64,000 bases of DNA, from NCBI RefSeq assembly GCF_016865485.1, contig NZ_AP024452.1:704501-768500 (forward strand), written 5' to 3'. Origin of the DNA: Luteitalea sp. TBR-22. Its GTDB lineage: Bacteria > Acidobacteriota > Vicinamibacteria > Vicinamibacterales > Vicinamibacteraceae. Position 1 is the stretch's first letter. Each line of letters begins with the position of its first letter. The translations under genes and the position numbers were made by a program. Positions 1-64,000 of the stretch are shown piece after piece. The notes below the pieces were generated by a model, which saw nothing but the letters and a program-made list of their open reading frames with translations, made no database searches and had not been told where the DNA came from.

Positions 1-126
1 CTCGCCGCCGGCATGAGCGAGGCCGAAATCCTCGCCGACTTTCCGAGCCTCACGCCCGAGAGCATCAGGGCCGTACTCTCATTTGCCGCGGCTCGGGAGC
101 GGCGGCTTGCCACGCCAGCCGCGTAG
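1..126 (+). CDS. DUF433 antitoxin, C-terminal part (cut by window edge)
   Basis: Reading frame 1 is open from the first base and ends in TAG. The 41 visible residues contain the DUF433 signature (A-G-M-S-E-x-E-I-L-x-D-F-P-x-L-T-P-E-x-I-R-A), which in full-length family members forms the C-terminal helix-turn-helix part of a small antitoxin of about 70-80 residues. The start lies outside the window. It is followed three bases later by the start of a DUF5615 toxin remnant, the usual partner order for this toxin-antitoxin type. The similar family member at 46774-46971 shows the missing N-terminal half. Family recognition is confident; the antitoxin role comes from the family association. Confidence 0.75.
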   Translation, partial: LAAGMSEAEILADFPSLTPESIRAVLSFAAARERRLATPAA

Positions 127-129
127 GGC

Positions 130-210
130 ATGCGTTTCCTCGTCGACGAGAACCTGAGCCCGAGGCTCGTCGCTGCCCTGAGCGAAATTCTGACAAAGGA
201 CGACGATTAG
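130..210 (+). pseudogene. Truncated DUF5615 PIN-like toxin remnant
   Basis: An ATG three bases after the DUF433 stop opens a 26-codon frame beginning M-R-F-L-V-D-E-N-L-S-P-R-L-V-A-A-L, the highly characteristic N-terminus of DUF5615 PIN-like toxins, including the first acidic residue of the PIN active site. Family members run to about 110 residues, but here the frame leaves the family consensus after S-E and stops at TAG. Only the first beta-alpha unit remains, so this is a broken toxin. The breakpoint (about 184-210) directly abuts the next gene and probably marks the left edge of an inserted defence segment. Confidence 0.7.
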
Positions 211-220
211 CCAAGTCCGA

Positions 221-3200
221 ATGCACCTGAAGGGCACCCCGCCAGCGCTCGTCCTCTCCGCCTCCGACCTCTCGTCGTTCGTTGGTTGCCGCCATCGCAC
301 TGCGCTGGACCTCGGCGTCGCGCTCGGCGAACTCGCCAAACCGACCGTCCTCTCGCTCCACGCACAGGACCTGCGCGACCGGGGCGCTGAACACGAACGC
401 GGGTACGTCGCTTCTCTCGAGGCACGCGGCCTGCGGGTCGTCGACCTGCAGAACGAAGGCAACCGGGTGGGCGCGACCGTCGAGGCCCTCCGGCAGGGCG
501 TCGATGTCGTCGTGCAGGGCGAGCTCCTCGCCGACGGCTGGTTCGGGCGCCCCGACATCCTCCGGCGCGTGGAGCGTCCCAGCGACCTCGGCCCGTGGTC
601 GTACGAGGTGTACGACACGAAGCTCGCGCGCGACACCCGCGGCAGCACCATCCTGCAGCTCACGGTGTACTCCGAGCTGCTCGGGCGCGTGCAGGGCCGC
701 ATGCCGACGGCGTTCCATGTGGTGACGCCCGACCCCGACAACGGCGTGCACGCCTTCCGGGTCGACGACTACTCGGCGTACTACCGCCTGGCGAAGCACC
801 GGCTCGCGCAGTGTCTCCCCGACGTCGCGAGCCACGGCGCATCGAGCCAGCCTTCGCCACTCCATCAGTCGCTCGCAGACGCCCATTACCCCGAGCCGAC
901 CGACCAGTGCGACTACTGTCGGTGGGCCGATCGATGCGAGGCGCGCCGACGAGCCGACGATCACCTGTCCTACATCGCTGGAGCGAGCCGCGTGCAGCGG
1001 GCGGAACTCGTCGCACGCGACGTCGACACGCTCGCGAAGGCCGCGACGATGGCCCTGCCGATTGCGTTCAGGCCGACGCGTGGCTCGAAGGGCACCTACG
1101 TCCGCCTGCGCGAGCAGGCCAGGGTGCAGCTGGCGCAACGGGAGACCGGCAGGCCGGTGTGGGAGCTGCTGGACGCACCGGCCCCAGCATCGGAACCTGC
1201 AGAACCGACCCGCGGCTCGGAGCACACGCCCGACGCCCTCGCGCAGCCGCGTCAGGGGCTCGAGCGCATGCCCGTCCCGTCGCCCGGTGACGTCTTCCTG
1301 GATCTGGAGGCCGCCCGTTTTGCCCGCGAGGGCGGACGCGAGTACCTGTTCGGCGTGTGGACCCGTGGTTCGTACCGCTGCTGGTGGGCGACTACGGACG
1401 CGGAAGAGCGCGCTGCCTTCGAGGCCGTCGTCGATCTGGTGATGGCGGCGTGGGAGGCCGATCCGGGCGTCCACGTCTACCACTTCGGCCACTACGAGGC
1501 CTCGGCGTTCCGTCGCCTGGCCGGACGCCATGCCACCCGCGCCGACGCGCTCGACCGCCTCCTGCGTGCCGGACGCTTCATCGACCTGCACGCCGTCGTT
1601 CGCCAGAGTATCCGCGCGGGCGTCGAGAGCTACTCGATCAAGCAGCTGGAGCAGTACTACGGCTATCGACGCGAGGCCGACCTGCGCGGCGTTGCGAGGT
1701 CGCTGCACCTGGTGGAACTCGCGCTGGAGTCCGGGGGCGCCGAAGCCATCACGCCCGGGCTGCGCCAGGCCGTCGAGACATACAACGCCGACGACTGCCG
1801 TTCGACCGAGGCACTTCGTGACTGGCTCGAGGGGCCGGTTCGCGCGCAGGCGCTGGCGCGAGGCGACGTGCTGACGCGCCCGGAGCCGTCCGACGGCGCG
1901 CCGAACGACGACACGCGTGACGTCGATGCGGCGGTCGAGGCATTGCGCGCGCGGCTGCTCGCCGGCATCGATGGCGACCCGAGTGACCCCGCCCACCCCC
2001 GGCACACGCGCTGGATGCTCGCCTACCTGATCGACTGGCATCGTCGCGAGCAGAAGGCGGCGTGGTGGGACTACTTCCGGGTGCGCGAACTGGTGGGGGA
2101 GGCCGCGTTGGAGGAGCCCTGCGTCGTCTCCGGGCTCGCGCACGTCCGTCGCCTCGGGAGCTTCATCAGCCCGAAGACGGGCAAGCCCACATCGTCTGTC
2201 ATCGAGCAGTACAGCTACCCGCCGCAGGACATCGAGGTCAGTGCCGGGGACACTCTCACCGTGCTGGAGGGGCGCACGTACGGCGAGGTCGTCGAGCACG
2301 ATCGGATCAGGCGGACGATCGATCTGAAGGTGGGCAAGACCGCCGCGGAGCTGCCGCGCCCCGACTCGCTGTACGCCACCGAGATCGTGCGCACCGACGT
2401 GCTGCAGGCCGCCGTCATGCGGCTCGCCGCGGAGCCGGATGCGTCGACGTGCGGGCTGGAGCTGTTGTACCGCCGCGAGCCCCGAGTGCGTGGCGCTGCT
2501 CGCGCGTCTGCCCCGGCGGCTGTTCAAGGCCCCGCAGCGCTCGTCCGGCCCGGTGAATCCGCCGTCGATGGCGCGATACGCCTGGTCGGGCAGCTCGATC
2601 GCTCGTACCTCGCCATCCAGGGGCCGCCCGGCTCCGGCAAGACGTACGCCGGCGCCAGGATGATCCTGGCGCTCGTCAAGGCTGGCAAGAGGGTCGGGGT
2701 CACCGCCGGTAGCCACAAGGTCATCGTCAATCTCCTCGAGGCGGTGCGTAAGCAGGCCGTCGAGGACGGCGTCCACGTCACGCTCGGGCGCAAGTGCAAG
2801 GACGATGAGGCGCCTGGTGAGGGGATCACGGGGTACGGGGCGAACGGCAAGGCGATCGAGGCGCTGCAATCGGGCGACATCGACGTGCTCGGTGGCACCG
2901 CGTGGCTCTGGGCGTCGAACGAGGCGACCGCGAGTGTCGACGTGCTGTTCGTCGACGAAGCGGGGCAGATGTCGCTCGCCAACGTCCTCGCCGTTTCACA
3001 GGCCACCGACAGCCTCGTGCTGCTCGGCGATCCGCAGCAACTCGAGCAGCCGCAGAAGGGCAGTCACCCCGACGGCGTGGACGTCTCGGCGCTGCAGCAT
3101 GTGATCGGCGGCGCGCAGACGATGCCGCCGGAGCGCGGGATCTTCCTGCCGGAGACGTGGCGGCTTGCGCCCCCGATCTGTCGGTTCACGTCCGAGGTCT

Positions 3201-3772
3201 TCTACGAGGGCAAGCTCACCGAGCGGCCGGACCTGTCGCGCCAGCGCCTCGCGGGCGCCGCGCCCTTCGAGGGCGCCGGCCTGTGGTTCGTGCCTGTCGA
3301 GCACGCGGGCAACCACAATGCGTCGCTCGAGGAAGTCGAGATCGTCGCCGGCCTCGTGGCGCGCCTGCTGACGCCGCGTTCGCAGTGGGTCGACAAGCAT
3401 GGCGACGTCCACCGCCTGCGGTCGGCCGACCTGCGCGTCGTCTCGCCGTACAACGTGCAGGTGAGCCGCCTTGCCGAGCGCCTGGCCGACCTCGGTGTCC
3501 CCGTCGGAACCGTCGACAAGTTCCAGGGGCAGGAGGCGCCCGTCGTCATCTACTCGATGGCCACGTCGCGTCCCGAGGATGCGCCGCGCGGCATGGAGTT
3601 CCTCTACAGCCTGAACCGCCTGAACGTCGCCACCTCGCGTGCCCGGTGCGCCGCCATCATCGTCGCCTCGCCGGCGCTGTTCGAGCCGGAATGCCGAACG
3701 CCGCGACAGATGCAACTGGCGAACGCGCTGTGCAGGTTCAGGGAGCTGGCTGTTGGCCTGACGTCACTGTGA
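221..3772 (+). CDS. TM0106-family RecB-like nuclease fused to SF1 helicase
   Basis: The 1183-residue protein joins three parts. Residues about 10-245 form a RecB/Cas4-like nuclease: a conserved Asp in R-P-D-I-L and D132-T133-K134 fit the catalytic site, and four cysteines (C23, C230, C233, C239) match the one-plus-three pattern of an Fe-S cluster clamp. Residues about 355-525 form an RNase H-like exonuclease domain with D-L-E near 359-361 and a C-terminal D-D-C. Residues about 780-1170 form an SF1B helicase: Walker A G-P-P-G-S-G-K-T at 801-808, D-E-A-G-Q at 912-916, and late motifs V-D-K-F-Q-G-Q-E and N-V-A-T-S-R-A-R. This is the TM0106 architecture, predicted to act in DNA processing or defence; the exact substrate is unknown. 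ATG 221 follows the broken toxin by 10 bases. Confidence 0.85.
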   Translation: MHLKGTPPALVLSASDLSSFVGCRHRTALDLGVALGELAKPTVLSLHAQDLRDRGAEHERGYVASLEARGLRVVDLQNEGNRVGATVEALRQGVDVVVQGELLADGWFGRPDILRRVERPSDLGPWSYEVYDTKLARDTRGSTILQLTVYSELLGRVQGRMPTAFHVVTPDPDNGVHAFRVDDYSAYYRLAKHRLAQCLPDVASHGASSQPSPLHQSLADAHYPEPTDQCDYCRWADRCEARRRADDHLSYIAGASRVQRAELVARDVDTLAKAATMALPIAFRPTRGSKGTYVRLREQARVQLAQRETGRPVWELLDAPAPASEPAEPTRGSEHTPDALAQPRQGLERMPVPSPGDVFLDLEAARFAREGGREYLFGVWTRGSYRCWWATTDAEERAAFEAVVDLVMAAWEADPGVHVYHFGHYEASAFRRLAGRHATRADALDRLLRAGRFIDLHAVVRQSIRAGVESYSIKQLEQYYGYRREADLRGVARSLHLVELALESGGAEAITPGLRQAVETYNADDCRSTEALRDWLEGPVRAQALARGDVLTRPEPSDGAPNDDTRDVDAAVEALRARLLAGIDGDPSDPAHPRHTRWMLAYLIDWHRREQKAAWWDYFRVRELVGEAALEEPCVVSGLAHVRRLGSFISPKTGKPTSSVIEQYSYPPQDIEVSAGDTLTVLEGRTYGEVVEHDRIRRTIDLKVGKTAAELPRPDSLYATEIVRTDVLQAAVMRLAAEPDASTCGLELLYRREPRVRGAARASAPAAVQGPAALVRPGESAVDGAIRLVGQLDRSYLAIQGPPGSGKTYAGARMILALVKAGKRVGVTAGSHKVIVNLLEAVRKQAVEDGVHVTLGRKCKDDEAPGEGITGYGANGKAIEALQSGDIDVLGGTAWLWASNEATASVDVLFVDEAGQMSLANVLAVSQATDSLVLLGDPQQLEQPQKGSHPDGVDVSALQHVIGGAQTMPPERGIFLPETWRLAPPICRFTSEVFYEGKLTERPDLSRQRLAGAAPFEGAGLWFVPVEHAGNHNASLEEVEIVAGLVARLLTPRSQWVDKHGDVHRLRSADLRVVSPYNVQVSRLAERLADLGVPVGTVDKFQGQEAPVVIYSMATSRPEDAPRGMEFLYSLNRLNVATSRARCAAIIVASPALFEPECRTPRQMQLANALCRFRELAVGLTSL

Positions 3773-3774
3773 GG

Positions 3775-3795
3775 GGAGGGCACGACGCGCCCTCC
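3775..3795. terminator. Convergent hairpin between nuclease-helicase and protease genes
   Basis: GGAGGGC (3775-3781) and GCCCTCC (3789-3795) form a seven-pair GC stem around a 7-base loop, just after the TGA of the plus-strand gene and eight bases before the stop of the minus-strand protease. The location between converging genes fits a shared terminator, but no T tract follows on either strand, so Rho-independent function is uncertain. Confidence 0.4.
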
Positions 3796-3802
3796 ACTCG
3801 CG

Positions 3803-5227
3803 TCAGCGCGCTTCGGTCAGGTGAATCGAGGCGCCGATGCGACGGAAGGCCTCGTCGAGGGCGTCCGCATCGCGGTCGGGCGCGATGGTGAGGTAGTAGA
3901 ACAGCGTGCCGTCGGAGAGGAACGTGGTGAACACCGACACGCGTTCCTGCCCACCGAGTGGCGACGGGTTGACGAGCGGCGTGCTGATGGCCGTGCGATT
4001 GGAGAGTCGCACTACCCGTTGCGGGCCGGCCGCGCGCAGTTCCGGGTTCTGCCGGGCGACGGCGTTCAGCCACTCGTCGGTCGCCCGCTGCAGGTCGCGC
4101 GTCGTCGCGCGCGCGATGCCGAACTCCACGCCGTGGCTGAACACCGACTCGCCGCGCAGTTCGCCGTAGCCGTTCTCTGGCACCACCTTGACGCTGGTGC
4201 TCGAGGTCAGCACGGTCCAATTGGTCGGGACGTCCACCTCGAACACGCCACCGCCGGCGATGGTCCGGTACTGCGACGAGGGCGGCGGCACCGGCAGGCC
4301 GGGCGTGCCCACCGAGGTGCGCGTGCCCCGTCCCTCGGTGGAGCGGGCCTTCGCGGTTTCGGCCATGGACCGCGGCGCCGGCAGCGACGCGAATGCGGCC
4401 TTGGCGGTGGGGAAGCCGCGCTCGTCGGCCGGCGTGGCCACGGTCAGCAACTCCGCTTCGCGCGTGATGTACTGAGTGCGGTTGCCCGGGTCGGGATGGC
4501 TGCTCAGCCACTGTGGCCCGCCGCTGGCGCCCGCTTCCCTGGCGATCGTCTCGAACATGCGGGCCAGCGCCCGCGGGTCGTAGCCGGCGCGCGCCATGAT
4601 CTGCGCGCCGAGCAGGTCGGCCTGCTTCTCGAAATCGCGGCTGTACTTGAGCAGCAGCGTGCCGAGGCCGAACTGGCTGCTCGTGGCGATGGCCGAGCCC
4701 GCCGCGCCGCCGACCACCGCGCCGCCGATCGCCCCGGCCATCTGGCCCAGTTGCAGCCACGGGTTCTGCGCGCGCGTGGCGTTGGCCGTGCCGTGCCGCA
4801 GCAGCACGTGGGCCAGTTCGTGGGCCATCACGCCGGCGACCTCGCCCTCCGAGGCCGCGGCGTCGAACATGCCGCGATTGACGAACATCGGCCCGCCCGG
4901 CAGCGCGAAGGCGTTGATCTCCTTCAGGTTGACGGGCGTGAACGAGTACTCGTACACCGGGTCCTTCAGCGACGCGGGTGCCGCCTCCACCAGGCGATCG
5001 CCGATCGCCGTGAGGTAGCGTGTGATGCGCTCGTCGGTGATCACCGGGTACTGCTGGCGCGCCTCTGCGGCCGCCTCGCGTCCCAGCTCGACGTCCTGCT
5101 GGGGCGTGTACTTGTTCTTCGCGAGCTTGAAGGTGGTCTGGGCCGACAGGCCGGGCACCCACAGGGCCAGCACGAGTGCCAGCCCGGCCGTGCGGGTCGC
5201 GATCGTCGAGAAGGGCATCCCTGCCAT
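3803..5227 (-). CDS. M48-family secreted zinc metalloprotease
   Basis: The 474-residue product starts at the ATG at 5227 (an alternative ATG is at 5218), with GAGG seven bases upstream, and begins with a signal peptide ending near A-L-S-A-Q (about residue 29). The zinc site H-E-L-A-H at 136-140 and the third ligand in E-K-Q-A-D (about 200-204) identify a Peptidase_M48 domain. A glycine/alanine-rich hydrophobic stretch lies between them (about 162-182). The C-terminal ~200 residues look like a separate periplasmic domain. Members of this group (BepA/LoiP-like) degrade or fold envelope proteins outside the inner membrane. It is an ordinary chromosomal gene rather than a defence gene. An open frame continues upstream of 5227, but that extension lacks a signal peptide and runs through the divergent gene. 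Confidence 0.88.
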   Translation of the reverse strand: MAGMPFSTIATRTAGLALVLALWVPGLSAQTTFKLAKNKYTPQQDVELGREAAAEARQQYPVITDERITRYLTAIGDRLVEAAPASLKDPVYEYSFTPVNLKEINAFALPGGPMFVNRGMFDAAASEGEVAGVMAHELAHVLLRHGTANATRAQNPWLQLGQMAGAIGGAVVGGAAGSAIATSSQFGLGTLLLKYSRDFEKQADLLGAQIMARAGYDPRALARMFETIAREAGASGGPQWLSSHPDPGNRTQYITREAELLTVATPADERGFPTAKAAFASLPAPRSMAETAKARSTEGRGTRTSVGTPGLPVPPPSSQYRTIAGGGVFEVDVPTNWTVLTSSTSVKVVPENGYGELRGESVFSHGVEFGIARATTRDLQRATDEWLNAVARQNPELRAAGPQRVVRLSNRTAISTPLVNPSPLGGQERVSVFTTFLSDGTLFYYLTIAPDRDADALDEAFRRIGASIHLTEAR

Positions 5228-5320
5228 TTCAGCCTCAACACGCGTGCTCGCGCAACCCGAGAGGTGCGCCGTGCAGCAGTGCGCCCGTGGTGGACGCGGC
5301 TGTGGCACGCCAGGGCGGCC
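5228..5320. promoter_or_regulatory. Divergent intergenic region
   Basis: These 93 bases separate the start codons of the minus-strand M48 protease and the plus-strand hypothetical gene, so promoters for both should lie here. I see no convincing -35/-10 pair or operator. Confidence 0.3.
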
Positions 5321-5974
5321 ATGGTCTTGACCCGTGCCAAGCCGATGCGCGATGCTCCGCCCACCTTTCAGCGCATGGCCCTCACGCACCCGAGTCGCGG
5401 ACGAGAGCAGTCCGACGCCGTCCTGCAACTCGTCGGGTACTGGCACGCGGCGGAGGGAGACGGCCTGCCGCATCCGCAGCAACTCGTGCACCCGCGCTGG
5501 CAGTGGCGTCGTCGGCGGCGCATCCTCCGCTATCTGGGGAGTGGTGTCACGGCTCTGCAGTATCGCGGTTTCTCGTACTGTCGATTCGGTTGCGGAGGGC
5601 TCAAGGGCACGAGGGACTTCACCGATGGCACGTGGGTGTGGCCGGAGGGACTCTCGCATTACGTGCGCTGGCACGGCGTGAGCCTGCCCGAGGCGTTCGT
5701 CGCGCACATGGCGGCGCACGACTTCACCGTGCCCATCGACGATCTATCCAGGCATCACTCCATGCCGGTGTCCGACGACCTCTGGCGCGAGTGGGCGCAT
5801 CGTCAGGGCCCCTACCGCGCGATCGCGTGCTGCTATGCCTGCAGGGAGGAGCGCGGCGCGACCGACGTGACACTGCCGGTCTGCTGCCACGTTCCCTTCC
5901 GCTGGGCGTCCGGCTGGCTGTGGTACCACCTCGGCTTCCGGGGGTTCCGCGGAGATGATTCAGGCCCGTCGTGA
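5321..5974 (+). CDS. Conserved hypothetical protein
   Basis: The 217-residue frame starts at ATG 5321 with AGGG five bases upstream; in-frame ATGs at 5345 and 5375 are alternatives. It has no signal peptide and no obvious enzymatic motif. The sequence is rich in Trp, Tyr, His and Arg and contains F-T-D-G-T-x-V-W-P-E-G-L-x-H-Y-V near the middle, a pattern I associate with small uncharacterised proteins of soil bacteria. Several cysteines (C-R-F-G-C, C-C-Y-A-C) could bind metal. It is divergent from the protease and unrelated in codon style to the genes after 6.1 kb. No function can be assigned. Confidence 0.6.
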   Translation: MVLTRAKPMRDAPPTFQRMALTHPSRGREQSDAVLQLVGYWHAAEGDGLPHPQQLVHPRWQWRRRRRILRYLGSGVTALQYRGFSYCRFGCGGLKGTRDFTDGTWVWPEGLSHYVRWHGVSLPEAFVAHMAAHDFTVPIDDLSRHHSMPVSDDLWREWAHRQGPYRAIACCYACREERGATDVTLPVCCHVPFRWASGWLWYHLGFRGFRGDDSGPS

Positions 5975-6035
5975 CCCGGCGGGGACTCGGTAGCACTGCG
6001 AGCACTGCTGCCTCCGGGACGATGGCTGGTGAGTG

Positions 6036-6051
6036 AGTAGGTATGCCTACT
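6036..6051. promoter_or_regulatory. Palindrome AGTAGG-N4-CCTACT, putative operator (copy 1)
   Basis: AGTAGG (6036-6041) and CCTACT (6046-6051) are perfect inverted arms around TATG. The element lies about 130 bases upstream of the nuclease gene at 6184, in a 209-base non-coding gap (5975-6183) with nothing else recognisable. A second palindrome sharing GTAGG and TATGCCTAC occurs at 7628-7645 upstream of the next transcription unit. Confidence 0.4.
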
Positions 6052-6183
6052 AACCTTCCGCTTGAATAGCTGAGCAATAGGATGGTTGCCCGTAGCCAAC
6101 TGTCGTTCACGCGTCGTTTGCCGATGTACTTCCTGGCGGCAAGCCCGCCGGCGTTCTTGTTGGGACGCGGGAGACGCGGCTGA

Positions 6184-6918
6184 ATGAAAGTGACCTGGAG
6201 CATCCACACACGACTGCTTGACACGCACACCGACGTGGTCGGCGGTCTCGCGCCCGACTCCTTCGACAAGGTGACCCGCTCGACGATCCCGCTTCTCGAT
6301 TACTGGCGGGAACCGGCCGCACGGTTGGATTCCTTGACCGCGCAGCTCGGGTGGCCCCCGTTCAGCGAGGCGGAGCTGTCATTCGAGCGGCAAGTGCCCG
6401 TGGCGAACGGCAAGGGGAAGGCGTCGTTCACCGACTTGATGATCCTCGGTGACCAGGGGGCCATTGCGATCGAGGCCAAGTACACCGAGCCGCCGTACGA
6501 GACGGTTGCCGAGTGGCTCGCGCAGGGCAACCAGGCAAACCGCGCCCTCGTCCTGGATGGCTGGCTCGCCCGCATCGGCGAGGCAACGGGCACCGCGGTC
6601 GCCCGGCCCGGCGTCGCCGCGCTCCCGTATCAGCTGATTCACCGAGCGGCTTCCGCCTGCTCGGTGGCCTCGGCACGGCGTGCTGTCGTGTACCAGGTCT
6701 TCGACGACAAGCACTTGCAGCACTACCAGGAGAGTCTCCGCACCTTCGCCGGATGCCTGACGCCATCGTCGACGCTGTCGCTCGGTGTGCTGCTTGTGCC
6801 GGCGAGGCTCATGCCCGAGACTCCACGGTCCCTCAATGGCAACGCGCTGCGCGACGGGCTTCGAGGCATGCCGGTCTACGCGTTCGAAGAGGCATCGTGG
6901 TTCGCGACCACCTGCTGA
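6184..6918 (+). CDS. PD-(D/E)XK-fold nuclease-like protein
   Basis: The 244-residue protein has a restriction-endonuclease-like core: D84 in S-F-T-D-L-M-I-L, then the strand A-I-A-I-E-A-K with E97 and K99, and a conserved-looking E68 before them. This is the D-x(12)-E-x-K pattern of PD-(D/E)XK enzymes. I do not recognise the exact family. No helicase or methylase domain is attached. It is followed after 106 bases by an HNH protein, and both sit between the two related palindromes. A stand-alone nuclease of a restriction or abortive-infection unit is likely but unproven. A GGGAG lies about 10 bases before the ATG. Confidence 0.6.
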   Translation: MKVTWSIHTRLLDTHTDVVGGLAPDSFDKVTRSTIPLLDYWREPAARLDSLTAQLGWPPFSEAELSFERQVPVANGKGKASFTDLMILGDQGAIAIEAKYTEPPYETVAEWLAQGNQANRALVLDGWLARIGEATGTAVARPGVAALPYQLIHRAASACSVASARRAVVYQVFDDKHLQHYQESLRTFAGCLTPSSTLSLGVLLVPARLMPETPRSLNGNALRDGLRGMPVYAFEEASWFATTC

Positions 6919-7024
6919 CGCCCGACGCGCACCGCAGCTCGTTGCGGCGTGGGCCTGGCCGCGCCCGTCAGGCGCCTTGCCCGTGCTGGGGGGCGGGAAC
7001 CTCCAGGCGCACCACGGAGACGAC

Positions 7025-7582
7025 ATGAACGACAAACTGGCCTACAGGCAGCGCGCCCTTGCGCACTACAAGGACCACAGGTGTGCCTGGTGTGGGTTCG
7101 CAAGGAAGGAGGTGCTCGAAGTCGCGCACCTCGATTGCGACCACGAGAACTGCGGCACCGACAACCTGGTCGTGCTGTGCCCGACGTGCCATCGCATGCA
7201 CGACATCGACCTGCTGTCGACAGAGGAAGTTCGGGCTCGCAGGGAACGGTTGTCCTCTCCTGAATCTCCCGAGGCCGTTGAGGTGACGCCCTGCGGCTGG
7301 TGCGGCTTCGGAATCGAGCCGGGCATGGCGCTGTCCGGAGCTGCCAGTGAGGCGACTCCGACCATCATCCTGTGTCCCTCGTGCCGCGAGCGTGCTGCTC
7401 GAGGGTACATCTCCGAAGCCGAGCTCGCTGTTCGATTCGACAACCGGGATAGACCTGCGGACTGGAAGAAGCTGTCGAAGAAGGCTGCGGAGAAGGCTGG
7501 GCGGACACGCAGCAGGAAGTCGGCCGCTCGCAAGGCGGTTCGGACTCGGCTCGCGAACAAGGCGCGGGTGGCCGAGTCGTGA
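7025..7582 (+). CDS. HNH endonuclease-like zinc-finger protein
   Basis: The 185-residue frame starts at ATG 7025 after a GGAG ribosome site. Its N-terminal half carries an HNH/McrA-like zinc module: C20-x2-C23, the H-L-D-C-D-H segment (H35, H40), N47, then C52-x2-C55-H56 and H59. A second C-x2-C ... C-x2-C ribbon follows near residues 90-120, and the C-terminal 45 residues are a Lys/Arg-rich tail suited to nucleic-acid binding. The family cleaves or nicks DNA. Position directly after the PD-(D/E)XK gene suggests a two-gene unit. The 106-base gap between them shows no terminator. Confidence 0.65.
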   Translation: MNDKLAYRQRALAHYKDHRCAWCGFARKEVLEVAHLDCDHENCGTDNLVVLCPTCHRMHDIDLLSTEEVRARRERLSSPESPEAVEVTPCGWCGFGIEPGMALSGAASEATPTIILCPSCRERAARGYISEAELAVRFDNRDRPADWKKLSKKAAEKAGRTRSRKSAARKAVRTRLANKARVAES

Positions 7583-7627
7583 CGGCCTCTTGCCAAAGCA
7601 TTGCACTGGGTGGAGACCTGAGTCGCC

Positions 7628-7645
7628 TGTAGGAGTATGCCTACA
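7628..7645. promoter_or_regulatory. Palindrome TGTAGG-N6-CCTACA, putative operator (copy 2)
   Basis: TGTAGG (7628-7633) and CCTACA (7640-7645) flank AGTATG. The element shares GTAGG and TATGCCTAC with the palindrome at 6036-6051. It lies about 150 bases upstream of the DUF6361 gene in a 213-base non-coding gap (7583-7795), matching the placement of copy 1 relative to its gene. A common repressor site or a boundary repeat are both possible. Confidence 0.4.
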
Positions 7646-7795
7646 TGAAGCATCGCCAGCGTTCGGTTCTCCCCTCTGCATCGTTGTCTTACAACGACGG
7701 CTGTTGCCGGATTGGCTGTCAGACCAGCTCTGTTGAGCACGTTCTCCGCCGTGGAGTAGAAGAGAGCGGTCGCGCCCGGCGCGCCGCGAGACGCG

Positions 7796-9013
7796 ATGGC
7801 ATCGACATTCGGCTGGCTTGATGGCTCGGAGCAGCAGCGGCGGCAGATGAAGGACCTGCTGGCGCAGTTCAGGGAGCAGGACACGCGAGACGAACTGGGG
7901 CTGGCGACCATACGGGACGCCTTTGCCGACCTGTTCTTTCCCGGCACCGGCACGCTTCAGACGCGAGCCCGCTACTTCTTCTTCATCCCGTGGATGTACC
8001 GCGAACTGGCCGCCAAACGGGTGCCGGCGGCGTCCATCGCGACGCGCGTCAGGCGGTACGAACTCGACCTGATCACGCCCCTTCTGGAGACAGGCGAGAA
8101 CGGCGTCATCGGGAAGAACTCGCGCCGTAACCTCCAGCGAACCCCGAGCAATATCTACTGGAATGGTTTGAGGCGACTGGGCTTCTTTCGCCTTCCGCTC
8201 TCGCAGGACCAGTACCACCGGCGCTTCGACGCGGTGCACGGTGCAGCCAGCCGCGTGCGTTCCGACGACGGGGAGCCCGTATCGACCGACGTCGCTGCCT
8301 GGCATCCACAGATGCCGACAGCTCCCGCAACGTTCCCCGGGGATGCGGACCTCGAGCTCACCGCCGATGAAGCGGACTTCCTCTACGCACGAGTGGTGGA
8401 ATCGGCGCCAGAGTCCCTCTTTGCATGGTGGCTGGTGCACCAGTGCCCTGGTAGGGACGAGCCCTTCGCCTGGAGCGCCATGTCATCCATCGAACTCCCG
8501 GACAAGCTTCGCCGTCAGGTCGAGCACGCACGCCGCTTCTCCCTCGTGGTCCATGGCGCCACGATCCTGTACACCTTCCTCCTGACCAAGCTACGGCACC
8601 AGCAGGCCGGGGGCGCGAAGGACGCGGAGAAGTTGCCGGCGCATGAAACACGCATGGCAGAGTGGCACGTCAGCGTGACGAGAGAACTCGAGGACCTCCG
8701 GGCGTGGAGCTTCAGCGACTTCTGGTCCTGTCTTGCTGATCAGCATGCGGTGATCGGTCGCCAGACCAGGGACTTCGTCGAGGCATGGACACGACTGGTA
8801 CTGTCCTCTCCGCGCCCCGAGACCTTGCTGGCCTCGCGCGAGGCACGCAGCCTTATCGAGTCCAGGGAACAGGCGCTCAAGAAGAAGCTCTCCCGGTTTC
8901 AGAACACGCGCGCACTCGAAGTCTGGGGTGGCTCGACTGGACTCCGTGCCATGGACTTCCGCTGGAGCTCCGCGGTCGTGATTGGCCAGGACATTCAGGC
9001 CGCCCTCAGCTGA
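7796..9013 (+). CDS. DUF6361-family protein
   Basis: The 405-residue soluble protein begins M-A-S-T-F-G-W-L-D, then an R/E-rich helix and a D-x-L-F-P-G-T-G-T-L-Q-T-R-A-R-Y-F-F-F-I-P-W segment typical of DUF6361. The rest is mostly helical, with no catalytic motif I can point to. DUF6361 members are known to me only as neighbours of phospholipase-D-fold proteins and helicases in defence islands, and that is exactly the arrangement here: the next gene starts two bases after this stop. It is the first gene of a four-gene unit and probably has a structural or recognition role. Function is inferred from context only. Confidence 0.72.
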   Translation: MASTFGWLDGSEQQRRQMKDLLAQFREQDTRDELGLATIRDAFADLFFPGTGTLQTRARYFFFIPWMYRELAAKRVPAASIATRVRRYELDLITPLLETGENGVIGKNSRRNLQRTPSNIYWNGLRRLGFFRLPLSQDQYHRRFDAVHGAASRVRSDDGEPVSTDVAAWHPQMPTAPATFPGDADLELTADEADFLYARVVESAPESLFAWWLVHQCPGRDEPFAWSAMSSIELPDKLRRQVEHARRFSLVVHGATILYTFLLTKLRHQQAGGAKDAEKLPAHETRMAEWHVSVTRELEDLRAWSFSDFWSCLADQHAVIGRQTRDFVEAWTRLVLSSPRPETLLASREARSLIESREQALKKKLSRFQNTRALEVWGGSTGLRAMDFRWSSAVVIGQDIQAALS

Positions 9014-9015
9014 CC

Positions 9016-10836
9016 ATGCTGACCGATCCCTACAACCGCTCGAAGCTGTTCGACGTTCTCAGACCTCCCCACGGCATGGAGCTTCAGATGGGGGTGGGTA
9101 CCACCTACTCGCTCGATCTCCTCGCCTTGCTGCTGGCGCCAGTGGCCTTCAGCGCACTGGAACTGGAGAACCTGAAGAGTGTGTCGGCAGTCAGTTCACT
9201 GGAGGTCCTCCAGTCACTGCGGCGCTATGCGGGCCGGCTCACGGTCTTCTGCCAGTCGGGGCAGTTGATTCCGCCGAGGAAGGAATTCGCGCAGTTCGTC
9301 CACCTGGAGAGGGTGGTGGCAGAGTGCCGCGCGAACGAAGGCAGCTTTCACCCCAAGGTGTGGGTGCTGCGATTTGCGCAGGGCGACGACGTGATCTACC
9401 GATTCGCGTGCCTCACGCGCAACATGACCTTCGATCACAGCTGGGACACGGTGCTGACGCTCGAGGGATCGTTGATGAACCGGGTGAACGGCATCGGTCG
9501 CAATCGCCCCATTGGTGATTTCGTCGCAGCTCTTCCTGGTCTCTGTGTGGAGTCGCTCGATGAGGCCGCACGAGCACGCGTTGCGCAGATTGCCGACGAG
9601 GTGCGACGTGTCGAGTTCGAGTGTCCCCCGGGAGTCGACGACCTGCATTTCTGGCCGATGGGCATCGAGAGGGCGAGGAAGTGGCCGTTCCCGCCCCGTC
9701 CTCGCCGCGCGGCGGTGATCTCTCCATTCCTCACCCGGTCCGCCCTGGACAAGGTGTTCGACGGTTGCTCCCGCTCGGTGCTGGTGAGTACGGTGTCGGC
9801 CCTTGCCGAATGTGCCGAGGTGCCTGAGGGAGTCGAGCAGCTGTATACGCTCCGTGAAGGCGTCATCCCCGAGCCAGAAGAGCCAGGCGACGTCGCGCCC
9901 GAGTATGACGATCCGGCAGGACTTCACGCCAAGTGCTTCGTCTTCGAGGACTCCGACGGGGCGCATGTCTTCACGGGGTCAGCCAACGCGACGCACAGCG
10001 GGCTCCACAGGAACGTGGAGTTCCTCGTCCAGCTGAGTGGAACGAAGTCGCGCCTCGGCATCGATGCCCTCTTGGCACCAGAGCAGGGCGCCACTCGGCT
10101 CATCGACATCCTGCAGCCCTTCCACATGAAGCCAGGGCCGGCTGACCCTCACGACAAGGACCGTCGAGAGGCCGAGGAATGCGTGGACAAGGCACAGCGG
10201 GTGATCGCTGCCACCGAGCTCTGTCTGGCCTGCGCCCCGAGCCAGGACCATCCCGGCACCTTCGACCTGCGCGTGGCCTGCGGCGGCGAGCTCCGACTGC
10301 AGGAGGTAAGCGCGTGCTGCTGGCCGGTCACATTGCCTCCGGAGCGAGCATTGGCTGTGGGCGCCGGCACCCTGCCCACGTTCACGGGTGTGACCGTCCT
10401 TGGCGTCTCGCGCTTTCTGGCGTTCGAGGTCTCGGCGACCGTCGGCACCGAGACCTGCACCCGCAGGTTCGCACGGAAAGTCACGCTCGAGGGCGCACCG
10501 GAGGACCGCGAGCAACTCGCGCTACAGGCCGCATTGGGCGACATGGGGCAGTTCCTCCGATACCTGCACCTGCTCCTGACGCTCGGTCCGTCGGGTACGG
10601 GAATCGAGCCCGGCGACCAATCCTGGGGCCTTGGTGTCGGCGCCGCAACTGTCGCGCTACCGCCCCTCCTCGAGCAACTGCTCAAGGCCCTCGCTCGCGA
10701 TCCGGCGAGGCTCGATGAGGTCGAGCGCACGGTGCGCGACCTTCGCAAGGCACCGGCCGCTTCCTCGGTCATTCCCCCGCATTTCGATCTCGTGTGGGAA
10801 CCGGTGCGTGAAGCGCGTGAGGCACTGCGGTCATGA
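9016..10836 (+). CDS. Phospholipase D-fold (HKD) putative nuclease
   Basis: ATG 9016 lies two bases after the DUF6361 stop and gives 606 residues. Two HKD-type half sites are visible: F-H112-P-K114-V-W, degenerate, and L-H304-A-K306-C-F-V-F followed by T-G-S-A-N-A-T-H-S-G-L, a good match to the H-x-K-x(4)-(D) ... G-S-x-N motif. PLD-fold proteins in defence islands usually cut nucleic acid rather than lipid. No signal peptide is present, so it acts in the cytoplasm. Its stop overlaps the helicase start by four bases (ATGA), implying translational coupling and likely a nuclease-helicase complex. Confidence 0.8.
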   Translation: MLTDPYNRSKLFDVLRPPHGMELQMGVGTTYSLDLLALLLAPVAFSALELENLKSVSAVSSLEVLQSLRRYAGRLTVFCQSGQLIPPRKEFAQFVHLERVVAECRANEGSFHPKVWVLRFAQGDDVIYRFACLTRNMTFDHSWDTVLTLEGSLMNRVNGIGRNRPIGDFVAALPGLCVESLDEAARARVAQIADEVRRVEFECPPGVDDLHFWPMGIERARKWPFPPRPRRAAVISPFLTRSALDKVFDGCSRSVLVSTVSALAECAEVPEGVEQLYTLREGVIPEPEEPGDVAPEYDDPAGLHAKCFVFEDSDGAHVFTGSANATHSGLHRNVEFLVQLSGTKSRLGIDALLAPEQGATRLIDILQPFHMKPGPADPHDKDRREAEECVDKAQRVIAATELCLACAPSQDHPGTFDLRVACGGELRLQEVSACCWPVTLPPERALAVGAGTLPTFTGVTVLGVSRFLAFEVSATVGTETCTRRFARKVTLEGAPEDREQLALQAALGDMGQFLRYLHLLLTLGPSGTGIEPGDQSWGLGVGAATVALPPLLEQLLKALARDPARLDEVERTVRDLRKAPAASSVIPPHFDLVWEPVREAREALRS

Positions 10837-13800
10837 CGTCTGTCCTCGCCCCTCCCTACGGACCGAAAGTACTGCGCTCCCTGCGCGACTTCCAGCGGAA
10901 CACGGTCGAGTACGTGTTCTCGCGGTTGTACCTGGAGTCGCCTGGCGCGAAGCGCTTTCTGGTGGCCGACGAGGTCGGCCTCGGCAAGACCATGGTCGCC
11001 AAGGGCGTCGTCGCCAGGGCCATCGATCACCTGTGGAAGCGGGAAGACCGCATTGATGTCGTGTACATCTGCTCGAACGCGAGCATCGCGCGGCAGAACG
11101 TCAGCAGGCTCAACGTCACGGGCACCGATGACGCCGTCCTGCCGACTCGTGTCACGTTGCTGCCCGCGAGGATCAAGAGCCTGCAGCGGCAGCGCCTCAA
11201 CTTCGTCTCCTTCACACCGGGCACCTCATTCAGCCCCGCGTCGTCGCTCGGGACCGCCGAGGAGCGCGCCCTTCTGTACTGGTTGCTGCCGCCCGAGTGG
11301 CGCCGCGAGGACCGTGCTGCGGTGACCCTGCTCGCGGGAAACGCCGGACGCGACCGGTTCGCTGAACGAGTAAAGGGGTTCGATCAGTCAACGATCGATG
11401 ACACGCTGCGCATCGCTTTCCAGAAGAAGCTTGAAGGGGGCGCGGCCGATCCTCAGGCGCTTCTGCCGAGATTCCAGAGGCTGTGCGAGGAAATCGGTCG
11501 CGCGACGAACCTTTCGGATGACCAGCGGTCGGCCCGCAGCGAGCTGGTCGGTGAGTTCAGGGCGTCGCTGGCATCCACGTGCATCACCGCACTCGAGCCC
11601 GACCTCGTCATCCTCGACGAGTTCCAGCGATTCAAGGATCTGCTTGACGGGCAGGACGAAGCGAGCCGGCTTGCTCGCCACCTGTTCGACTACGAAAAGG
11701 CCCGGGTTCTCTTGCTGTCGGCCACGCCGTACAAGATGTACACGCTGCAGGACGACGGCTCCGGCGACGACCACTTCGCGGACTTCCTGAAGACCGTCGA
11801 GTTCCTGCAGGGCGCCGACAGTTCGACCGGCACCTTCAAGGAGCAACTGGCCGACTATCGTCGTGCGCTCCTTCAGCACGCAGGCGGCGACCTTTCGGAG
11901 CTGACCAGACGCAGCGAGGCCATCCAGCAGCAACTCCGCGCGGTGATGGTGCGAACGGAGCGGCTTGCCGTCACGCCATTGCGCGACGGCATGCTTCGGG
12001 AGGTACCGCCGCTGGCGATGCACTTGAAGGCAGCGGATGTGAAGGAGTACGTGGCAATCGACCGCGTGTCGCAGGCGCTCGACGCTGGCGATGCGTTGCA
12101 CTACTGGAGCGCTGCGCCTTACCTCCTCAACTTCATGGAGTCGTACGTCCTGAAGAAGAGACTGGCCGAACGCATCGACGCAGCCGATGAGCGCCTCGTG
12201 TCGGCAGTGTCGGAGGCGCGCTCCACCCTGCTCTCCAGGGAGGACATCGAGCGATACGCTGAGCTCGACCCGGCCAACGCACGTGTGCGGAACCTCTTCG
12301 AGGATCTCGACGCGGCGGGTGCGTTCGAGGTGCCCTGGGTGCCTCCATCGATGGGCTACTACGCCCTCGAAGGTCCATTCGACGCAGTGAAGTCCGGCTT
12401 CACGAAGCGGCTCGTGTTCTCGGCCTGGCACGTCGTCCCGAAGGTCGTCGCGTGCCTCGCCAGTTACGAGGCTGAGCGTCGTCTCGTGCGGCCCGCCGCG
12501 GGTGGCGAGGTGACGTACAGGAGTGCGCGCGACAAGCATCGCGGGCGTCTCCGGTTCACGGTGCGGGACGACGGCGCGTCAGGAGCGTCGCGCTTCGCTG
12601 GCATGTCCGTGCTCGGCCTGATGTATCCGTCGCCCACCTTGGCCATCGAGTGCGACCCGCTACAGGCTGCCCGGGACAGCCGTCAGGGAGGGCCTGAGCT
12701 CCCCGTGCTGTCAGATGTTCTGGGACAGGTTCGCAGTGTGCTCGAGCCCCGGCTGGCGGCCTTGGCGCGGCCAGACAGCGGCGGTGCCGAAGACGAGCGG
12801 TGGTACTGGGCTGCGCCTATGCTGCTTGACCTGATCCAGCATTCCGAAACCACGCAGGCCTGGTTCGGGCAGCGTGACCTTCACGGCGAGTGGCGCGAGC
12901 CTACGCGGGCGGCAGCCAGCAGCAACGAGGCCGATAGCGAGGCCCAGGAGGGCTGGCGTCGGCACGTGGACCACGCGCGACAGTTGCTCCAGTCGCAGGA
13001 TCTCGGTCGCCAGCCTGCTGATCTCCCAGATGTCGTGGCACGGCTGGCCATCGCCGGCCCAGGCACGATGGCGCTTCGGAGCCTTGCGAGGGTGACCGGG
13101 CAGTTGTCGCGAGCCGATTCTGTCGCGCTGAGGAACGCTGCAGGACGCATCGCCGATGCCATTGTCGGCCTGTTCAATCTTCCGGACGTCGAGGCCTTCG
13201 TCGACCGGGCGAGCGAGGCGCACCGGGTACGTACCGGTCAGGAACCTGGCCCTTACTGGCGTGAGGTGCTGGGCTTCTGCGCGGCGGGCGGGTTGCAGGC
13301 CGTTCTCGACGAGTACGCCCACATCCTCGTCGATGCACTCGGGCAGCAGGGCCACTCCATGGAGTCGGCCGCCCACGCGATCGCTGACGAAATGGGAAAG
13401 GCCCTCCGAGTGCGGACGGCTACTCTCAGCGCGGATGCCTTGTGGGTCGCCGATGATGGTCGTCCAGTGCTCGAGAGGGGTGCGCTCGCGTTCAGGTCGC
13501 GGTTTGCCGTGCGTTTTGGCGCCGGCCCCGCCGAGGGCACCGACGAGGGTACAGACAGGGACGACGCGGTAAGGCGCGCCTTCAACTCGCCGTTCTGGCC
13601 GTTCGTGCTTTGCTCGACGTCCGTGGGTCAGGAAGGGCTGGATTTCCACCAGTACTGCCACGCCGTCGTGCACTGGAACCTGCCTTCGAACCCGGTCGAC
13701 CTCGAGCAGCGCGAGGGCCGTGTCCACCGCTACAAGAACCACGCAGTGCGCAGGAACCTCGCGAAGCAGCACGGTCACGCGCTGACTGCCGACGGGCATC

Positions 13801-14360
13801 CTGATCCCTGGCGACAGGCGTTCAAGGCAGCGGAGTCCGAGCGCGAGGAAAGCAAACCCGATCTGGTGCCGTACTGGGTGTACGCGCCACCGGGCGGCGT
13901 GGCCATCGAACGGCACGTACCAGTGCTGCCGCTGAGTGGGGATGCGGAGCGGCGCACGCGCCTGCAGAAGTCGCTGGCGCTCTACCGTCTCGCATTCGGG
14001 CAGAGCCGGCAGGAGGATCTTGTTCAGTACCTTGCGCAGCGCCTCGATGAACAAGCCATCGCTGACGTGACATCGCGACTGCGGCTCGACCTCGCGCCTC
14101 CCATCGCGGCGATGGCCGAGCCGCTGCCCGTCGATGACGGCGTGCTCGTGTCAACAGGCGTGGTACCTCGTGCCGGGCAGGCACTCAAGGCCCTCGGCGA
14201 TGATGTCGACCGCTTGTCTGGGCTTCTCGATGCGTTCGCAATCGTCAGGGAAGCGGCCAGGCTTCGCGACAGTGTCGAGACGTTCCGTGAGCTTCTCGAC
14301 AGGTTCCAGGCGGTGCGAGCCGGCACCGCGGCCAACACACAGGGAGTGGTTCAGGCATGA
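10833..14360 (+). CDS. SNF2-like DEAD/DEAH superfamily 2 helicase
   Basis: The 1175-residue protein opens with F-Q-R-N-T-V-E-Y-V-F and a Walker A D46-E-V-G-L-G-K-T53. The Walker B is D262-E-F-Q, and S-A-T-P-Y-K follows. After a long insert of about 550 residues the C-terminal helicase lobe carries S-V-G-Q-E-G-L-D-F-H and Q-R-E-G-R-V-H-R (near residue 959). The lobe-to-lobe insert is far longer than in a minimal helicase and likely binds partners. The start overlaps the PLD gene (ATGA) and its own stop overlaps the next gene the same way. Role: ATP-driven translocation on DNA for the PLD/DUF6361 unit. The architecture does not match DrmA or the BREX helicase. Confidence 0.82.
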   Translation: MTSVLAPPYGPKVLRSLRDFQRNTVEYVFSRLYLESPGAKRFLVADEVGLGKTMVAKGVVARAIDHLWKREDRIDVVYICSNASIARQNVSRLNVTGTDDAVLPTRVTLLPARIKSLQRQRLNFVSFTPGTSFSPASSLGTAEERALLYWLLPPEWRREDRAAVTLLAGNAGRDRFAERVKGFDQSTIDDTLRIAFQKKLEGGAADPQALLPRFQRLCEEIGRATNLSDDQRSARSELVGEFRASLASTCITALEPDLVILDEFQRFKDLLDGQDEASRLARHLFDYEKARVLLLSATPYKMYTLQDDGSGDDHFADFLKTVEFLQGADSSTGTFKEQLADYRRALLQHAGGDLSELTRRSEAIQQQLRAVMVRTERLAVTPLRDGMLREVPPLAMHLKAADVKEYVAIDRVSQALDAGDALHYWSAAPYLLNFMESYVLKKRLAERIDAADERLVSAVSEARSTLLSREDIERYAELDPANARVRNLFEDLDAAGAFEVPWVPPSMGYYALEGPFDAVKSGFTKRLVFSAWHVVPKVVACLASYEAERRLVRPAAGGEVTYRSARDKHRGRLRFTVRDDGASGASRFAGMSVLGLMYPSPTLAIECDPLQAARDSRQGGPELPVLSDVLGQVRSVLEPRLAALARPDSGGAEDERWYWAAPMLLDLIQHSETTQAWFGQRDLHGEWREPTRAAASSNEADSEAQEGWRRHVDHARQLLQSQDLGRQPADLPDVVARLAIAGPGTMALRSLARVTGQLSRADSVALRNAAGRIADAIVGLFNLPDVEAFVDRASEAHRVRTGQEPGPYWREVLGFCAAGGLQAVLDEYAHILVDALGQQGHSMESAAHAIADEMGKALRVRTATLSADALWVADDGRPVLERGALAFRSRFAVRFGAGPAEGTDEGTDRDDAVRRAFNSPFWPFVLCSTSVGQEGLDFHQYCHAVVHWNLPSNPVDLEQREGRVHRYKNHAVRRNLAKQHGHALTADGHPDPWRQAFKAAESEREESKPDLVPYWVYAPPGGVAIERHVPVLPLSGDAERRTRLQKSLALYRLAFGQSRQEDLVQYLAQRLDEQAIADVTSRLRLDLAPPIAAMAEPLPVDDGVLVSTGVVPRAGQALKALGDDVDRLSGLLDAFAIVREAARLRDSVETFRELLDRFQAVRAGTAANTQGVVQA

Positions 14361-14959
14361 CGACGTACTACACGGACACCGACAAGCTCCTCCTCGAGCG
14401 CTGGCAGGAGGTCAATGAGCTCATCGAAGCACGCGAGGAGCTGATCGATCGAATTGATGACGTCGTCGAGGTCGCTGGTCAATTGTTGGCGCGCTCCCTC
14501 GAGCCTCGCGGCTATGCCGTGGAGGCGAGCCCGAAGGACGTAGCCATCTATCTGCACCGATCCGCTTGGGCGGACCGCAAGAAGGGGACGCCAGTCTATT
14601 TCACGCTAGGTGGCTTTGCGCCTCTTGGCTACAGGAAGCACAGTGAAGCACACCCGTATCTGTGGTTGACCACCAGTGACCTTGAGGCGTTTCGACAGAA
14701 GGTGGACCAACGGATCGAGTTCAGCCGTTCCCTGCGCAAGGCCCTCGGAGCTGATGTCGCTAGGACATGGGAGCACCACCACTGCAATGACGCAGATGAG
14801 CCCCTCGGCCGCGTCTTGACCGACTACGACGATCGCGCGCGATGCGAACTGGTGTCGAGTCCGGAGAAGCTGCATGACTTCGCCATGAAGGAGTTCGATC
14901 ACGCTTTCCAGATCGCCGATGTCGTGGAGCGTCAGTTGTTTGTACTTCTAGGCCGCTAG
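14357..14959 (+). CDS. Small partner protein of the DUF6361-PLD-helicase unit
   Basis: The 200-residue acidic protein is coupled to the helicase by an ATGA overlap. The N-terminal 45 residues form a Glu-rich helix (L-L-L-E-R-W-Q-E-V-N-E-L-I-E), followed by a compact mixed domain with several Trp/Tyr residues and a charged C-terminal helix. I recognise no family, no catalytic motif and no membrane segment. The tight coupling implies stoichiometric production with the helicase, for instance as a subunit, inhibitor or specificity factor. It ends the unit; 49 bases later the RmuC gene begins. Confidence 0.65.
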   Translation: MTTYYTDTDKLLLERWQEVNELIEAREELIDRIDDVVEVAGQLLARSLEPRGYAVEASPKDVAIYLHRSAWADRKKGTPVYFTLGGFAPLGYRKHSEAHPYLWLTTSDLEAFRQKVDQRIEFSRSLRKALGADVARTWEHHHCNDADEPLGRVLTDYDDRARCELVSSPEKLHDFAMKEFDHAFQIADVVERQLFVLLGR

Positions 14960-15008
14960 AGAATCGACCGCCCTTCCATACTCGACTCCGCACGCGAAGT
15001 TCCAGACC

Positions 15009-16766
15009 ATGTCCTCGACTGCTCTCTTGTGGGTGCTCTTGCTCGTCAGCGCACTCTCGCTCGTTCTCTCGCTCGTTCATCTCCTGCGAGTCGGCCGCAC
15101 ATCACCGGGGGCATCTGCCGATGTGCGGGAGGAGTTCCGCATCTCTCGGGACGAGGCACGTGCCGCCGGTAGGGAGTTGCGTGAGGAGGTCAACGAAGCG
15201 ATCCGAGGAGGCACGGAGCAGCTGGCTACCAGTGTCGACAGGCTGGGCGCCGGACAGAAGGCCCAGCTCGAAACCATGGCTACACAGGCCAGGGAGCTGA
15301 CGCAAGCGACCCAAGTGGCCCTGGACCGAGTAGCCAGCATATTCGATGGTCGGCTGCGCGAGCTTCGGGATGGGAACGACCAGAAGATTCTGGAGATGCG
15401 CAAGGAGATCGGCCAGGCGCTGAACGTCAACGCGGAGGCGCTCACAACGACCGTGGACCGACTTCGCGCCGCGCAGCGGGAGCAGCTCGAACTGGTGGCC
15501 GCGCGCGTCAAGGAGCTGACCGAAGCCAGCCAGGGGGCGCTCCACGGCATCCGGGGCACGCTGGACGAGCGGGTTGGCAAGGTGCAGGAGTCGACCGAAC
15601 GATCTCTTGCGGCGAGCCGCAGCGAGATCGCAGACGGACTCGCCAAGTCCGGAGCCGCCCTCATCGAGGCGATGAAGGCCGTGGGGTTGCAGCAGCAGCA
15701 ACAGCTCGAGGCCATGACGACGCAGGTGCGCGCGCTGTCGGAGTCCAGCCAGCAGGCTCTGGATCGGTTGCACGCACGCCTCGACGCACGCGTGCAGGCG
15801 CTGCAAGAGTCAAACGACCGCAAGCTGGAGGAGATGCGCAACACCGTCGACGGCAAGTTGCAGGAGACGCTGGAGCGTCGGCTTGGAGAGTCCTTCAAGA
15901 TCGTCAGTGAGCGCCTCGAGGCCGTGCACAAGGGCCTTGGCGAGATGCAGACCTTGGCGTCCGGCGTGGGAGACCTGAAGCGCGTACTCACGAATGTCAA
16001 GGCTCGCGGCACGTGGGCCGAGGTGCAGCTTGGTGGGCTGCTAGAGCAGGTGCTCTCGCCCGAACAGTTCTCACGCAATGTTGTGGTGGTCCCGGGACGC
16101 ACTGAGCACGTCGAGTTTGCGATCCGGTTACCTGGGCGCGAGGAGAACGGTGGGAGCCCGGTATGGCTGCCAATCGACTCGAAGTTCCCGCAGGAGGACT
16201 ACCTGCGTCTGCAGGATGCCGCCGATCGGGCTGATGCCGCGGCGACGCAAGCCGCCCTGGAGGCCCTTGGACGTGGCGTCAAGGTGGCGGCGCGTGAGAT
16301 CGGGACGAAGTATGTGTCGCCGCCGCACACGACCGATTTCGCCATCATGTTTCTCGCCACGGAGGGTCTCTACGCAGAGGTGATCCGACAACCCGCACTC
16401 GTGGATGAGCTGATGCGCGAGTACCGCATCGTGGTTGCTGGACCCACGACTCTGACCGCGCTCCTCAATAGTCTTCGGATGGGGTTCCGCACGCTTGCCG
16501 TGCAGCGCAGGGCGTCGGAGGTCTGGAGTGTGCTCGGCGCCGTCAAGACGGAGTTCGGGAAGTTCGGTAGCGTCTTGTCCAAGGTCAAGCGGCAGCTGGA
16601 GACCGCGAGCCGGACGCTCGAGAAGACGGGAACCCGCACCCGCGCGTTGACCAACAAGCTGGAAGCGCTGGAGGCCTTACCGGAGCACGAAGCCGAAGCT
16701 CTGCTGAATCTCCCATCCGACATCGACGCAGGTGAAGCAGCCGAGGAGGACCTGACGCCCGTGTGA
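15009..16766 (+). CDS. rmuC: RmuC-family DNA recombination protein with expanded coiled coil
   Basis: The 585-residue protein has an N-terminal membrane helix (residues about 6-26), a long coiled coil (about 40-310) and an RmuC domain (about 320-530). The RmuC domain is recognised by G-T-W-A-E-V-Q-L-G-G-L-L-E, then P-I-D-S-K-F-P and A-I-M-F-L-A-T-E-G-L-Y-A-E. RmuC proteins are membrane-anchored nuclease-like proteins (PD-(D/E)XK-type fold) linked to limiting DNA inversions and to defence against foreign DNA. The coiled coil contains three 73-residue repeats. It is separated from the following vWA gene by about 280 bases, so it is a neighbour rather than a proven member of that operon. Confidence 0.85.
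   Translation: MSSTALLWVLLLVSALSLVLSLVHLLRVGRTSPGASADVREEFRISRDEARAAGRELREEVNEAIRGGTEQLATSVDRLGAGQKAQLETMATQARELTQATQVALDRVASIFDGRLRELRDGNDQKILEMRKEIGQALNVNAEALTTTVDRLRAAQREQLELVAARVKELTEASQGALHGIRGTLDERVGKVQESTERSLAASRSEIADGLAKSGAALIEAMKAVGLQQQQQLEAMTTQVRALSESSQQALDRLHARLDARVQALQESNDRKLEEMRNTVDGKLQETLERRLGESFKIVSERLEAVHKGLGEMQTLASGVGDLKRVLTNVKARGTWAEVQLGGLLEQVLSPEQFSRNVVVVPGRTEHVEFAIRLPGREENGGSPVWLPIDSKFPQEDYLRLQDAADRADAAATQAALEALGRGVKVAAREIGTKYVSPPHTTDFAIMFLATEGLYAEVIRQPALVDELMREYRIVVAGPTTLTALLNSLRMGFRTLAVQRRASEVWSVLGAVKTEFGKFGSVLSKVKRQLETASRTLEKTGTRTRALTNKLEALEALPEHEAEALLNLPSDIDAGEAAEEDLTPV
15177..15833 (+). repeat. Three 73-residue tandem repeats in the RmuC coiled coil
   Basis: Residues 57-129, 130-202 and 203-275 align without gaps. 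The blocks A-Q-L-E-T-M (85), E-Q-L-E-L-V (158) and Q-Q-L-E-A-M (231) are spaced exactly 73 apart, as are R-E-E-V, R-K-E-I, R-S-E-I and a fourth start M-R-N-T-V (276-280). This shows internal duplication of a coiled-coil unit, lengthening the arm between the membrane anchor and the catalytic domain. Confidence 0.75.
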
Positions 16767-17046
16767 CCCCGGACATACTTCTCCCATGCGGAGCCTTAGG
16801 TCCTGGCTCATCAATGGAGTCTTCGTCGCTGTCGATGGAAGATCGAAGGTGCGGCCGCGTACTCCTGTCTTGCTCGCTGACGAGTTTGGCGCCACAATGC
16901 CTCCCCCCGGGATGAGCTGAGTCCATGCGACAGCGTAACGGAGGCTCACAGGGCCGACACCTCCGGCCGGGCGAGGGCGTGTTGCCTGTCGGGTCTTTCT
17001 GACCATGAACCACGTGACTACTGGCGACAGGAAAAGTGGTACTGCC
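16767..17046 (+). other. Intergenic region before the vWA-tubulin operon
   Basis: About 280 non-coding bases should contain the operon promoter. I see a weak CTCC-CATGC-GGAG hairpin near 16786 but no convincing -35/-10 pair. In-frame ATG 17005 would extend the next gene by 14 residues and spoil its signal peptide. Confidence 0.3.
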
Positions 17047-18933
17047 ATGAAGGGAAGGCGGCTGACCGTCCAGCTCTGTGCTCTCTCCCTGAGCCTCGTC
17101 GCCATGTCGATGCAGGCCGAGGCCGCGTCCCCGAGACACTCGAGCCTTGTCGTACTGCTCGATCGCTCCGGAAGCATGCGCCAGGCCGACGGCGCTTGCG
17201 TCCGTGCTGATGCAGGCCAGCTGCTACTGGAGCAGGCGGTAGATGGAGACCGGCTGTCCGTTGCCGCCTTCGGCGACGCGATCCAGCCGCTCACGCCAGG
17301 TTTCGTCACAGTCGACCCATCGACTCGGCGCTCTCTGCTATCGGCCTTTCGGACCTGCGCTGCCACGGATGCGCGAACCGACATAGCGGCTGCGCTGGAG
17401 TACGCGCTCGAGACCGCGCAGCAGGTGCCTCAAGAGCAGCGGCGTACTTTTCCCGTCCACGTGCTCCTGCTCACGGACGGACGGCATGACCCTCCAGCGC
17501 CACGAGCCCAGCGTAGCGTCGACGATGTAGTCGGGCAGCTGCAGCGGGAGTCCGTTCAGGTGCACGTCCTGGCGCTTGGCAACGGCGTGGATCGTGCACT
17601 GCTGACACGAATTGCACGCGCGACCGGTGGCCAGATCGCCTATGCCCGTGAAGCGCGCGACCTGGTGGTGGGCTTCCTGAGCGTGGCGAGGCTGTTGGGG
17701 CGGCAGTGGCTGCTCTTCGACCGGCTGGTGTCGCCTGGCCGCGTCTCGGTACCCCTTCCAGCGTGGGCGACCGAGTATCAGGCCGTCTTCATTCCCCAAT
17801 CGGGAGAGGCCACGCTGTCAGCCCCAGGGGCCGAGGCAGCGCGCCGGGCCGCCAACTATGCGTATCTAATCGGACCTGGCCATGCCGGCCCCGTGGAGAT
17901 GCAGGTCGGGGGGGCAGGGCGTCTACTGGTCCAGGCGCCTGGTGACCTGGTGCTGAACGCCAGGATGCCTGCCGTCGCGCCGCGGGACGTGTTCTTCCCA
18001 TGCGCGGTCCGCCTTGAGCCGACACGAGCCGGTGGACTTGGGACCCCTGCCTTTCTCGGGGGAGCCACCGTGTCGCTCCGGCTGGGCGCCGATACGTTCG
18101 CCCTGTACGACGATGGCAAACATGATGATGGCGGCGTGAGTGATGGCGCCTTTGGCGGACGGTGCAGATCTGCGGGGACCGGAGCGCTGTTCTGGTCCGC
18201 TACCCTGGCCGCCCCTGTGCTCGACCCACCATCCGCCTCCGGAAGCATCGAGGTGCTGGCGTCGCCCCTCAACGTCCGCGACCCCGGAATCTTCTCGGGA
18301 TGGCTCGACGCCTCGCTTCATCGGACTCCGCGGGTGTGGTTTGACAACCCCACCGACGTGCAGGTCGACGGCCGGCTAGAAGCCGGTACCTGGCATCTGG
18401 ATGTAGCCATGGCGCCGCGGTCCTCGCTGGAAGCGCGCTTGCCCTTCACTGGGGCGGCGTTCGCGACGCGGCGGGAGCCTGTCGTTCTCGTGCAGGAGGG
18501 GCGTACCGTACCGCTTGGCGGTGTGCGGGTGCGTCCGTCGTGGTTGGTACCGGCCGTGCTTGCGCTGGTCGGCGCCATGGTGGGCGTGCTCCTCCGTTGG
18601 CCGCAGAGCATTGCGGGAAGCACGTTGCTCGTTACCGGGACGCATCGCGATGGACCTGAACGTTCCTTCAGCGCGGTGGCTACCATCGACGAAGGAGGCG
18701 TACCGAGGTTCTCGGCCCAGGCACCACCTCCACCCTTCGACACTCCTGGCACCTTCCGAGCCGTGCCAGGCGCAAGGCAGCAGAAGACCGACTTCGTGCC
18801 CAGAGCCGGACAGGTGCCGATGTTTACGGCGTCCATCCGCGGGAGGGCTGGCATGTTCCGTCTCGGACGAAATGCCTCCTGGCGTATCAGCGCGGACGGC
18901 TTCTCGGTCACTTACACCTTCAACCGGAAATAG
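17047..18933 (+). CDS. Membrane-anchored von Willebrand factor A protein
   Basis: From ATG 17047 the protein has 628 residues. A signal peptide (M-K-G-R-R ... A-E-A-A, about 1-27) leads into a vWA domain whose MIDAS metal site is intact: D-R-S-G-S-M, then D-A-R-T-D and L-L-T-D-G-R. Several beta-rich domains follow, then a membrane helix W-L-V-P-A-V-L-A-L-V-G-A-M-V-G-V-L-L (about 499-517) and a cytoplasmic tail of about 110 residues. The predicted topology is therefore metal-dependent ligand binding outside the membrane and a short signalling tail inside. The tubulin-like gene follows five bases later. ATG 17005 is an alternative start but lacks a better ribosome site. It is probably the sensor or anchor of the operon. 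Confidence 0.82.
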   Translation: MKGRRLTVQLCALSLSLVAMSMQAEAASPRHSSLVVLLDRSGSMRQADGACVRADAGQLLLEQAVDGDRLSVAAFGDAIQPLTPGFVTVDPSTRRSLLSAFRTCAATDARTDIAAALEYALETAQQVPQEQRRTFPVHVLLLTDGRHDPPAPRAQRSVDDVVGQLQRESVQVHVLALGNGVDRALLTRIARATGGQIAYAREARDLVVGFLSVARLLGRQWLLFDRLVSPGRVSVPLPAWATEYQAVFIPQSGEATLSAPGAEAARRAANYAYLIGPGHAGPVEMQVGGAGRLLVQAPGDLVLNARMPAVAPRDVFFPCAVRLEPTRAGGLGTPAFLGGATVSLRLGADTFALYDDGKHDDGGVSDGAFGGRCRSAGTGALFWSATLAAPVLDPPSASGSIEVLASPLNVRDPGIFSGWLDASLHRTPRVWFDNPTDVQVDGRLEAGTWHLDVAMAPRSSLEARLPFTGAAFATRREPVVLVQEGRTVPLGGVRVRPSWLVPAVLALVGAMVGVLLRWPQSIAGSTLLVTGTHRDGPERSFSAVATIDEGGVPRFSAQAPPPPFDTPGTFRAVPGARQQKTDFVPRAGQVPMFTASIRGRAGMFRLGRNASWRISADGFSVTYTFNRK

Positions 18934-18938
18934 ATACG

Positions 18939-21680
18939 ATGGCGCCCGCAAGTCTGATCACGACACCCACGTTCATCATTGGCCTTGGTGGTATCGGGAA
19001 CACTGTTGCTCGGCTTATCTATCAGCGGTACGCCTCGACCAACACGCGGGTGCCAGAAACAGTAAGAATTCGGTCCATCGACACGGCGCCTCAGCCGAGT
19101 GGCCTTGCACCCGAACTGCCGGAGTCGATGTTCACACGGCTCGGCGACTTCCAGGCCAATCAGGTCATCCAGCGACTCGATCTGTATGAGCCGGTGAAGC
19201 GCTGGTGGACCTACCCGCCGAACGCGTTCGCGCCAGGCTTCATCGATAACGGGGCCGGGGCGCGTCGCCCTGTAGGGCGGCTGATCTTCTTCCAGCAGTT
19301 CAGAAAGATCGTCGATGCGCTCCGAGAAGACTTCGACGGGCCCAAGAGCACCGCCGTGCAGCAAGCGATGCTCGACCGCGACCTTGGCGCCGTGAGGAAC
19401 ACGCCGCGTGTGTTCATCATCGGGTCGGTCGCCGGAGGAACCTGCTCTGGCACGTTCCTCGACATGGCCATGTTGGTCAGGCACCTACTGAGGGAGCGAG
19501 GCTATGAAGCGCAGGGGGCGACAGTCACCGGCATCTTCGCCCTGCCGTCAGTGGTGCACCTTGCGTCCGGCGATGCCACGTCGCTCCAGGCCCGCCAGCG
19601 GCAGGTCAACGCGTTCTCCGCGCTCACCGAGCTCGACTTCCTGATGCAAGGCGGACGCCCGGAGGGGGGGGAGCTGCAGTATCCGGATCCCGTCGGCCGG
19701 ATCGAGATGCTGCAGCCGGTGCTGAATCAGGTGTACCTGGTGTCGGACCGCAAGATGGATGGCGTCTCCTTCTCGCGCCAGGAGGACGTCCTGCGTCGTG
19801 TCGCCCACTTCGTGTACGGGCAGGTCGCGTTGGGTATGGGGCAAAAGACGCTGGAGTTGCTCGACAACTACAAGCGGTACTTCGACCCTGCTGGTCGTGC
19901 CGTCGTCGACGGACTCCCGGCGGTGTACGGCTCGTTCGGTGTCGAGTGGCTCGAGGTGCCGCACGAGCAGTTGATCGCGCGCTGGTGCACGGACGTTGCC
20001 GCAGAGCTCGGCAAGCAGGTCGCCGATTTTTCCTTCGGCGATGAACGCCGGCAGAACCTGAACAACGTCGCCAGGGAGGCACTCACCGAAGGCTTCAGCG
20101 GCTATCTTCGGGCGCTGGATCTTCTCGATGCCACACCGCAGGACGTCCTGTCGCTCCCCGGAATGACAGATATGGTTCCCCTGCTTGCAGGCATCCAGGG
20201 GGCCGCGAACAAGGACGACCTGCAGCGCGCGATGCAGTCTTTCGAGACGCAGGTGCCATCGTTGTTCGCTGGACTGCGTAGCGCCGCTCGGCAACTGCCG
20301 GCAGGTGACGACGCGCAGCGATGGGTCCAGGCCACGGCAGCCCGTCTCGTGCGCGACAAGGCGTTTCGGCTCGGGGGCGCCAAGCGAGTCCTGCTGCGTC
20401 TGGCGGAGCGGCTCACTGAACTCAACGAGCCTGCCGCCAGTCTGGAATCCCTTGACGAGGTCCTGAAGCGCTGTGGTGGTGGCTGGCTGTTTGGCAAGCT
20501 CGATCCCTCGCCGGCTCTCGCCTGGGCGCATGACAAGCTCTTGCAGCAGGCCCGTGCCACCGCACGAGCCGAGTTCGGCGCCAAGGCGCTCGACCTGGCT
20601 GGCCGCCTCCGCAAGCAGGCGGACCTCCTCGAGGCGCTGCAGCCACTGCTGCGGCGGGCAGCCCAGGAGCTGGGCGAGCGCACGGCGGTGACGCCGGCTG
20701 CAGATGCATGGCTTCTGAGCGAGCAGGACATTCTGACGGCCATCGAAACGCACCGGGATGAGGTGGCGTCGGCCGTGGCGCAGGCAGCGACTGATGCGGT
20801 CGCTGATCGCCTCGCACAGCCCGGAGCTGTGGGGGACTCCCAAGTGTCACAGCAGCAGATCGCGGAGGTCTTTTCCACGGCCGCTCTCAATGCACTCGAG
20901 CGCGAGGCCGTCCAGCGGACGCGTCGTCCCAAAGACACCGTCCAACGGATTGTCAAGCGCCTCGAGGCTTGTGAGCCGATGGCGCAAGTGCTGGGCGACG
21001 GTAACCGTCTCCTCGACGTGATGTCGCGCGACATGGTGGCCACGCCACTGAAGATGGTCCTCACCGAGATGCAGGGCGAGGAACGCCAGGAGATCGAGCG
21101 GTGGGCTGAACGCGAGCGGCAGCTGGCAGGAGGTGATGCAGCCTTCCAGGTCGTGCCCTCTGGCGATGCGCTGAGGGATGATGCGTTGAACCTGTCACTC
21201 GGCTGGCCGCTCTGTCTGTTCCAGGAAGTGCTCGAGTGCGAGCGCATCACGTCCATCAGTGAGCGGGTAGACGTGGAGAGTTCGCGGCTGCTGGGCGAGT
21301 TCAAGGACGCTCGCCGGCACACCGTCACGCCGATGCCAGCGGAGCGCGCACAGCGGGCCTTCGCCTATGCGGTAGTCCTGGGCCTTGCGAAGCTCGTGCG
21401 CAGCGACCGAATCATCCTTTCGCATGAACTGTGCGGAATCGAGATGGAGGAGTCGAGCGTCGATCGAGCGGCGCGGGAATTCAAGCGACGGGGGATGAAT
21501 CGCACTGTCGAGACGATCCTGCGAGAACGGGAGCGGGACGGCGCGGCTTTCAAGGCCGATGCGCGGCAGCGTATCGAAGCCTTGCGCTTGCGTCTCGAGG
21601 GGTTCCCCGCCGACCTGAGGAGTGCCGCCGACCAGGCCATTGTGCTCGTGGAACGCGACCTCCAGCAGCTGGCCGACTAG
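18939..21680 (+). CDS. Tubulin-like GTPase (Tubulin_2 type)
   Basis: The 913-residue protein begins with a nucleotide-binding motif I-I-G-L-G-G-I-G-N (about 13-21). It carries a tubulin signature G-S-V-A-G-G-T-C-S-G (162-171), the counterpart of the FtsZ/tubulin G-G-G-T-G-(S/T)-G loop, and N-G-A-G-A-R-R-P-V-G-R-L near 104-115, which is typical of Tubulin_2 proteins. The C-terminal ~550 residues are helical and charged, much longer than in FtsZ. The family belongs to the FtsZ/tubulin superfamily and is thought to form GTP-dependent cytoplasmic assemblies at membranes; its biological role is not established. Spacing is five bases from the vWA gene and one base to the next gene. The C of G-G-T-C-S-G departs from the usual G. 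Confidence 0.82.
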   Translation: MAPASLITTPTFIIGLGGIGNTVARLIYQRYASTNTRVPETVRIRSIDTAPQPSGLAPELPESMFTRLGDFQANQVIQRLDLYEPVKRWWTYPPNAFAPGFIDNGAGARRPVGRLIFFQQFRKIVDALREDFDGPKSTAVQQAMLDRDLGAVRNTPRVFIIGSVAGGTCSGTFLDMAMLVRHLLRERGYEAQGATVTGIFALPSVVHLASGDATSLQARQRQVNAFSALTELDFLMQGGRPEGGELQYPDPVGRIEMLQPVLNQVYLVSDRKMDGVSFSRQEDVLRRVAHFVYGQVALGMGQKTLELLDNYKRYFDPAGRAVVDGLPAVYGSFGVEWLEVPHEQLIARWCTDVAAELGKQVADFSFGDERRQNLNNVAREALTEGFSGYLRALDLLDATPQDVLSLPGMTDMVPLLAGIQGAANKDDLQRAMQSFETQVPSLFAGLRSAARQLPAGDDAQRWVQATAARLVRDKAFRLGGAKRVLLRLAERLTELNEPAASLESLDEVLKRCGGGWLFGKLDPSPALAWAHDKLLQQARATARAEFGAKALDLAGRLRKQADLLEALQPLLRRAAQELGERTAVTPAADAWLLSEQDILTAIETHRDEVASAVAQAATDAVADRLAQPGAVGDSQVSQQQIAEVFSTAALNALEREAVQRTRRPKDTVQRIVKRLEACEPMAQVLGDGNRLLDVMSRDMVATPLKMVLTEMQGEERQEIERWAERERQLAGGDAAFQVVPSGDALRDDALNLSLGWPLCLFQEVLECERITSISERVDVESSRLLGEFKDARRHTVTPMPAERAQRAFAYAVVLGLAKLVRSDRIILSHELCGIEMEESSVDRAAREFKRRGMNRTVETILRERERDGAAFKADARQRIEALRLRLEGFPADLRSAADQAIVLVERDLQQLAD

Positions 21681-21681
21681 C

Positions 21682-23190
21682 ATGCCGCTCTTGAGTCTCA
21701 GGCCGGCGCTGGTCTGGACGCTGGATTCGGCCGCCGATGGCTCCATCCAGCGCTGGTTGTCCGGCCTCGATTCTGGGCGACGGGCACTGGTGCGCGTCGT
21801 CCGAGACGAGGCACAGGCCAGAGCGGCCCTGCGTGAGTTCGCCGATGTGGCGTTCGCGAGCTGCTTGCCGCAGCATGGCTTCCAGTTCGACACGACTCAC
21901 GGCGTGCGCGTCCGGACGATGCTTGTCGCGTCCGCGATGGGTGACGATGCATTCAGGGAGTGGGCCGGGCTCGAAGATCAGGTGCTGGCCCTGGAACCAG
22001 AGGTTCTGGAGCTGGAGCGCATTCGGCTGCTCTTAGTGCCCCAGTGGACGCATATACCTGAGGCGCAACGCCGGGTGACCCTCGACGGGATGCGTGCAGG
22101 CGCGTGGCTGACATCTGGCCGCCTGGATAGTCGTCAAATGCTCTCTGCGGACAACTTCCAGCAGAATGTCGCCCTTGCGTTGAATGGATTGCTCTTCGCT
22201 CAGGTGACGCCTGGCACTGGCTTCTCCGTATGGGATGCCATCCCTTCAGGGAGCGTGCGGTTGCTCGGCGTACCGACCGATGACCCAGAGCGCGTGATGT
22301 CGGCCCTCGAGGAAGCGCTCTGGCAATTCCTAATTCGTGAGCTGTCGGCGGGGCATTTGGGCACTATCCGCCCACCGGCCAACGCGCGCGATGGGTTCGT
22401 GGCCATGGCCTCCAGGTTCGCCGGCGGGGCACTGTCAGCGGCCGCGGTCGTATCCCGTGTGGTCGGCAGGGATGGCCTGGGCGCGTGGTCCCTTCCCGCC
22501 CTCCTGGCAGAAGGTGCAGGCACGACAGCCGCGGTAATGTCTGCTCTGGCCAGGCCCGCCAGGCAGGCGCCGGTGATCCGAGCACCGGAGCCGGAGACGC
22601 TGATCGACAGGATCCTTGCGTGGTTCGGCTACCACCGGGCTCGGAATGAGCCGGAAGTCGAGAGGCCGGCGGCCTCCGACGAGGAATTGGCATTCGTTCG
22701 GGCCAGGATCGGTGACGCACACGCGCTCCTCGAGTTCTTCGCCAAGCAGGTGACCGGGGGAGAGATTCGCGTCAGCGCGTCCCGTGAGCTCCTGGAACGA
22801 TGGTCGGAGGAACTGGTCTCGGCCGTGAGGGCGCAGCTTGCACGGATCGGGGATGAACAGACCGGAGCTCGGCGACTGGGCAACGACATCAAGGCGGACC
22901 TGTTACGTTCGATTCGGGCCGTCGTGCTCCAGAAGCTCTTCGACGAACCCACACCGATCGACATCCACGACGGCCCCTTGCAGCGTTCGGTTTCCAACCT
23001 GCGCACTGGTGGCCACTTCTTGTTCACCGCGGCGCTTGCCTCCGGTGAACACCCCGAACCCGCGGCAGTTGCGACGTCCTTGCGTGCGCCCCTGAGCGAC
23101 AGGGTGAAGGTGTACGCCTATCCCGCGACCGTCGGCGCGATCATGTTCGCCGGCTCACGCCCCTGCAGGCCCGAGGAACTGGGCTGGTAA
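21682..23190 (+). CDS. Unknown protein of the tubulin operon
   Basis: ATG 21682 is one base after the tubulin stop and gives 502 residues. An open frame extends upstream, but that part overlaps the tubulin gene. No family is recognisable. The N-terminal ~240 residues look globular; a small-residue-rich stretch around 255-305 (A-G-G-A-L-S-A-A-A-V-V) might be amphipathic or membrane-associated; the C-terminal ~190 residues are helical and charged, ending in a short beta-rich segment. Its strict position between the tubulin and the channel protein suggests that it connects them. No catalytic motif is seen. Confidence 0.65.
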   Translation: MPLLSLRPALVWTLDSAADGSIQRWLSGLDSGRRALVRVVRDEAQARAALREFADVAFASCLPQHGFQFDTTHGVRVRTMLVASAMGDDAFREWAGLEDQVLALEPEVLELERIRLLLVPQWTHIPEAQRRVTLDGMRAGAWLTSGRLDSRQMLSADNFQQNVALALNGLLFAQVTPGTGFSVWDAIPSGSVRLLGVPTDDPERVMSALEEALWQFLIRELSAGHLGTIRPPANARDGFVAMASRFAGGALSAAAVVSRVVGRDGLGAWSLPALLAEGAGTTAAVMSALARPARQAPVIRAPEPETLIDRILAWFGYHRARNEPEVERPAASDEELAFVRARIGDAHALLEFFAKQVTGGEIRVSASRELLERWSEELVSAVRAQLARIGDEQTGARRLGNDIKADLLRSIRAVVLQKLFDEPTPIDIHDGPLQRSVSNLRTGGHFLFTAALASGEHPEPAAVATSLRAPLSDRVKVYAYPATVGAIMFAGSRPCRPEELGW

Positions 23191-23199
23191 GTCTTCGCA

Positions 23200-24900
23200 A
23201 TGCCATCGCTCTCAATCATAAGCATCTTCATCTTCGTCGGCGTCCTGCTAATCAGTGTGGTCGTGTGGCACGTCCGCACGGCCCTGAGTTTGCATGTCCC
23301 GACAGCCACGGAGTGGGCCGGGATCTCTGAGCGGATCACCAGCCTAAGCAAGGACGTCGTCGACGTTTCAGACTACTCCGAGAACGCGCGGCGTGCGTTG
23401 GACCTCGTGCTGACGAACGAGCCCGGCTACGGGAGGTTGGCTGCCATCCCTCAAGCGATGGAGCTGCTGATCGAACCCGTGGAAGCAGCCGCGCGACTCC
23501 TTCGGACCGCTTCGAGCCAGGTCGTGATGATCGGGCTTCTCGGAACCGTCCTCATCTTCGCGATCACGTTCCAGAGCGCAGACGTCAGCGACCCAGCTGC
23601 ACTGCTCACGCACCTCAAGTTCATCTACTGGGTCAATGCCGTTGGACTCTTTGTGTCTGTCCTTCTTCTGCTTGCGTCCATGCGCGCTCGCGCCGCTGGA
23701 GAGCATGCCGTACGGATTGCTGGCAAGGCACTACACCTCCTGCAGGACAGCGGCTCTTCGAACCTCGCACCGGAGTTGGTCAAGGCTCTCGAGGTGTCGG
23801 CCTCACAGTTCCAGCAGTTTTCGCAGCAGTTATTCAACGATCAGTTCGCCAAGATTCAGACGCTCCTTGGGAGCGTTCAGGGAGTCGGCACGAGCCTGCA
23901 TGCATTGGTCGATCAGGTGGTGGTGAAGGCCGCCGACGAACGAACGGCGTTCGAGGCCACCTCACGCCAGCACGTTGTGGCAATTGAGGCATTGACCCAG
24001 CGGCTCGATCAGGGCTTCCAGCTCCTGGCCACACCTTTCCTTGAGGGCATCCCAGCGATGCACGGCTTGACGCAAGCAGCACAGGCCCTGCAGAAGTCCT
24101 CTGACGATGTCATGAAGGCGAACGTGGCGCAGGCGGTGGCGCAGCTCAAGGTGGCGACGCAGGGGCTGAATCGCATTCTGGAGGGCCTTCCTCAGCAGGT
24201 TGCGCAGGCTACGAGCGAAGCGAATGCCGCCGTTCGCGAGTCCACGGTCAATGCCGTCCAGGCGGCGCTGGAGAACGCCATCACGCCTCTATCTGGCCGG
24301 ATAGAGGAGTCTGGTAATCAGCTCACGACACATCTCCGCGGGTTGCTCACGTCCTGGGCGAAGTTCATGGACGAGCAAAGAAGGGCCCGTCTCGCTGGTG
24401 ACGAGCAGATGACTCAGTCCTTGTCTAAGATATCCGGGGCTCTTCGCACAGACATGGCGAACGTGGCATCCGTCCTCGAGACGCTCAACGAAAGCGCCCG
24501 TCTGTTGCCCGGTGCCGTCAGACACCAGATGGACGCTGGCGCCCAGCGTATCGAGCAACACCTTGCCGGGCTCGCCGGGGGAATTGGCAACGTGGGAAAG
24601 GACTTGTCCGCGTTGCCGACCGCTGTTGCCGGCGAAGTGCAGCGGTCAACTGGCGCGGTCGCGCGAGAGCTCGCAGACGTGAGCGCGACGCTCCGCCAAC
24701 TGGACGAGCACGTGCGACAGATACCTGGCGCGCTGGCGCCCCGGGCAGACGAGCTCACGGTCGCCATGAATCGCCTACTGGGCGCCTTCCACGAAGCGCT
24801 TGGACGTGGTGCGACGATGAATGAGCCGCTTCCTACGGGTGAGGCTCCGCAGGCGGATGTGGATACGCGGCCAGAGCCTATAGCGCCGGTGGTGTCATGA
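23200..24900 (+). CDS. MotA/TolQ/ExbB-like (ZorA-like) membrane protein with long tail
   Basis: The 566-residue protein has three membrane helices: residues about 4-23, 107-124 and 143-160. The second contains I-G-L-L-G-T-V, the hallmark of the MotA/TolQ/ExbB proton-channel fold. After the third helix about 400 residues remain, predicted helical and coiled coil (Q/A/E-rich, repeated R-I-E-E/Q-V-A-Q segments), projecting into the cytoplasm. This layout is that of ZorA, in which a MotA-like pentamer carries a long cytoplasmic tail. The next gene encodes the matching MotB/ZorB partner with an ATGA overlap. Start ATG 23200 lies nine bases after the previous stop. Sequence similarity to true ZorA cannot be quantified here; the fold call rests on topology and the motif. 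Confidence 0.75.
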   Translation: MPSLSIISIFIFVGVLLISVVVWHVRTALSLHVPTATEWAGISERITSLSKDVVDVSDYSENARRALDLVLTNEPGYGRLAAIPQAMELLIEPVEAAARLLRTASSQVVMIGLLGTVLIFAITFQSADVSDPAALLTHLKFIYWVNAVGLFVSVLLLLASMRARAAGEHAVRIAGKALHLLQDSGSSNLAPELVKALEVSASQFQQFSQQLFNDQFAKIQTLLGSVQGVGTSLHALVDQVVVKAADERTAFEATSRQHVVAIEALTQRLDQGFQLLATPFLEGIPAMHGLTQAAQALQKSSDDVMKANVAQAVAQLKVATQGLNRILEGLPQQVAQATSEANAAVRESTVNAVQAALENAITPLSGRIEESGNQLTTHLRGLLTSWAKFMDEQRRARLAGDEQMTQSLSKISGALRTDMANVASVLETLNESARLLPGAVRHQMDAGAQRIEQHLAGLAGGIGNVGKDLSALPTAVAGEVQRSTGAVARELADVSATLRQLDEHVRQIPGALAPRADELTVAMNRLLGAFHEALGRGATMNEPLPTGEAPQADVDTRPEPIAPVVS

Positions 24901-25589
24901 CGGTGCGCATTCGCCGTAGGGACGAGGAAGATCACGAGAACCCTGGCTGGCCGGGACTTGTGGACCTCTTTGCATTCGGCATGGTCATCATGCTCGTCCT
25001 GTGGGTGGCCGCAAGCAAGAAGTCGGTCCGGCACCAGGCAGAGGCCGCTGCCGCCAGGCAGGCCGCCTCTGAACAGGACGCGCAGCTGCAACGCGAGGTG
25101 AAGCGGGTACAGGAGCTTCGTCGCGCCTTGACTGGGCAAAACGCCGTGATCAGGGACGGTGGAGACCAACTGTCATTCGAGGTCAGCGGCTTCGATGGCG
25201 ACGAGGTGTATTTCGAGCCAGCTGCCTACACCTTGCCCCAATCCGATCGCTCAGTCATTGCGGCGCTCGGTGCGAAGGTCGCAGAGAAGCTCAAGGAGTA
25301 CCAGGGCTTTGTGGTCCTTGTGAACGGCACGGCCGATCCCGTGCCCCTTGCGCGTGAACTTCCGCCCCGCAACAACGTGGAGCTATCCGCATTGCGAGCT
25401 GCGGGTGTTTCCGAACTGCTCCTCGCGTCTGGTATCGAGCCCTGTCGTCTGCAGGTCGTAGGTCTTGGCTCGAAGGAAGTGAGCGCCGAGGGCATGACAG
25501 CCCAGGATCTGCGTCGCCTACGCCGCGTGTATCTTACGTTGCGGGCTATCCCCAAGGACGCCGGGGGCCGCTACGGGGACTGCCGTTGA
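24897..25589 (+). CDS. MotB/OmpA-like (ZorB-like) stator protein
   Basis: The 230-residue protein has a single membrane helix (about 20-38) with an aspartate at its start (G-L-V-D23-L-F-A-F), the position of the proton-carrying Asp in MotB and ZorB. A short coiled coil (about 45-80) and a periplasmic OmpA-like domain (about 95-218) follow. In that domain D147 and the N160-x2-L-S-x2-R167 block match the peptidoglycan-binding site, and V-V-G-L-G-S-K-E matches the G-x-G-x-x-x-P strand. Together with the upstream ZorA-like protein it should form a proton-driven motor anchored to the cell wall. The start overlaps the previous stop (ATGA). Confidence 0.78.
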   Translation: MTVRIRRRDEEDHENPGWPGLVDLFAFGMVIMLVLWVAASKKSVRHQAEAAAARQAASEQDAQLQREVKRVQELRRALTGQNAVIRDGGDQLSFEVSGFDGDEVYFEPAAYTLPQSDRSVIAALGAKVAEKLKEYQGFVVLVNGTADPVPLARELPPRNNVELSALRAAGVSELLLASGIEPCRLQVVGLGSKEVSAEGMTAQDLRRLRRVYLTLRAIPKDAGGRYGDCR

Positions 25590-26671
25590 TTGAACGATCC
25601 ATGCGAGAGGCTGCTGCGCAGTGTCGGCAGAGCATCGAAGTACGGAACGCAGCGCTCGCGGAGCTTCGCGCTTCCTTCCACCGGCTGAAGCATCTTGCGG
25701 GGGACCGCACCGGGAGTTTGCTGGAGCACGGCGAGTTCATGCTGCGAGTGCTCGAAGGCAATGCGCGGCTCCTAAGTGACTCTCGCAAGGTCGACAGCTT
25801 GCTTGCCGTATGCCGGGATCACAGCAGGTCCTCAGGACTCCTCAACGCCCTTGTCAACGCCGTTACGGTGCAGTGCACACGAGACATCGAAACCGGGGCT
25901 GCGCTGACCAATGCACTGGATGGTGCGACTCAGGCACTGCAACAGATCGAGAGAGGCAGTGGTGAGCTGGACGACGGGTGGAACCACCGGCTGCTTGAGC
26001 TTGCGCTCAGTGTTCCTGACACCGCACTGAAACTGCTCAGCGTGGTGCGAGGCAACGCTCAGCTGCGTGACAAAGCCACAGCGCTACTCAAGAGCGCCTT
26101 GGCATCGAGAGTGCGAACGCTACAGGGATGGTGTGACGGTACTCTCAGCGAGCATCAGGAGACACCGCGGTTCCGGGAGCAGGCTCTCGCCTTCGAGCGA
26201 GAGCTGGTCGAGCTCACATCGGAATGGACGATGAGTACCGCGGTTGCACGGCATGCGGAGATGGATACCCTGATGGGCCGTACGCTCAGGATTGCCGGCG
26301 CACTCACCCTGAATCTCAGTTGGGAAGTGACCCACGACGCCTTCGGCAGGGAGGCGAGCCGCTTGGGCGATCCTGCCAGTTACGGAGTCAGTAGAGCCAG
26401 AACGCGGCAGGCCGCGAAGGGGCTGAAGCAGTTCAGAGAGCTGGGAGGCAAGGCGGAGGGTCTGATGCGTCGCCAGGACACGTCGGATATCGAGGCGTTC
26501 TGGAAACTGACCGCGAGGCGACTTCTCGCGCTGGGTGCCGAGCCGATGGCAGACACGCCACAGGAACCAAAGCATGAGAAGCCTGAGGAGCAGGAATCTC
26601 CGGATCACAGCGAGCCCCGCACGCGCTCAAGCGGCGACGATGCAGATGGCAACTGCGCCGAGGAACGGTGA
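25586..26671 (+). CDS. Unknown helical protein of the tubulin operon
   Basis: A TTG start at 25586 overlaps the previous stop (TTGA); ATG 25601 is a slightly shorter alternative. The 361-residue product is almost entirely alpha-helical, without membrane segments, and ends in an acidic, Pro/Glu/Ser-rich tail (about 315-361) that is probably disordered. I recognise no domain. In composition it could be an adaptor on the cytoplasmic tail of the ZorA-like protein. Translational coupling on both sides makes it an integral part of the operon. Confidence 0.65.
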   Translation: MIERSMREAAAQCRQSIEVRNAALAELRASFHRLKHLAGDRTGSLLEHGEFMLRVLEGNARLLSDSRKVDSLLAVCRDHSRSSGLLNALVNAVTVQCTRDIETGAALTNALDGATQALQQIERGSGELDDGWNHRLLELALSVPDTALKLLSVVRGNAQLRDKATALLKSALASRVRTLQGWCDGTLSEHQETPRFREQALAFERELVELTSEWTMSTAVARHAEMDTLMGRTLRIAGALTLNLSWEVTHDAFGREASRLGDPASYGVSRARTRQAAKGLKQFRELGGKAEGLMRRQDTSDIEAFWKLTARRLLALGAEPMADTPQEPKHEKPEEQESPDHSEPRTRSSGDDADGNCAEER

Positions 26672-27423
26672 TGGGCGGGCCTACACGAATCGTCGGTATC
26701 GACTGCGCGACCCAGCCAAACAACATCGGCGTGTGCCTGGCTGCCTACGCCTCGCCGATATTGTCGGTCGAGCAGGTGTTCACCTGCACCTCGCGCAAGG
26801 TGATGCTCGAGAGAATCGCAGCCTTCCTCAGCGATGGCGGTCCAGCGGTCATTGCGCTCGATGCGCCACTGGGCTGGCCAGTGGCCTTGAGTCGCGAGCT
26901 CCCTCAGCACCAGGCGGGAGAGTCGGTTGGCTCTCCCGCCGGCATCATGTTCAGCCGCGCGACCGACAGATACGTCAAGTGTGTGCTTGACAAGACGCCG
27001 CTCGAGGTCGGGGCCAACCTCATTGCAAGGACCGCGCTGGCCGCGTTGGCCGACCTCAATGCCATCAGGGAAGCGCTTGGGCTGCCTGTGCCGCTCGCCT
27101 GGCAGCCTGGACCGGTGACGGCAGTGGTCGCCATCGAGGTGTATCCAGGCGCAACCGAGCGGGCCTATCAGGTGGCCGAGCGCAGCTGGGCCGTGACAGG
27201 CAGAGTCAACCAGGAGCTGCCCACAGACAACTTGCACAGGCGCGACGCGGTACTCTGCGCCATCGCGGCGTCTGACTTTCTCGAGGCGCGCGTATGCAGA
27301 CCACCTGCCGAGGACCGGGATGTCGTCAGACAGGAGGGATGGATCTGGTTTCCGGACATTCAGAGGGTCCGGGCCGAGTTCCCGGCCACCATGCCCTTCA
27401 GTGCCCGCACCTCGAGTCAGTGA
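26671..27423 (+). CDS. DUF429 RNase H-fold putative nuclease
   Basis: ATG 26671 shares its first base with the preceding TGA (GTG 26668 is an alternative) and follows GAGGAAC. The 250-residue protein starts with the DUF429 core R-I-V-G-I-D-C-A-T-Q, then V-I-A-L-D-A-P-L-G-W-P, and ends with a conserved-looking D-N-L-H-R-R-D-A-V-L-C-A-I-A-A patch. The acidic residues on the first and fourth strands fit an RNase H-like active site. DUF429 proteins are predicted nucleases with no settled role. As the last gene of the tubulin/ZorAB-like operon it is the best candidate effector, in the slot where ZorD or ZorE acts in Zorya. It converges with the Mcr-like operon 18 bases later. Confidence 0.75.
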   Translation: MGGPTRIVGIDCATQPNNIGVCLAAYASPILSVEQVFTCTSRKVMLERIAAFLSDGGPAVIALDAPLGWPVALSRELPQHQAGESVGSPAGIMFSRATDRYVKCVLDKTPLEVGANLIARTALAALADLNAIREALGLPVPLAWQPGPVTAVVAIEVYPGATERAYQVAERSWAVTGRVNQELPTDNLHRRDAVLCAIAASDFLEARVCRPPAEDRDVVRQEGWIWFPDIQRVRAEFPATMPFSARTSSQ

Positions 27424-27441
27424 GCGAAAGCGCCTTCTCGT

Positions 27442-28650
27442 CTACAGCCCGGCTGCTGCGTGAGCCCGCGCGGCTTGCCGCCGCACTCGCTCGGCCCCGA
27501 GAATCGTGTCCAGCACCTGCGGGATATCGTCAGCGGATGAGAACACCCACATGTCCTCGTTCGGCGGCGTCGCATCGAGCACGTGCCTGACGGCGTCTGC
27601 AGGCGAGGCGGGACCCTCGGACTCCCTGACGATGCCCCACAGCAGGTACCGCTCTCCGGAGCCCCGCGGGCGCGCGTTCCGGTACGTACGCAACTGAGCA
27701 ACCGTGGCGTCGTACTCCTGCGTGCCGCTCTTGGCTTCCACGATGACGCCATTGAAGCCGCCGATCGGTGAGTCGAAGTCCACGACCAGGTCGATGAACC
27801 GTGGCACGCGCACGCCGAAGGCCCGGACTGCCTCCGACAGTCCTCCGGCATAGTCAGCGGTGCCCAGAACACGATCGCGCTCCAGTGGTTCCTGGTATCG
27901 GCAGGTGAGATGGTCGAATCTCGCGGTGTTCGACGATGACGAGACGTCGAGCCAGCGGATGGCCGTGGGACGCGGCACGAAGTGGCGCGCGATCCGGACC
28001 AGGCAAAGGAGTTCGAACAGCTTCGCGGGATCCGATGGCAAGGGGATCCGGTCAAGTTCTTCGTCCTCGAAGTACGGCCTGAGCGACTCGGCGACGACGC
28101 CTCGCAGCAAGGGCCACCGCGATCGACGCGTGATGAGCGCCCACTTGCGCAGCCGCTCCACCGGCCGCGGGGCTGCGAGTCCCACCCGGGTGTCCATGCC
28201 GTCGAAGGACAGGCCGAATGCCTGCGCGTGCTGCGCACACTCGGACTGGATCCACGCGAACCACCCGGCGAGCGCGGCCCGCTCCGCCTCGTCGAGCCCC
28301 GCGGCGGACCCACGAACCACATAGTCTGCATCCCTGCCGCCCCCGCGCCGCAGGAGCGTCATCGGCCAATCGACCTCGCCGTCTGGCCGTTCACTCAGGC
28401 GACGGCGAGGATTGAAGGTGGCCTCGAGCTGCTCCACCAGCCGGCGCACTCGGCCGAAGTGCGGAGCAAGGGGACCGCCCAGCGCCGCGTAGTGCTTGCC
28501 TTCGAGCACCCACCACCGGCGGATGGCATCCGTCATGGCACCCTCGAGCCTGGCCTGGCGCACGGCATGCACGCCTGCGCTCTTCGAGGGGCGCCCGAGC
28601 AGGTATGCGCGGATCTCGTCGGCCCACGCGAGCGGTCCGCCGACTGTCAT
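27442..28650 (-). CDS. McrC-like PD-(D/E)XK nuclease
   Basis: ATG at 28650 overlaps the McrB-like stop (ATGA) and gives 402 residues. The C-terminal third contains R-F-I-D286-L-V-V-D and, about 19 residues later, V-I-V-E305-A-K, followed by Q-L-R-T-Y-R: the DUF2357/McrC-type nuclease core. The N-terminal part is helical and should dock on the AAA+ ring. In McrBC the C subunit stimulates GTP hydrolysis and cuts DNA carrying modified cytosine. It is last in a four-gene minus-strand operon. The family is certain at the level of McrC-like nuclease; modification specificity is unknown. Confidence 0.72.
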   Translation of the reverse strand: MTVGGPLAWADEIRAYLLGRPSKSAGVHAVRQARLEGAMTDAIRRWWVLEGKHYAALGGPLAPHFGRVRRLVEQLEATFNPRRRLSERPDGEVDWPMTLLRRGGGRDADYVVRGSAAGLDEAERAALAGWFAWIQSECAQHAQAFGLSFDGMDTRVGLAAPRPVERLRKWALITRRSRWPLLRGVVAESLRPYFEDEELDRIPLPSDPAKLFELLCLVRIARHFVPRPTAIRWLDVSSSSNTARFDHLTCRYQEPLERDRVLGTADYAGGLSEAVRAFGVRVPRFIDLVVDFDSPIGGFNGVIVEAKSGTQEYDATVAQLRTYRNARPRGSGERYLLWGIVRESEGPASPADAVRHVLDATPPNEDMWVFSSADDIPQVLDTILGAERVRRQAARAHAAAGL

Positions 28651-30851
28651 GCCTTGGCCGTGAATGCCTTGAGCGCCTCTCGCCACCGTGGTGCGCGACC
28701 AAGCGTAGTCAGCGACGAGGCCAGGAAATCCCGCGCCTGCTCCGAATAGGGCGCATCGAGCACGGGCGCCTGCAGGCGCCCATCCACCCAGGAGCGCAAC
28801 AGCTCGAAATAGGCGACGCCGAAGTGCAAGCGATCGCCCAGATCGTCGGACGTGAGGAGGTGGTGCTCACGCGCGACCTCGAGGAACGCGTCGACGGCCT
28901 CGACCGCAGCTTGCTGCCTGGGACCGTTCACTGCACCGGGCTCCGTGATTCCAAGGAATGACAGCACGTCTTCGCGGGTGCCCCCCTGCATCTCGATGCG
29001 CTGGAAGCGGCGCGCAAGGCCTTCGCTGATCGGGAAGACGATGTCGTCGAGATTGCTGTCGTTCACCGTGGCGATTACGCGGAAACGCGGGTTGCCGACG
29101 ATGCGACTCACGCCCGGAAGGCCGGCCGGTACGACCTGCGTGACGCTGCCACTCAGAAGGGGGTAGAGGTCGCCGATACACCGATCCAGATCGGCGCGGT
29201 TCATTTCATCGAGGACGATTGCGCCGCTCCTGAGTCTCCACGTGTCTCCGTCCGTGCTGTTCGGATCGATGAACACGCCGCCGTGAACCTTGAAGGCATC
29301 CTTGCCGTCGGGGACGAGTCCACCCACTGTGTGGAACGGTGACCAGGCCGAGTTGCCCACGGTGGTGAGTGGCGCCTCGGAGATCGGAATGGACGCCGGC
29401 AATTCGGACAGGTTCCTGTCCCAGGCGTATCCGACGAACTGCGCAAGCGTCGTCTTGCCCGTTCCTGGTGCTCCCGCGAGCAGCACGTGCAGCCCCGCGC
29501 GAAGATAGGCCAGGGCGCGCTCCCCCATGGGCCGAAGGGTGTCTGGCAACGAGAGCACTCGACCCTCGGCCGTCGGCGCTGGCGGCGTGACAGAGCCGCC
29601 GCCCTTGGTCCCGTTCTCCCTCCCGTTCACAACCACGACGACGTCCTTGCCCGTGTAGAGCTTGGCATCGAGCAGCAAGTGCAGCGCACTCGCCGCGGCG
29701 TCGACGTCCGGTATGGAAGTCAGGGCCTCATGTGCGTACCGTGCCAGCTCCTCTGTCAACGACACGTCCAGCAGTGCCGAGGTCTGAGCAGCATGCGTCT
29801 TCCGGACGCGTGGAGATTCGACCGACTCCAGTTGCACACGCGTGTGCAGGGGCGCATCGAGCCAGTGCCGGAGGCGGGCTGCAAGGTCCGGCACGGCGCC
29901 GGGATGTTCCGCCAACCATGTGGCGGTGCTCGTGCCCACCCGTGCGGTGAGTTCGTAGGCGTCGACGTTCGCAGGAATCGCGAACCAGGTTCGATAGACC
30001 TCGGCCAGATTGTTGTAGAAGGGGGCGCGATGCAGGTTCAGGAAACCATACACTTCCACGACAGCCGCGTACGTCGCCCTGTCCTGCGGCGCCTCGTCGG
30101 CGTCGTCGCGCGCGATCGTCTCGAATCCGGTCTCGACGGGCGTCTGCCCCTTGGCCCACTGAAGCGCCTTGTCCAGGAGGAGATCGCTCTTGGTGTTCTG
30201 CAGTACCGGAGCAAACGCCTGGGCACCCGCCCTCCTGTATGCGTTGCTCATCGTCCACAGGTTGGCGAACGCAAAGAAGTAGGCCTGACGTGCCCGCAGC
30301 GCAGCCTCGTCGGCTGCGTCCAGATACCCGAGCCAGGGCAACCTGCGGGCGAAGCCAGGCTCCCATCCTTCGTTCTCCGGCAGCGACCTGAGGAATGCCG
30401 CCACATCCTCGGCAGCTGTCGGCGCCAGCTTGGGCCATGTGTCCCTGAGCGCCTCCCAGGCAGGAGAGGCGGGCAACGTCTCGACGTGCTGCGCCAGCGT
30501 CTCGCACAGCGAGCCCAGGCCTCCCGCGAGTTCGTAGCGGATACCCCGGAAGGTCACGAGGCCGTCGCGGCGCGCGCGGTCCGCGTGCTGCAGCAGGTCG
30601 ATCGCGAGGCGGCGCAGTTGGACCGCCGGGGCGAAGCGTCCCGTCCAGTTCTGCGCAAGGTAGGCCACGACGAACCGGCGTTCGGGTCGGCGCCAGTAGT
30701 CGAAGCGAGGGTCGAACGGCACTCGGTACCGCTCGGCCATCCTGAGGCCTCCGCGAATACATCGCAGGACGCCAACGTTGTGCGCCACGGCCTCACGAGA
30801 GGCAGCGTTGTTGTCGTAGGCCTCGATCAGCTTGCCGTAATCGAAATTCAA
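28647..30851 (-). CDS. McrB-like AAA+ motor protein
   Basis: I place the start at TTG 30851, with GGAG nine bases upstream; this gives 734 residues beginning N-F-D-Y-G-K-L. The open frame extends further back but into the neighbouring nuclease gene, and no better in-frame ATG exists before the M-A-E-R-Y near residue 38. The N-terminal ~400 residues are a helical recognition domain unlike the E. coli DUF3578 domain. The AAA+ module has Walker A G-A-P-G-T-G-K-T (about 460-467), Walker B V-L-D-E-M-N-R-A (about 545) and a sensor T-V-N-D-S-N-L-D-D, the McrB hallmarks. It should form a hexamer that recruits the McrC-like nuclease encoded next. The nucleotide (GTP or ATP) is undetermined. Confidence 0.75.
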   Translation of the reverse strand: MNFDYGKLIEAYDNNAASREAVAHNVGVLRCIRGGLRMAERYRVPFDPRFDYWRRPERRFVVAYLAQNWTGRFAPAVQLRRLAIDLLQHADRARRDGLVTFRGIRYELAGGLGSLCETLAQHVETLPASPAWEALRDTWPKLAPTAAEDVAAFLRSLPENEGWEPGFARRLPWLGYLDAADEAALRARQAYFFAFANLWTMSNAYRRAGAQAFAPVLQNTKSDLLLDKALQWAKGQTPVETGFETIARDDADEAPQDRATYAAVVEVYGFLNLHRAPFYNNLAEVYRTWFAIPANVDAYELTARVGTSTATWLAEHPGAVPDLAARLRHWLDAPLHTRVQLESVESPRVRKTHAAQTSALLDVSLTEELARYAHEALTSIPDVDAAASALHLLLDAKLYTGKDVVVVVNGRENGTKGGGSVTPPAPTAEGRVLSLPDTLRPMGERALAYLRAGLHVLLAGAPGTGKTTLAQFVGYAWDRNLSELPASIPISEAPLTTVGNSAWSPFHTVGGLVPDGKDAFKVHGGVFIDPNSTDGDTWRLRSGAIVLDEMNRADLDRCIGDLYPLLSGSVTQVVPAGLPGVSRIVGNPRFRVIATVNDSNLDDIVFPISEGLARRFQRIEMQGGTREDVLSFLGITEPGAVNGPRQQAAVEAVDAFLEVAREHHLLTSDDLGDRLHFGVAYFELLRSWVDGRLQAPVLDAPYSEQARDFLASSLTTLGRAPRWREALKAFTAKA

Positions 30852-30918
30852 CGCGTAAGTCTCCGACGGAACCTTCCCGAGCGCCCGGTAAGCGCGTTCG
30901 CGAACCAGACGACCGGCA

Positions 30919-31962
30919 CTACTCGGTGTCTGACACTGGCCGCTTCTCCCGTACCGGCAGGCCGACGGAAGCGAGATGATCCCCCAGCGCGGCCACCAGG
31001 CGCTCGGTCTCCGTGACCAGCAGATTCGACAGGGCGGCAGCATCCCCTTCGACCGACCTTGAAGTGCCAAGCCATCCGCCGCCGACCGGCGTCAGCTCCA
31101 TACCGGGGCCGAGCGACAAGCTGCCCTTGGCCAGCGGTTCCTTCCACCACTGCTTGAGGGCCGACCGTGCCTTCAGTGCGCCGAGCGGCTTGACCTTCGT
31201 GTGCAGTCGCAACGTGGTCCAACGACCGGACGCATCAGGCGCATCGATCACTGGAGCGCCAGGGGCCTCGCTGCACGTGAACTGCAGCCAGACATTGGCC
31301 GTCACGTTCATGCCGGTCAAGACGAGCGCTTCCTTGTCCTTCGCACTCCACCGCATCACGCCCGTCGTGCCGCGCGTACGCAGGCCGACGGCGGCGGCAT
31401 CGGTAATCTTCCGCAGTTCGAGCCGCGAGCCAACGGCCGGATACGCCGCCGACGCGGCCTTCTCGATCGCGCGCCTGATAGCATCGAGTCCATCGCGCAC
31501 CCACTTCTCGCCGTCGTCGGCGGGATACTCGATCAGGTCGGCCCACGAGGCCCCGATGACCCGGTCCGTGAGGCTCCGCGCCCGCATATCCGCGCAGGAC
31601 TTCACACCGTCTACCTCTCGGCTGCCGACGCCGCCAGGCGCCAGCATCACGACGGTGATGCGGCTGTCCGGTGAGCGCTTGACCTCGCCGTTGTAATACC
31701 CCAGCAGTTGGCCAGTCCTGACCGCGCCCGAGTCGACCTTGTTCTCGATGAGGATCACGTGCCCCGCTGCGCGCAAGGTCAGATCCACGCGGGCATCCTC
31801 CACGCTGATCGCCCATTCACGCGACGCGCTGTCATCGGGAGCCTCGATCTGGTCGAGGAAATGCGTCCTGAATCCGGTGGAACCCTCGAGGGCCATGGCG
31901 AGGAACGCTGACGCGGCCTCCTCCCTCGACATCTTGCCTGTGAAGAAGTGATCGAAGTTCAT
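30919..31962 (-). CDS. PD-(D/E)XK nuclease (PDDEXK_4-like)
   Basis: The 347-residue protein has an N-terminal nuclease core: D60 in A-R-V-D-L-T-L, E73-N-K75 in V-I-L-I-E-N-K-V-D-S, then Q85-L-L-G-Y-Y. This is the classic D-x(12)-E-x-K ... Q pattern of PD-(D/E)XK_4-type proteins found singly in defence islands. The C-terminal ~170 residues form an additional unknown domain. It starts five bases after the stop of the VRR-NUC gene and is followed by the McrB-like gene after 67 bases, so it very likely belongs to the Mcr-like operon as an extra nuclease or regulator. Confidence 0.75.
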   Translation of the reverse strand: MNFDHFFTGKMSREEAASAFLAMALEGSTGFRTHFLDQIEAPDDSASREWAISVEDARVDLTLRAAGHVILIENKVDSGAVRTGQLLGYYNGEVKRSPDSRITVVMLAPGGVGSREVDGVKSCADMRARSLTDRVIGASWADLIEYPADDGEKWVRDGLDAIRRAIEKAASAAYPAVGSRLELRKITDAAAVGLRTRGTTGVMRWSAKDKEALVLTGMNVTANVWLQFTCSEAPGAPVIDAPDASGRWTTLRLHTKVKPLGALKARSALKQWWKEPLAKGSLSLGPGMELTPVGGGWLGTSRSVEGDAAALSNLLVTETERLVAALGDHLASVGLPVREKRPVSDTE

Positions 31963-31967
31963 GTGTT

Positions 31968-32642
31968 CTATGTAGTACCGCGCCGGGAGCCTGCGGCGCC
32001 CGCTGCTGCTGGCTGTACTGTCGTGTGGTTCGCTCCGCGCTGCCTTGCGGTGACCGGCGCGGGCTTGCGTGGTGTTTCGAGCCTGACGATGCCGGCGGTC
32101 AGTTTCAGGGCGCGCAGCATTTCCAGCTCCGCCACCTGGTCGGGCCTGACCGTCTCGTCGTGTCGCTTCACCTCGACGAACCGGAAGTCGAGCGCCCTGC
32201 CGTTCCTGACGCGATACAGCAACAGGTCCGTCACGCCGTAGCGAATGTCACCGGCATGGGCGGCGAGGATGCCGTTGAGGCGCTTGCTTCGCCCCAGGAA
32301 CTTCAGCAACTCGCGCAGGGCTTCAGCCGGCACCGACCCGAGGTACTGCCCATGCCTCTTCGCCGTGGCACGCGCCTCCGCCATCACGTCGTCGACCCGC
32401 TCGACGGTTGCTCTTGCAAGGTCGGGCTCGATCCCGAGCGTCGCCCGAACGAGACGCCACAGCGACGGCGGGAGCCTGCACCCATGGTGGGTCGATCCAT
32501 CAGTAGCTTTGAGAGCACGCCAGCGGCAAAGAACTACATTCTCGGGAATGGGCGCGGTGCCATTGGCGCCTGCTTGTGCCGGACGCCGAGAGATGCCGAT
32601 ACGGATTTCGAGGGGACGAGTCTGGGCCGGAGTCAGGGGCAT
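31968..32642 (-). CDS. VRR-NUC-type nuclease
   Basis: From the ATG at 32642 the product has 224 residues; the frame is open to 32795, and the start is uncertain because no clear ribosome site is visible. Residues about 130-190 match a VRR-NUC core: Y-G-V-T-D139-L-L-L, F-V-E157-V-K159 and P-D-Q169, followed by a final strand. VRR-NUC enzymes cut branched or flap DNA. The N-terminal half is basic and possibly DNA-binding; the last 35 residues are Ala/Gly/Pro-rich. It leads the minus-strand Mcr-like operon and diverges from pglW. Confidence 0.65.
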   Translation of the reverse strand: MPLTPAQTRPLEIRIGISRRPAQAGANGTAPIPENVVLCRWRALKATDGSTHHGCRLPPSLWRLVRATLGIEPDLARATVERVDDVMAEARATAKRHGQYLGSVPAEALRELLKFLGRSKRLNGILAAHAGDIRYGVTDLLLYRVRNGRALDFRFVEVKRHDETVRPDQVAELEMLRALKLTAGIVRLETPRKPAPVTARQRGANHTTVQPAAAGAAGSRRGTT

Positions 32643-32762
32643 GGGGGCAACTGTCGTGCTGCCGCGGGAGTGTTGCATCAGTCGGGAGCACGCGCAACGA
32701 GGAGGCGCTGTCAGATCCCCTCTTGGGGGGCGTCCCACTGCCGAACTGTCCACTTCGCCTCC

Positions 32763-32790
32763 TTGACAGGGAGAAGTACTCACGCATAGC
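32763..32790 (+). promoter_or_regulatory. Candidate promoter for the BREX operon
   Basis: TTGACA at 32763-32768 is a perfect -35 match. Sixteen bases later CATAGC (32785-32790) is a moderate -10. Transcription would begin near 32797 and give an untranslated leader of about 80 bases before pglW. The region also separates pglW from the divergent VRR-NUC gene. Confidence 0.35.
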
Positions 32791-32802
32791 TCCATTTCTG
32801 GT

Positions 32803-32819
32803 ACCGAAGTCCGTTCGGT
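32803..32819. promoter_or_regulatory. Inverted repeat ACCGAA-N5-TTCGGT, putative operator
   Basis: Perfect six-base arms, ACCGAA (32803-32808) and TTCGGT (32814-32819), surround GTCCG. The site lies just downstream of the candidate pglW promoter, a typical place for a repressor operator. Confidence 0.4.
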
Positions 32820-32846
32820 TCACCTCTGCAATTCGTTGTACTTCAC

Positions 32847-32861
32847 AGGCGCGTCGCGCCT
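32847..32861. promoter_or_regulatory. Palindrome AGGCGCG-T-CGCGCCT upstream of pglW
   Basis: A perfect 15-base palindrome ends 18 bases before the pglW ATG. It may be an operator or a small hairpin in the leader that affects translation start; there is no T tract. Confidence 0.4.
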
Positions 32862-32879
32862 GATTAGACTGCCCCTCCC

Positions 32880-35800
32880 ATGTTGTCGCACCGTTGGCAG
32901 GCCATAGCCGAATCGCGGTTCCCCTGGGAACGCGAGGCCCTGGAGTACCTCCGCCAGCACCTGCCCGACGTCGAGACCACCCGCGCCTGGGCCAACGGCG
33001 AGTTCGTGAGCCTCGACGGCCACCTCAACGAAGCCGACGTCATCGTCATCAGCGCCCGCGGGATGTTCCTCGTCGAGATCAAGAGCCGCCCGGGCGAGAT
33101 CTCCGGCGACCTGCAGGACTGGGTGTGGCGCGACGGGCCGCACGAGTTCCGCGACCGCAACCCGATCACCCTGACAAACACAAAGGCCAAGCGGCTGTCG
33201 GCGCTGTTGAAGAACACGCAGACCCTGCAGGCACACCGCGGCCGCGTCCCGTTCATCGAGCCGCTCGTCTTCCTGTCTGCGGCGGGCAACCGTATCAACC
33301 TGCCCGGGCCGCTGAAGTTCCGCGTGTTCGGTCGCGACCCCGACAAGGGCGGCCGCCCCGGCGAGCCCGGCATCATCGACGCGCTCACCAATCCCGCCGT
33401 CGGCGTGGCGGCCCGCGAGACCCTCGACACCGCCACGGTGAAGATGCTGGCGAAGGCCATGGAAGAGATTGGCCTCCGACCCTCGGTCCGCGCCGACCAG
33501 GTGGGCGACTACAAGCTGGGCGACCTCCTCGAGGACGGCCCCACCTGGCAGGACTACGAGGCCAACCACGTCGCGCTGAAGGTCAAGCGTCGCATCCGCC
33601 GGTACCCGGTGCCCAAGGGCGTGGCCGCCGACCAGCGGCAGCGCGTGCTGGCCGCTGCCCGGCGCGAGTTCGAGATCCTCGAAGGCATCCGCCACGAGGG
33701 CATCGTGTCGCCGCAGGCGTACCACGAGACCGAGGCGGGCCCCGCGCTCGTGTTCCCGCTCGACACCGAGTCGGTGCGCCTGGATCGCTTCCTGGTCACG
33801 GCCGAGACCGAGGGGCGCCTCGACGTCCACTTGCGCCTCCATCTGCTGCGCGCCATCGCGGAGGTGCTGGAGTACGCCCATGAGCGCCGGCTGTACCACC
33901 GGGCCTTGAATCCGCAGGCCATCCTCGTCACGCGACCGGCGTCACCCACCCCGGGCATCGCCATCGCCAACTGGTTCTCCGGCGAGCGCCAGGCTGGCAC
34001 CACGCTCGGCTCCGCTGTCGCTGGCACGATGCACATCGACGCGCTGCTCGAGGACCTCGGCCAGTTGTACGTGGCCCCGGAGCTCCGACTCGACTCGCCG
34101 AACGAGGAGGCGATGGACGTGTTCTCGCTGGGCGCCGTCGCGTACCACCTGTTCACCGGTGCACCGCCGGCCGACTCCCTGCTCGCCCTCGACGAGAAGC
34201 TGCAGCAGCACGGCGGCCTGCTGATCACCGATCGCCTCAACGGCGCCCCGCCGAACCTCACGTCGCTGATTCACGACGCCACCCGCGCGGTCGTGTCGAA
34301 GCGGATCGCCTCGATGGACGAGTTCCTCGAGTGCCTGGAGGTCGCCGAGGCGGAGGCGAACGATTCGCGCCCGGTCGAGCCGGCGCAGGGCATCGACCCC
34401 GTTGACGCCAACAAGGGCGACGAGCTGCCGGGCGGACTCACGGTGAAGAAGCGCCTCGGCAAGGGCTCCACCGCCGTGGCGCTTCTCGTGGAGCGGGACG
34501 ACCGCGAGTACGTGCTGAAGGTGGCCCTGGCCACCGAGCACAATACCCGCCTCCGTGCCGAAGGCGAGGTGCTCGCCTCCCTTCGCCACGCCAACATCAT
34601 CGCCATCCACGGTGAGCCGATCGAGATCGCCGGGCGCACATGCCTGCTCATCGACAAGGCCGGCGACAGCACGCTCGCGCAGCGCCTGCGCGAGGACGGC
34701 CCGCTGCAGCTCGACTTCCTGCAGCGGTTCGGCGAGGACCTGCTGGCCACGCTCGATCACCTCGACGAGATGGGCGTGTCGCATCGCGACATCAAGCCCG
34801 ACAACCTCGGCGTGACGCCGCTGGGCCGCGGCAATCGACAGCACCTGGTGCTGTTCGACTTCTCGTTGTCGCGTGAGCCTGTCGAGAACATCCGCTCCGG
34901 CACGACGCCGTACCTCGAGCCTTTCCTCAAGCTCCGCCGGCCCCAACGATGGGACTTGGCCGCCGAGCGCTTCGCCGCGGCAGTCACGCTGCATGAGATG
35001 GCGACGGGGCAGTTGCCGAAGTGGGGCGACGGCCTCAGTGATCCGGCTCTGCTGAAAGACGAAGTCACGGTAGCTGGCGACCTGATCGACGCCGGCATCC
35101 GCGACCAGCTCACGGGGTTCCTGCGCCGGGCGCTCGCGCGCGACCCGGCGGCACGCTTCGACAACGTGCGCGACATGCTGGCGGCGTGGCGCGCGGTGTT
35201 CGCCGCAGTCGACCGTCCACCCGTCGTGGAGCCGGTCCGGCCAGAGGGGCCGGGAACCGCCGACGTGCGCGCCCTGTTCGAGGAGGCTGTCCGCGCCGCC
35301 ACGCCGGACACGCCCCTGGCGACGATGCACGTGAGCACCAGAGGCTTGAACGCGCTCGAGCGTGTGGGGTGCACGACGGCGGGGCAACTCGCGCGCCTCG
35401 CGCTCACGCGCGTGTGGGCGCTTCCCGGCGTGGGGCACAAGACTCGCCGCGAACTCGGCACCCTCGCCGCCGCGTTGCGGGAGCGGTTCTCGATTACACC
35501 GGTAGGGCCCGGTGTCCCACCGGGCCGTGAGCCCGTTGTTCCTCCTGGCCGCAGCCCTGAAGGCCCCGCGACCGTCGATGCCCTCGCGGCACTGTTGCTG
35601 CCCGCGAAGAAGCCGGGCGCGAAGCAGGACTCGCGCGCCTTGCCCGTCTGGCTGGGGCTGGACCAGCAGACGGCCTGGGGCGTAGCCAATTTGCCGCCAT
35701 GGCCGAACCAGACCGAAGCGGGCAAGGCTGCCGGGGTGACGCGTGCCCGGGTGTCGCAGGCCGTACTCAAGGCGCGCGATCGCTGGCGCCGCGACCCGTG

Positions 35801-37115
35801 CCTCACTGCCCTGCGCGCGGACCTCGCCGAGATCGTGACGAAGCAGTCGGGTGCCGTCACGGCAGACGAACTCGCGACGCTGCTTCTGGCCGTGCGCGGC
35901 TCACAGCAGGAGGAGCCGCTGCGCTCGACCTATGCACGGGCCGTGGTGCGTGCCGCTCTCGACGTGGAGGAGTCGCTCGAGTCGCCTCGGCTCGTCACGC
36001 GCCGCATCGGCGCCGTGCTGCTCGTGGCTCTCGACCAGGCGACCGCTGACTGGGCCGACAGGCTTGGCGCGCAGGCCGCCGAGGTGGCGCGTCGGGAGCC
36101 GCTCGCCTCGCCGGAATCGGCGATGGGCGCGCTGCTCGACGTGCCGCCGCCAGAGGCAGCCCTCGTTCCACCGCCGGCCCGCTTGCTGCGCCTCGCGGCT
36201 GCGGTCTCCGGCGTGGCGGCGGTGTCGAGCCGTCAGGAACTGTATCCGCGCGGCATGGACGCGTCGCGCGCGCTGCGCCTCACGCCGGGGCTGCTCGCGT
36301 CGCGCGGCGACCTCACCATCGAGCAACTCCGCGAACGCGTGTCGAGTCGGTACCCGGAAGCGGCACCGCTTCCCGAACGCCCGGCGCTCGACGACCTGCT
36401 GCGCGATGCGGGGTTCGACCTCGAGTGGGTGCCGGACGCGGCGCGCGGGGCCGGTGCGTACCGCCCACGCGAGGCGTATCGCATTCCCGTGCCGTCGGTC
36501 ACGAGCACGCTCACCCGCTTCGGCACGCGGGTCGGCCCGCCGGTGGCGGTGCCCGACGAGGCTGTGCTCGAGGCGCGCGCGTTCGAGGATCGCCTGCGCA
36601 CGGCTGCCGACGCGGGACAGTTCCTGGTCCTCTCAACGGGCCCCCGTGACCTCGCACGGGCCCGGCAGGAGCTCGCGCGCTTCGACGTCGAGGTGGTGGA
36701 CACCGATGCGCTGCTCGTGTCGGCGATGAAGCAGGAGGCGCTGAAGGCTGGCGCGAGCTGGGACATCGTGCTGCGCGCCGACGCGGCGCCCCGCGACGGC
36801 GCCGACTGGCGGAACCTGCAACTGCTGGTCACGCGCGCGATGGCATCGGTCACGGCGTCGCTCCTCGCTCGGCCGGGCACGGTGCTGCTCACCAACCCGG
36901 GCCTGCTCGCGCGCTACGACCGGCTCGGCCTCTTGCACGACGTGCACCAGCAGCTCGGCAAGCCCGGCGGCCTGCAGGGCCTGTGGGTGCTCGTGCCCGC
37001 CGACGGCCAGGCCGTGCAGCCGCTGCTCGACGGCGTCGCCGTGCCCGTCATCGGTCGCGGCCAGTGGGCGCGCATCCCGGAGCCGTGGCTCCGCAACGAA
37101 CACCGCGCCGCGTGA
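32880..37115 (+). CDS. pglW: BREX-2 serine/threonine kinase PglW
   Basis: The 1411-residue protein has the PglW layout. An N-terminal NERD domain (about 15-130) contains D-V-I-V-I and F-L-V-E-I-K-S-R, nuclease-related. A first kinase-like domain (about 190-490) has H-R-A-L-N-P-Q in place of H-R-D-L-K-P-x-N, so it is probably a pseudokinase. The second kinase domain (about 515-770) has a glycine loop G-K-G-S-T-A, an ATP lysine in Y-V-L-K-V, the catalytic H-R-D-I-K-P-D-N (about 634-641), and D-F-S in place of D-F-G. A helix-hairpin-helix-like stretch (about 830-880) and a long C-terminal region follow. In Pgl/BREX-2 systems this kinase phosphorylates itself and other components, controlling phage exclusion. 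First gene of the BREX block. Confidence 0.9.
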   Translation: MLSHRWQAIAESRFPWEREALEYLRQHLPDVETTRAWANGEFVSLDGHLNEADVIVISARGMFLVEIKSRPGEISGDLQDWVWRDGPHEFRDRNPITLTNTKAKRLSALLKNTQTLQAHRGRVPFIEPLVFLSAAGNRINLPGPLKFRVFGRDPDKGGRPGEPGIIDALTNPAVGVAARETLDTATVKMLAKAMEEIGLRPSVRADQVGDYKLGDLLEDGPTWQDYEANHVALKVKRRIRRYPVPKGVAADQRQRVLAAARREFEILEGIRHEGIVSPQAYHETEAGPALVFPLDTESVRLDRFLVTAETEGRLDVHLRLHLLRAIAEVLEYAHERRLYHRALNPQAILVTRPASPTPGIAIANWFSGERQAGTTLGSAVAGTMHIDALLEDLGQLYVAPELRLDSPNEEAMDVFSLGAVAYHLFTGAPPADSLLALDEKLQQHGGLLITDRLNGAPPNLTSLIHDATRAVVSKRIASMDEFLECLEVAEAEANDSRPVEPAQGIDPVDANKGDELPGGLTVKKRLGKGSTAVALLVERDDREYVLKVALATEHNTRLRAEGEVLASLRHANIIAIHGEPIEIAGRTCLLIDKAGDSTLAQRLREDGPLQLDFLQRFGEDLLATLDHLDEMGVSHRDIKPDNLGVTPLGRGNRQHLVLFDFSLSREPVENIRSGTTPYLEPFLKLRRPQRWDLAAERFAAAVTLHEMATGQLPKWGDGLSDPALLKDEVTVAGDLIDAGIRDQLTGFLRRALARDPAARFDNVRDMLAAWRAVFAAVDRPPVVEPVRPEGPGTADVRALFEEAVRAATPDTPLATMHVSTRGLNALERVGCTTAGQLARLALTRVWALPGVGHKTRRELGTLAAALRERFSITPVGPGVPPGREPVVPPGRSPEGPATVDALAALLLPAKKPGAKQDSRALPVWLGLDQQTAWGVANLPPWPNQTEAGKAAGVTRARVSQAVLKARDRWRRDPCLTALRADLAEIVTKQSGAVTADELATLLLAVRGSQQEEPLRSTYARAVVRAALDVEESLESPRLVTRRIGAVLLVALDQATADWADRLGAQAAEVARREPLASPESAMGALLDVPPPEAALVPPPARLLRLAAAVSGVAAVSSRQELYPRGMDASRALRLTPGLLASRGDLTIEQLRERVSSRYPEAAPLPERPALDDLLRDAGFDLEWVPDAARGAGAYRPREAYRIPVPSVTSTLTRFGTRVGPPVAVPDEAVLEARAFEDRLRTAADAGQFLVLSTGPRDLARARQELARFDVEVVDTDALLVSAMKQEALKAGASWDIVLRADAAPRDGADWRNLQLLVTRAMASVTASLLARPGTVLLTNPGLLARYDRLGLLHDVHQQLGKPGGLQGLWVLVPADGQAVQPLLDGVAVPVIGRGQWARIPEPWLRNEHRAA

Positions 37116-37122
37116 GCACCGA

Positions 37123-37935
37123 ATGCCTCATCACGACACCCCGATAGACGAGCTGGCCCGTCTCAAGTCGTTGCTCGAGCAGGGCGACACCCGGGCCGTC
37201 GTGCAGGCCTGCGAGCAGAGGCTGGCCATCAACGAGCAGGATGCCGCGTCGTGGTACCTGCTCGGGCAGGCTCATCGCTACGAGGACAACTACGAGACGG
37301 CCGCGACGGCGTTGCGACGGGCCTGTGCCCTAGAGGCCAATCCCGGGTACGCCTTGGCCTATGGCATCGCGCTGCAACTCGACGGGCAACTGGAGGCCGC
37401 TGCCGACATCCTCGAGCAGGGGACGGAGCGCTGGGATCGCCATCCCCTGCTGCACAACTCGCTTGGTCTCACGTACCGCAAGATGGGGCGGTACGCCGAC
37501 GCCCGCAAGGAATACTCCGCGGCCATCTACTGGCACGCCTACCACCTGATTCGCGACAAGCAGGCGTGGTACCTGCGGCCCAATCCCCATCCACCCCACG
37601 ACCGGGAGCCGCTCTGGATGCGCGTCTACATGGATTGTGTCCTGAAGATGACCGTGGAGGACGGATTCGACGCCATCGGTGTGGCCGAGGGCGGTGTCGA
37701 CCCGCCCGAGGCCGGCTTGTTCTGGGTTGACGGTGTGGACGGGCAGGGCAAGCGGCAGCGGATGTGGCTCGCGCGTGCGCCGTCGGCTCTCTACTGGCTG
37801 CTCCGGGCCGACAGCTTCTACGCGACCTGCGTGGGCAACCTGGCCACCGTTGTCAGCCTGCTCGGCGAGGACGAACTCGCAGAGGCCTATCTCCGCGAGG
37901 CCGAGCACTTCAAGCCCCGCAGCACCAACGAATGA
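37123..37935 (+). CDS. TPR-repeat protein in the BREX-2 operon
   Basis: The 270-residue protein lies seven bases after pglW and overlaps the pglX start by ATGA. Residues about 35-145 hold three to four tetratricopeptide-like helical pairs (L-G-Q-A-H-R-Y-E-D-N-Y-E-T-A, then A-Y-G-I-A-L-Q-L-D-G-Q-L-E-A-A, then L-G-L-T-Y-R-K-M-G-R-Y-A-D-A). A domain rich in Trp and Tyr follows, and a final helical pair closes the protein. It is not one of the six core BREX-2 genes. The coupling to pglX suggests a scaffold or a phospho-substrate of PglW. Confidence 0.72.
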   Translation: MPHHDTPIDELARLKSLLEQGDTRAVVQACEQRLAINEQDAASWYLLGQAHRYEDNYETAATALRRACALEANPGYALAYGIALQLDGQLEAAADILEQGTERWDRHPLLHNSLGLTYRKMGRYADARKEYSAAIYWHAYHLIRDKQAWYLRPNPHPPHDREPLWMRVYMDCVLKMTVEDGFDAIGVAEGGVDPPEAGLFWVDGVDGQGKRQRMWLARAPSALYWLLRADSFYATCVGNLATVVSLLGEDELAEAYLREAEHFKPRSTNE

Positions 37936-40900
37936 TCGACTCTTCGCTCCTTCTCAAGCACCTCCAGGCTCGCGTCGTCGCCCTGCAGGACGACCTCCGC
38001 GCCCGCGCCGCCTCCGAGCCCGCCGTCGACCGCTCATTCCGCGAGGAATACGCCGCCGCGCGGCAGGCGCAGCGCACGGCCGACACCTTCGAGAGCTGGC
38101 GCGAGGACCCGGTCACGCAGGCCGCCGTGGCCTGGGTGCTCGGCACCGTGTTCGTGCGGTTCCTCGAGGACAACGGCCTCATCGACGCGTGGATCTCCGG
38201 TCCTGGCGACCGGCGGAAGTTCGCGCTCGACAGGCACGCTGCCTACTTCGAGCAGCACCCCCTCGAGACCGACCGCGAGTACCTGCTGCACGTGTTCGGC
38301 ACGGTCGGCAAGCTTCCCGCCGGCGGCGACGTGTTCGACGCTGCGCACAACCCGCTCTGGCGCATCACGCCGTCGGGCGACGCGGCGCAGGCGCTCCTCG
38401 AGTTCTGGCAGCGCATCGACCCGGCCACCGGCGCCATCGCGCACGACTTCACCGACCCGGCGTGGGGCACCCGCCTGCTGGGCGACCTCTACCAGGACCT
38501 CTCGGAGGCCGCGCGCAAGAAGTACGCGCTGCTGCAGACGCCCGACTTCGTGGAGCGCTTCATCCTCGACCGCACGCTCACGCCGGCCATCGAGGCGTTC
38601 GGCTACCAGACGGTCACGCTGATCGACCCCACCTGCGGTTCTGGGCACTTCCTGCTCGGCGCCTTCGAGCGGTTGCTGGCGGAGTACGAGCGGCACCAGC
38701 CGGGCACGAGCGTTCGCGCGCACGTGCAGGCCGTGTTGCGGCAGGTGTCGGGCATCGACCTCAACCCGTTTGCCGCGGCCATCGCGCGCTTCCGCCTGCT
38801 CATCGCGGCACTCCGTGCGTCTGGAGTGACGCGCCTTGCCGACGCGCCGGCGTTCGATATCCAGGTGGGCACGGGCGACGCGCTGCTGCACGGCCGCAAG
38901 CACTCCGGGGGCGGCGAGGTGCAGCCCTCGCTCGACCCCGACGACCCGAGCCGCCACCACTTCTTCGCGGAGGACCCGCGCGCCGACGCCATCCTCAACC
39001 GCCGCCACCACGTCGTCGTCGGCAACCCGCCGTACATCGTCGTGCGCGATCGCGCGCTGAACCAGCTCTATCGCACGCGCTACGCGTCGTGCCATATGCA
39101 GTACTCGCTCGTCGTGCCGTTCATCGAACGCTTCTTCGACCTGGCGACAGTGGAACCCGCCGGATACATGGGACTCATCGGCGGGAACTCGTTCATGAAG
39201 CGCGAGTTCGGCAGCAAGGTGATCGAGCAGTTCCTTCCGCGCGTGGACCTCACGCACGTCGTCGACACGTCGGGCGCATACATCCCCGGCCACGGCACGC
39301 CGACGGTGATCCTGTTCGGTCGTAACCGCGCTCCGTCAGCACCAACACGCACGGTGATGGGCATCTGTGGCGAGCCAAGCGCACCGGAGGACCCGGCGCG
39401 GGGCCAGGTGTGGACAGCGATCGAGCGCCAGATCGACCACGCGGGCTCCGAGAGCGTGTTCGTCAGTGTTCGGGACCTTGAGCAAGTAAAGCTACACACA
39501 CACCCTTGGAGCGTCGGTGGAGGCGGTGCGGCTGAACTGAAGGGCAGGCTTGAAGGAGCAGCTAGGAGCCGGCTTTCCGCCGTCATGGACGGACCCATAG
39601 GTCGAGCTGCTAGGACAGGCGAAGACGATGCATTCATGCGGCCTTATCACGTCCGTCGCAGATCGAGCTTGCCGGGCCAGTGGTGGCGCACCGTCCTCAT
39701 AGGCGAGGAGGTCAGAGATTGGTCCGCTGCACCGACTGACTACGCGCTCTTTCCTTACGACAGCAGCAGCGCGTTTCGGCGCTTCTCTGACAGCACAGCG
39801 CGAGAATCTGGTCTGCTTCGTGAGCTCTGGTCGTTACGCACAACCCTCGCGAAAAGGTCGACGTTTCAGGGCGACATGGCGGATGCCGGGCGGTGCTGGT
39901 GGGAGTATCAGCAGTACACACCCAGTGCGCACCTGAGCTCGGCATCGATCTGCTTCGCCTTTGTAGCGACGCATAACCAGTTCGCACTCGACCGCGGCGG
40001 CAGCGTCTTCAACCGCTCTGCTCCCGTCATCAAGCTTCCCGCCGACGCTACCGAGGATGACCACTTCGCTCTTCTCGGCCTTCTGAATTCCTCATCGGCC
40101 TGCTACTGGATGAAGCAAGTGTTCTATCCAAAAGGCGGCGATCAGGTCGGTAACGAAGGAGCGCGCGTGAGCAAGAGCCCCTGGGAAGACCGGTACGAAT
40201 TCGCGGGGACCGCGCTAGCGGAGTACCCGGTTGTGCCCTCGTCACCAGACCAAGCGAGGGAACTATCGTTGCTAGCCGAGGGTGCCCCGTCCACTGCAAG
40301 CGACTGGCTGCTGAGACTTCGAAGGATGATCTCTCTGCAGGAAGAACTGGACTGGAATGTCTATTCTCGATACGGCCTCTTGGCGGAGCAGGTCATTCAC
40401 CGCGGAGACCTGGTACCGATCGCGCTAGGCGAGCGAGCTTTCGAGATCGTGCTCGCGCGTCGATTTGCTGCTGGTGACGAGGACACCACCTGGTTCGAGC
40501 GGCATGGCTCGACGCCGATCACCGAGTTGCCCGCGCACTGGCCAGACGACTACAAGGCACTAGTCGAGCGGCGCATCGCACTGATCGAATCCGATCGAGA
40601 CATCGCCCTCATCGAGCGTCCTGAATACAAGCGTCGCTGGAACCTTGAGGCGTTCGAGGAACAGCAGGAGCGCGTCCGCCGGAACCGGTTGCTCGATCGG
40701 CTCGAGAACGCCGACTGGTGGTCATCGCCGATCCTGCTGACAACGGCCGCGCTGTCAGATCTCGCGCGGCGCGACGTCGAGTGGATGGCGATGGCCGAGG
40801 CGTATCGCGGACGTGCGGACTTCGACGTGACGACGCTGGTCACCGAGCTGGTGACCGCGGAGGGCGTGCCGTACCTGCCGGCGTACCGGTACAAGGAGAG

Positions 40901-41492
40901 CGGCCTACGGAAGCGCGCGCAGTGGGAGGCCACTTGGGCGCTGCAGCGGCAGGAAGACGCCATCGACGCGCGTGTGGACCTGCCCGAGGGCGACCCGCAG
41001 CGCCTCACGCGCGAGGAGGCCGATCGCCTCAAGCGCGCGCAGGTGGGCGATATCCCCGTGCCACCGAAGTACGCCTCCGCCGACTTCCGCAAGGGCGACT
41101 ACTGGCGCCTGCGCGGCAAGCTGGACGTGCCCAAGGAGCGCTTCATCCTTTACCCGGGCGCCGAGCGCGCCGACGACCCCACGCCCGTGGTGGGCTGGGC
41201 CGGCTGGGACCACCTGCAGCAGGCCCAGGCGCTCGCCGCGTACTACGTGGACCGGCAGAACGAGGGCTGGAGCCCCGAACGTCTGACACCGCTCCTCGCC
41301 GGCCTCCTCGACGTCGTGCCGTGGCTCCAGCAGTGGCACAACGACGTCGACCCGCAGTTCAACATGCGCCTCGGCGACTACTTTGCCGATTACGCCGACC
41401 AACAGGCCCGCGCGCTCGGCCTCACCCTCGACGCCCTGCGCGCCTGGACACCCCCTGAACCCACCCGCGGCCGCAAGCCGCGCAAGTCCTGA
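37932..41492 (+). CDS. pglX: BREX-2 adenine-specific DNA methyltransferase PglX
   Basis: ATG 37932 overlaps the TPR stop; the 1186-residue product begins M-I-D-S-S-L-L-L-K-H-L. The SAM motif I is D-P-T-C-G-S-G-H-F (about 231-239) and the catalytic motif IV is N-P-P-Y (about 365-368), defining an N6-adenine methylase. The C-terminal half should hold target recognition and BREX-specific domains. PglX methylates the host at a non-palindromic site and directs exclusion of unmodified phage. Between about 39350 and 40720 the codon style shifts to many A/T-ending and rare codons (CTA, ATA, TTG, AAA), whereas both flanks are strongly G/C-ending, so the recognition segment may have been exchanged. Confidence 0.92.
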   Translation: MIDSSLLLKHLQARVVALQDDLRARAASEPAVDRSFREEYAAARQAQRTADTFESWREDPVTQAAVAWVLGTVFVRFLEDNGLIDAWISGPGDRRKFALDRHAAYFEQHPLETDREYLLHVFGTVGKLPAGGDVFDAAHNPLWRITPSGDAAQALLEFWQRIDPATGAIAHDFTDPAWGTRLLGDLYQDLSEAARKKYALLQTPDFVERFILDRTLTPAIEAFGYQTVTLIDPTCGSGHFLLGAFERLLAEYERHQPGTSVRAHVQAVLRQVSGIDLNPFAAAIARFRLLIAALRASGVTRLADAPAFDIQVGTGDALLHGRKHSGGGEVQPSLDPDDPSRHHFFAEDPRADAILNRRHHVVVGNPPYIVVRDRALNQLYRTRYASCHMQYSLVVPFIERFFDLATVEPAGYMGLIGGNSFMKREFGSKVIEQFLPRVDLTHVVDTSGAYIPGHGTPTVILFGRNRAPSAPTRTVMGICGEPSAPEDPARGQVWTAIERQIDHAGSESVFVSVRDLEQVKLHTHPWSVGGGGAAELKGRLEGAARSRLSAVMDGPIGRAARTGEDDAFMRPYHVRRRSSLPGQWWRTVLIGEEVRDWSAAPTDYALFPYDSSSAFRRFSDSTARESGLLRELWSLRTTLAKRSTFQGDMADAGRCWWEYQQYTPSAHLSSASICFAFVATHNQFALDRGGSVFNRSAPVIKLPADATEDDHFALLGLLNSSSACYWMKQVFYPKGGDQVGNEGARVSKSPWEDRYEFAGTALAEYPVVPSSPDQARELSLLAEGAPSTASDWLLRLRRMISLQEELDWNVYSRYGLLAEQVIHRGDLVPIALGERAFEIVLARRFAAGDEDTTWFERHGSTPITELPAHWPDDYKALVERRIALIESDRDIALIERPEYKRRWNLEAFEEQQERVRRNRLLDRLENADWWSSPILLTTAALSDLARRDVEWMAMAEAYRGRADFDVTTLVTELVTAEGVPYLPAYRYKESGLRKRAQWEATWALQRQEDAIDARVDLPEGDPQRLTREEADRLKRAQVGDIPVPPKYASADFRKGDYWRLRGKLDVPKERFILYPGAERADDPTPVVGWAGWDHLQQAQALAAYYVDRQNEGWSPERLTPLLAGLLDVVPWLQQWHNDVDPQFNMRLGDYFADYADQQARALGLTLDALRAWTPPEPTRGRKPRKS

Positions 41493-41503
41493 CGTACACC
41501 AGC

Positions 41504-44500
41504 ATGTCCTCCGCGCTCGAGCGTTCTGCTCGCCTCGCTCAGTTCCTTCGTGAAGCCGTCGGCATCCGCTCGAAGCCGGTGGTCGAGGTTTCGAAGTATC
41601 CGAATGTGCTCTGGTTCTCGAACATGCCGGGCCAGCAGGAGACCAAGGATCTGCGGTCGCCTTTGCTCGCCTCCAGCTGGCGAGACGACGACTTTCGCTG
41701 GCTCGTGGTGAACCGCGTGCGGGAGAAGAGCGCTCCCGAGCCTCCGAAGACCTGCCGCCCTTGGCTCGAGACCGTGGTGCTCGACGACCCGGCAAAGGAG
41801 CCGGGGATGGTGCCCCTGGTCCGGCTCCAGCCGGACGGGACCGAGATCGAGGTTCCTCCTTCGTTGGAAGCCGTCGAGGCATGGAGTGCGTATCTCCAGC
41901 AATCATGGATGCCGTGGGCGTCTGCCACCCGGGTGCTGCGCCGTGTTCGCGCCATCTACGAGGAGCTGTTCGCGATTCGCAACCAGCTTCAAGGGCAGGA
42001 AGATGGTTACGACCTGTTCATCGGCTGCGGGCTCCTGCAGATGCGCCTCGAGGACGGCCGTGCCGCGAGGCGGCACCTCCTCGCATTCCCGGCAGAGATC
42101 GACATCGACGACAAGACCGGCACGCTCACGGTTCGGCCATCGGCGTCGTTCGTGCAGGCCGTGATGGAATCGGAGTACCTCGACGCGGTCACCCGCGCCA
42201 GCCTGCAGAAGCAGTGGCAGCGGATGGGAGCGCAGATGGAGGAGATCGGGCCTGCGCTGCACAACCGCGCCGGCCTGACATCCGCACTGAGGCAGCTGGT
42301 GTTCGAGGTCGCCGGAGATGCGGAGTACATCGACGACATGGTGGCCACCACAGACGTGCCACCACACGCGCGTGCTCGCTTCGCTCCCGCGATCGTCTTT
42401 CGCCCTCGATCGGCTCGCGCACTGGAGAAGGTGCTCAGGGACATCGAGCAGCAGATGTCATCCGGCTCTGTCGAGCCCGGCCGGCTGCCCTATGCATGGC
42501 GACAGCTCATCGAGGATCCCGATGCGCCTGCTCCTGATCCGGTCGAGCCTGGCGGGCATGGCGCTCCGGTCGAGACCTACTTCCCCCTGCCGGCCAATGA
42601 CGAGCAACTGCAGATCGTGCGTCTGGCCAACAACAAGGCGGGGGTGGTGGTGCAGGGGCCGCCTGGCACGGGCAAGAGCCACACGATTGCCAACCTGATC
42701 TCGCACTACCTCGCATCTGGCCAGCGTGTCCTGGTGACGGCCGAAAAGGCGCAGGCGTTGAAGGTGCTCCGCGACAAGCTGCCTGAGCCCCTTCGCGAGC
42801 TCTGCGTGACGCTGCTTGGCTCAGGTGCCGAGGCCGACAAGGACCTCGAGAGAAACGTGCGCGCCCTCCTGGAGCGATACCAGCGCTCCCTGCTTTCTCC
42901 GGGGTGCTACATCAGGGAGGCCGATCGGCTCGGTGATGAGATCGAGGCCTGTCAACGCACTCTCGAGCGGCACGAGCGCAGTGTGCTCGAGATCAGGCAG
43001 GCTGAAGGGGAGATCGTCTCGCCCCGACCCGGCTACTCCGGGACGAGAGCCCACATCGCGCGCCTGCTGCAGGAGCATGCAGACGAGCGCGGATGGATTG
43101 CGGACGCCCTTTCATGGGAGACGCCTTGCCCGCCGTTTGCGCCTGGGTGGGCTGCCCTCGCCGACTACCACGCCTCGCTCACACCTGAAGCCCGCGCCGC
43201 CCTGCAGCGTCGCTGGATTCCGCTGCCGTTTGCGGCCCAGGACGCCTTCGACGTGCTCGAGGGCGTTGCTCAGGCGACGCTCGCGCTTCGCACCCTGAAC
43301 CTCTCCGTGGCTGAAGACGCGGCCGATGCCGATCTTGCGCACCTCGAGGCTTACCTCCGTCGGGTCCAGCAACTCGAGCTCACGCGCGGTGATGCGTGGA
43401 CGAAAGACGTGAGGCGAGACGTCTTTGCGCGTGACACCTCCCGGTTCGAGGCCCTGCATCGGCAGGCCAAGGCCGCGCTCCGCAAGGTTACGCAGAATGT
43501 GACGGACGCTGTGCGCGACATCGAAGTCTCCGGCGACCGCTCGATTGCGGACACCGTGCGGGACATCGGTCGACTCCACGCGCACTTCGCGGCAGGCGGG
43601 AAGATGCGTGAGTTCGTCTTCTTCACTCCCGCGGTCATTACGGAGACGAGCTGGCTTGCCGAGCACGTGACCCTCGACGGACAGCCATTCAGGATTCCCG
43701 AAGACGTCGAGGTGGCGAAGAAGGCCATCGACGCGGCGGCGGTTGTGGCAGGTGCCTGGAAGCCCTGGAAGGAGCACGGCGAAGAAGGCCTCGACGCGAC
43801 GCAGCAGGTCGCCGTACTGAAGGCACGGCTCGAGGTCCTTGGACAGTGGCTGGAGCTTCCGGCCCCGTGGGACTCGGTCTCTGCGAATGTTCAAGCGTGG
43901 CTCCAGCGGACCGTCGCCGACGGTGCTGACACAGCCAGCCTGCTCCAGGCCGTATGCGCTCGCAGGTCGGTCCTTGCCCTCGCCCGGGCGCGTGAGCGGC
44001 GGGACGCGCTCGTCGCGCTGTTGCCGGAGCCTGGTCCCGACGACCTCCCGACTATCGCGGCGGTGGCGACAGCGCTCGTGGCCGAAGATGCCAAGGCTCT
44101 CGGCCGTGTGTTGGCGGATCTGGAGTCCGAGCGCGCTCGTCGGCAAGACTTCGAGCGCTACACGGATTGGCTGGCCACGGTCGAGACTCACGCGCCTCGC
44201 GCGGCTGCGACTATCAGGAGCGCAGAGGGCTCGCCAGACCTGGTGCCGCGTCTCGAGCGCTTCGAGGAGGCATGGGACCACGCCTGCACCCGCGCATGGC
44301 TCGACGCGCAGCTGGATCCGGTTCGGCAACGCAGCCTGCAGGCCCAACTGGCGGCGACGCGGGAGCGATTGGAAGAGCTGCGCAGGGACGCCGTGGCCGC
44401 GCGTGCCCGGCACCATGCCGCGGAGCGGCTCGACATCCGGGGAAAGGCCCTGCTCGAGTCCTGGAGCAACGCGGTACGCAATATCCCGCAGACAGGGAGA

Positions 44501-46639
44501 ACGGTCTTCGCGAGAAGAGCCGCAGCGAGGGAGTTGCTCGGCTCCGCACTGGATCGCATTCCAGCATGGGTCGTGTCGCTGAACCGCCTGTACGAGACGG
44601 TGAGCACGAGACCGGGGGAGTTCGACATCGCGATCGTCGACGAGGCATCGCAGTGCGGCCTCGAAGCCCTACCGCTCTTCTACCTCGCCAAGCAGGTGAT
44701 CGTCGTGGGCGACGACAAGCAGATCTCTCCGTCTGCCGTGGGCGTCGATGCGACGGCAGTGCCCTCGCTCGCCAACACCCTGTTGCCCGATTTCGCGAGA
44801 CGGGCGAACCTCACCCTGCAGTCGAGTCTGTTCGACCACAGCAGGGTGAACCTGCTGCACGGTATTTCCCTCCGGGAGCACTTCAGGTGTGTTCCCGAGA
44901 TCATCAGGTTCAGCAACGAACTGTGCTACGACGGGAAGCTCGTACCGCTCAAGCAGGCCGGAAGAGATCGCCTGCCGCCGCTTGAGTCTCGGCACGTAGC
45001 GGATGGCCTCAGGAAGAGCGACAGCAACCTGCCCGAAGCCAAGGCCATTGTCGAAACCCTGTTGCAGTGCCATCGCGATGCCAGGTACGAGGGCATGACG
45101 TTCGGAGTCATCAGCCTTCAAGGCGATGAACAGGCGAGCCTCATCGAACGGCTCGTCATGAAGCAAGCGCCACAGCTCTTCAGTGAGCGCAGCCTGCGGT
45201 GCGGCAATCCCTACGCCTTTCAGGGCGACGAACGGAACGTCATCTTCCTGAGCATGGTCACGGCGCCGAACATCGACAGCCGAGCACTGACGGGTCCCAC
45301 GTTCGAACAGCGATTCAACGTCGCGATGAGTCGTGCGCAGGATCAAGTCTGGCTGTTTCACAGCGTCCGCCAGGAACATCTCGCGAGGGAGTGCCTCCGC
45401 GCCCGAGTCCTCCAGTTCTTCGAGACTCCTGTCGATGTCAGCATTCAGGGCACCGAGCTGTCTCTCCCGGAGCTTCAGCGACTCGCCGCTCGTCGACCGC
45501 GCGTTCGCGGGGAGCAGCCCCGGCCATTCGACAGTTGGTTCGAGCTGGACGTGGCTCTGGCGCTCGCGAGCCGAGGACTGAAGGTGTCGGCGCAGGTGTC
45601 GGTTGCTTCGCGCCGCATCGACCTGGTGGTGGAAGGGCGGAACTGGAGGCTCGCCGTCGAGTGTGATGGCGATGCGTTTCACGGTGCGGACAGGTTCCAG
45701 GAGGACCTCGCGCGTCAGCGTCAGCTCGAGCGGGCAGGGTGGCAGTTCGTCAGGATTCTCGAGAGCCAGTTCTACGCCGACCCGAGCGCTGCACTCGAAG
45801 AGGTGCTGGAGCTGTGCGAGGAGTTGACGGAGGAGCAGGAGGAGGCCGAGGCGGCGACTGATGCAGGTCCGGTCGACTCAGTCGTTCATCAGGCGCCCCC
45901 GGCAGCGCCAGACGACGCTTGCGAGCAAGTCACCGAAGACGCCGCTTGGCCTCTACCGTCATCGGCGGAGCAGTCCGACGAAGAGGACGAGGATGACGTG
46001 AACGAGCCCGGTGGGGAGGCGATCGAGGCGGAACTCGACTTCGCCCCGAGCCCTGCCGTCACGACTGGCCCGTTCACCGGCCATGTGGGCAAGCGCTATC
46101 CGAACCCTAGGACGGCACCTGCACGCAACGTCGCGGACGCGGTCCTCGAGATCCTGAGGCAAGACGGCCCCATGCCCAAGGCGTCCATCTACAAGCTCTA
46201 CAGGGATGGATGCCCAGAGGTGTCTCGCGCCTCCAAGACTTTGAAACAGGCAATCAACCGGGTCATCAGCAACCTGCAGCGCTCCCGACGCGTGATCGCC
46301 ACTGACGAGGGTTCGGGCAGACGCCTCGCCGCGGAAGTCACCCTGCGCAGCGCGGACACTGACGCCGTGCGCGTGCGCCCCCTCGGGGCGAGAACGTTCG
46401 CCGATGTGCCGATCTCCGAGATTGCGGCGCGCCTGCGCGTGCTTGCCGGTGGCAAGGTGCCCCCTCGAGGCGACCGCGTGGAACTGTTCCAGCAGGTACT
46501 CAGGGATCTCGGCCTGCCGCACCGGGTGGACAGCTGCCTGCCGAGGTTCGAGTTTGCTGCCCGCCTCGCATTCGAACCGGACAGGTGGTCAGCGCCAGGC
46601 GGGCCCGGTCCTCTCACGCAGACGCTCCCGCTGGAGTAG
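41504..46639 (+). CDS. Giant SF1 helicase with C-terminal MTES_1575-like nuclease
   Basis: The 1711-residue protein has an unrecognised N-terminal region (about 1-360), an SF1B (AAA_11/AAA_12) helicase split by a long coiled insert, and a C-terminal nuclease. Helicase motifs: Walker A G-P-P-G-T-G-K-S at 385-392, I-V-D-E-A-S-Q-C near 1045, G-D-D-K-Q-I-S-P, and late F-Q-G-D-E-R-N and N-V-A-M-S-R-A. The nuclease core (about 1340-1420) reads R-I-D-L-V-V-E-G ... A-V-E-C-D-G-D-A-F-H, a Vsr/MTES_1575-like PD-(D/E)XK. An acidic linker and a winged-helix-like domain (about 1545-1610) finish it. Such proteins cut invading DNA in defence islands. It sits between pglX (11 bases upstream) and a pglY remnant, so it is inserted in the BREX operon. 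Confidence 0.85.
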   Translation: MSSALERSARLAQFLREAVGIRSKPVVEVSKYPNVLWFSNMPGQQETKDLRSPLLASSWRDDDFRWLVVNRVREKSAPEPPKTCRPWLETVVLDDPAKEPGMVPLVRLQPDGTEIEVPPSLEAVEAWSAYLQQSWMPWASATRVLRRVRAIYEELFAIRNQLQGQEDGYDLFIGCGLLQMRLEDGRAARRHLLAFPAEIDIDDKTGTLTVRPSASFVQAVMESEYLDAVTRASLQKQWQRMGAQMEEIGPALHNRAGLTSALRQLVFEVAGDAEYIDDMVATTDVPPHARARFAPAIVFRPRSARALEKVLRDIEQQMSSGSVEPGRLPYAWRQLIEDPDAPAPDPVEPGGHGAPVETYFPLPANDEQLQIVRLANNKAGVVVQGPPGTGKSHTIANLISHYLASGQRVLVTAEKAQALKVLRDKLPEPLRELCVTLLGSGAEADKDLERNVRALLERYQRSLLSPGCYIREADRLGDEIEACQRTLERHERSVLEIRQAEGEIVSPRPGYSGTRAHIARLLQEHADERGWIADALSWETPCPPFAPGWAALADYHASLTPEARAALQRRWIPLPFAAQDAFDVLEGVAQATLALRTLNLSVAEDAADADLAHLEAYLRRVQQLELTRGDAWTKDVRRDVFARDTSRFEALHRQAKAALRKVTQNVTDAVRDIEVSGDRSIADTVRDIGRLHAHFAAGGKMREFVFFTPAVITETSWLAEHVTLDGQPFRIPEDVEVAKKAIDAAAVVAGAWKPWKEHGEEGLDATQQVAVLKARLEVLGQWLELPAPWDSVSANVQAWLQRTVADGADTASLLQAVCARRSVLALARARERRDALVALLPEPGPDDLPTIAAVATALVAEDAKALGRVLADLESERARRQDFERYTDWLATVETHAPRAAATIRSAEGSPDLVPRLERFEEAWDHACTRAWLDAQLDPVRQRSLQAQLAATRERLEELRRDAVAARARHHAAERLDIRGKALLESWSNAVRNIPQTGRTVFARRAAARELLGSALDRIPAWVVSLNRLYETVSTRPGEFDIAIVDEASQCGLEALPLFYLAKQVIVVGDDKQISPSAVGVDATAVPSLANTLLPDFARRANLTLQSSLFDHSRVNLLHGISLREHFRCVPEIIRFSNELCYDGKLVPLKQAGRDRLPPLESRHVADGLRKSDSNLPEAKAIVETLLQCHRDARYEGMTFGVISLQGDEQASLIERLVMKQAPQLFSERSLRCGNPYAFQGDERNVIFLSMVTAPNIDSRALTGPTFEQRFNVAMSRAQDQVWLFHSVRQEHLARECLRARVLQFFETPVDVSIQGTELSLPELQRLAARRPRVRGEQPRPFDSWFELDVALALASRGLKVSAQVSVASRRIDLVVEGRNWRLAVECDGDAFHGADRFQEDLARQRQLERAGWQFVRILESQFYADPSAALEEVLELCEELTEEQEEAEAATDAGPVDSVVHQAPPAAPDDACEQVTEDAAWPLPSSAEQSDEEDEDDVNEPGGEAIEAELDFAPSPAVTTGPFTGHVGKRYPNPRTAPARNVADAVLEILRQDGPMPKASIYKLYRDGCPEVSRASKTLKQAINRVISNLQRSRRVIATDEGSGRRLAAEVTLRSADTDAVRVRPLGARTFADVPISEIAARLRVLAGGKVPPRGDRVELFQQVLRDLGLPHRVDSCLPRFEFAARLAFEPDRWSAPGGPGPLTQTLPLE

Positions 46640-46654
46640 ACAGGTGCCAGACAC

Positions 46655-46777
46655 ATGCCCTTGATCAGGGAAATCTTCAATCTGCCCCGCAGCGTCAACC
46701 TCGCCGACTTCTTGTTGCACCCCGAGGGCATCACGGACGCGCACCTGGGCCTGACCGAGGGGTACACTGAGCCATGA
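46655..46777 (+). pseudogene. Remnant of a second pglY (first 40 codons)
   Basis: The frame begins M-P-L-I-R-E-I-F-N-L-P-R-S-V-N and reaches E-G-I-T-D-A-H before diverging and stopping. The intact pglY at 47596 begins M-P-L-I-S-D-V-L-N-L-P-R-S-V-N and has E-G-I-T-D-A-H at the same distance plus one codon. The DNA is about four fifths identical over roughly 95 bases. This is therefore the 5' end of another pglY allele, broken where the DUF433 gene begins; its TGA overlaps that gene's ATG. It follows the giant helicase by 15 bases. Confidence 0.8.
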
Positions 46778-46971
46778 ATCTCCTGGACCGCATCGTGGTG
46801 GTGCCCGACGTGCGCTTCGGGAAGCCGTGCGTGCGCGGCACCCGGATCACCGTCGGCGACGTGCTGGGCTACCTCGCCGGGGGCATGAGCGAGGACGAGA
46901 TCCTGCAGGACTTCCCGCAGCTCGAGCGCGACGACATCCGGGCGTGCCTTGCATCGCGGTCGCGACTGTAA
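46774..46971 (+). CDS. DUF433 antitoxin-like protein
   Basis: The 65-residue protein has the DUF433 body: V-V-P-D-V-R-F-G-K-P-C-V-R-G-T-R-I-T-V then A-G-G-M-S-E-D-E-I-L-Q-D-F-P-Q-L. Its last residues (C-L-A-S-R-S-R-L) depart from the usual A-F-A-A-x-R-E-R-R ending, as if cut or frameshifted at the 3' end. The normal DUF5615 partner is missing; a ribbon-helix-helix/ParE pair follows nine bases later. It may be an orphan antitoxin. Confidence 0.75.
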   Translation: MNLLDRIVVVPDVRFGKPCVRGTRITVGDVLGYLAGGMSEDEILQDFPQLERDDIRACLASRSRL

Positions 46972-46980
46972 ACTGGCGCC

Positions 46981-47220
46981 ATGGAACTGCATCTGTCGCG
47001 TGAGCTCGAAGGCAAGCTGGCAGCGGCGGCGGTCCGCCGGGGCGTGTCGATCGAGGTCCTGGCTCGCGAGGCACTCGAGCGTGCGGTTGACTACGACGAC
47101 TGGTTTGTCCGCGAGGTCGAGTCGGGCATGGCCCAGATCGGTGCCGGCCAGACGCTGTCCCACGATGACGTCGGGACCCGACTGGCGAAGAAGCTCGCCG
47201 ACCACGACGCCGGTCGCTGA
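46981..47220 (+). CDS. Ribbon-helix-helix antitoxin (ParD/CopG-like)
   Basis: The 79-residue protein starts with a short strand M-E-L-H-L-S and a helix-turn-helix pair (E-L-E-G-K-L-A-A-A-A-V-R-R-G-V-S-I-E-V), the ribbon-helix-helix DNA-binding layout. The C-terminal part (D-D-W-F-V-R-E-V-E-S-G-M-A-Q-I) is typical of antitoxins that wrap ParE toxins. Its stop shares a base with the toxin start (TGATG). It should neutralise the toxin and repress its own operon. Confidence 0.8.
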   Translation: MELHLSRELEGKLAAAAVRRGVSIEVLAREALERAVDYDDWFVREVESGMAQIGAGQTLSHDDVGTRLAKKLADHDAGR

Positions 47221-47495
47221 TGCAACTGCGCTGGACGGAGGCGGCGGCCGCAGATCTGGAGCGCATCGCCGACTACCTCCTGGCCCAATCGCCGGACCGC
47301 GCGCCCGATCTCGTGAAGTCGCTCTACCACGCCCCGGAGGCGCTGTTGGAGTTCCCGCGTCGCGGACGCCCCGGGAAGAAGACCGACACACGCGAACTGG
47401 TGCTCTCGCCGTTGCCGTGGATTGTGGTCTACACGGTTCGGGATGACGTGGTCCACGTCGTCCGCATCCTGCACGGAGCGCAACGCTGGCCCTGA
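47220..47495 (+). CDS. RelE/ParE-family toxin
   Basis: The 91-residue protein reads M-Q-L-R-W-T-E-A-A-A-A-D-L-E-R-I-A-D-Y-L, the standard ParE/RelE start, and ends with Y-T-V-R-D-D-V-V-H-V-V-R-I-L-H-G-A-Q-R-W-P, the conserved last strands. ParE members inhibit gyrase; RelE members cut mRNA. The sequence favours ParE because of the I-L-H-G-A-Q-R-W-P tail. It appears intact and is paired with the upstream antitoxin. Lying inside the BREX operon, it could stabilise the locus against loss. Confidence 0.82.
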   Translation: MQLRWTEAAAADLERIADYLLAQSPDRAPDLVKSLYHAPEALLEFPRRGRPGKKTDTRELVLSPLPWIVVYTVRDDVVHVVRILHGAQRWP

Positions 47496-47501
47496 AAGGA
47501 T

Positions 47502-47529
47502 GGGGTGTCAGACGCCTCTGACTCACCCC
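47502..47529. terminator. Strong hairpin between the toxin gene and pglY
   Basis: GGGGTG-TCAGA (47502-47512) pairs with TCTGA-CT-CACCCC (47517-47529) around a CGCC loop, giving an 11-pair stem with a two-base bulge seven bases after the toxin stop. There is no T tract. It may terminate or attenuate transcription before pglY, or be an intergenic repeat element. Confidence 0.4.
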
Positions 47530-47564
47530 GTCTGAGGGGCACGTGCCGGCTGGAATGGCGGTTG

Positions 47565-47570
47565 TAGAAT
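47565..47570 (+). promoter_or_regulatory. Possible -10 element (TAGAAT) for pglY
   Basis: TAGAAT lies 25 bases before the pglY ATG and after the hairpin. No good -35 box is visible, so a separate pglY promoter is only a possibility. Confidence 0.2.
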
Positions 47571-47595
47571 CCTCCGCACCCGAGCCCTGCCTGAC

Positions 47596-50500
47596 ATGCC
47601 CCTGATCAGCGACGTCCTCAACCTGCCCCGCAGCGTCAACCGCGGCGACTTCGTGCTGCGCCTCTCCGAGGGCATCACGGACGCGCATGCCGACGGCACG
47701 CTGCGCGACTACGTGGTCACGCCGCAGCTCGCGGCCAACTTCAGGGACGCGCTCGCCTTCATCCGAAGCGCTCTCGAGTCGGGCAGCAGCAAAGGCGCCT
47801 ACCTCCACGGCAGCTTCGGCAGCGGCAAGAGCCACTTCATGGCCGTGCTGTACCTGCTGCTGCGCGGCAACCCGAAGGCGCGCGCGCTGCCGGAACTCGC
47901 CGAGGTCGTGCAGGCGCAGGACACGTGGGCCGAGGGCCGCAAGTTCCTGCTCGTGCCCTACCACATGATCGGCGCCCACTCGATGGAGTCGGCCATCCTC
48001 GGCCAGTACGTCGAGTTCGTGCGCCGCCTGCACCCCGAGGCGCCGACCCCTGGCGTCTACCTGTCGGGCCCGCTGTTCGACGACGCGCGCAATCTGCGCC
48101 AGACGATGGGCGATCAGGCGTTCTTCGACGCGCTCAACCGGGGCAAGGGCGGCGGGGGCGGCTGGGGCAACATCGGCGCCGCCTGGGACGCCGCGCGCTT
48201 CGACGCAGCTACGGTCGCGCCAGAGGACGCCGAGGACCGCGTGCGCCTCGTCGGCGACCTCACCGATACCCTGTTCACGGCCTACGCTGGCATCGCCTCC
48301 GGTCAGGGCCGCGGCTTCGTGAGCCTCGACCGGGGGCTGTCTGTCATCAGTCACCACGCGCGGTCGCTCGGCTACGACGCTGTCATCCTGTTCCTGGACG
48401 AACTGATTCTGTGGCTCGCGAGCCGCGCCGCCGACAGCCGCTTCCTGAGCGAGGAAGGCCAGAAGCTCGCCAAGCTTGTCGAGGCCCAGGATCCCAGCCG
48501 CCCCATCCCCATCGTCAGTTTCGTCGCCCGCCAGCGCGACATCCGCGACCTGGTAGGGGAGCACTCGGTGGGTGCGCACGCGCTCGCCTTCAACGACGTG
48601 TTCCGCTGGTGGGAAGCGCGCTTCCACGTGATCACGCTCGAAGATCGCAACCTGTCGGCCATCGTCGAGAAACGCGTGCTCGCCCCCGTCTCTCCGGCCG
48701 CGCGGGCGCAGATGGATGCGGCGTTCACGCAGGCGACGACGCGCCTGCGCCCGGATGTGCGCCAGGCCCTCGTGAGCCGGTCGTCAGACGATGAGTTCAG
48801 GCAGGTGTACCCGTTCTCGCCGGCGCTGGTGCAGGTGCTGGTCGCCGTGTCGTCGATGCTGCAGCGCGAACGCACGGCACTTAAGGTGATGCTCCAGTTG
48901 CTCGTGAACCAGCGCGACACGCTGGAGCTCGGGCAGCTCGTGGCCGTGGGCGACCTGTTCGACGTGATCGCCGAGGGCGACGAGGCCTTCAACGAGCAGA
49001 TGCGCCAGTACTTCGACGGCGCGCGCCGCCTGTGGGCCACCAAGCTGCGGCCGATGCTCGAGGCGCAGCACGGCGTCACCGAGGAGGAACTCGCGAAGCG
49101 GCCCTGGGCGGATCCGGTCGCCACCGCGTTCCGCGCCGACGCACGGCTGCTCAAGACGTTGCTCATCGCCGCGCTGGTGCCGAACGTGGACGCGGTCCGC
49201 TCACTCGACGCCCGGCGGCTCGGCGCCCTCAACCACGGCAGCCTCAAGGCGCCCATTCCCGGGCAGGAAGACTCGCTCATCATCGGGCGCCTGCGGAACT
49301 GGGCCGCCAACGTCGGCGAGATCCACATCAGCGACGACCGTACCAACCCCACGGTGTCGCTGCAGATCACCGGGGTGGACGTGGACGGCATCCTCGCGCA
49401 GGCAAGCGCCGAGGACAATCCTGGCAACCGCCTCCGAAAGATCCGCAGCCTGGTGTTCGGCTTGTGCGGCATCCAGGACCGCGACGAGCTGTTCCTGTCG
49501 CACGAGGTGGTGTGGCGCGGCACGAAGCGGCGCGTCGAGGTGCGCTTCAGCAACGTGCGCGACCTGCCGATGGACTCGCTGCGCGCCCGCGGCACTGACT
49601 GGCTGCTGGTGGTGGACTTCCCGTTCGATGAGCAGGGCCGCACCCCTGCCGACGACCGCGCGCGGGTCGAGGCGTTCCGCGAGACCGAGGCCCCGTCGAA
49701 CACCATCGTGTGGATCCCGGCGTTCCTCAGCCGCGCCTCGCTCAACGAGCTGAAGCAGCTGATCCTCATCGACCACGTGCTCGCCGGCGATCGGCTGGTG
49801 GCCTACACCGCGCACCTCACGCAGACCGAGCGCGAGTCGGCGCGCGTGCTGCTCGAGAACCAGCGGTCGCAGCTCAACGCCAAGCTGCGGATGGTGCTGG
49901 AGGGCGCGTACGGCATCGCGAGAGAGGTGGACGGCAGCATCGACACGGCACTCGAACACCCGCCTGCCGATCGCTTCCAGTCGCTCGACCCCACCCTCAA
50001 GCTGCAGCCGCCGGTGGGACCGACGATGGCGGAGGCGGTGCGGCAGTTGCTGGACCAGGCGCTGCATCACCAGTTCCCGGCGCACCCGCGCTTCGACCTC
50101 GAGGGCGACATCCGCCCGGCGATGCTCAAGCGCGTGTACGCCGAGGTGCAGCGGGCCATCCCCGAGCCGCGGCTGTTCGTGGAGGCGCCAGACACGCGTC
50201 GCCTGATGCGCCAGATCGCCGTGCCACTCTCGCTCGGCGAGATGGGCGAGCAGCACTTCGTCCTGAAGAACGCGTGGACCCAGCATTTCGACAGGAAGGT
50301 CGCGGAGCACGGCGGCAGCCTCACCGTGCGGCGCCTCCGGGGCTGGATCGACGAGCCCACGCCGCGCGGCCTGCCCACTGATTTGGCCAACCTGGTCATC
50401 CTTACCTACGCCGAGCAGAAGAACCTGCGGTTCCTGCTGCACGGTGGGCCGGCCACGCCGACGATCGACTCGCTGCACGACGACCTCGAACTGCGCGAGA

Positions 50501-51219
50501 TCGACCTGCCGTCGCCTACCGAGTGGACGGAAGCACGGGCGCGCGCCAGCAAGATCCTGGGCCTGGCGTTGCTCGAGCAGCGGACCGCATCCAACGTCGC
50601 TGAAGCCGTCAGGGCGATCCAGGAGTCGACGAAGGGTCTGCGTGTGCCGGCGACGCAGCTCGTGGACGCGCTCAAGGCTCGCGTGTCGCAGTTGGGCATT
50701 GGCGAGGAGCGGGCGACGCGCCTGCGGACGGCTCGCGCCGCGCTCGCCCTGGTTGCGGCGGTCGACCAGGCCATGCCCGAACAGGTCATCGGGAAGCTCG
50801 CCGGCACGCCCATCGACGGCGACCCGGTGGCGCTCGGGACGAGCCTGAAGACGGGGGACGTCGTGGCCGGCGCGCTGCGCCAGGCCTCGTGGACGATCAT
50901 CGACCCGGCCATGCACCTGACGGACGAGGCGCGGCGAGACGACGCCGCGCGGTTGCGGGCCGATGTGGAGCAGGCCATCTGCGCCGACGAGTACGTGACC
51001 AGCCTCAAGCCTGCGCTCGAGGGGGCGCAGACCGCGGCTGCCGCGCTCCTGGCTCGGGTGCCGCCTCCCCCGCGGCCCGACCCGGACCCGAAGCCGGAGC
51101 CGGGCCCCAAGCGCATCCGGCGCGACGGCCTTGCTCCAAAGGCCGCGCGGGAGCTGCTGGACAAGCTCACTGACAAGTGCGACGTGCTGGTCACGGTCGA
51201 GTGGACCGAGCCGGAGTAG
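47596..51219 (+). CDS. pglY: BREX-2 ATPase PglY
   Basis: The 1207-residue protein begins M-P-L-I-S-D-V-L-N-L-P-R and has a P-loop G-S-F-G-S-G-K-S (about 74-81), then H-M-I-G-A-H-S-M-E-S and F-L-D-E-L-I-L-W, a Walker-B-like segment. It belongs to the DUF6079/PglY family, the BREX-2 counterpart of BrxC. A proline-rich linker (P-P-P-P-R-P-D-P-D-P-K-P) near the C-terminus precedes a short basic domain. It is a required ATPase of the phage-exclusion complex. It lies 100 bases after the toxin gene and 10 bases before pglZ. Confidence 0.9.
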   Translation: MPLISDVLNLPRSVNRGDFVLRLSEGITDAHADGTLRDYVVTPQLAANFRDALAFIRSALESGSSKGAYLHGSFGSGKSHFMAVLYLLLRGNPKARALPELAEVVQAQDTWAEGRKFLLVPYHMIGAHSMESAILGQYVEFVRRLHPEAPTPGVYLSGPLFDDARNLRQTMGDQAFFDALNRGKGGGGGWGNIGAAWDAARFDAATVAPEDAEDRVRLVGDLTDTLFTAYAGIASGQGRGFVSLDRGLSVISHHARSLGYDAVILFLDELILWLASRAADSRFLSEEGQKLAKLVEAQDPSRPIPIVSFVARQRDIRDLVGEHSVGAHALAFNDVFRWWEARFHVITLEDRNLSAIVEKRVLAPVSPAARAQMDAAFTQATTRLRPDVRQALVSRSSDDEFRQVYPFSPALVQVLVAVSSMLQRERTALKVMLQLLVNQRDTLELGQLVAVGDLFDVIAEGDEAFNEQMRQYFDGARRLWATKLRPMLEAQHGVTEEELAKRPWADPVATAFRADARLLKTLLIAALVPNVDAVRSLDARRLGALNHGSLKAPIPGQEDSLIIGRLRNWAANVGEIHISDDRTNPTVSLQITGVDVDGILAQASAEDNPGNRLRKIRSLVFGLCGIQDRDELFLSHEVVWRGTKRRVEVRFSNVRDLPMDSLRARGTDWLLVVDFPFDEQGRTPADDRARVEAFRETEAPSNTIVWIPAFLSRASLNELKQLILIDHVLAGDRLVAYTAHLTQTERESARVLLENQRSQLNAKLRMVLEGAYGIAREVDGSIDTALEHPPADRFQSLDPTLKLQPPVGPTMAEAVRQLLDQALHHQFPAHPRFDLEGDIRPAMLKRVYAEVQRAIPEPRLFVEAPDTRRLMRQIAVPLSLGEMGEQHFVLKNAWTQHFDRKVAEHGGSLTVRRLRGWIDEPTPRGLPTDLANLVILTYAEQKNLRFLLHGGPATPTIDSLHDDLELREIDLPSPTEWTEARARASKILGLALLEQRTASNVAEAVRAIQESTKGLRVPATQLVDALKARVSQLGIGEERATRLRTARAALALVAAVDQAMPEQVIGKLAGTPIDGDPVALGTSLKTGDVVAGALRQASWTIIDPAMHLTDEARRDDAARLRADVEQAICADEYVTSLKPALEGAQTAAAALLARVPPPPRPDPDPKPEPGPKRIRRDGLAPKAARELLDKLTDKCDVLVTVEWTEPE

Positions 51220-51229
51220 GCTGACTGCG

Positions 51230-54001
51230 ATGCCTGGAGCCTTGGCCCCCCCTGCACCGCGCGCCGTTCCCCTGACTCCCGCGCTCCTGGTGCAACACGT
51301 GCGCGCCATCCGGAGCAAGCTGGAGGGACACTCCGGCGGGCAGCCTGCTGGCGCACCGCATGTGTTCGCGCTGCGCAGTGCCGCCGCCTGGACGGGGCCG
51401 GCGTCGCTCGACGTGGAAGGGCAGCCCGTGGACGTCGTCGCTGCGGTCTCGGCGCTCCACGTCCGTGAGCTGCTGGCGGCCCGCGTGGCCGGCATGCCGG
51501 ACCTCGTGGTCATCACGCCGCTGGCCGAGGCGGAACTCGGCGCCGACGTGATGGCGCGCCTTGCAGGCCGGCGCGTGGTCTCGCTGGAGCCATGGACGCT
51601 GGTGCTCGAGGCCTTCCGCGCGCGCGACCTCGATGCGCGGTTGCTCGCGCATCGCTGGATGGCGCTGGCGCTGCTGGAGGGCATGCCCGCGACCGGCTAT
51701 CCGCCCGTGCCTGCCGGCGTGCTGGACAGCGAGACCGCGTGGTCGTCCCTGCTGCAGCAGCGTCTCGGCCTGGCTGTGGCTCAGCCGGACGTGGTGGCCT
51801 TGCTCGAGTGGGCGGCAGACCCATCCCACGTGGAGCGCTGGAGGCAACTGCCTGCTGACGTACGCGACGGCGTGCGTGCGTGGCTCGTCCAGCATCTCGG
51901 TGACGTGGCGTCCCTCATCGTGGATGCTGCGGCGCTGGGACATGACGCGCTGGCACTCGGTCTCGTGTGCGACGTCCTGTTTCACGAGTGGAACATGCCG
52001 AGCGGGGCGCCAGGGCTGAGGTCGGAAGCGCGCGATGCCGCCATTCGCTTCGAATCGTTCATCGGCGGGCGTCCGCTGCCCGAGGGCGCGGGGCTGGCCT
52101 GGTCGCGTGCTGCCGTGGCGATTGCCTCGCGTCCGCGCGATCCCAGGCAGGCAGGCGTGCTGCGAGTGGCGCTGGACAATGCCGAGCGCGCGCTGAAGCA
52201 CTTGCAGGCCGACGCCCTGGCCGTGCACAGCGACGTCCTGCCGTCTGGCTTCGATCGGCGCTGCGAGGTGTTCGGGGAGGCACTGCTCGAGTACCTTCGT
52301 GACCCTGAAGGCCGTCGCGACGATGTGCACGATGCGAGGGGGCACCTGCGGGCGCATCGGTCGTGCACGCTGCCGTCGAACAAGGAACGCCTGGAGCGCC
52401 TCGAGATGTCGCTGCGCCTCGCACGATGGCTGAACGAGCGCGCGTCAGACGTCCCCGGCTCGATTGGCGAGGCAGCCTGGGCGCAGGTGCAACAGGATGG
52501 CCTTGCCGACTGGGCACGTGCCGTCGCGAGGTCCGTGGACCCGTCTGCCGCCGTGGCCGATGCCTGCCGCGCCGTGCTCGAGGCCGTCCGGCAGGCCGTT
52601 CGTCGCCGACAGGACGCGTTTGCCACGAAGCTGGCGCACTGGCTCGAGCTCGGCACCGATCCGGGTGTGCTGCTCGTGGAGCGCGTCCTCGAGGCGCGCG
52701 TCGCCCCACTCGCCGCGCATGCACCGGTTCTGCTGCTCGTCATGGACGGCATGAGTGCCGGCACGTGCCTGGAGCTGGCGCACAGTCTCGTGGAGGATGG
52801 CTGGACGCCCCTGGCGACTGAGGGCAGGTCGTCGCCGGAGCCCGTGCTCGCGCTGCTGCCATCGCTGACGGCCGTCTGCCGCACCAGCCTGCTGAGCGGA
52901 AGGGTCGTGGAGGGAGCCGCGGCGGACGAGAGCCGCAACTTCGCGGCGCATGCCGGGCTCGTCGCCCGAAGCACGCCAGCGCTTCCGCCGGTGCTGTTCC
53001 ACAAGGCAGGTCTTGCGGAGGACCACGGCGCGCTGCAGGAGCCGCTGCGCAAGGCGCTGGGCAACCCGAAGCAGCGCGTGGTTGGCGTGGTGGTCAATGC
53101 CATCGACGACCACCTGCTGAAGGCCGACCAGGTGCGCAACCGGTGGACCATCTCGGACGTGCCCATGCTTTCTGCCATCCTCAGCGATGCCAGGGCAGCT
53201 GGCCGCATCGTCGTGCTCACCTCGGATCACGGCCACATCCTCGACGATCGCAGCACGCAGCGGTCCGGCGGGGCCGGCACCTCCGATCGCTGGCGTCCCG
53301 CGGATACTCCGGCGGGTGACGGCGAGGTCCTGGTGAGCGGCCCGCGTGTGATCGCTCCTGGGCACGCGTGCGTCCTCGCCGTGTCGGAGCAACTGCGATA
53401 TCGCAGCAAGAAGAACGGGTACCACGGCGGTGGCACGCCCCAGGAGGTCGTCGCGCCGCTGGTCGTGCTCGCGAGTGGGGCAACGACGGTGCCCGGGTGG
53501 GAGGAAACGGCCCTGCCTGCGCCTGACTGGTGGATGCTCGAGTACGAGGATCTTCGCGTGTACTCGGCACCGGTGCAGACGTCGCAGGATCGGCCGGCTC
53601 GGAGAGCCGGCCCTACCCCTCCTTCGCCCTCGAAGCCGCTGCTGTCGCTCGTGGACGACGAACCGGCTGCGCCGGCCGGGCCGGCCGCGGACACCTCGCT
53701 GGCCGCACGGCTGTTGCAGTCCGAGGTGTATGCGGCCCAGAAGGCGCAGCAGGCGCGTGCGGCCGTGCCCGACGAGCGCGTGAAGGCCATCCTGGGGTTC
53801 CTGCTGGCGCGGGGCGGCCGTTCGACGCGCGCCGCTGTTGCGAGTGCGCTTGGCATTCCGAAGCCCCGGCTCGACCTTCAGCTCGGTGCACTGCGCGGCG
53901 TGCTCAACGTCGAGGGCTACGCCGTCCTCTCCATCGACGAGGCAGGCGACACCGTGACCCTCAATCGCGACTACCTGATGTCGCAGTTCGACCTGCACTG
54001 A
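51230..54001 (+). CDS. pglZ: BREX-2 phosphatase-family protein PglZ
   Basis: ATG 51230, ten bases after the pglY stop, gives 923 residues (M-P-G-A-L-A-P-P). The alkaline-phosphatase-superfamily core lies at about 500-770: L-L-L-V-M-D-G-M-S-A-G with the metal-binding Asp, I-D-D-H-L-L, and V-V-L-T-S-D-H-G-H with the D-H-G metal ligands. A winged-helix-like segment (about 850-905) closes the protein. PglZ is the signature protein of all BREX types; its enzymatic target is unsettled. The next gene starts one base after the stop. Confidence 0.9.
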   Translation: MPGALAPPAPRAVPLTPALLVQHVRAIRSKLEGHSGGQPAGAPHVFALRSAAAWTGPASLDVEGQPVDVVAAVSALHVRELLAARVAGMPDLVVITPLAEAELGADVMARLAGRRVVSLEPWTLVLEAFRARDLDARLLAHRWMALALLEGMPATGYPPVPAGVLDSETAWSSLLQQRLGLAVAQPDVVALLEWAADPSHVERWRQLPADVRDGVRAWLVQHLGDVASLIVDAAALGHDALALGLVCDVLFHEWNMPSGAPGLRSEARDAAIRFESFIGGRPLPEGAGLAWSRAAVAIASRPRDPRQAGVLRVALDNAERALKHLQADALAVHSDVLPSGFDRRCEVFGEALLEYLRDPEGRRDDVHDARGHLRAHRSCTLPSNKERLERLEMSLRLARWLNERASDVPGSIGEAAWAQVQQDGLADWARAVARSVDPSAAVADACRAVLEAVRQAVRRRQDAFATKLAHWLELGTDPGVLLVERVLEARVAPLAAHAPVLLLVMDGMSAGTCLELAHSLVEDGWTPLATEGRSSPEPVLALLPSLTAVCRTSLLSGRVVEGAAADESRNFAAHAGLVARSTPALPPVLFHKAGLAEDHGALQEPLRKALGNPKQRVVGVVVNAIDDHLLKADQVRNRWTISDVPMLSAILSDARAAGRIVVLTSDHGHILDDRSTQRSGGAGTSDRWRPADTPAGDGEVLVSGPRVIAPGHACVLAVSEQLRYRSKKNGYHGGGTPQEVVAPLVVLASGATTVPGWEETALPAPDWWMLEYEDLRVYSAPVQTSQDRPARRAGPTPPSPSKPLLSLVDDEPAAPAGPAADTSLAARLLQSEVYAAQKAQQARAAVPDERVKAILGFLLARGGRSTRAAVASALGIPKPRLDLQLGALRGVLNVEGYAVLSIDEAGDTVTLNRDYLMSQFDLH

Positions 54002-54002
54002 G

Positions 54003-55328
54003 ATGAGCCTGGAGATCAGCCCGCAGCGACGGCTCGACATCATCGATGCGCTCCGCCGCGGTACCGTGCCGCGCGCGGGGCTCGACACGTTCGCCGTTGG
54101 CGTGGACCGCTGGCAGGCCGCGCTCGACGAGGAACTGCAGCGCGTGCGGTCAGGCGCGGGCGTGTTCAAGGCGGTGCGTGGCCAGTACGGCAGCGGCAAG
54201 ACGTTCGTGGCGCGCTGGATCGAGGAGCGCGCCCGCCGGCAGGGGTTCGCCACGGCCGAAGTGCAGATCTCGGAGACCGAGACGCCGCTGCACAAGCTCG
54301 AGACCGTGTACCGGCGGCTGATCGAACGCCTGGCCACGACCGACGTGCCTGAGGGGGCTTTCCGCTCGGTGATCGAGCGCTGGTTCTACGTGCTCGAGGA
54401 GGACGCGCTCGCGGCCGGCGACGTCAGCGAGCACGATACGGCGGCGCTGCTGGCCCGTACGTCGAAGCTCCTCGAGGAGCGGCTTGCCGAGATCACGCGG
54501 CATGCGCCGATGTTCGCCACGGCCCTGCGCGGCTATCGCGAGGCGGCGGCACGGGGCGACGCGGCGCGCGCCGAATCGCTGCTGGCATGGCTGGGCGGGC
54601 AGCCGAACGTCGCAGCCAGCGCGAAGCGCGAGGCAGGCATCAAGGGCGACCTCGATCACTTTGGCGCGCTCGGGTTCCTGCAGGGACTGCTCGCGGTGCT
54701 GCGCGATGCCGGCTTCAGCGGTCTCGTGGTCGTGCTCGACGAGGTGGAGACGCTGCAGCGGATGCGCGGCGACGTCCGTGAGCGCGCGCTCAACGCGCTC
54801 CGGCAGCTGATCGACGAGGTCGACTCCGGCCGTTTCCCTGGGCTCTACTTGCTGATCACCGGGACGCCGGCGTTCTTCGACGGCCCGCAGGGTGTGCAGC
54901 GCCTGCCTCCGCTGGCGCAACGCCTGCACGTGGATTTCACCACCGACGCTCGCTTCGACAACCCGCGCGCGGTGCAGATTCGCCTGGCGGCCTTCGATCA
55001 GTCACGACTGGAGGAAGTGGGGCGGCGCATCCGAGACGTGTATGCCTCGCACGCGCCGTCGCGCGAGCGACTACTGGGCGTCGCTGATGACGCGTACGTA
55101 CGCGATCTGGCGCAGGGCGTGGCAGGTCGGCTCGGAGGCAAGGTTGGTATTGCCCCGCGCATCTTCCTGAAGAAGCTGGTCGCCGACGTCCTTGATCGCG
55201 TCGACCAGTTCCCCGACTTCGACCCGCGCCGCGACTACGCGCTCACCGTCGCCGAGACGGAGATGACTGCCGTGGAGCGCGCGGCGTCCGGTGCTGCCTC
55301 CGTCGACGACATCGCCCTCGACCTGTGA
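54003..55328 (+). CDS. brxD: BREX ATP-binding protein BrxD
   Basis: The 441-residue protein has a P-loop G-Q-Y-G-S-G-K-T (about 60-67) and Walker B V-V-V-L-D-E-V-E-T-L-Q-R (about 243-254), and ends with helical and basic segments. This is the DUF2791/BrxD family, an ORC/Cdc6-like AAA ATPase found in BREX types 2 and others, probably loading the BrxHI helicase. The start lies one base after the pglZ stop, and its TGA overlaps the GTG of brxHI. Confidence 0.9.
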   Translation: MSLEISPQRRLDIIDALRRGTVPRAGLDTFAVGVDRWQAALDEELQRVRSGAGVFKAVRGQYGSGKTFVARWIEERARRQGFATAEVQISETETPLHKLETVYRRLIERLATTDVPEGAFRSVIERWFYVLEEDALAAGDVSEHDTAALLARTSKLLEERLAEITRHAPMFATALRGYREAAARGDAARAESLLAWLGGQPNVAASAKREAGIKGDLDHFGALGFLQGLLAVLRDAGFSGLVVVLDEVETLQRMRGDVRERALNALRQLIDEVDSGRFPGLYLLITGTPAFFDGPQGVQRLPPLAQRLHVDFTTDARFDNPRAVQIRLAAFDQSRLEEVGRRIRDVYASHAPSRERLLGVADDAYVRDLAQGVAGRLGGKVGIAPRIFLKKLVADVLDRVDQFPDFDPRRDYALTVAETEMTAVERAASGAASVDDIALDL

Positions 55329-57409
55329 GCTTCGACCGGCTTCACCCCGTCGTCCAGCACCACATCGTCAACTCGCTGGGGTGGCGGTCGCTGCGGCCCC
55401 TGCAGGAGCAAGCGATCGGTCCGATTCTCGACGGCGCGCACGCCATGCTCGTGGCGCCGACGGCAGGCGGCAAGACCGAGGCGGCCACCTTTCCAGTGCT
55501 GTCGCGCATGCTGGCGGAGCAATGGTCCGGTCTCTCGGTCCTGTATCTCTGCCCGTTGCGCGCGCTCCTCAACAACCTTCAGCCTCGCCTCGAGGGTTAC
55601 GGCCGACTGGTGGGGCGCCGCGTCGCCATGTGGCACGGCGACGTCGGCGAGAGCGAACGGCGACGCATCCTTGCTGACCCACCGGACCTCCTGCTGACCA
55701 CGCCGGAGTCGCTGGAGGTGATGCTGGTCAGCCGGCGCGTGGAGCACGAGGCATTGTTCCGACGCGTGCGGGCGGTGGTCGTCGACGAAGTGCACGCGTT
55801 CGCAGCCGACGACCGCGGCTGGCACCTGCTGTCGGTGCTGGAGCGCATCCAACGCCTGGCCGAGCAGCCGATCCAGCGCGTGGGGTTGTCGGCCACGGTC
55901 GGCAATCCCGACGAGGTGCTGGCGTGGCTGGCGGGTTCATCCCCGGCGGAACGGCGGATCGTGCAAGTGGGCGCGTCGGGAAGCGTGGCGACCGACGTCA
56001 CCGTGGACTTCGTGGGCGGGCTCGAGAACGCCGCCACCGTGATCTCGCGATTGCATCAGGGCGAGAAGCGCCTGGTGTTCTGCGACAGCCGGGCGCGCGT
56101 CGAGGAACTCGCCGCGTACCTCCGCAAGCGCGACGTGGACACGTACGTCTCGCACTCGTCGCTGAGTCCCGACGAGCGTCGTCAGGCGGAGGCGGCCTTC
56201 GCCTCCGGCAGCAACTGCGTAATCGTCGCCACGGGCACCCTCGAACTCGGCATCGACGTCGGCGACCTCGACCGCGTCATTCAGATAGACGCCCCCACGC
56301 AGGTGGCGTCCTTCCTCCAGCGCCTCGGTCGCACGGGCCGGCGTGCGGGCACGACGCGCAACTGCCTGTTTCTCGCGACCGAAGACGACGCGCTCGTGCG
56401 GGCGCTGGCGCTGTGTGCGTTGTGGCGAGACGGGCACGTGGAGCACGTGACACCGCCGGCCATGCCGCTGCACCTGCTCGCGCAGCAGATCCTCGCGCTT
56501 GCGCTGCAGGAGGGCGGTATCGGCGCAGCGGACTGGCAGGGCTGGGTGGGCGGCATGCCTGGCTTCCGCGCGCTGGATAGAGCCGACGTGCAGGAGACCG
56601 TGCAGCACATGCTGACCGCCGGCATCCTGCACGATGACGAGGGCCTGTGGTCGATCGGCGCCGAGGGTGAAGCGGCATTCGGACGCCGCCACTTCATGGA
56701 CCTGCTCTCGGCGTTCACCACCGAGCCGCTGTTCACGGTCAAGCACGGCCAGCTCGAACTTGGACGCGTGCACCAGCTCACGTTCGCCAGCCGCGACGAC
56801 CGCCCCGCCGTGCTCCTGCTCGCCGGTCGCCCGTGGGTGGTCGTGCACGTCGACTGGGATGCCAGAACCGCCTTCGTGAAGCCGACGGACGATCCCGGCC
56901 GTTCCCGCTGGCTCGGCGCCGGGGCGCCACTCCGCCACGAGTTGTGCCAATCGGTGGCGCGTGTGCTCGCTGGCGAGGACGTCAGCGCGTTCTGCTCGAA
57001 GCGTGCCTCGGAGCAACTCGCGGCGCACCGCGAGGCCTTCGCCTGGCTCGACCCGGAGAAGACCGCAGTCGTGCAGGATGCCCGCGGCCAGTGGGCCTGG
57101 TGGACCTTCGCCGGCCTCAACTCGAACGCCCCACTCGCGCAGGCGCTCCGCGAGGCCGGTGCCGCCGTGGGGCAGCCGGACAACTACCGAATCACGCTGG
57201 ACAGCCCGTTGCCGGCGGACGCCCTCGAGGCATTGCGCCAGCGGCCGGTGGAGTCGATGCGCAGCCCCGTCAGCGAGAAGGCGCTCGAGGGGCTGAAGTT
57301 CAATCAGTGCCTCCCCGAGGCGCTCGCGGTGAAGGAGCTGTCGACGCGGATGACCAATCCACGAGCTGTTGACACCACGCTATTGAGGGCGACGGTGACG
57401 AGCGCCTGA
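55325..57409 (+). CDS. brxHI: BREX superfamily 2 helicase BrxHI
   Basis: A GTG start at 55325 overlaps the brxD stop (GTGA). The 694-residue protein is a Lhr-like DEAD/H helicase: Walker A A-P-T-A-G-G-K-T (about 44-51), D-E-V-H (about 153-156), S-A-T-V (about 188), and motif VI Q-R-L-G-R-T-G-R-R (about 332). The last ~300 residues form the Lhr-type accessory region. It completes the BREX-2 gene set. The plus-strand run ends here, and the next gene converges after 32 bases with no clear terminator. Confidence 0.9.
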   Translation: MSFDRLHPVVQHHIVNSLGWRSLRPLQEQAIGPILDGAHAMLVAPTAGGKTEAATFPVLSRMLAEQWSGLSVLYLCPLRALLNNLQPRLEGYGRLVGRRVAMWHGDVGESERRRILADPPDLLLTTPESLEVMLVSRRVEHEALFRRVRAVVVDEVHAFAADDRGWHLLSVLERIQRLAEQPIQRVGLSATVGNPDEVLAWLAGSSPAERRIVQVGASGSVATDVTVDFVGGLENAATVISRLHQGEKRLVFCDSRARVEELAAYLRKRDVDTYVSHSSLSPDERRQAEAAFASGSNCVIVATGTLELGIDVGDLDRVIQIDAPTQVASFLQRLGRTGRRAGTTRNCLFLATEDDALVRALALCALWRDGHVEHVTPPAMPLHLLAQQILALALQEGGIGAADWQGWVGGMPGFRALDRADVQETVQHMLTAGILHDDEGLWSIGAEGEAAFGRRHFMDLLSAFTTEPLFTVKHGQLELGRVHQLTFASRDDRPAVLLLAGRPWVVVHVDWDARTAFVKPTDDPGRSRWLGAGAPLRHELCQSVARVLAGEDVSAFCSKRASEQLAAHREAFAWLDPEKTAVVQDARGQWAWWTFAGLNSNAPLAQALREAGAAVGQPDNYRITLDSPLPADALEALRQRPVESMRSPVSEKALEGLKFNQCLPEALAVKELSTRMTNPRAVDTTLLRATVTSA

Positions 57410-57441
57410 CGCGACCAGATCGGACGGTTGGCCCGCTCCAC

Positions 57442-59583
57442 CTAGTCCACGTCCACCCGCTGCAGTTCACCCGAGATGTATTTCTTGAGTTCCGCCTTCA
57501 TCTCGCTGGTGCGGAGCGTGATGACCTCGGCGACCGCCTTCAGGTTGGAGTCCGATGTATCTGCGAGCGCCGCTCGAGACCCGAGAAGATCCGTGGTCCA
57601 TTGGTCGATAGCCAATGCTCCGCTGGCGAATTCGTCAACCTTCGCCAAGAAGCTCGTCAAGGAAGAGGCTCCCTTGGCGATGTTGAATGACTTCTCCAGC
57701 AGGCAGCAGTTTCCCAGCGCATTCATCATTACGCTGTAGGTCTCCCGTTGCTCGGGAGCCTCCGCGAGGGACAAGGGCTCACTCTCGGGAAACGGCAGCG
57801 ATTCCCACACCTTGACTGCGACAAGGTGATCCACGTCAGAACTCACGCCAGTCTTCGAGATACGCAGAGGACCCTTCGAGGCCTTCCATCTCCTCTCATC
57901 AAGGCGGTGCCACAGCCACAGGGGCACGTAGTAGTCGTGTACGCGCTTGCGATCCTGGACTTCGAGATCGTCGATGTACTTCGACGCGTCGGGCTGCAAA
58001 GCGTCGAGCCAGCGAGTTATGCACGTCTTCAGGAGCTTCATGGCCGCTTCGGGCGATGCTACCGGTGACAATTGCTCGCAGTAGTCGGCTAGGTCCTTCA
58101 CGTAGTCGCCGAAGACCTTGTCCGTGGACTTGCCCCATCGGCCCGACCACTGCGACATCAGGAGCCACCGATCCGCATACTCATTGAAGCGGGCATCGAG
58201 AGTCCTCTCGAAGCTGTCGGCCGTCGTGACGGACTGCGGATGCATGAGCAGCCACTTGCGTCCCAGCAGGCGCCACGTGAGCAACAGCGTCAGGACGTTC
58301 AAAGAGCGGTAGTGCAGTCCGTAATGAAGGCCACGGCTCTCCACAAGACCCGCACCATCGACAAAGTTCCTCATGAGCACTTCCCATTCATTGACGAGGT
58401 CTCTCGCCATCGGGCCCACCTTGTCGCCACGCAGCAGGTCGCTGGCGGTGAGCAGCGCACCTCTGCCGTAGATCACAGACCACATGGCCGACACGGCGCC
58501 AACGAGCGAGTCGATGTCCAGGTTCAGCTTTTCTTCACGCAGCGCCTCCTGGAGATTCTCGAAACAGCGGCCTGCCGTCGTGTTCTCGGTCAGAGAGGAG
58601 TCCCAACCTGTCTTGATCCAGGCGAAGGTGATCTCCTGACGGGTCAACGCCCGACCGGCGGTGTTCAGGCGAGTGAAGATGTTGACAATGGCGTCGTTGT
58701 ACACGTCGAGGCTCAGGACATCCGGGTCGAATGGCTGGAGTTGGAGGTACGACACCTTGGACTGCTTGATGCCGACGAGCGTGACCACCAACTGCGCCAG
58801 CGGATCGACGACGTCTGACTGGATGTCCTTCGCGACCCCGTAGCCCTCGAGCAGGGGTTGAAGCTTGTTGCGGAAATGCTGCTCGAACAACCCGGCTTGC
58901 GTGGAAGCGATGTCCCACAGCCGACTCAAGCGCACGAAACGTCCTCGGTTCTCCGCAACGAGTGCGTTAGGAATCGGATACTTGTACGTCGCTGGCCGTG
59001 GCAGCGACGACCGCCCGTGGCTCGGACTGAGTACCACCCATCGGAGCGCGCCCCGGAAGTCGACGCCCGTGAGGCCGCGAGCGGTCTGCACCTGTTCGCG
59101 GAACCGGTGCAAGTCCAGGCACAGTTCACCCATGGACCAATGCTTCCTGGCGTGTTTTCCACGTGGCCGCTCCTCGTCGAGGAGCAGGGCCCAATCGTAG
59201 TCCGTCAGTCGGAATCCCCAGTTGTCACCCGCGAACGCGAGCAGCAGACTCTGGAGGCGCTGTTGGCCGTCGAGCACCATCCGGAACTCTGCCGGCGGGT
59301 TGCCTGGCTTTACCCGGGCGTCGTCGAACTCGCCGGTCCTGTCCGCAATAGACCAGAACGGCCTCGACGGAATACCGGCGAGTTCCTCCTTGTGCACCTT
59401 CCACAGGAGCAGCGTCCCGAACGGCCACCCACGCAGGAGGGAATCGACCAGCAGAGTGACCTGCTCAGGGCTCCACACATAGGGCCGCTGGAGGTCGGGG
59501 ACCAGCAGTGTTGCACCTGTCTGCGAGGAGGCGGTCTTGAGAAGCTCGTGGAGCGGCTCAGAGTTGTCGTCGTAGATCTTCAT
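57442..59583 (-). CDS. GmrSD-like DUF262/DUF1524 restriction protein
   Basis: The 713-residue protein starts M-K-I-Y-D-D-N and has the DUF262 signatures V-P-D-L-Q-R-P-Y-V-W (28-37) and L-D-G-Q-Q-R-L (104-110), a ParB-like NTPase site. Near the C-terminus D-V-D-H-L-V-A-V-K (about 583) and N-A-L-G-N-C-C-L-L-E form an HNH-like DUF1524 nuclease. This one-chain fusion corresponds to GmrSD, a Type IV enzyme that cuts glucosylated hydroxymethylcytosine phage DNA; the precise modification target here is unknown. It is downstream of the AAA+ gene set and may be transcribed with it. Confidence 0.85.
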   Translation of the reverse strand: MKIYDDNSEPLHELLKTASSQTGATLLVPDLQRPYVWSPEQVTLLVDSLLRGWPFGTLLLWKVHKEELAGIPSRPFWSIADRTGEFDDARVKPGNPPAEFRMVLDGQQRLQSLLLAFAGDNWGFRLTDYDWALLLDEERPRGKHARKHWSMGELCLDLHRFREQVQTARGLTGVDFRGALRWVVLSPSHGRSSLPRPATYKYPIPNALVAENRGRFVRLSRLWDIASTQAGLFEQHFRNKLQPLLEGYGVAKDIQSDVVDPLAQLVVTLVGIKQSKVSYLQLQPFDPDVLSLDVYNDAIVNIFTRLNTAGRALTRQEITFAWIKTGWDSSLTENTTAGRCFENLQEALREEKLNLDIDSLVGAVSAMWSVIYGRGALLTASDLLRGDKVGPMARDLVNEWEVLMRNFVDGAGLVESRGLHYGLHYRSLNVLTLLLTWRLLGRKWLLMHPQSVTTADSFERTLDARFNEYADRWLLMSQWSGRWGKSTDKVFGDYVKDLADYCEQLSPVASPEAAMKLLKTCITRWLDALQPDASKYIDDLEVQDRKRVHDYYVPLWLWHRLDERRWKASKGPLRISKTGVSSDVDHLVAVKVWESLPFPESEPLSLAEAPEQRETYSVMMNALGNCCLLEKSFNIAKGASSLTSFLAKVDEFASGALAIDQWTTDLLGSRAALADTSDSNLKAVAEVITLRTSEMKAELKKYISGELQRVDVD

Positions 59584-59619
59584 GCGTGATGCCGTGCGCC
59601 GAAAGAACGGTGGCAGTGC

Positions 59620-59853
59620 TCAGTACTTGCGCCCCTTGATGGGGCGTCCGTTGTGATCTCGAGCCATGATGCCGAGGCCGGAACGCCTCCGCCTCCGGTT
59701 ACCCGTGGGCGCCCTGAGCATGGCAGCCAGGAGCGATACGGCCGCCAGACCGGTCCACCCAACGAGCCGCGCAGTTCCTCTGAGGAGGCCCGGAAACGGA
59801 TGCAGCATGTGCCTCAGCACGAGCAATGGGTACTTCGCGTAGGGCGTGGTCAT
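59620..59853 (-). CDS. Small membrane protein
   Basis: The 77-residue frame has one probable membrane helix, L-V-G-W-T-G-L-A-A-V-S-L-L-A-A-M-L (about 30-46), followed by an Arg-rich patch and a polar tail ending K-G-R-K-Y. No ribosome site is obvious before the ATG, so coding status is uncertain. It lies 36 bases upstream of the DUF262 gene and about 110 bases after the AAA+ gene. Confidence 0.4.
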   Translation of the reverse strand: MTTPYAKYPLLVLRHMLHPFPGLLRGTARLVGWTGLAAVSLLAAMLRAPTGNRRRRRSGLGIMARDHNGRPIKGRKY

Positions 59854-59965
59854 GGGTGGCTGGATGCGGTAGTGAAACGAGGAGTCGTGGAACCGCGCGC
59901 GATACCGCGGTGGTGGTCATGCCGACCCGGCTAGTTGGCTCACACGTTCAGATGGGCACAACACG

Positions 59966-61510
59966 CTACGCCAGCACTGAGCGTCGTGCCTTCGGTTGGT
60001 CTGGTGCAGCTGCAGGTGCCTGCCCCGACGCTGGGACGGCCCGCTCCCGTCCCCATGCCCGAATGCTGTCGATGGCCTCAGGGTTCGTCCGCGACAGTGG
60101 CACCACATTGGCAAAGACTCGCCGCCACAGTGCCTCGTCCACCGCGGCGTCGCCCTTGATGACCGCCTCCTTGGCCACATCGGCGACGGCGGCCTGCAGG
60201 TCACTCCCCGCGAAGCCGTCCGATAGCTGGACCAGGTCGTCCAGCAAGCCGGACTGCAGGGGCAGTCGATAGCGCTTCGCATACAACGCGATGATCTCGC
60301 CACGCTCCTCATCGGTGGGGAGATCGACGAAGAAGAGCTCGTCGAAGCGGCCGCGTCTGAACAGCTCGGGTGGCAGCCGGGAGATGTCGTTCGCCGTGCT
60401 CACTACAAAGACTCTGGCGCGACCTTCCTGGAGCCAATAGAGGAAGTGACCCAGCACCCGACTCGAGGTGCCTCCGTCGGAGTCGCCGCTGCCCCCAAGC
60501 CCTTTCTCGATCTCGTCGATCCACAAGACGCAGGGTGCAACGCGATCCGCAGTCGCGAGTGCCTCCTTCAACTGGCCCTCCGACTGCCCGAGGAACTTTC
60601 CATGGATGTTCGCCAGGTCCAATCGATAAAGGGGCAGGCCCCAATCGCTGGCAATGGCCTTGGCGGAGAGCGATTTCCCGCAGCCAGGCACACCCACGAG
60701 GAGTACGCCCCTGGGCGGCCGCAAACCACGCTCCCTGAGGTCCATCGTGAGGAGCGGACGCTGCTTCTCGAGCCACACCCTGAGCCCACTCAGGCCGCCA
60801 ACTCCGGCGTCGCCACGACTGACACTCACACGTTCGAGACCAGAGATGTCCGAGAAGATGCGGTCCTTGACCTGCTTGAGCGCCTCGAGGTCGCTCCTCA
60901 GGATGCTGCCCTTGGCGAGCAAGGTGGCAATGGCGTTCTCGGCCTCGATCTGGGTGACGCCCGCAAGGATCGTCGAGGCCTCCACCAACTCTGGACCCTG
61001 CCACTCGATTGGCATGCCGCCGCGATACGGCTCGAGACACTCCGAGATGATCGTCTGCATCTCGTCCTCGCTTGGTGGATCGAGCGTCAGCGTCATGCCT
61101 TGCCGTTGGAGCCTCGGCCAGACCGCCGACGTGGTGACCACGACCACCGACCCTCCGCGCTCGGTCGCAGACGAAGCCACGTCGAGCAGCTGGCGGCTGG
61201 TAGCCGTGTCACCATCGATGTCCTGCACTTCGGTGAGGATGAAGGTCAGGTGCTGCCGTTGCCCCATCATCTGGCTCGCATAGTCGAGCGCGCCAGCGAC
61301 GGAGCGGTCATCATTGGTGACCCTGTTGGTGCCGATGTCGCGCGTGCCCTGCGACAGCGTGTGGAAGTAGATGGTGATGTTGAGGTCGGTCGCCAACTGT
61401 CGCAGCAGCTGCAACGCCCGGTCCCGTTCGTCAGTGCGCAGCGAGATGAAGGGGATCCTGGCCTTGAGGTAAAGCAGCAGTGTCTGTCTACAAGTGGCGA
61501 AGTCTGGCAC
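59966..61510 (-). CDS. FtsH/Ycf46-like AAA+ ATPase
   Basis: I place the start at GTG 61510, eight bases after the preceding stop and with GAGG seven bases upstream, giving 514 residues beginning with P-D-F-A-T-C. Residues about 1-190 look like a degenerate AAA domain, as in Ycf46 proteins (N-terminal [18 protein letters not shown]). The active AAA+ domain has G-V-P-G-C-G-K-S (about 273-280), W-I-D-E-I-E-K (about 328-334) and a second region of homology R-R-G-R-F-D-E-L-F with arginine fingers. No protease domain is attached. It likely remodels or unfolds a partner encoded in the same operon. Confidence 0.82.
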
Positions 61511-61518
61511 GTCGAGCC

Positions 61519-62046
61519 TCAGAGAATCTGCCGCCGAGGACGTACCCCAGCAGGGGTGTCGGTCGCAGCGGGGAATGGCCCAGGATACGGGACCGCGGTG
61601 GCAGCAGCCGTCAGCGGCTGGTCCCTCAGTATCTTTCGCAGCGCGGCGTTGCGCGGGTCGCTGGAGGCGCCCTGCAGGCTCTCGTGCGTTCGAGTGGCCC
61701 ACCGACTGAGCTGGTTCGCCAGGTGGGTCTTCACCTGGCCATCAAGACAGGCGAGGGTGGTGAGGCCGTGCAGCGTCGAGAGTGTTCGCCTCGCATCCAG
61801 TAGCGCCCGGGAAACGCCGAAGGCATCGCCGTTCGCTTGGTCTAGGGCACGCTGCAGTCGCTGGGACAATGCCTGTAGCCTTGTCGCTAAAGCGTTGTCG
61901 ACGAGGCGCGTCCAGCGCTCCGCGACGACGGAGCTCCACTCGAGCGTTCCTGCCTGCATGCACTCGAGCATGGAGTCGTCCCCCGCGGAGAAGCGCTCGA
62001 GCCTATCGGCCCAGTCTGCGTAGGTATGAGGAGCTTGCGCCGTCAT
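61519..62046 (-). CDS. Unknown helical partner of the AAA+ ATPase
   Basis: The 175-residue protein is mostly alpha-helical (residues about 8-130) with a Pro/Ala-rich tail ending R-P-R-R-Q-I-L. It contains no recognisable motif. Its ATG overlaps the stop of the upstream small gene (ATGA), and the AAA+ gene begins eight bases after its stop, so it is translationally linked to both. It could be an adaptor or substrate of the AAA+ protein. Confidence 0.65.
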   Translation of the reverse strand: MTAQAPHTYADWADRLERFSAGDDSMLECMQAGTLEWSSVVAERWTRLVDNALATRLQALSQRLQRALDQANGDAFGVSRALLDARRTLSTLHGLTTLACLDGQVKTHLANQLSRWATRTHESLQGASSDPRNAALRKILRDQPLTAAATAVPYPGPFPAATDTPAGVRPRRQIL

Positions 62047-62231
62047 GGGCGGGCGGCGCGCCGGCGTATTAGCAACACATCACTCGGGACGAGATCCCAT
62101 GCCGGCAACTGGCTCGCGAGGGGTGAGTCCTTCGGCACCGGCTCCATGGCTGGTCCGGTGGTGTCGGGCAATGCCGGAGGCGGCACCGGCGTGGGGGTGT
62201 CGCTGGAATCGATAAGTGGCCTATTGGGCAT
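62043..62231 (-). CDS. Small proline-rich protein of the AAA+ operon
   Basis: The 62-residue frame is Pro-rich (T-P-T-P-V-P-P-P-A-L-P) and ends with W-D-L-V-P-S-D-V-L-L-I-R-R-R. It lies 12 bases after the stop of the coiled-coil membrane gene and overlaps the next start by ATGA, which supports real coding. The disordered body and conserved-looking tail suggest a peptide-like adaptor or a maturation or processing substrate. No family is recognised. Confidence 0.55.
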   Translation of the reverse strand: MPNRPLIDSSDTPTPVPPPALPDTTGPAMEPVPKDSPLASQLPAWDLVPSDVLLIRRRAARP

Positions 62232-62243
62232 GGCGGACTCCTC

Positions 62244-63977
62244 TCAGGCGACGGTGGCGCGCGGGTGCTCGGGACGCTGCAGCACGAACTGTGGCGAGCT
62301 CAGGGACTCTAGGAACGCCGTGACTTCTTCGGCCTTCGCCTCCTCCCGCTGCATCTCTCGCCTCAGGTCAACCAGTTCGGCGAGCGATGCCTTCAGGACC
62401 TGCGTCGCCTGCTCGTGCTCACGCTCAAGGTGCTTGCGTGCGTCCTCACGCCTCCGAGAAAGGCCCGAGTACTGCGTCCACGTGTACGCGATCGATCCGA
62501 GCATCAGGATGAGGCCAAGCGGGATGCTGCCGCTGGACACGAACAGAAGGCCGACCGCGACGCCAATTGCCAGCACAATCCACGTGACCGGACTCATGCC
62601 GACGGCGCTGACGGCTTCCTCGATCTTCTCCGCGTAGTAGGTGGAGAGACTGTCGAGCAGTCCTCGTTCGTTCGACCCGTCTGCGGAGATGCCTGACCAG
62701 GAGGCACACACGATCTCGGCCGCCGCCGGCACCTGGGCGCGGTCTCGCGCAAGAAGATCCTTGTGGGCCGTCAGAATCCAGTTCCGCGATCGCGACAGTG
62801 CGTATCGCTGCGTGGCTTTCGTCGCGCCGAACTGCTCGGGGTTCATGGCCGAGTTGGTTAACATCGCCGCGAAGTTGGTTTGAGGGGCGAAACTGTCCGC
62901 CTCCGCAGCCATGATTGCCTTGGCGGCATTCACATCCCCTCGCTCCTGCACGATCAGCTGCAACAATCGCAATTCACGCCGTAAAGGCAGCTCCTCGTCG
63001 TCATAGTTGGTGACCAGGCTCTCGAGCAATGAGTCAACAGCCGCCTCCAGACTGGGAGGGACGACGATCGCACCTTCGAAGATGGCAGTGAAGAAGGCCA
63101 GTACGACGGCATGCCGGCGCGACAGCGCCAGAGATCGCTCGAAGTGATTCCACGATGGACTGAACCGTCGCAGGCTGGGGTACTCCCCTGGGGCCACCGA
63201 CGGCGTCATGACGTCCAGGCGCTCCATCCATCTCGCTCGCTGCTCGTCAAGGAAGCCCGCCTGGAGCTCCAGTTCAGTGAGCCACGTCTCTATGACCTGG
63301 GAGCACTCGGTGAGCGCGGCGCCACCGAAGACCCCATTGGCCATCGCGTCGAGCATGAGCACCACTTCCCGATCCATCGCCTGAGGGTTCTGAATCTGGA
63401 AGTACCGCTTGAGCCACTGATTCCCCGCGTCGAGCCGCCGTGCGCGGCGACAGACCAGCGCAAAGAACAGCGATGCCTTGCAGTCATCACGTCGAAGCGC
63501 CTCCGTGGCGGCCTTTTCGGCCAGTGGCCGATTGTCGGCAAACCAGGCGGTCAGTGCGACAAGTGCAGGCGCCAGCCAATAGCCGGGCGCCGAGAGCATC
63601 AGCGCCTCCGTGGCACTGCGCATCGTTTCCTGGCGAACGAGGGCGACGTCGGACGCCTGCAGGATTCCGGTGGTTGTGCGGCGGACCTCGTCGTAGTGCC
63701 CGAACCGCGTCTCGATGTCCTGGTTGACCTCAATCAGCCGGGTCTGCGCGAACTGTCGTTCCTTGTGCTTGCGATCCGCAGCGACGAACTCCGAGAACTC
63801 CTCGTACAGAGCCTCTAGGCGATCCTGCGTCTCACTCTGGAGGGTGGCGACCGCCTCGACCTTGTCGTTGACGATCTCCAGCCGGCTGTTGATGACGTGC
63901 AGATCGCGCTGTACTTCGGCCGACAGGTTGTTGATGCTCCTTACAACCGGCCCAAGGTCGACTGATACATCTGGCAT
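62244..63977 (-). CDS. Coiled-coil protein with two membrane helices
   Basis: The 577-residue protein begins with a coiled coil (about 10-75: L-S-A-E-V-Q-R-D-L, L-E-A-L-Y-E-E-F), followed by a helical domain with TPR-like features (about 100-400). Two close membrane helices (about 459-500: W-I-V-L-A-I-G-V-A-V-G-L-L-F-V and P-L-G-L-I-L-M-L-G-S-I-A-Y) are followed by another coiled coil (about 505-560). Both ends therefore face the cytoplasm. AGGA lies nine bases before the ATG. It is the first visible gene of the AAA+ operon, which may begin beyond the window edge. No known family is recognised; a membrane-perturbing effector or membrane anchor for the AAA+ complex is possible. Confidence 0.7.
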   Translation of the reverse strand: MPDVSVDLGPVVRSINNLSAEVQRDLHVINSRLEIVNDKVEAVATLQSETQDRLEALYEEFSEFVAADRKHKERQFAQTRLIEVNQDIETRFGHYDEVRRTTTGILQASDVALVRQETMRSATEALMLSAPGYWLAPALVALTAWFADNRPLAEKAATEALRRDDCKASLFFALVCRRARRLDAGNQWLKRYFQIQNPQAMDREVVLMLDAMANGVFGGAALTECSQVIETWLTELELQAGFLDEQRARWMERLDVMTPSVAPGEYPSLRRFSPSWNHFERSLALSRRHAVVLAFFTAIFEGAIVVPPSLEAAVDSLLESLVTNYDDEELPLRRELRLLQLIVQERGDVNAAKAIMAAEADSFAPQTNFAAMLTNSAMNPEQFGATKATQRYALSRSRNWILTAHKDLLARDRAQVPAAAEIVCASWSGISADGSNERGLLDSLSTYYAEKIEEAVSAVGMSPVTWIVLAIGVAVGLLFVSSGSIPLGLILMLGSIAYTWTQYSGLSRRREDARKHLEREHEQATQVLKASLAELVDLRREMQREEAKAEEVTAFLESLSSPQFVLQRPEHPRATVA

Positions 63978-64000
63978 CTGAGGGATCCTTTCAGGACTCG

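Follow-up and report, generated by a model that had tools for sequence, protein, structure and literature searches.

An Azaca phage-defence locus with an additional gene and a motif-bearing helicase tail

Judged by their profile matches, the first three genes of a four-gene locus in Luteitalea sp. TBR-22 are Azaca (ZacA-ZacB-ZacC), a named three-gene phage-defence system. This core is already known; what is new is the fourth gene, D, together with a motif-bearing C-terminal tail of the helicase ZacC, and it is the co-occurrence of the two that supports this. We hold it to be probable that such loci form an Azaca subclade with a fourth subunit, D, which would serve as a tail-binding chaperone or adaptor of the helicase-nuclease complex, both the binding and the function being what we infer. 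A subclade in which ZacC has a partner of its own and several copies of a docking tag could help to explain the assembly or activation of this helicase-nuclease. Should the tag also act on the GmrSD restriction enzymes, a single regulatory add-on would serve defence enzymes that are not related to each other, and tail sequences could be used to predict further clients.

The four-gene locus and its Azaca core

The window, by which we mean the whole stretch of 64,000 nucleotides that was analysed (G000:C1:704501-768500), belongs to a genome of 6.47 Mb on a single contig. The original prediction had described four co-oriented genes with gaps of 2, -4 and -4 bases, namely a DUF6361 protein, a PLD-fold protein, a helicase and a small protein, and this description holds: the four ORFs are present, and DUF6361, PLD-like and DEAD plus Helicase_C domains were found in genes 1-3. 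The features are as follows.

7796..9013, plus strand: zacA, 405 aa, DUF6361, predicted all-helical (Pfam PF19888, E 1.4e-54; PADLOC ZacA, E 7.5e-121, profile positions 1-394 of 396; model pLDDT 91.0)
9016..10836, plus strand: zacB, 606 aa, PLD-type putative nuclease with conserved HxK motifs (PADLOC ZacB, E 8e-157, profile positions 2-583 of 586)
9349..9357, plus strand: first HxK motif of ZacB, H112-P-K114; H112, K114 and N136 invariant in 70 ZacBs
9925..9933, plus strand: second HxK motif of ZacB, H304-A-K306, followed by S322 and N324; each in at least 90% of 70 ZacBs
10833..14360, plus strand: zacC, 1175 aa, SF2-type helicase by its motif positions (PADLOC ZacC, E 0 over residues 12-1089, profile positions 8-1016 of 1019)
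14100..14357, plus strand: C-terminal tail of ZacC, residues 1090-1175 (86 aa), beyond the reach of the ZacC family profile
14223..14246, plus strand: ZacC tail motif 1, LLDAFAIV
14292..14315, plus strand: ZacC tail motif 2, LLDRFQAV
14357..14959, plus strand: gene D, 200 aa, undescribed accessory protein; no family above cut-off, recurs behind ZacC, pLDDT 92.7

Gene 2 lies in a frame whose longest ORF begins at 8785, but the ZacB profile aligns from the start at 9016. A scan of positions 7500-15300 found nothing promoter-like and a single terminator-like site, on the opposite strand, a count below that obtained with shuffled sequence.

The unit had been put forward as possibly new, an idea that falls with the near-complete profile matches of genes 1-3 to the already named Azaca; a new, unnamed system is thereby ruled out. 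The three genes are contiguous on one strand (gaps of 2 and -4 bases), and related loci keep the same order. The gene names ZacA and ZacB are ones that we take to belong to Azaca, a system reportedly discovered by Millman et al. in 2022. The likeness extends to all three genes, their order and their families, including the PLD-like domain that the accessible part of one paper ascribes to Azaca (PMC10952713) and the helicase that another, in the part available, names ZacC (PMC12278908). Its mechanism is called unknown in the passages available from two further papers (PMC12926258, PMC10482375). No fourth Azaca gene appears in the titles or abstract openings of the full-text matches for Azaca with defense or phage; as literature names, ZacA, ZacB and ZacC gave solely unrelated uses among the matches listed, and Zac is absent from the main text of two PADLOC papers. 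The difference between this locus and Azaca as named is thus gene D and the 86-aa motif-bearing tail of ZacC.

ZacA is predicted to be helical in a confident model built from 67 sequences, for which structure look-ups and a profile search of solved structures gave no useful match. The PLD-like domain of ZacB has a Pfam E-value of 2.7e-5, under Pfam's own cut-off, and the search of solved structures with its profile returned one short match, to the putative helicase chain 7clg (1.3e-5). In the alignment of 70 ZacBs, the residues conserved in and around both HxK motifs form the pattern expected of a two-motif PLD active site, which favours the original view of this protein as the likely nuclease. 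The helicase motifs of ZacC begin at residues 46 (DEVGLGKT), 262 (DEFQRF), 296 (SATPY), 529 (FSAW), 933 (QEGLDFH) and 958 (EQREGR). There is indeed extra sequence here, as had been proposed, but it is not one block of about 550 aa between the lobes: on our reading of the motif positions, about 230 aa separate motif III from a motif-IV-like strand, and a further 400 aa or so lie inside the second lobe.

Azaca is broadly distributed. A contig scan with a nine-sequence ZacC alignment was used to collect relatives, and the best 80 of 562 confirmed ones, which come from many bacterial phyla and from archaea, were taken further. The 91 locus records examined comprise these best 80 of 562 and 11 others; L034 repeats L042 (G424:C29) and L018 apparently repeats L056. 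All three genes are found in 79 records, B and C in 6, C in 5, and A and B in 1, with 11 of the 12 incomplete records, judged by coordinates, running into a contig end (the exception is L075). In one record, L060, the best ZacA match is on the opposite strand and apart from B and C. ZacC matches were also obtained in 37 plasmid records and one phage record; one plasmid record is annotated as DUF6361, phospholipase D and DEAD helicase, in the Azaca order. ZacB was not found in viral contigs.

Gene D follows one clade of ZacC

The fourth protein had been called unknown, and to the libraries searched it is: none of the models in Pfam, PADLOC and NCBIfam matches D above cut-off, and its best E-value against PHROGs is 0.055. 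To follow its distribution, each contig was counted once, giving 89 Azaca loci (the best 80 of 562 plus those of the window, G017, G487, G259, G308, G502, G512, G513 and G515). D lies directly behind ZacC in five of them (the window, G017, G424, G487 and L083) and is missing from 84, of which 76 extend for at least 1 kb beyond ZacC. The expectation that the four families recur as a unit therefore fares unevenly, as D is not conserved across Azaca but occupies the same place in one ZacC clade. That clade holds the D-bearing ZacCs with a support of 1.0 in a tree of 90 sequences, so within Azaca we are dealing with one event kept by descent and not with four. The D proteins of these five loci are 31-43% identical to that of the window.

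A similar picture emerges from whole genomes. Among 162 genomes of the window's order, 8 match the D profile, 8 match ZacB and 4 match both, an overlap with a hypergeometric value of 1.6e-4 when relatedness is ignored; the four are the window's own genome, G017, G424 and G487, in each of which D is directly behind ZacC. The 3 D matches in 396 genomes drawn from the phylum and the 8 in 193 genomes of the class all fall in the window's order. No D was found in viral contigs or plasmids. The G017 locus (L013, 3117-6726) is a decaying copy of Azaca with D in which ZacC is truncated, and in its D a short stretch close to the start is duplicated, with a change of frame.

The tail of ZacC and its repeated motif

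In most cases ZacC stops close to the position that corresponds to residue 1090 of the window's protein, with a median tail of 4.5 aa in loci that lack D. The four intact ZacCs that are followed by D have instead a C-terminal tail of 80-140 aa with two to four LLDxF-type motifs each: LLDAFAIV and LLDRFQAV in the window (tail of 86 aa), LLDDLNAL, LLDEFARI, LLDAFVAC and LLEQFVRM in G424, LLDDFARV and LLQAFSAV in G487, and LLDHYLSL, LLDLFIAT and LLGEFVAK in L083. In G017, LLDRFVVLR can be read just before D, outside the open frame of the truncated ZacC.

Tail motifs are thus present in 4/4 intact D-bearing ZacCs compared with one loose match among the 76 that lack D and have at least 1 kb downstream (Fisher, about 3e-6, a value that is not a true probability since the D-bearing loci form one clade). 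The five tails that accompany D, four of ZacC and one of a GmrSD-type protein described below, hold 12 motif occurrences, where 20,000 shuffles gave 0.2 on average and 3 at most; the motif had been defined on the same tails in which it was later tested. The loose match is a single one in the 192-aa tail of L053; this ZacC (937-4767), from an Armatimonadetes bin, has a differing C-terminal extension that resembles an added folded domain. Other long tails in D-less loci, those of L071, L096 and L104 (37, 37 and 122 aa), are free of the motif.

At the scale of whole genomes the motif is not enriched in the eight that carry D, with 35 matches against 37 for a reversed control. One match in the window's genome, at G000:1295170, was considered as a second client of D and dropped, as it lies outside the suggestive helicase ORF and any ORF chosen there.

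D beside other genes

The remaining D genes have other neighbours. In G007, where neither ZacB nor ZacC has a match, D shares a single base with the end of a gene for a GmrSD-type protein (type IV restriction, DUF262/DUF1524; Pfam 1.6e-30 and 5e-24). Beyond its best PADLOC match this protein continues for another 61 residues, and the extension holds LLDEFARVR. By comparison, none of 11 GmrSD relatives without D (10 of 25 listed among 66 plasmid records, plus G495) has the motif in the corresponding tail or a D match in the stretch fetched, and five of them have other tails of more than 100 aa. The likeness to our locus lies in this pairing of a D homologue with a tail motif; the enzyme family is unrelated to Azaca, and a single such pairing was seen. 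What the comparison establishes is that D and the motif co-occur, as far as sequence goes, both in ZacC and in a single GmrSD protein unrelated to it, and the best reading of this is that D was exchanged between the two systems.

In G483, D comes after a gene for an HmaA-like helicase and a short SoFic-like ORF, which may be a truncated gene; neither of these neighbouring proteins has a tail motif. A fragment of D lies in G036 between an SbcC-like gene (identified by eye) and a Schlafen-type gene, and in G030 D sits at a contig start.

A predicted fold with a weak leaning towards chaperones

The model of D, built from six sequences, has a pLDDT of 92.7 and a pTM of 0.85, and is predicted to consist of a long N-terminal helix, four strands, helices, another strand and a long C-terminal helix. 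Foldseek gave nothing convincing (best E 0.67 in PDB and 0.042 among viral models), nor did a profile search of solved structures give anything firm. In VIA-align, CapZ ranks first (Z 6.4), and type III secretion chaperones fill eight of the ten best rows (Z 5.1-5.9, with two entries each for Spa15 and CesT), all below the trust level of Z 8, under which a score may merely reflect a common arrangement. As a lead from the predicted model, then, the weak fold likeness leans towards type III secretion chaperones of class I. Such chaperones bind extended segments of their partners, which would suit a protein that is paired with tails.

What D may do

On the reading that we favour, D as a fourth subunit of an Azaca subclade, ZacC would translocate on DNA or survey it, ZacB with its predicted two-HxK PLD fold would cut it, and ZacA may provide a helical scaffold. 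D would bind the LLDxFxx[VIL] segments that recur in the ZacC tail and, as a dedicated chaperone or adaptor, could control the folding, assembly or activation of the helicase-nuclease.

A bolder proposal, which we find rather unlikely, is that D is a chaperone-like protein acting as a portable licensing subunit of bacterial immunity: it would read a short tag, LLDxFxxV, which has been attached, often in several copies, to the C-termini of DNA-destroying enzymes from unrelated families, and would keep the Azaca helicase or GmrSD folded or silent until infection draws D away. Such an arrangement would be analogous to that of TAC chaperones, with another fold and with nuclease systems as clients. 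In TAC, according to the part of the paper available, the client carries a C-terminal extension by which a SecB-like chaperone recognises it (PMC5105189); in CmdTAC the chaperone is diverted by capsid protein that has just been synthesised (PMC11618068, likewise in part). The resemblance is that of a small protein encoded with a partner bearing a special C-terminal extension; it differs in that the partner of D is a helicase and not an antitoxin, and that binding of D to the tail is presumed. The locus has no toxin or antitoxin genes, the partners of D being DUF6361, PLD and helicase proteins, and D has no SecB match in Pfam at E-values up to 1, which makes TAC an analogy and not a matter of membership.

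It is also unlikely, in our judgement, that the locus is plain Azaca, with three working genes and D a passenger on a shared transcript that plays no role in defence. The absence of D from 84 of the 89 loci is what one would expect of a passenger, as is the fact that PADLOC files Azaca under three models; set against this, D has kept its place behind ZacC in five loci despite the low identity to the window's D, and it goes with tail motifs in two unrelated proteins.

An inhibitory role appears more doubtful still, with D as an immunity protein that silences ZacC (or GmrSD) through its tail and so keeps the nuclease from harming its host. In line with this role, the gene for D comes immediately after that of its likely partner and the unit has no methylase to mark self DNA, but most of the Azaca loci examined have neither D nor the tail, and the core thus seems to manage without a silencer. 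The missing methylase is by itself no anomaly, because the three Zac models include none. Outside the unit, the window does contain a BREX methylase, PglX (37764-41492), which belongs to another system.

Lastly, that the unit is a variant of DISARM is hardly credible: it shares a PLD protein and a helicase with DISARM, its profiles overlap weakly with DrmC, DrmD and DrmA, and DISARM genes (DrmD, DrmMI) adjoin Azaca and D in G424 and G487, but the Zac profiles leave every Drm profile far behind (E 0 for ZacC as opposed to 2.3e-14 for DrmD and 4.2e-11 for DrmA; 8e-157 for ZacB as opposed to 1.4e-5 for DrmC), and DrmD exists as a gene of its own next to ZacC in G424 and G487. DISARM is defined by DrmB plus a methylase in the unit, and genes 1-4 match neither, so that the loose resemblance and the missing components noted in the original prediction were well judged.

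Neighbouring genes

The gene after D in the window encodes RmuC (15009-16766), which we rejected as a part of the unit as related loci annotated with RmuC as a query contained no match to it. It opens a plus-strand series (15009-27423) of RmuC, VWA, Tubulin_2, an unnamed ORF of 522 aa, a coiled-coil protein, an OmpA/MotB-type protein with weak ZorB likeness, another unnamed ORF and DUF429, in which the combination of VWA, tubulin and MotB-like genes could be a conflict system of its own. Positions 32880-57409 hold a BREX-type set with PglW, PglX (DUF7008), BrxC/PglY, BrxD and BrxHI, and an extra helicase-like protein of 1711 aa (41504-46639; PDC-S37 and MkoC matches) lies between PglX and BrxC. 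In L034 (G424, 16-6935) and L035 (G487, 1-5917), Azaca and D are followed by the DISARM genes DrmD and DrmMI. Upstream of the locus, the window encodes a protein with RNase_H_2 and SF1 helicase domains and MkoA-like matches (221-3772), and a small protein with a weak likeness to HNH or homing endonucleases (6785-7582).
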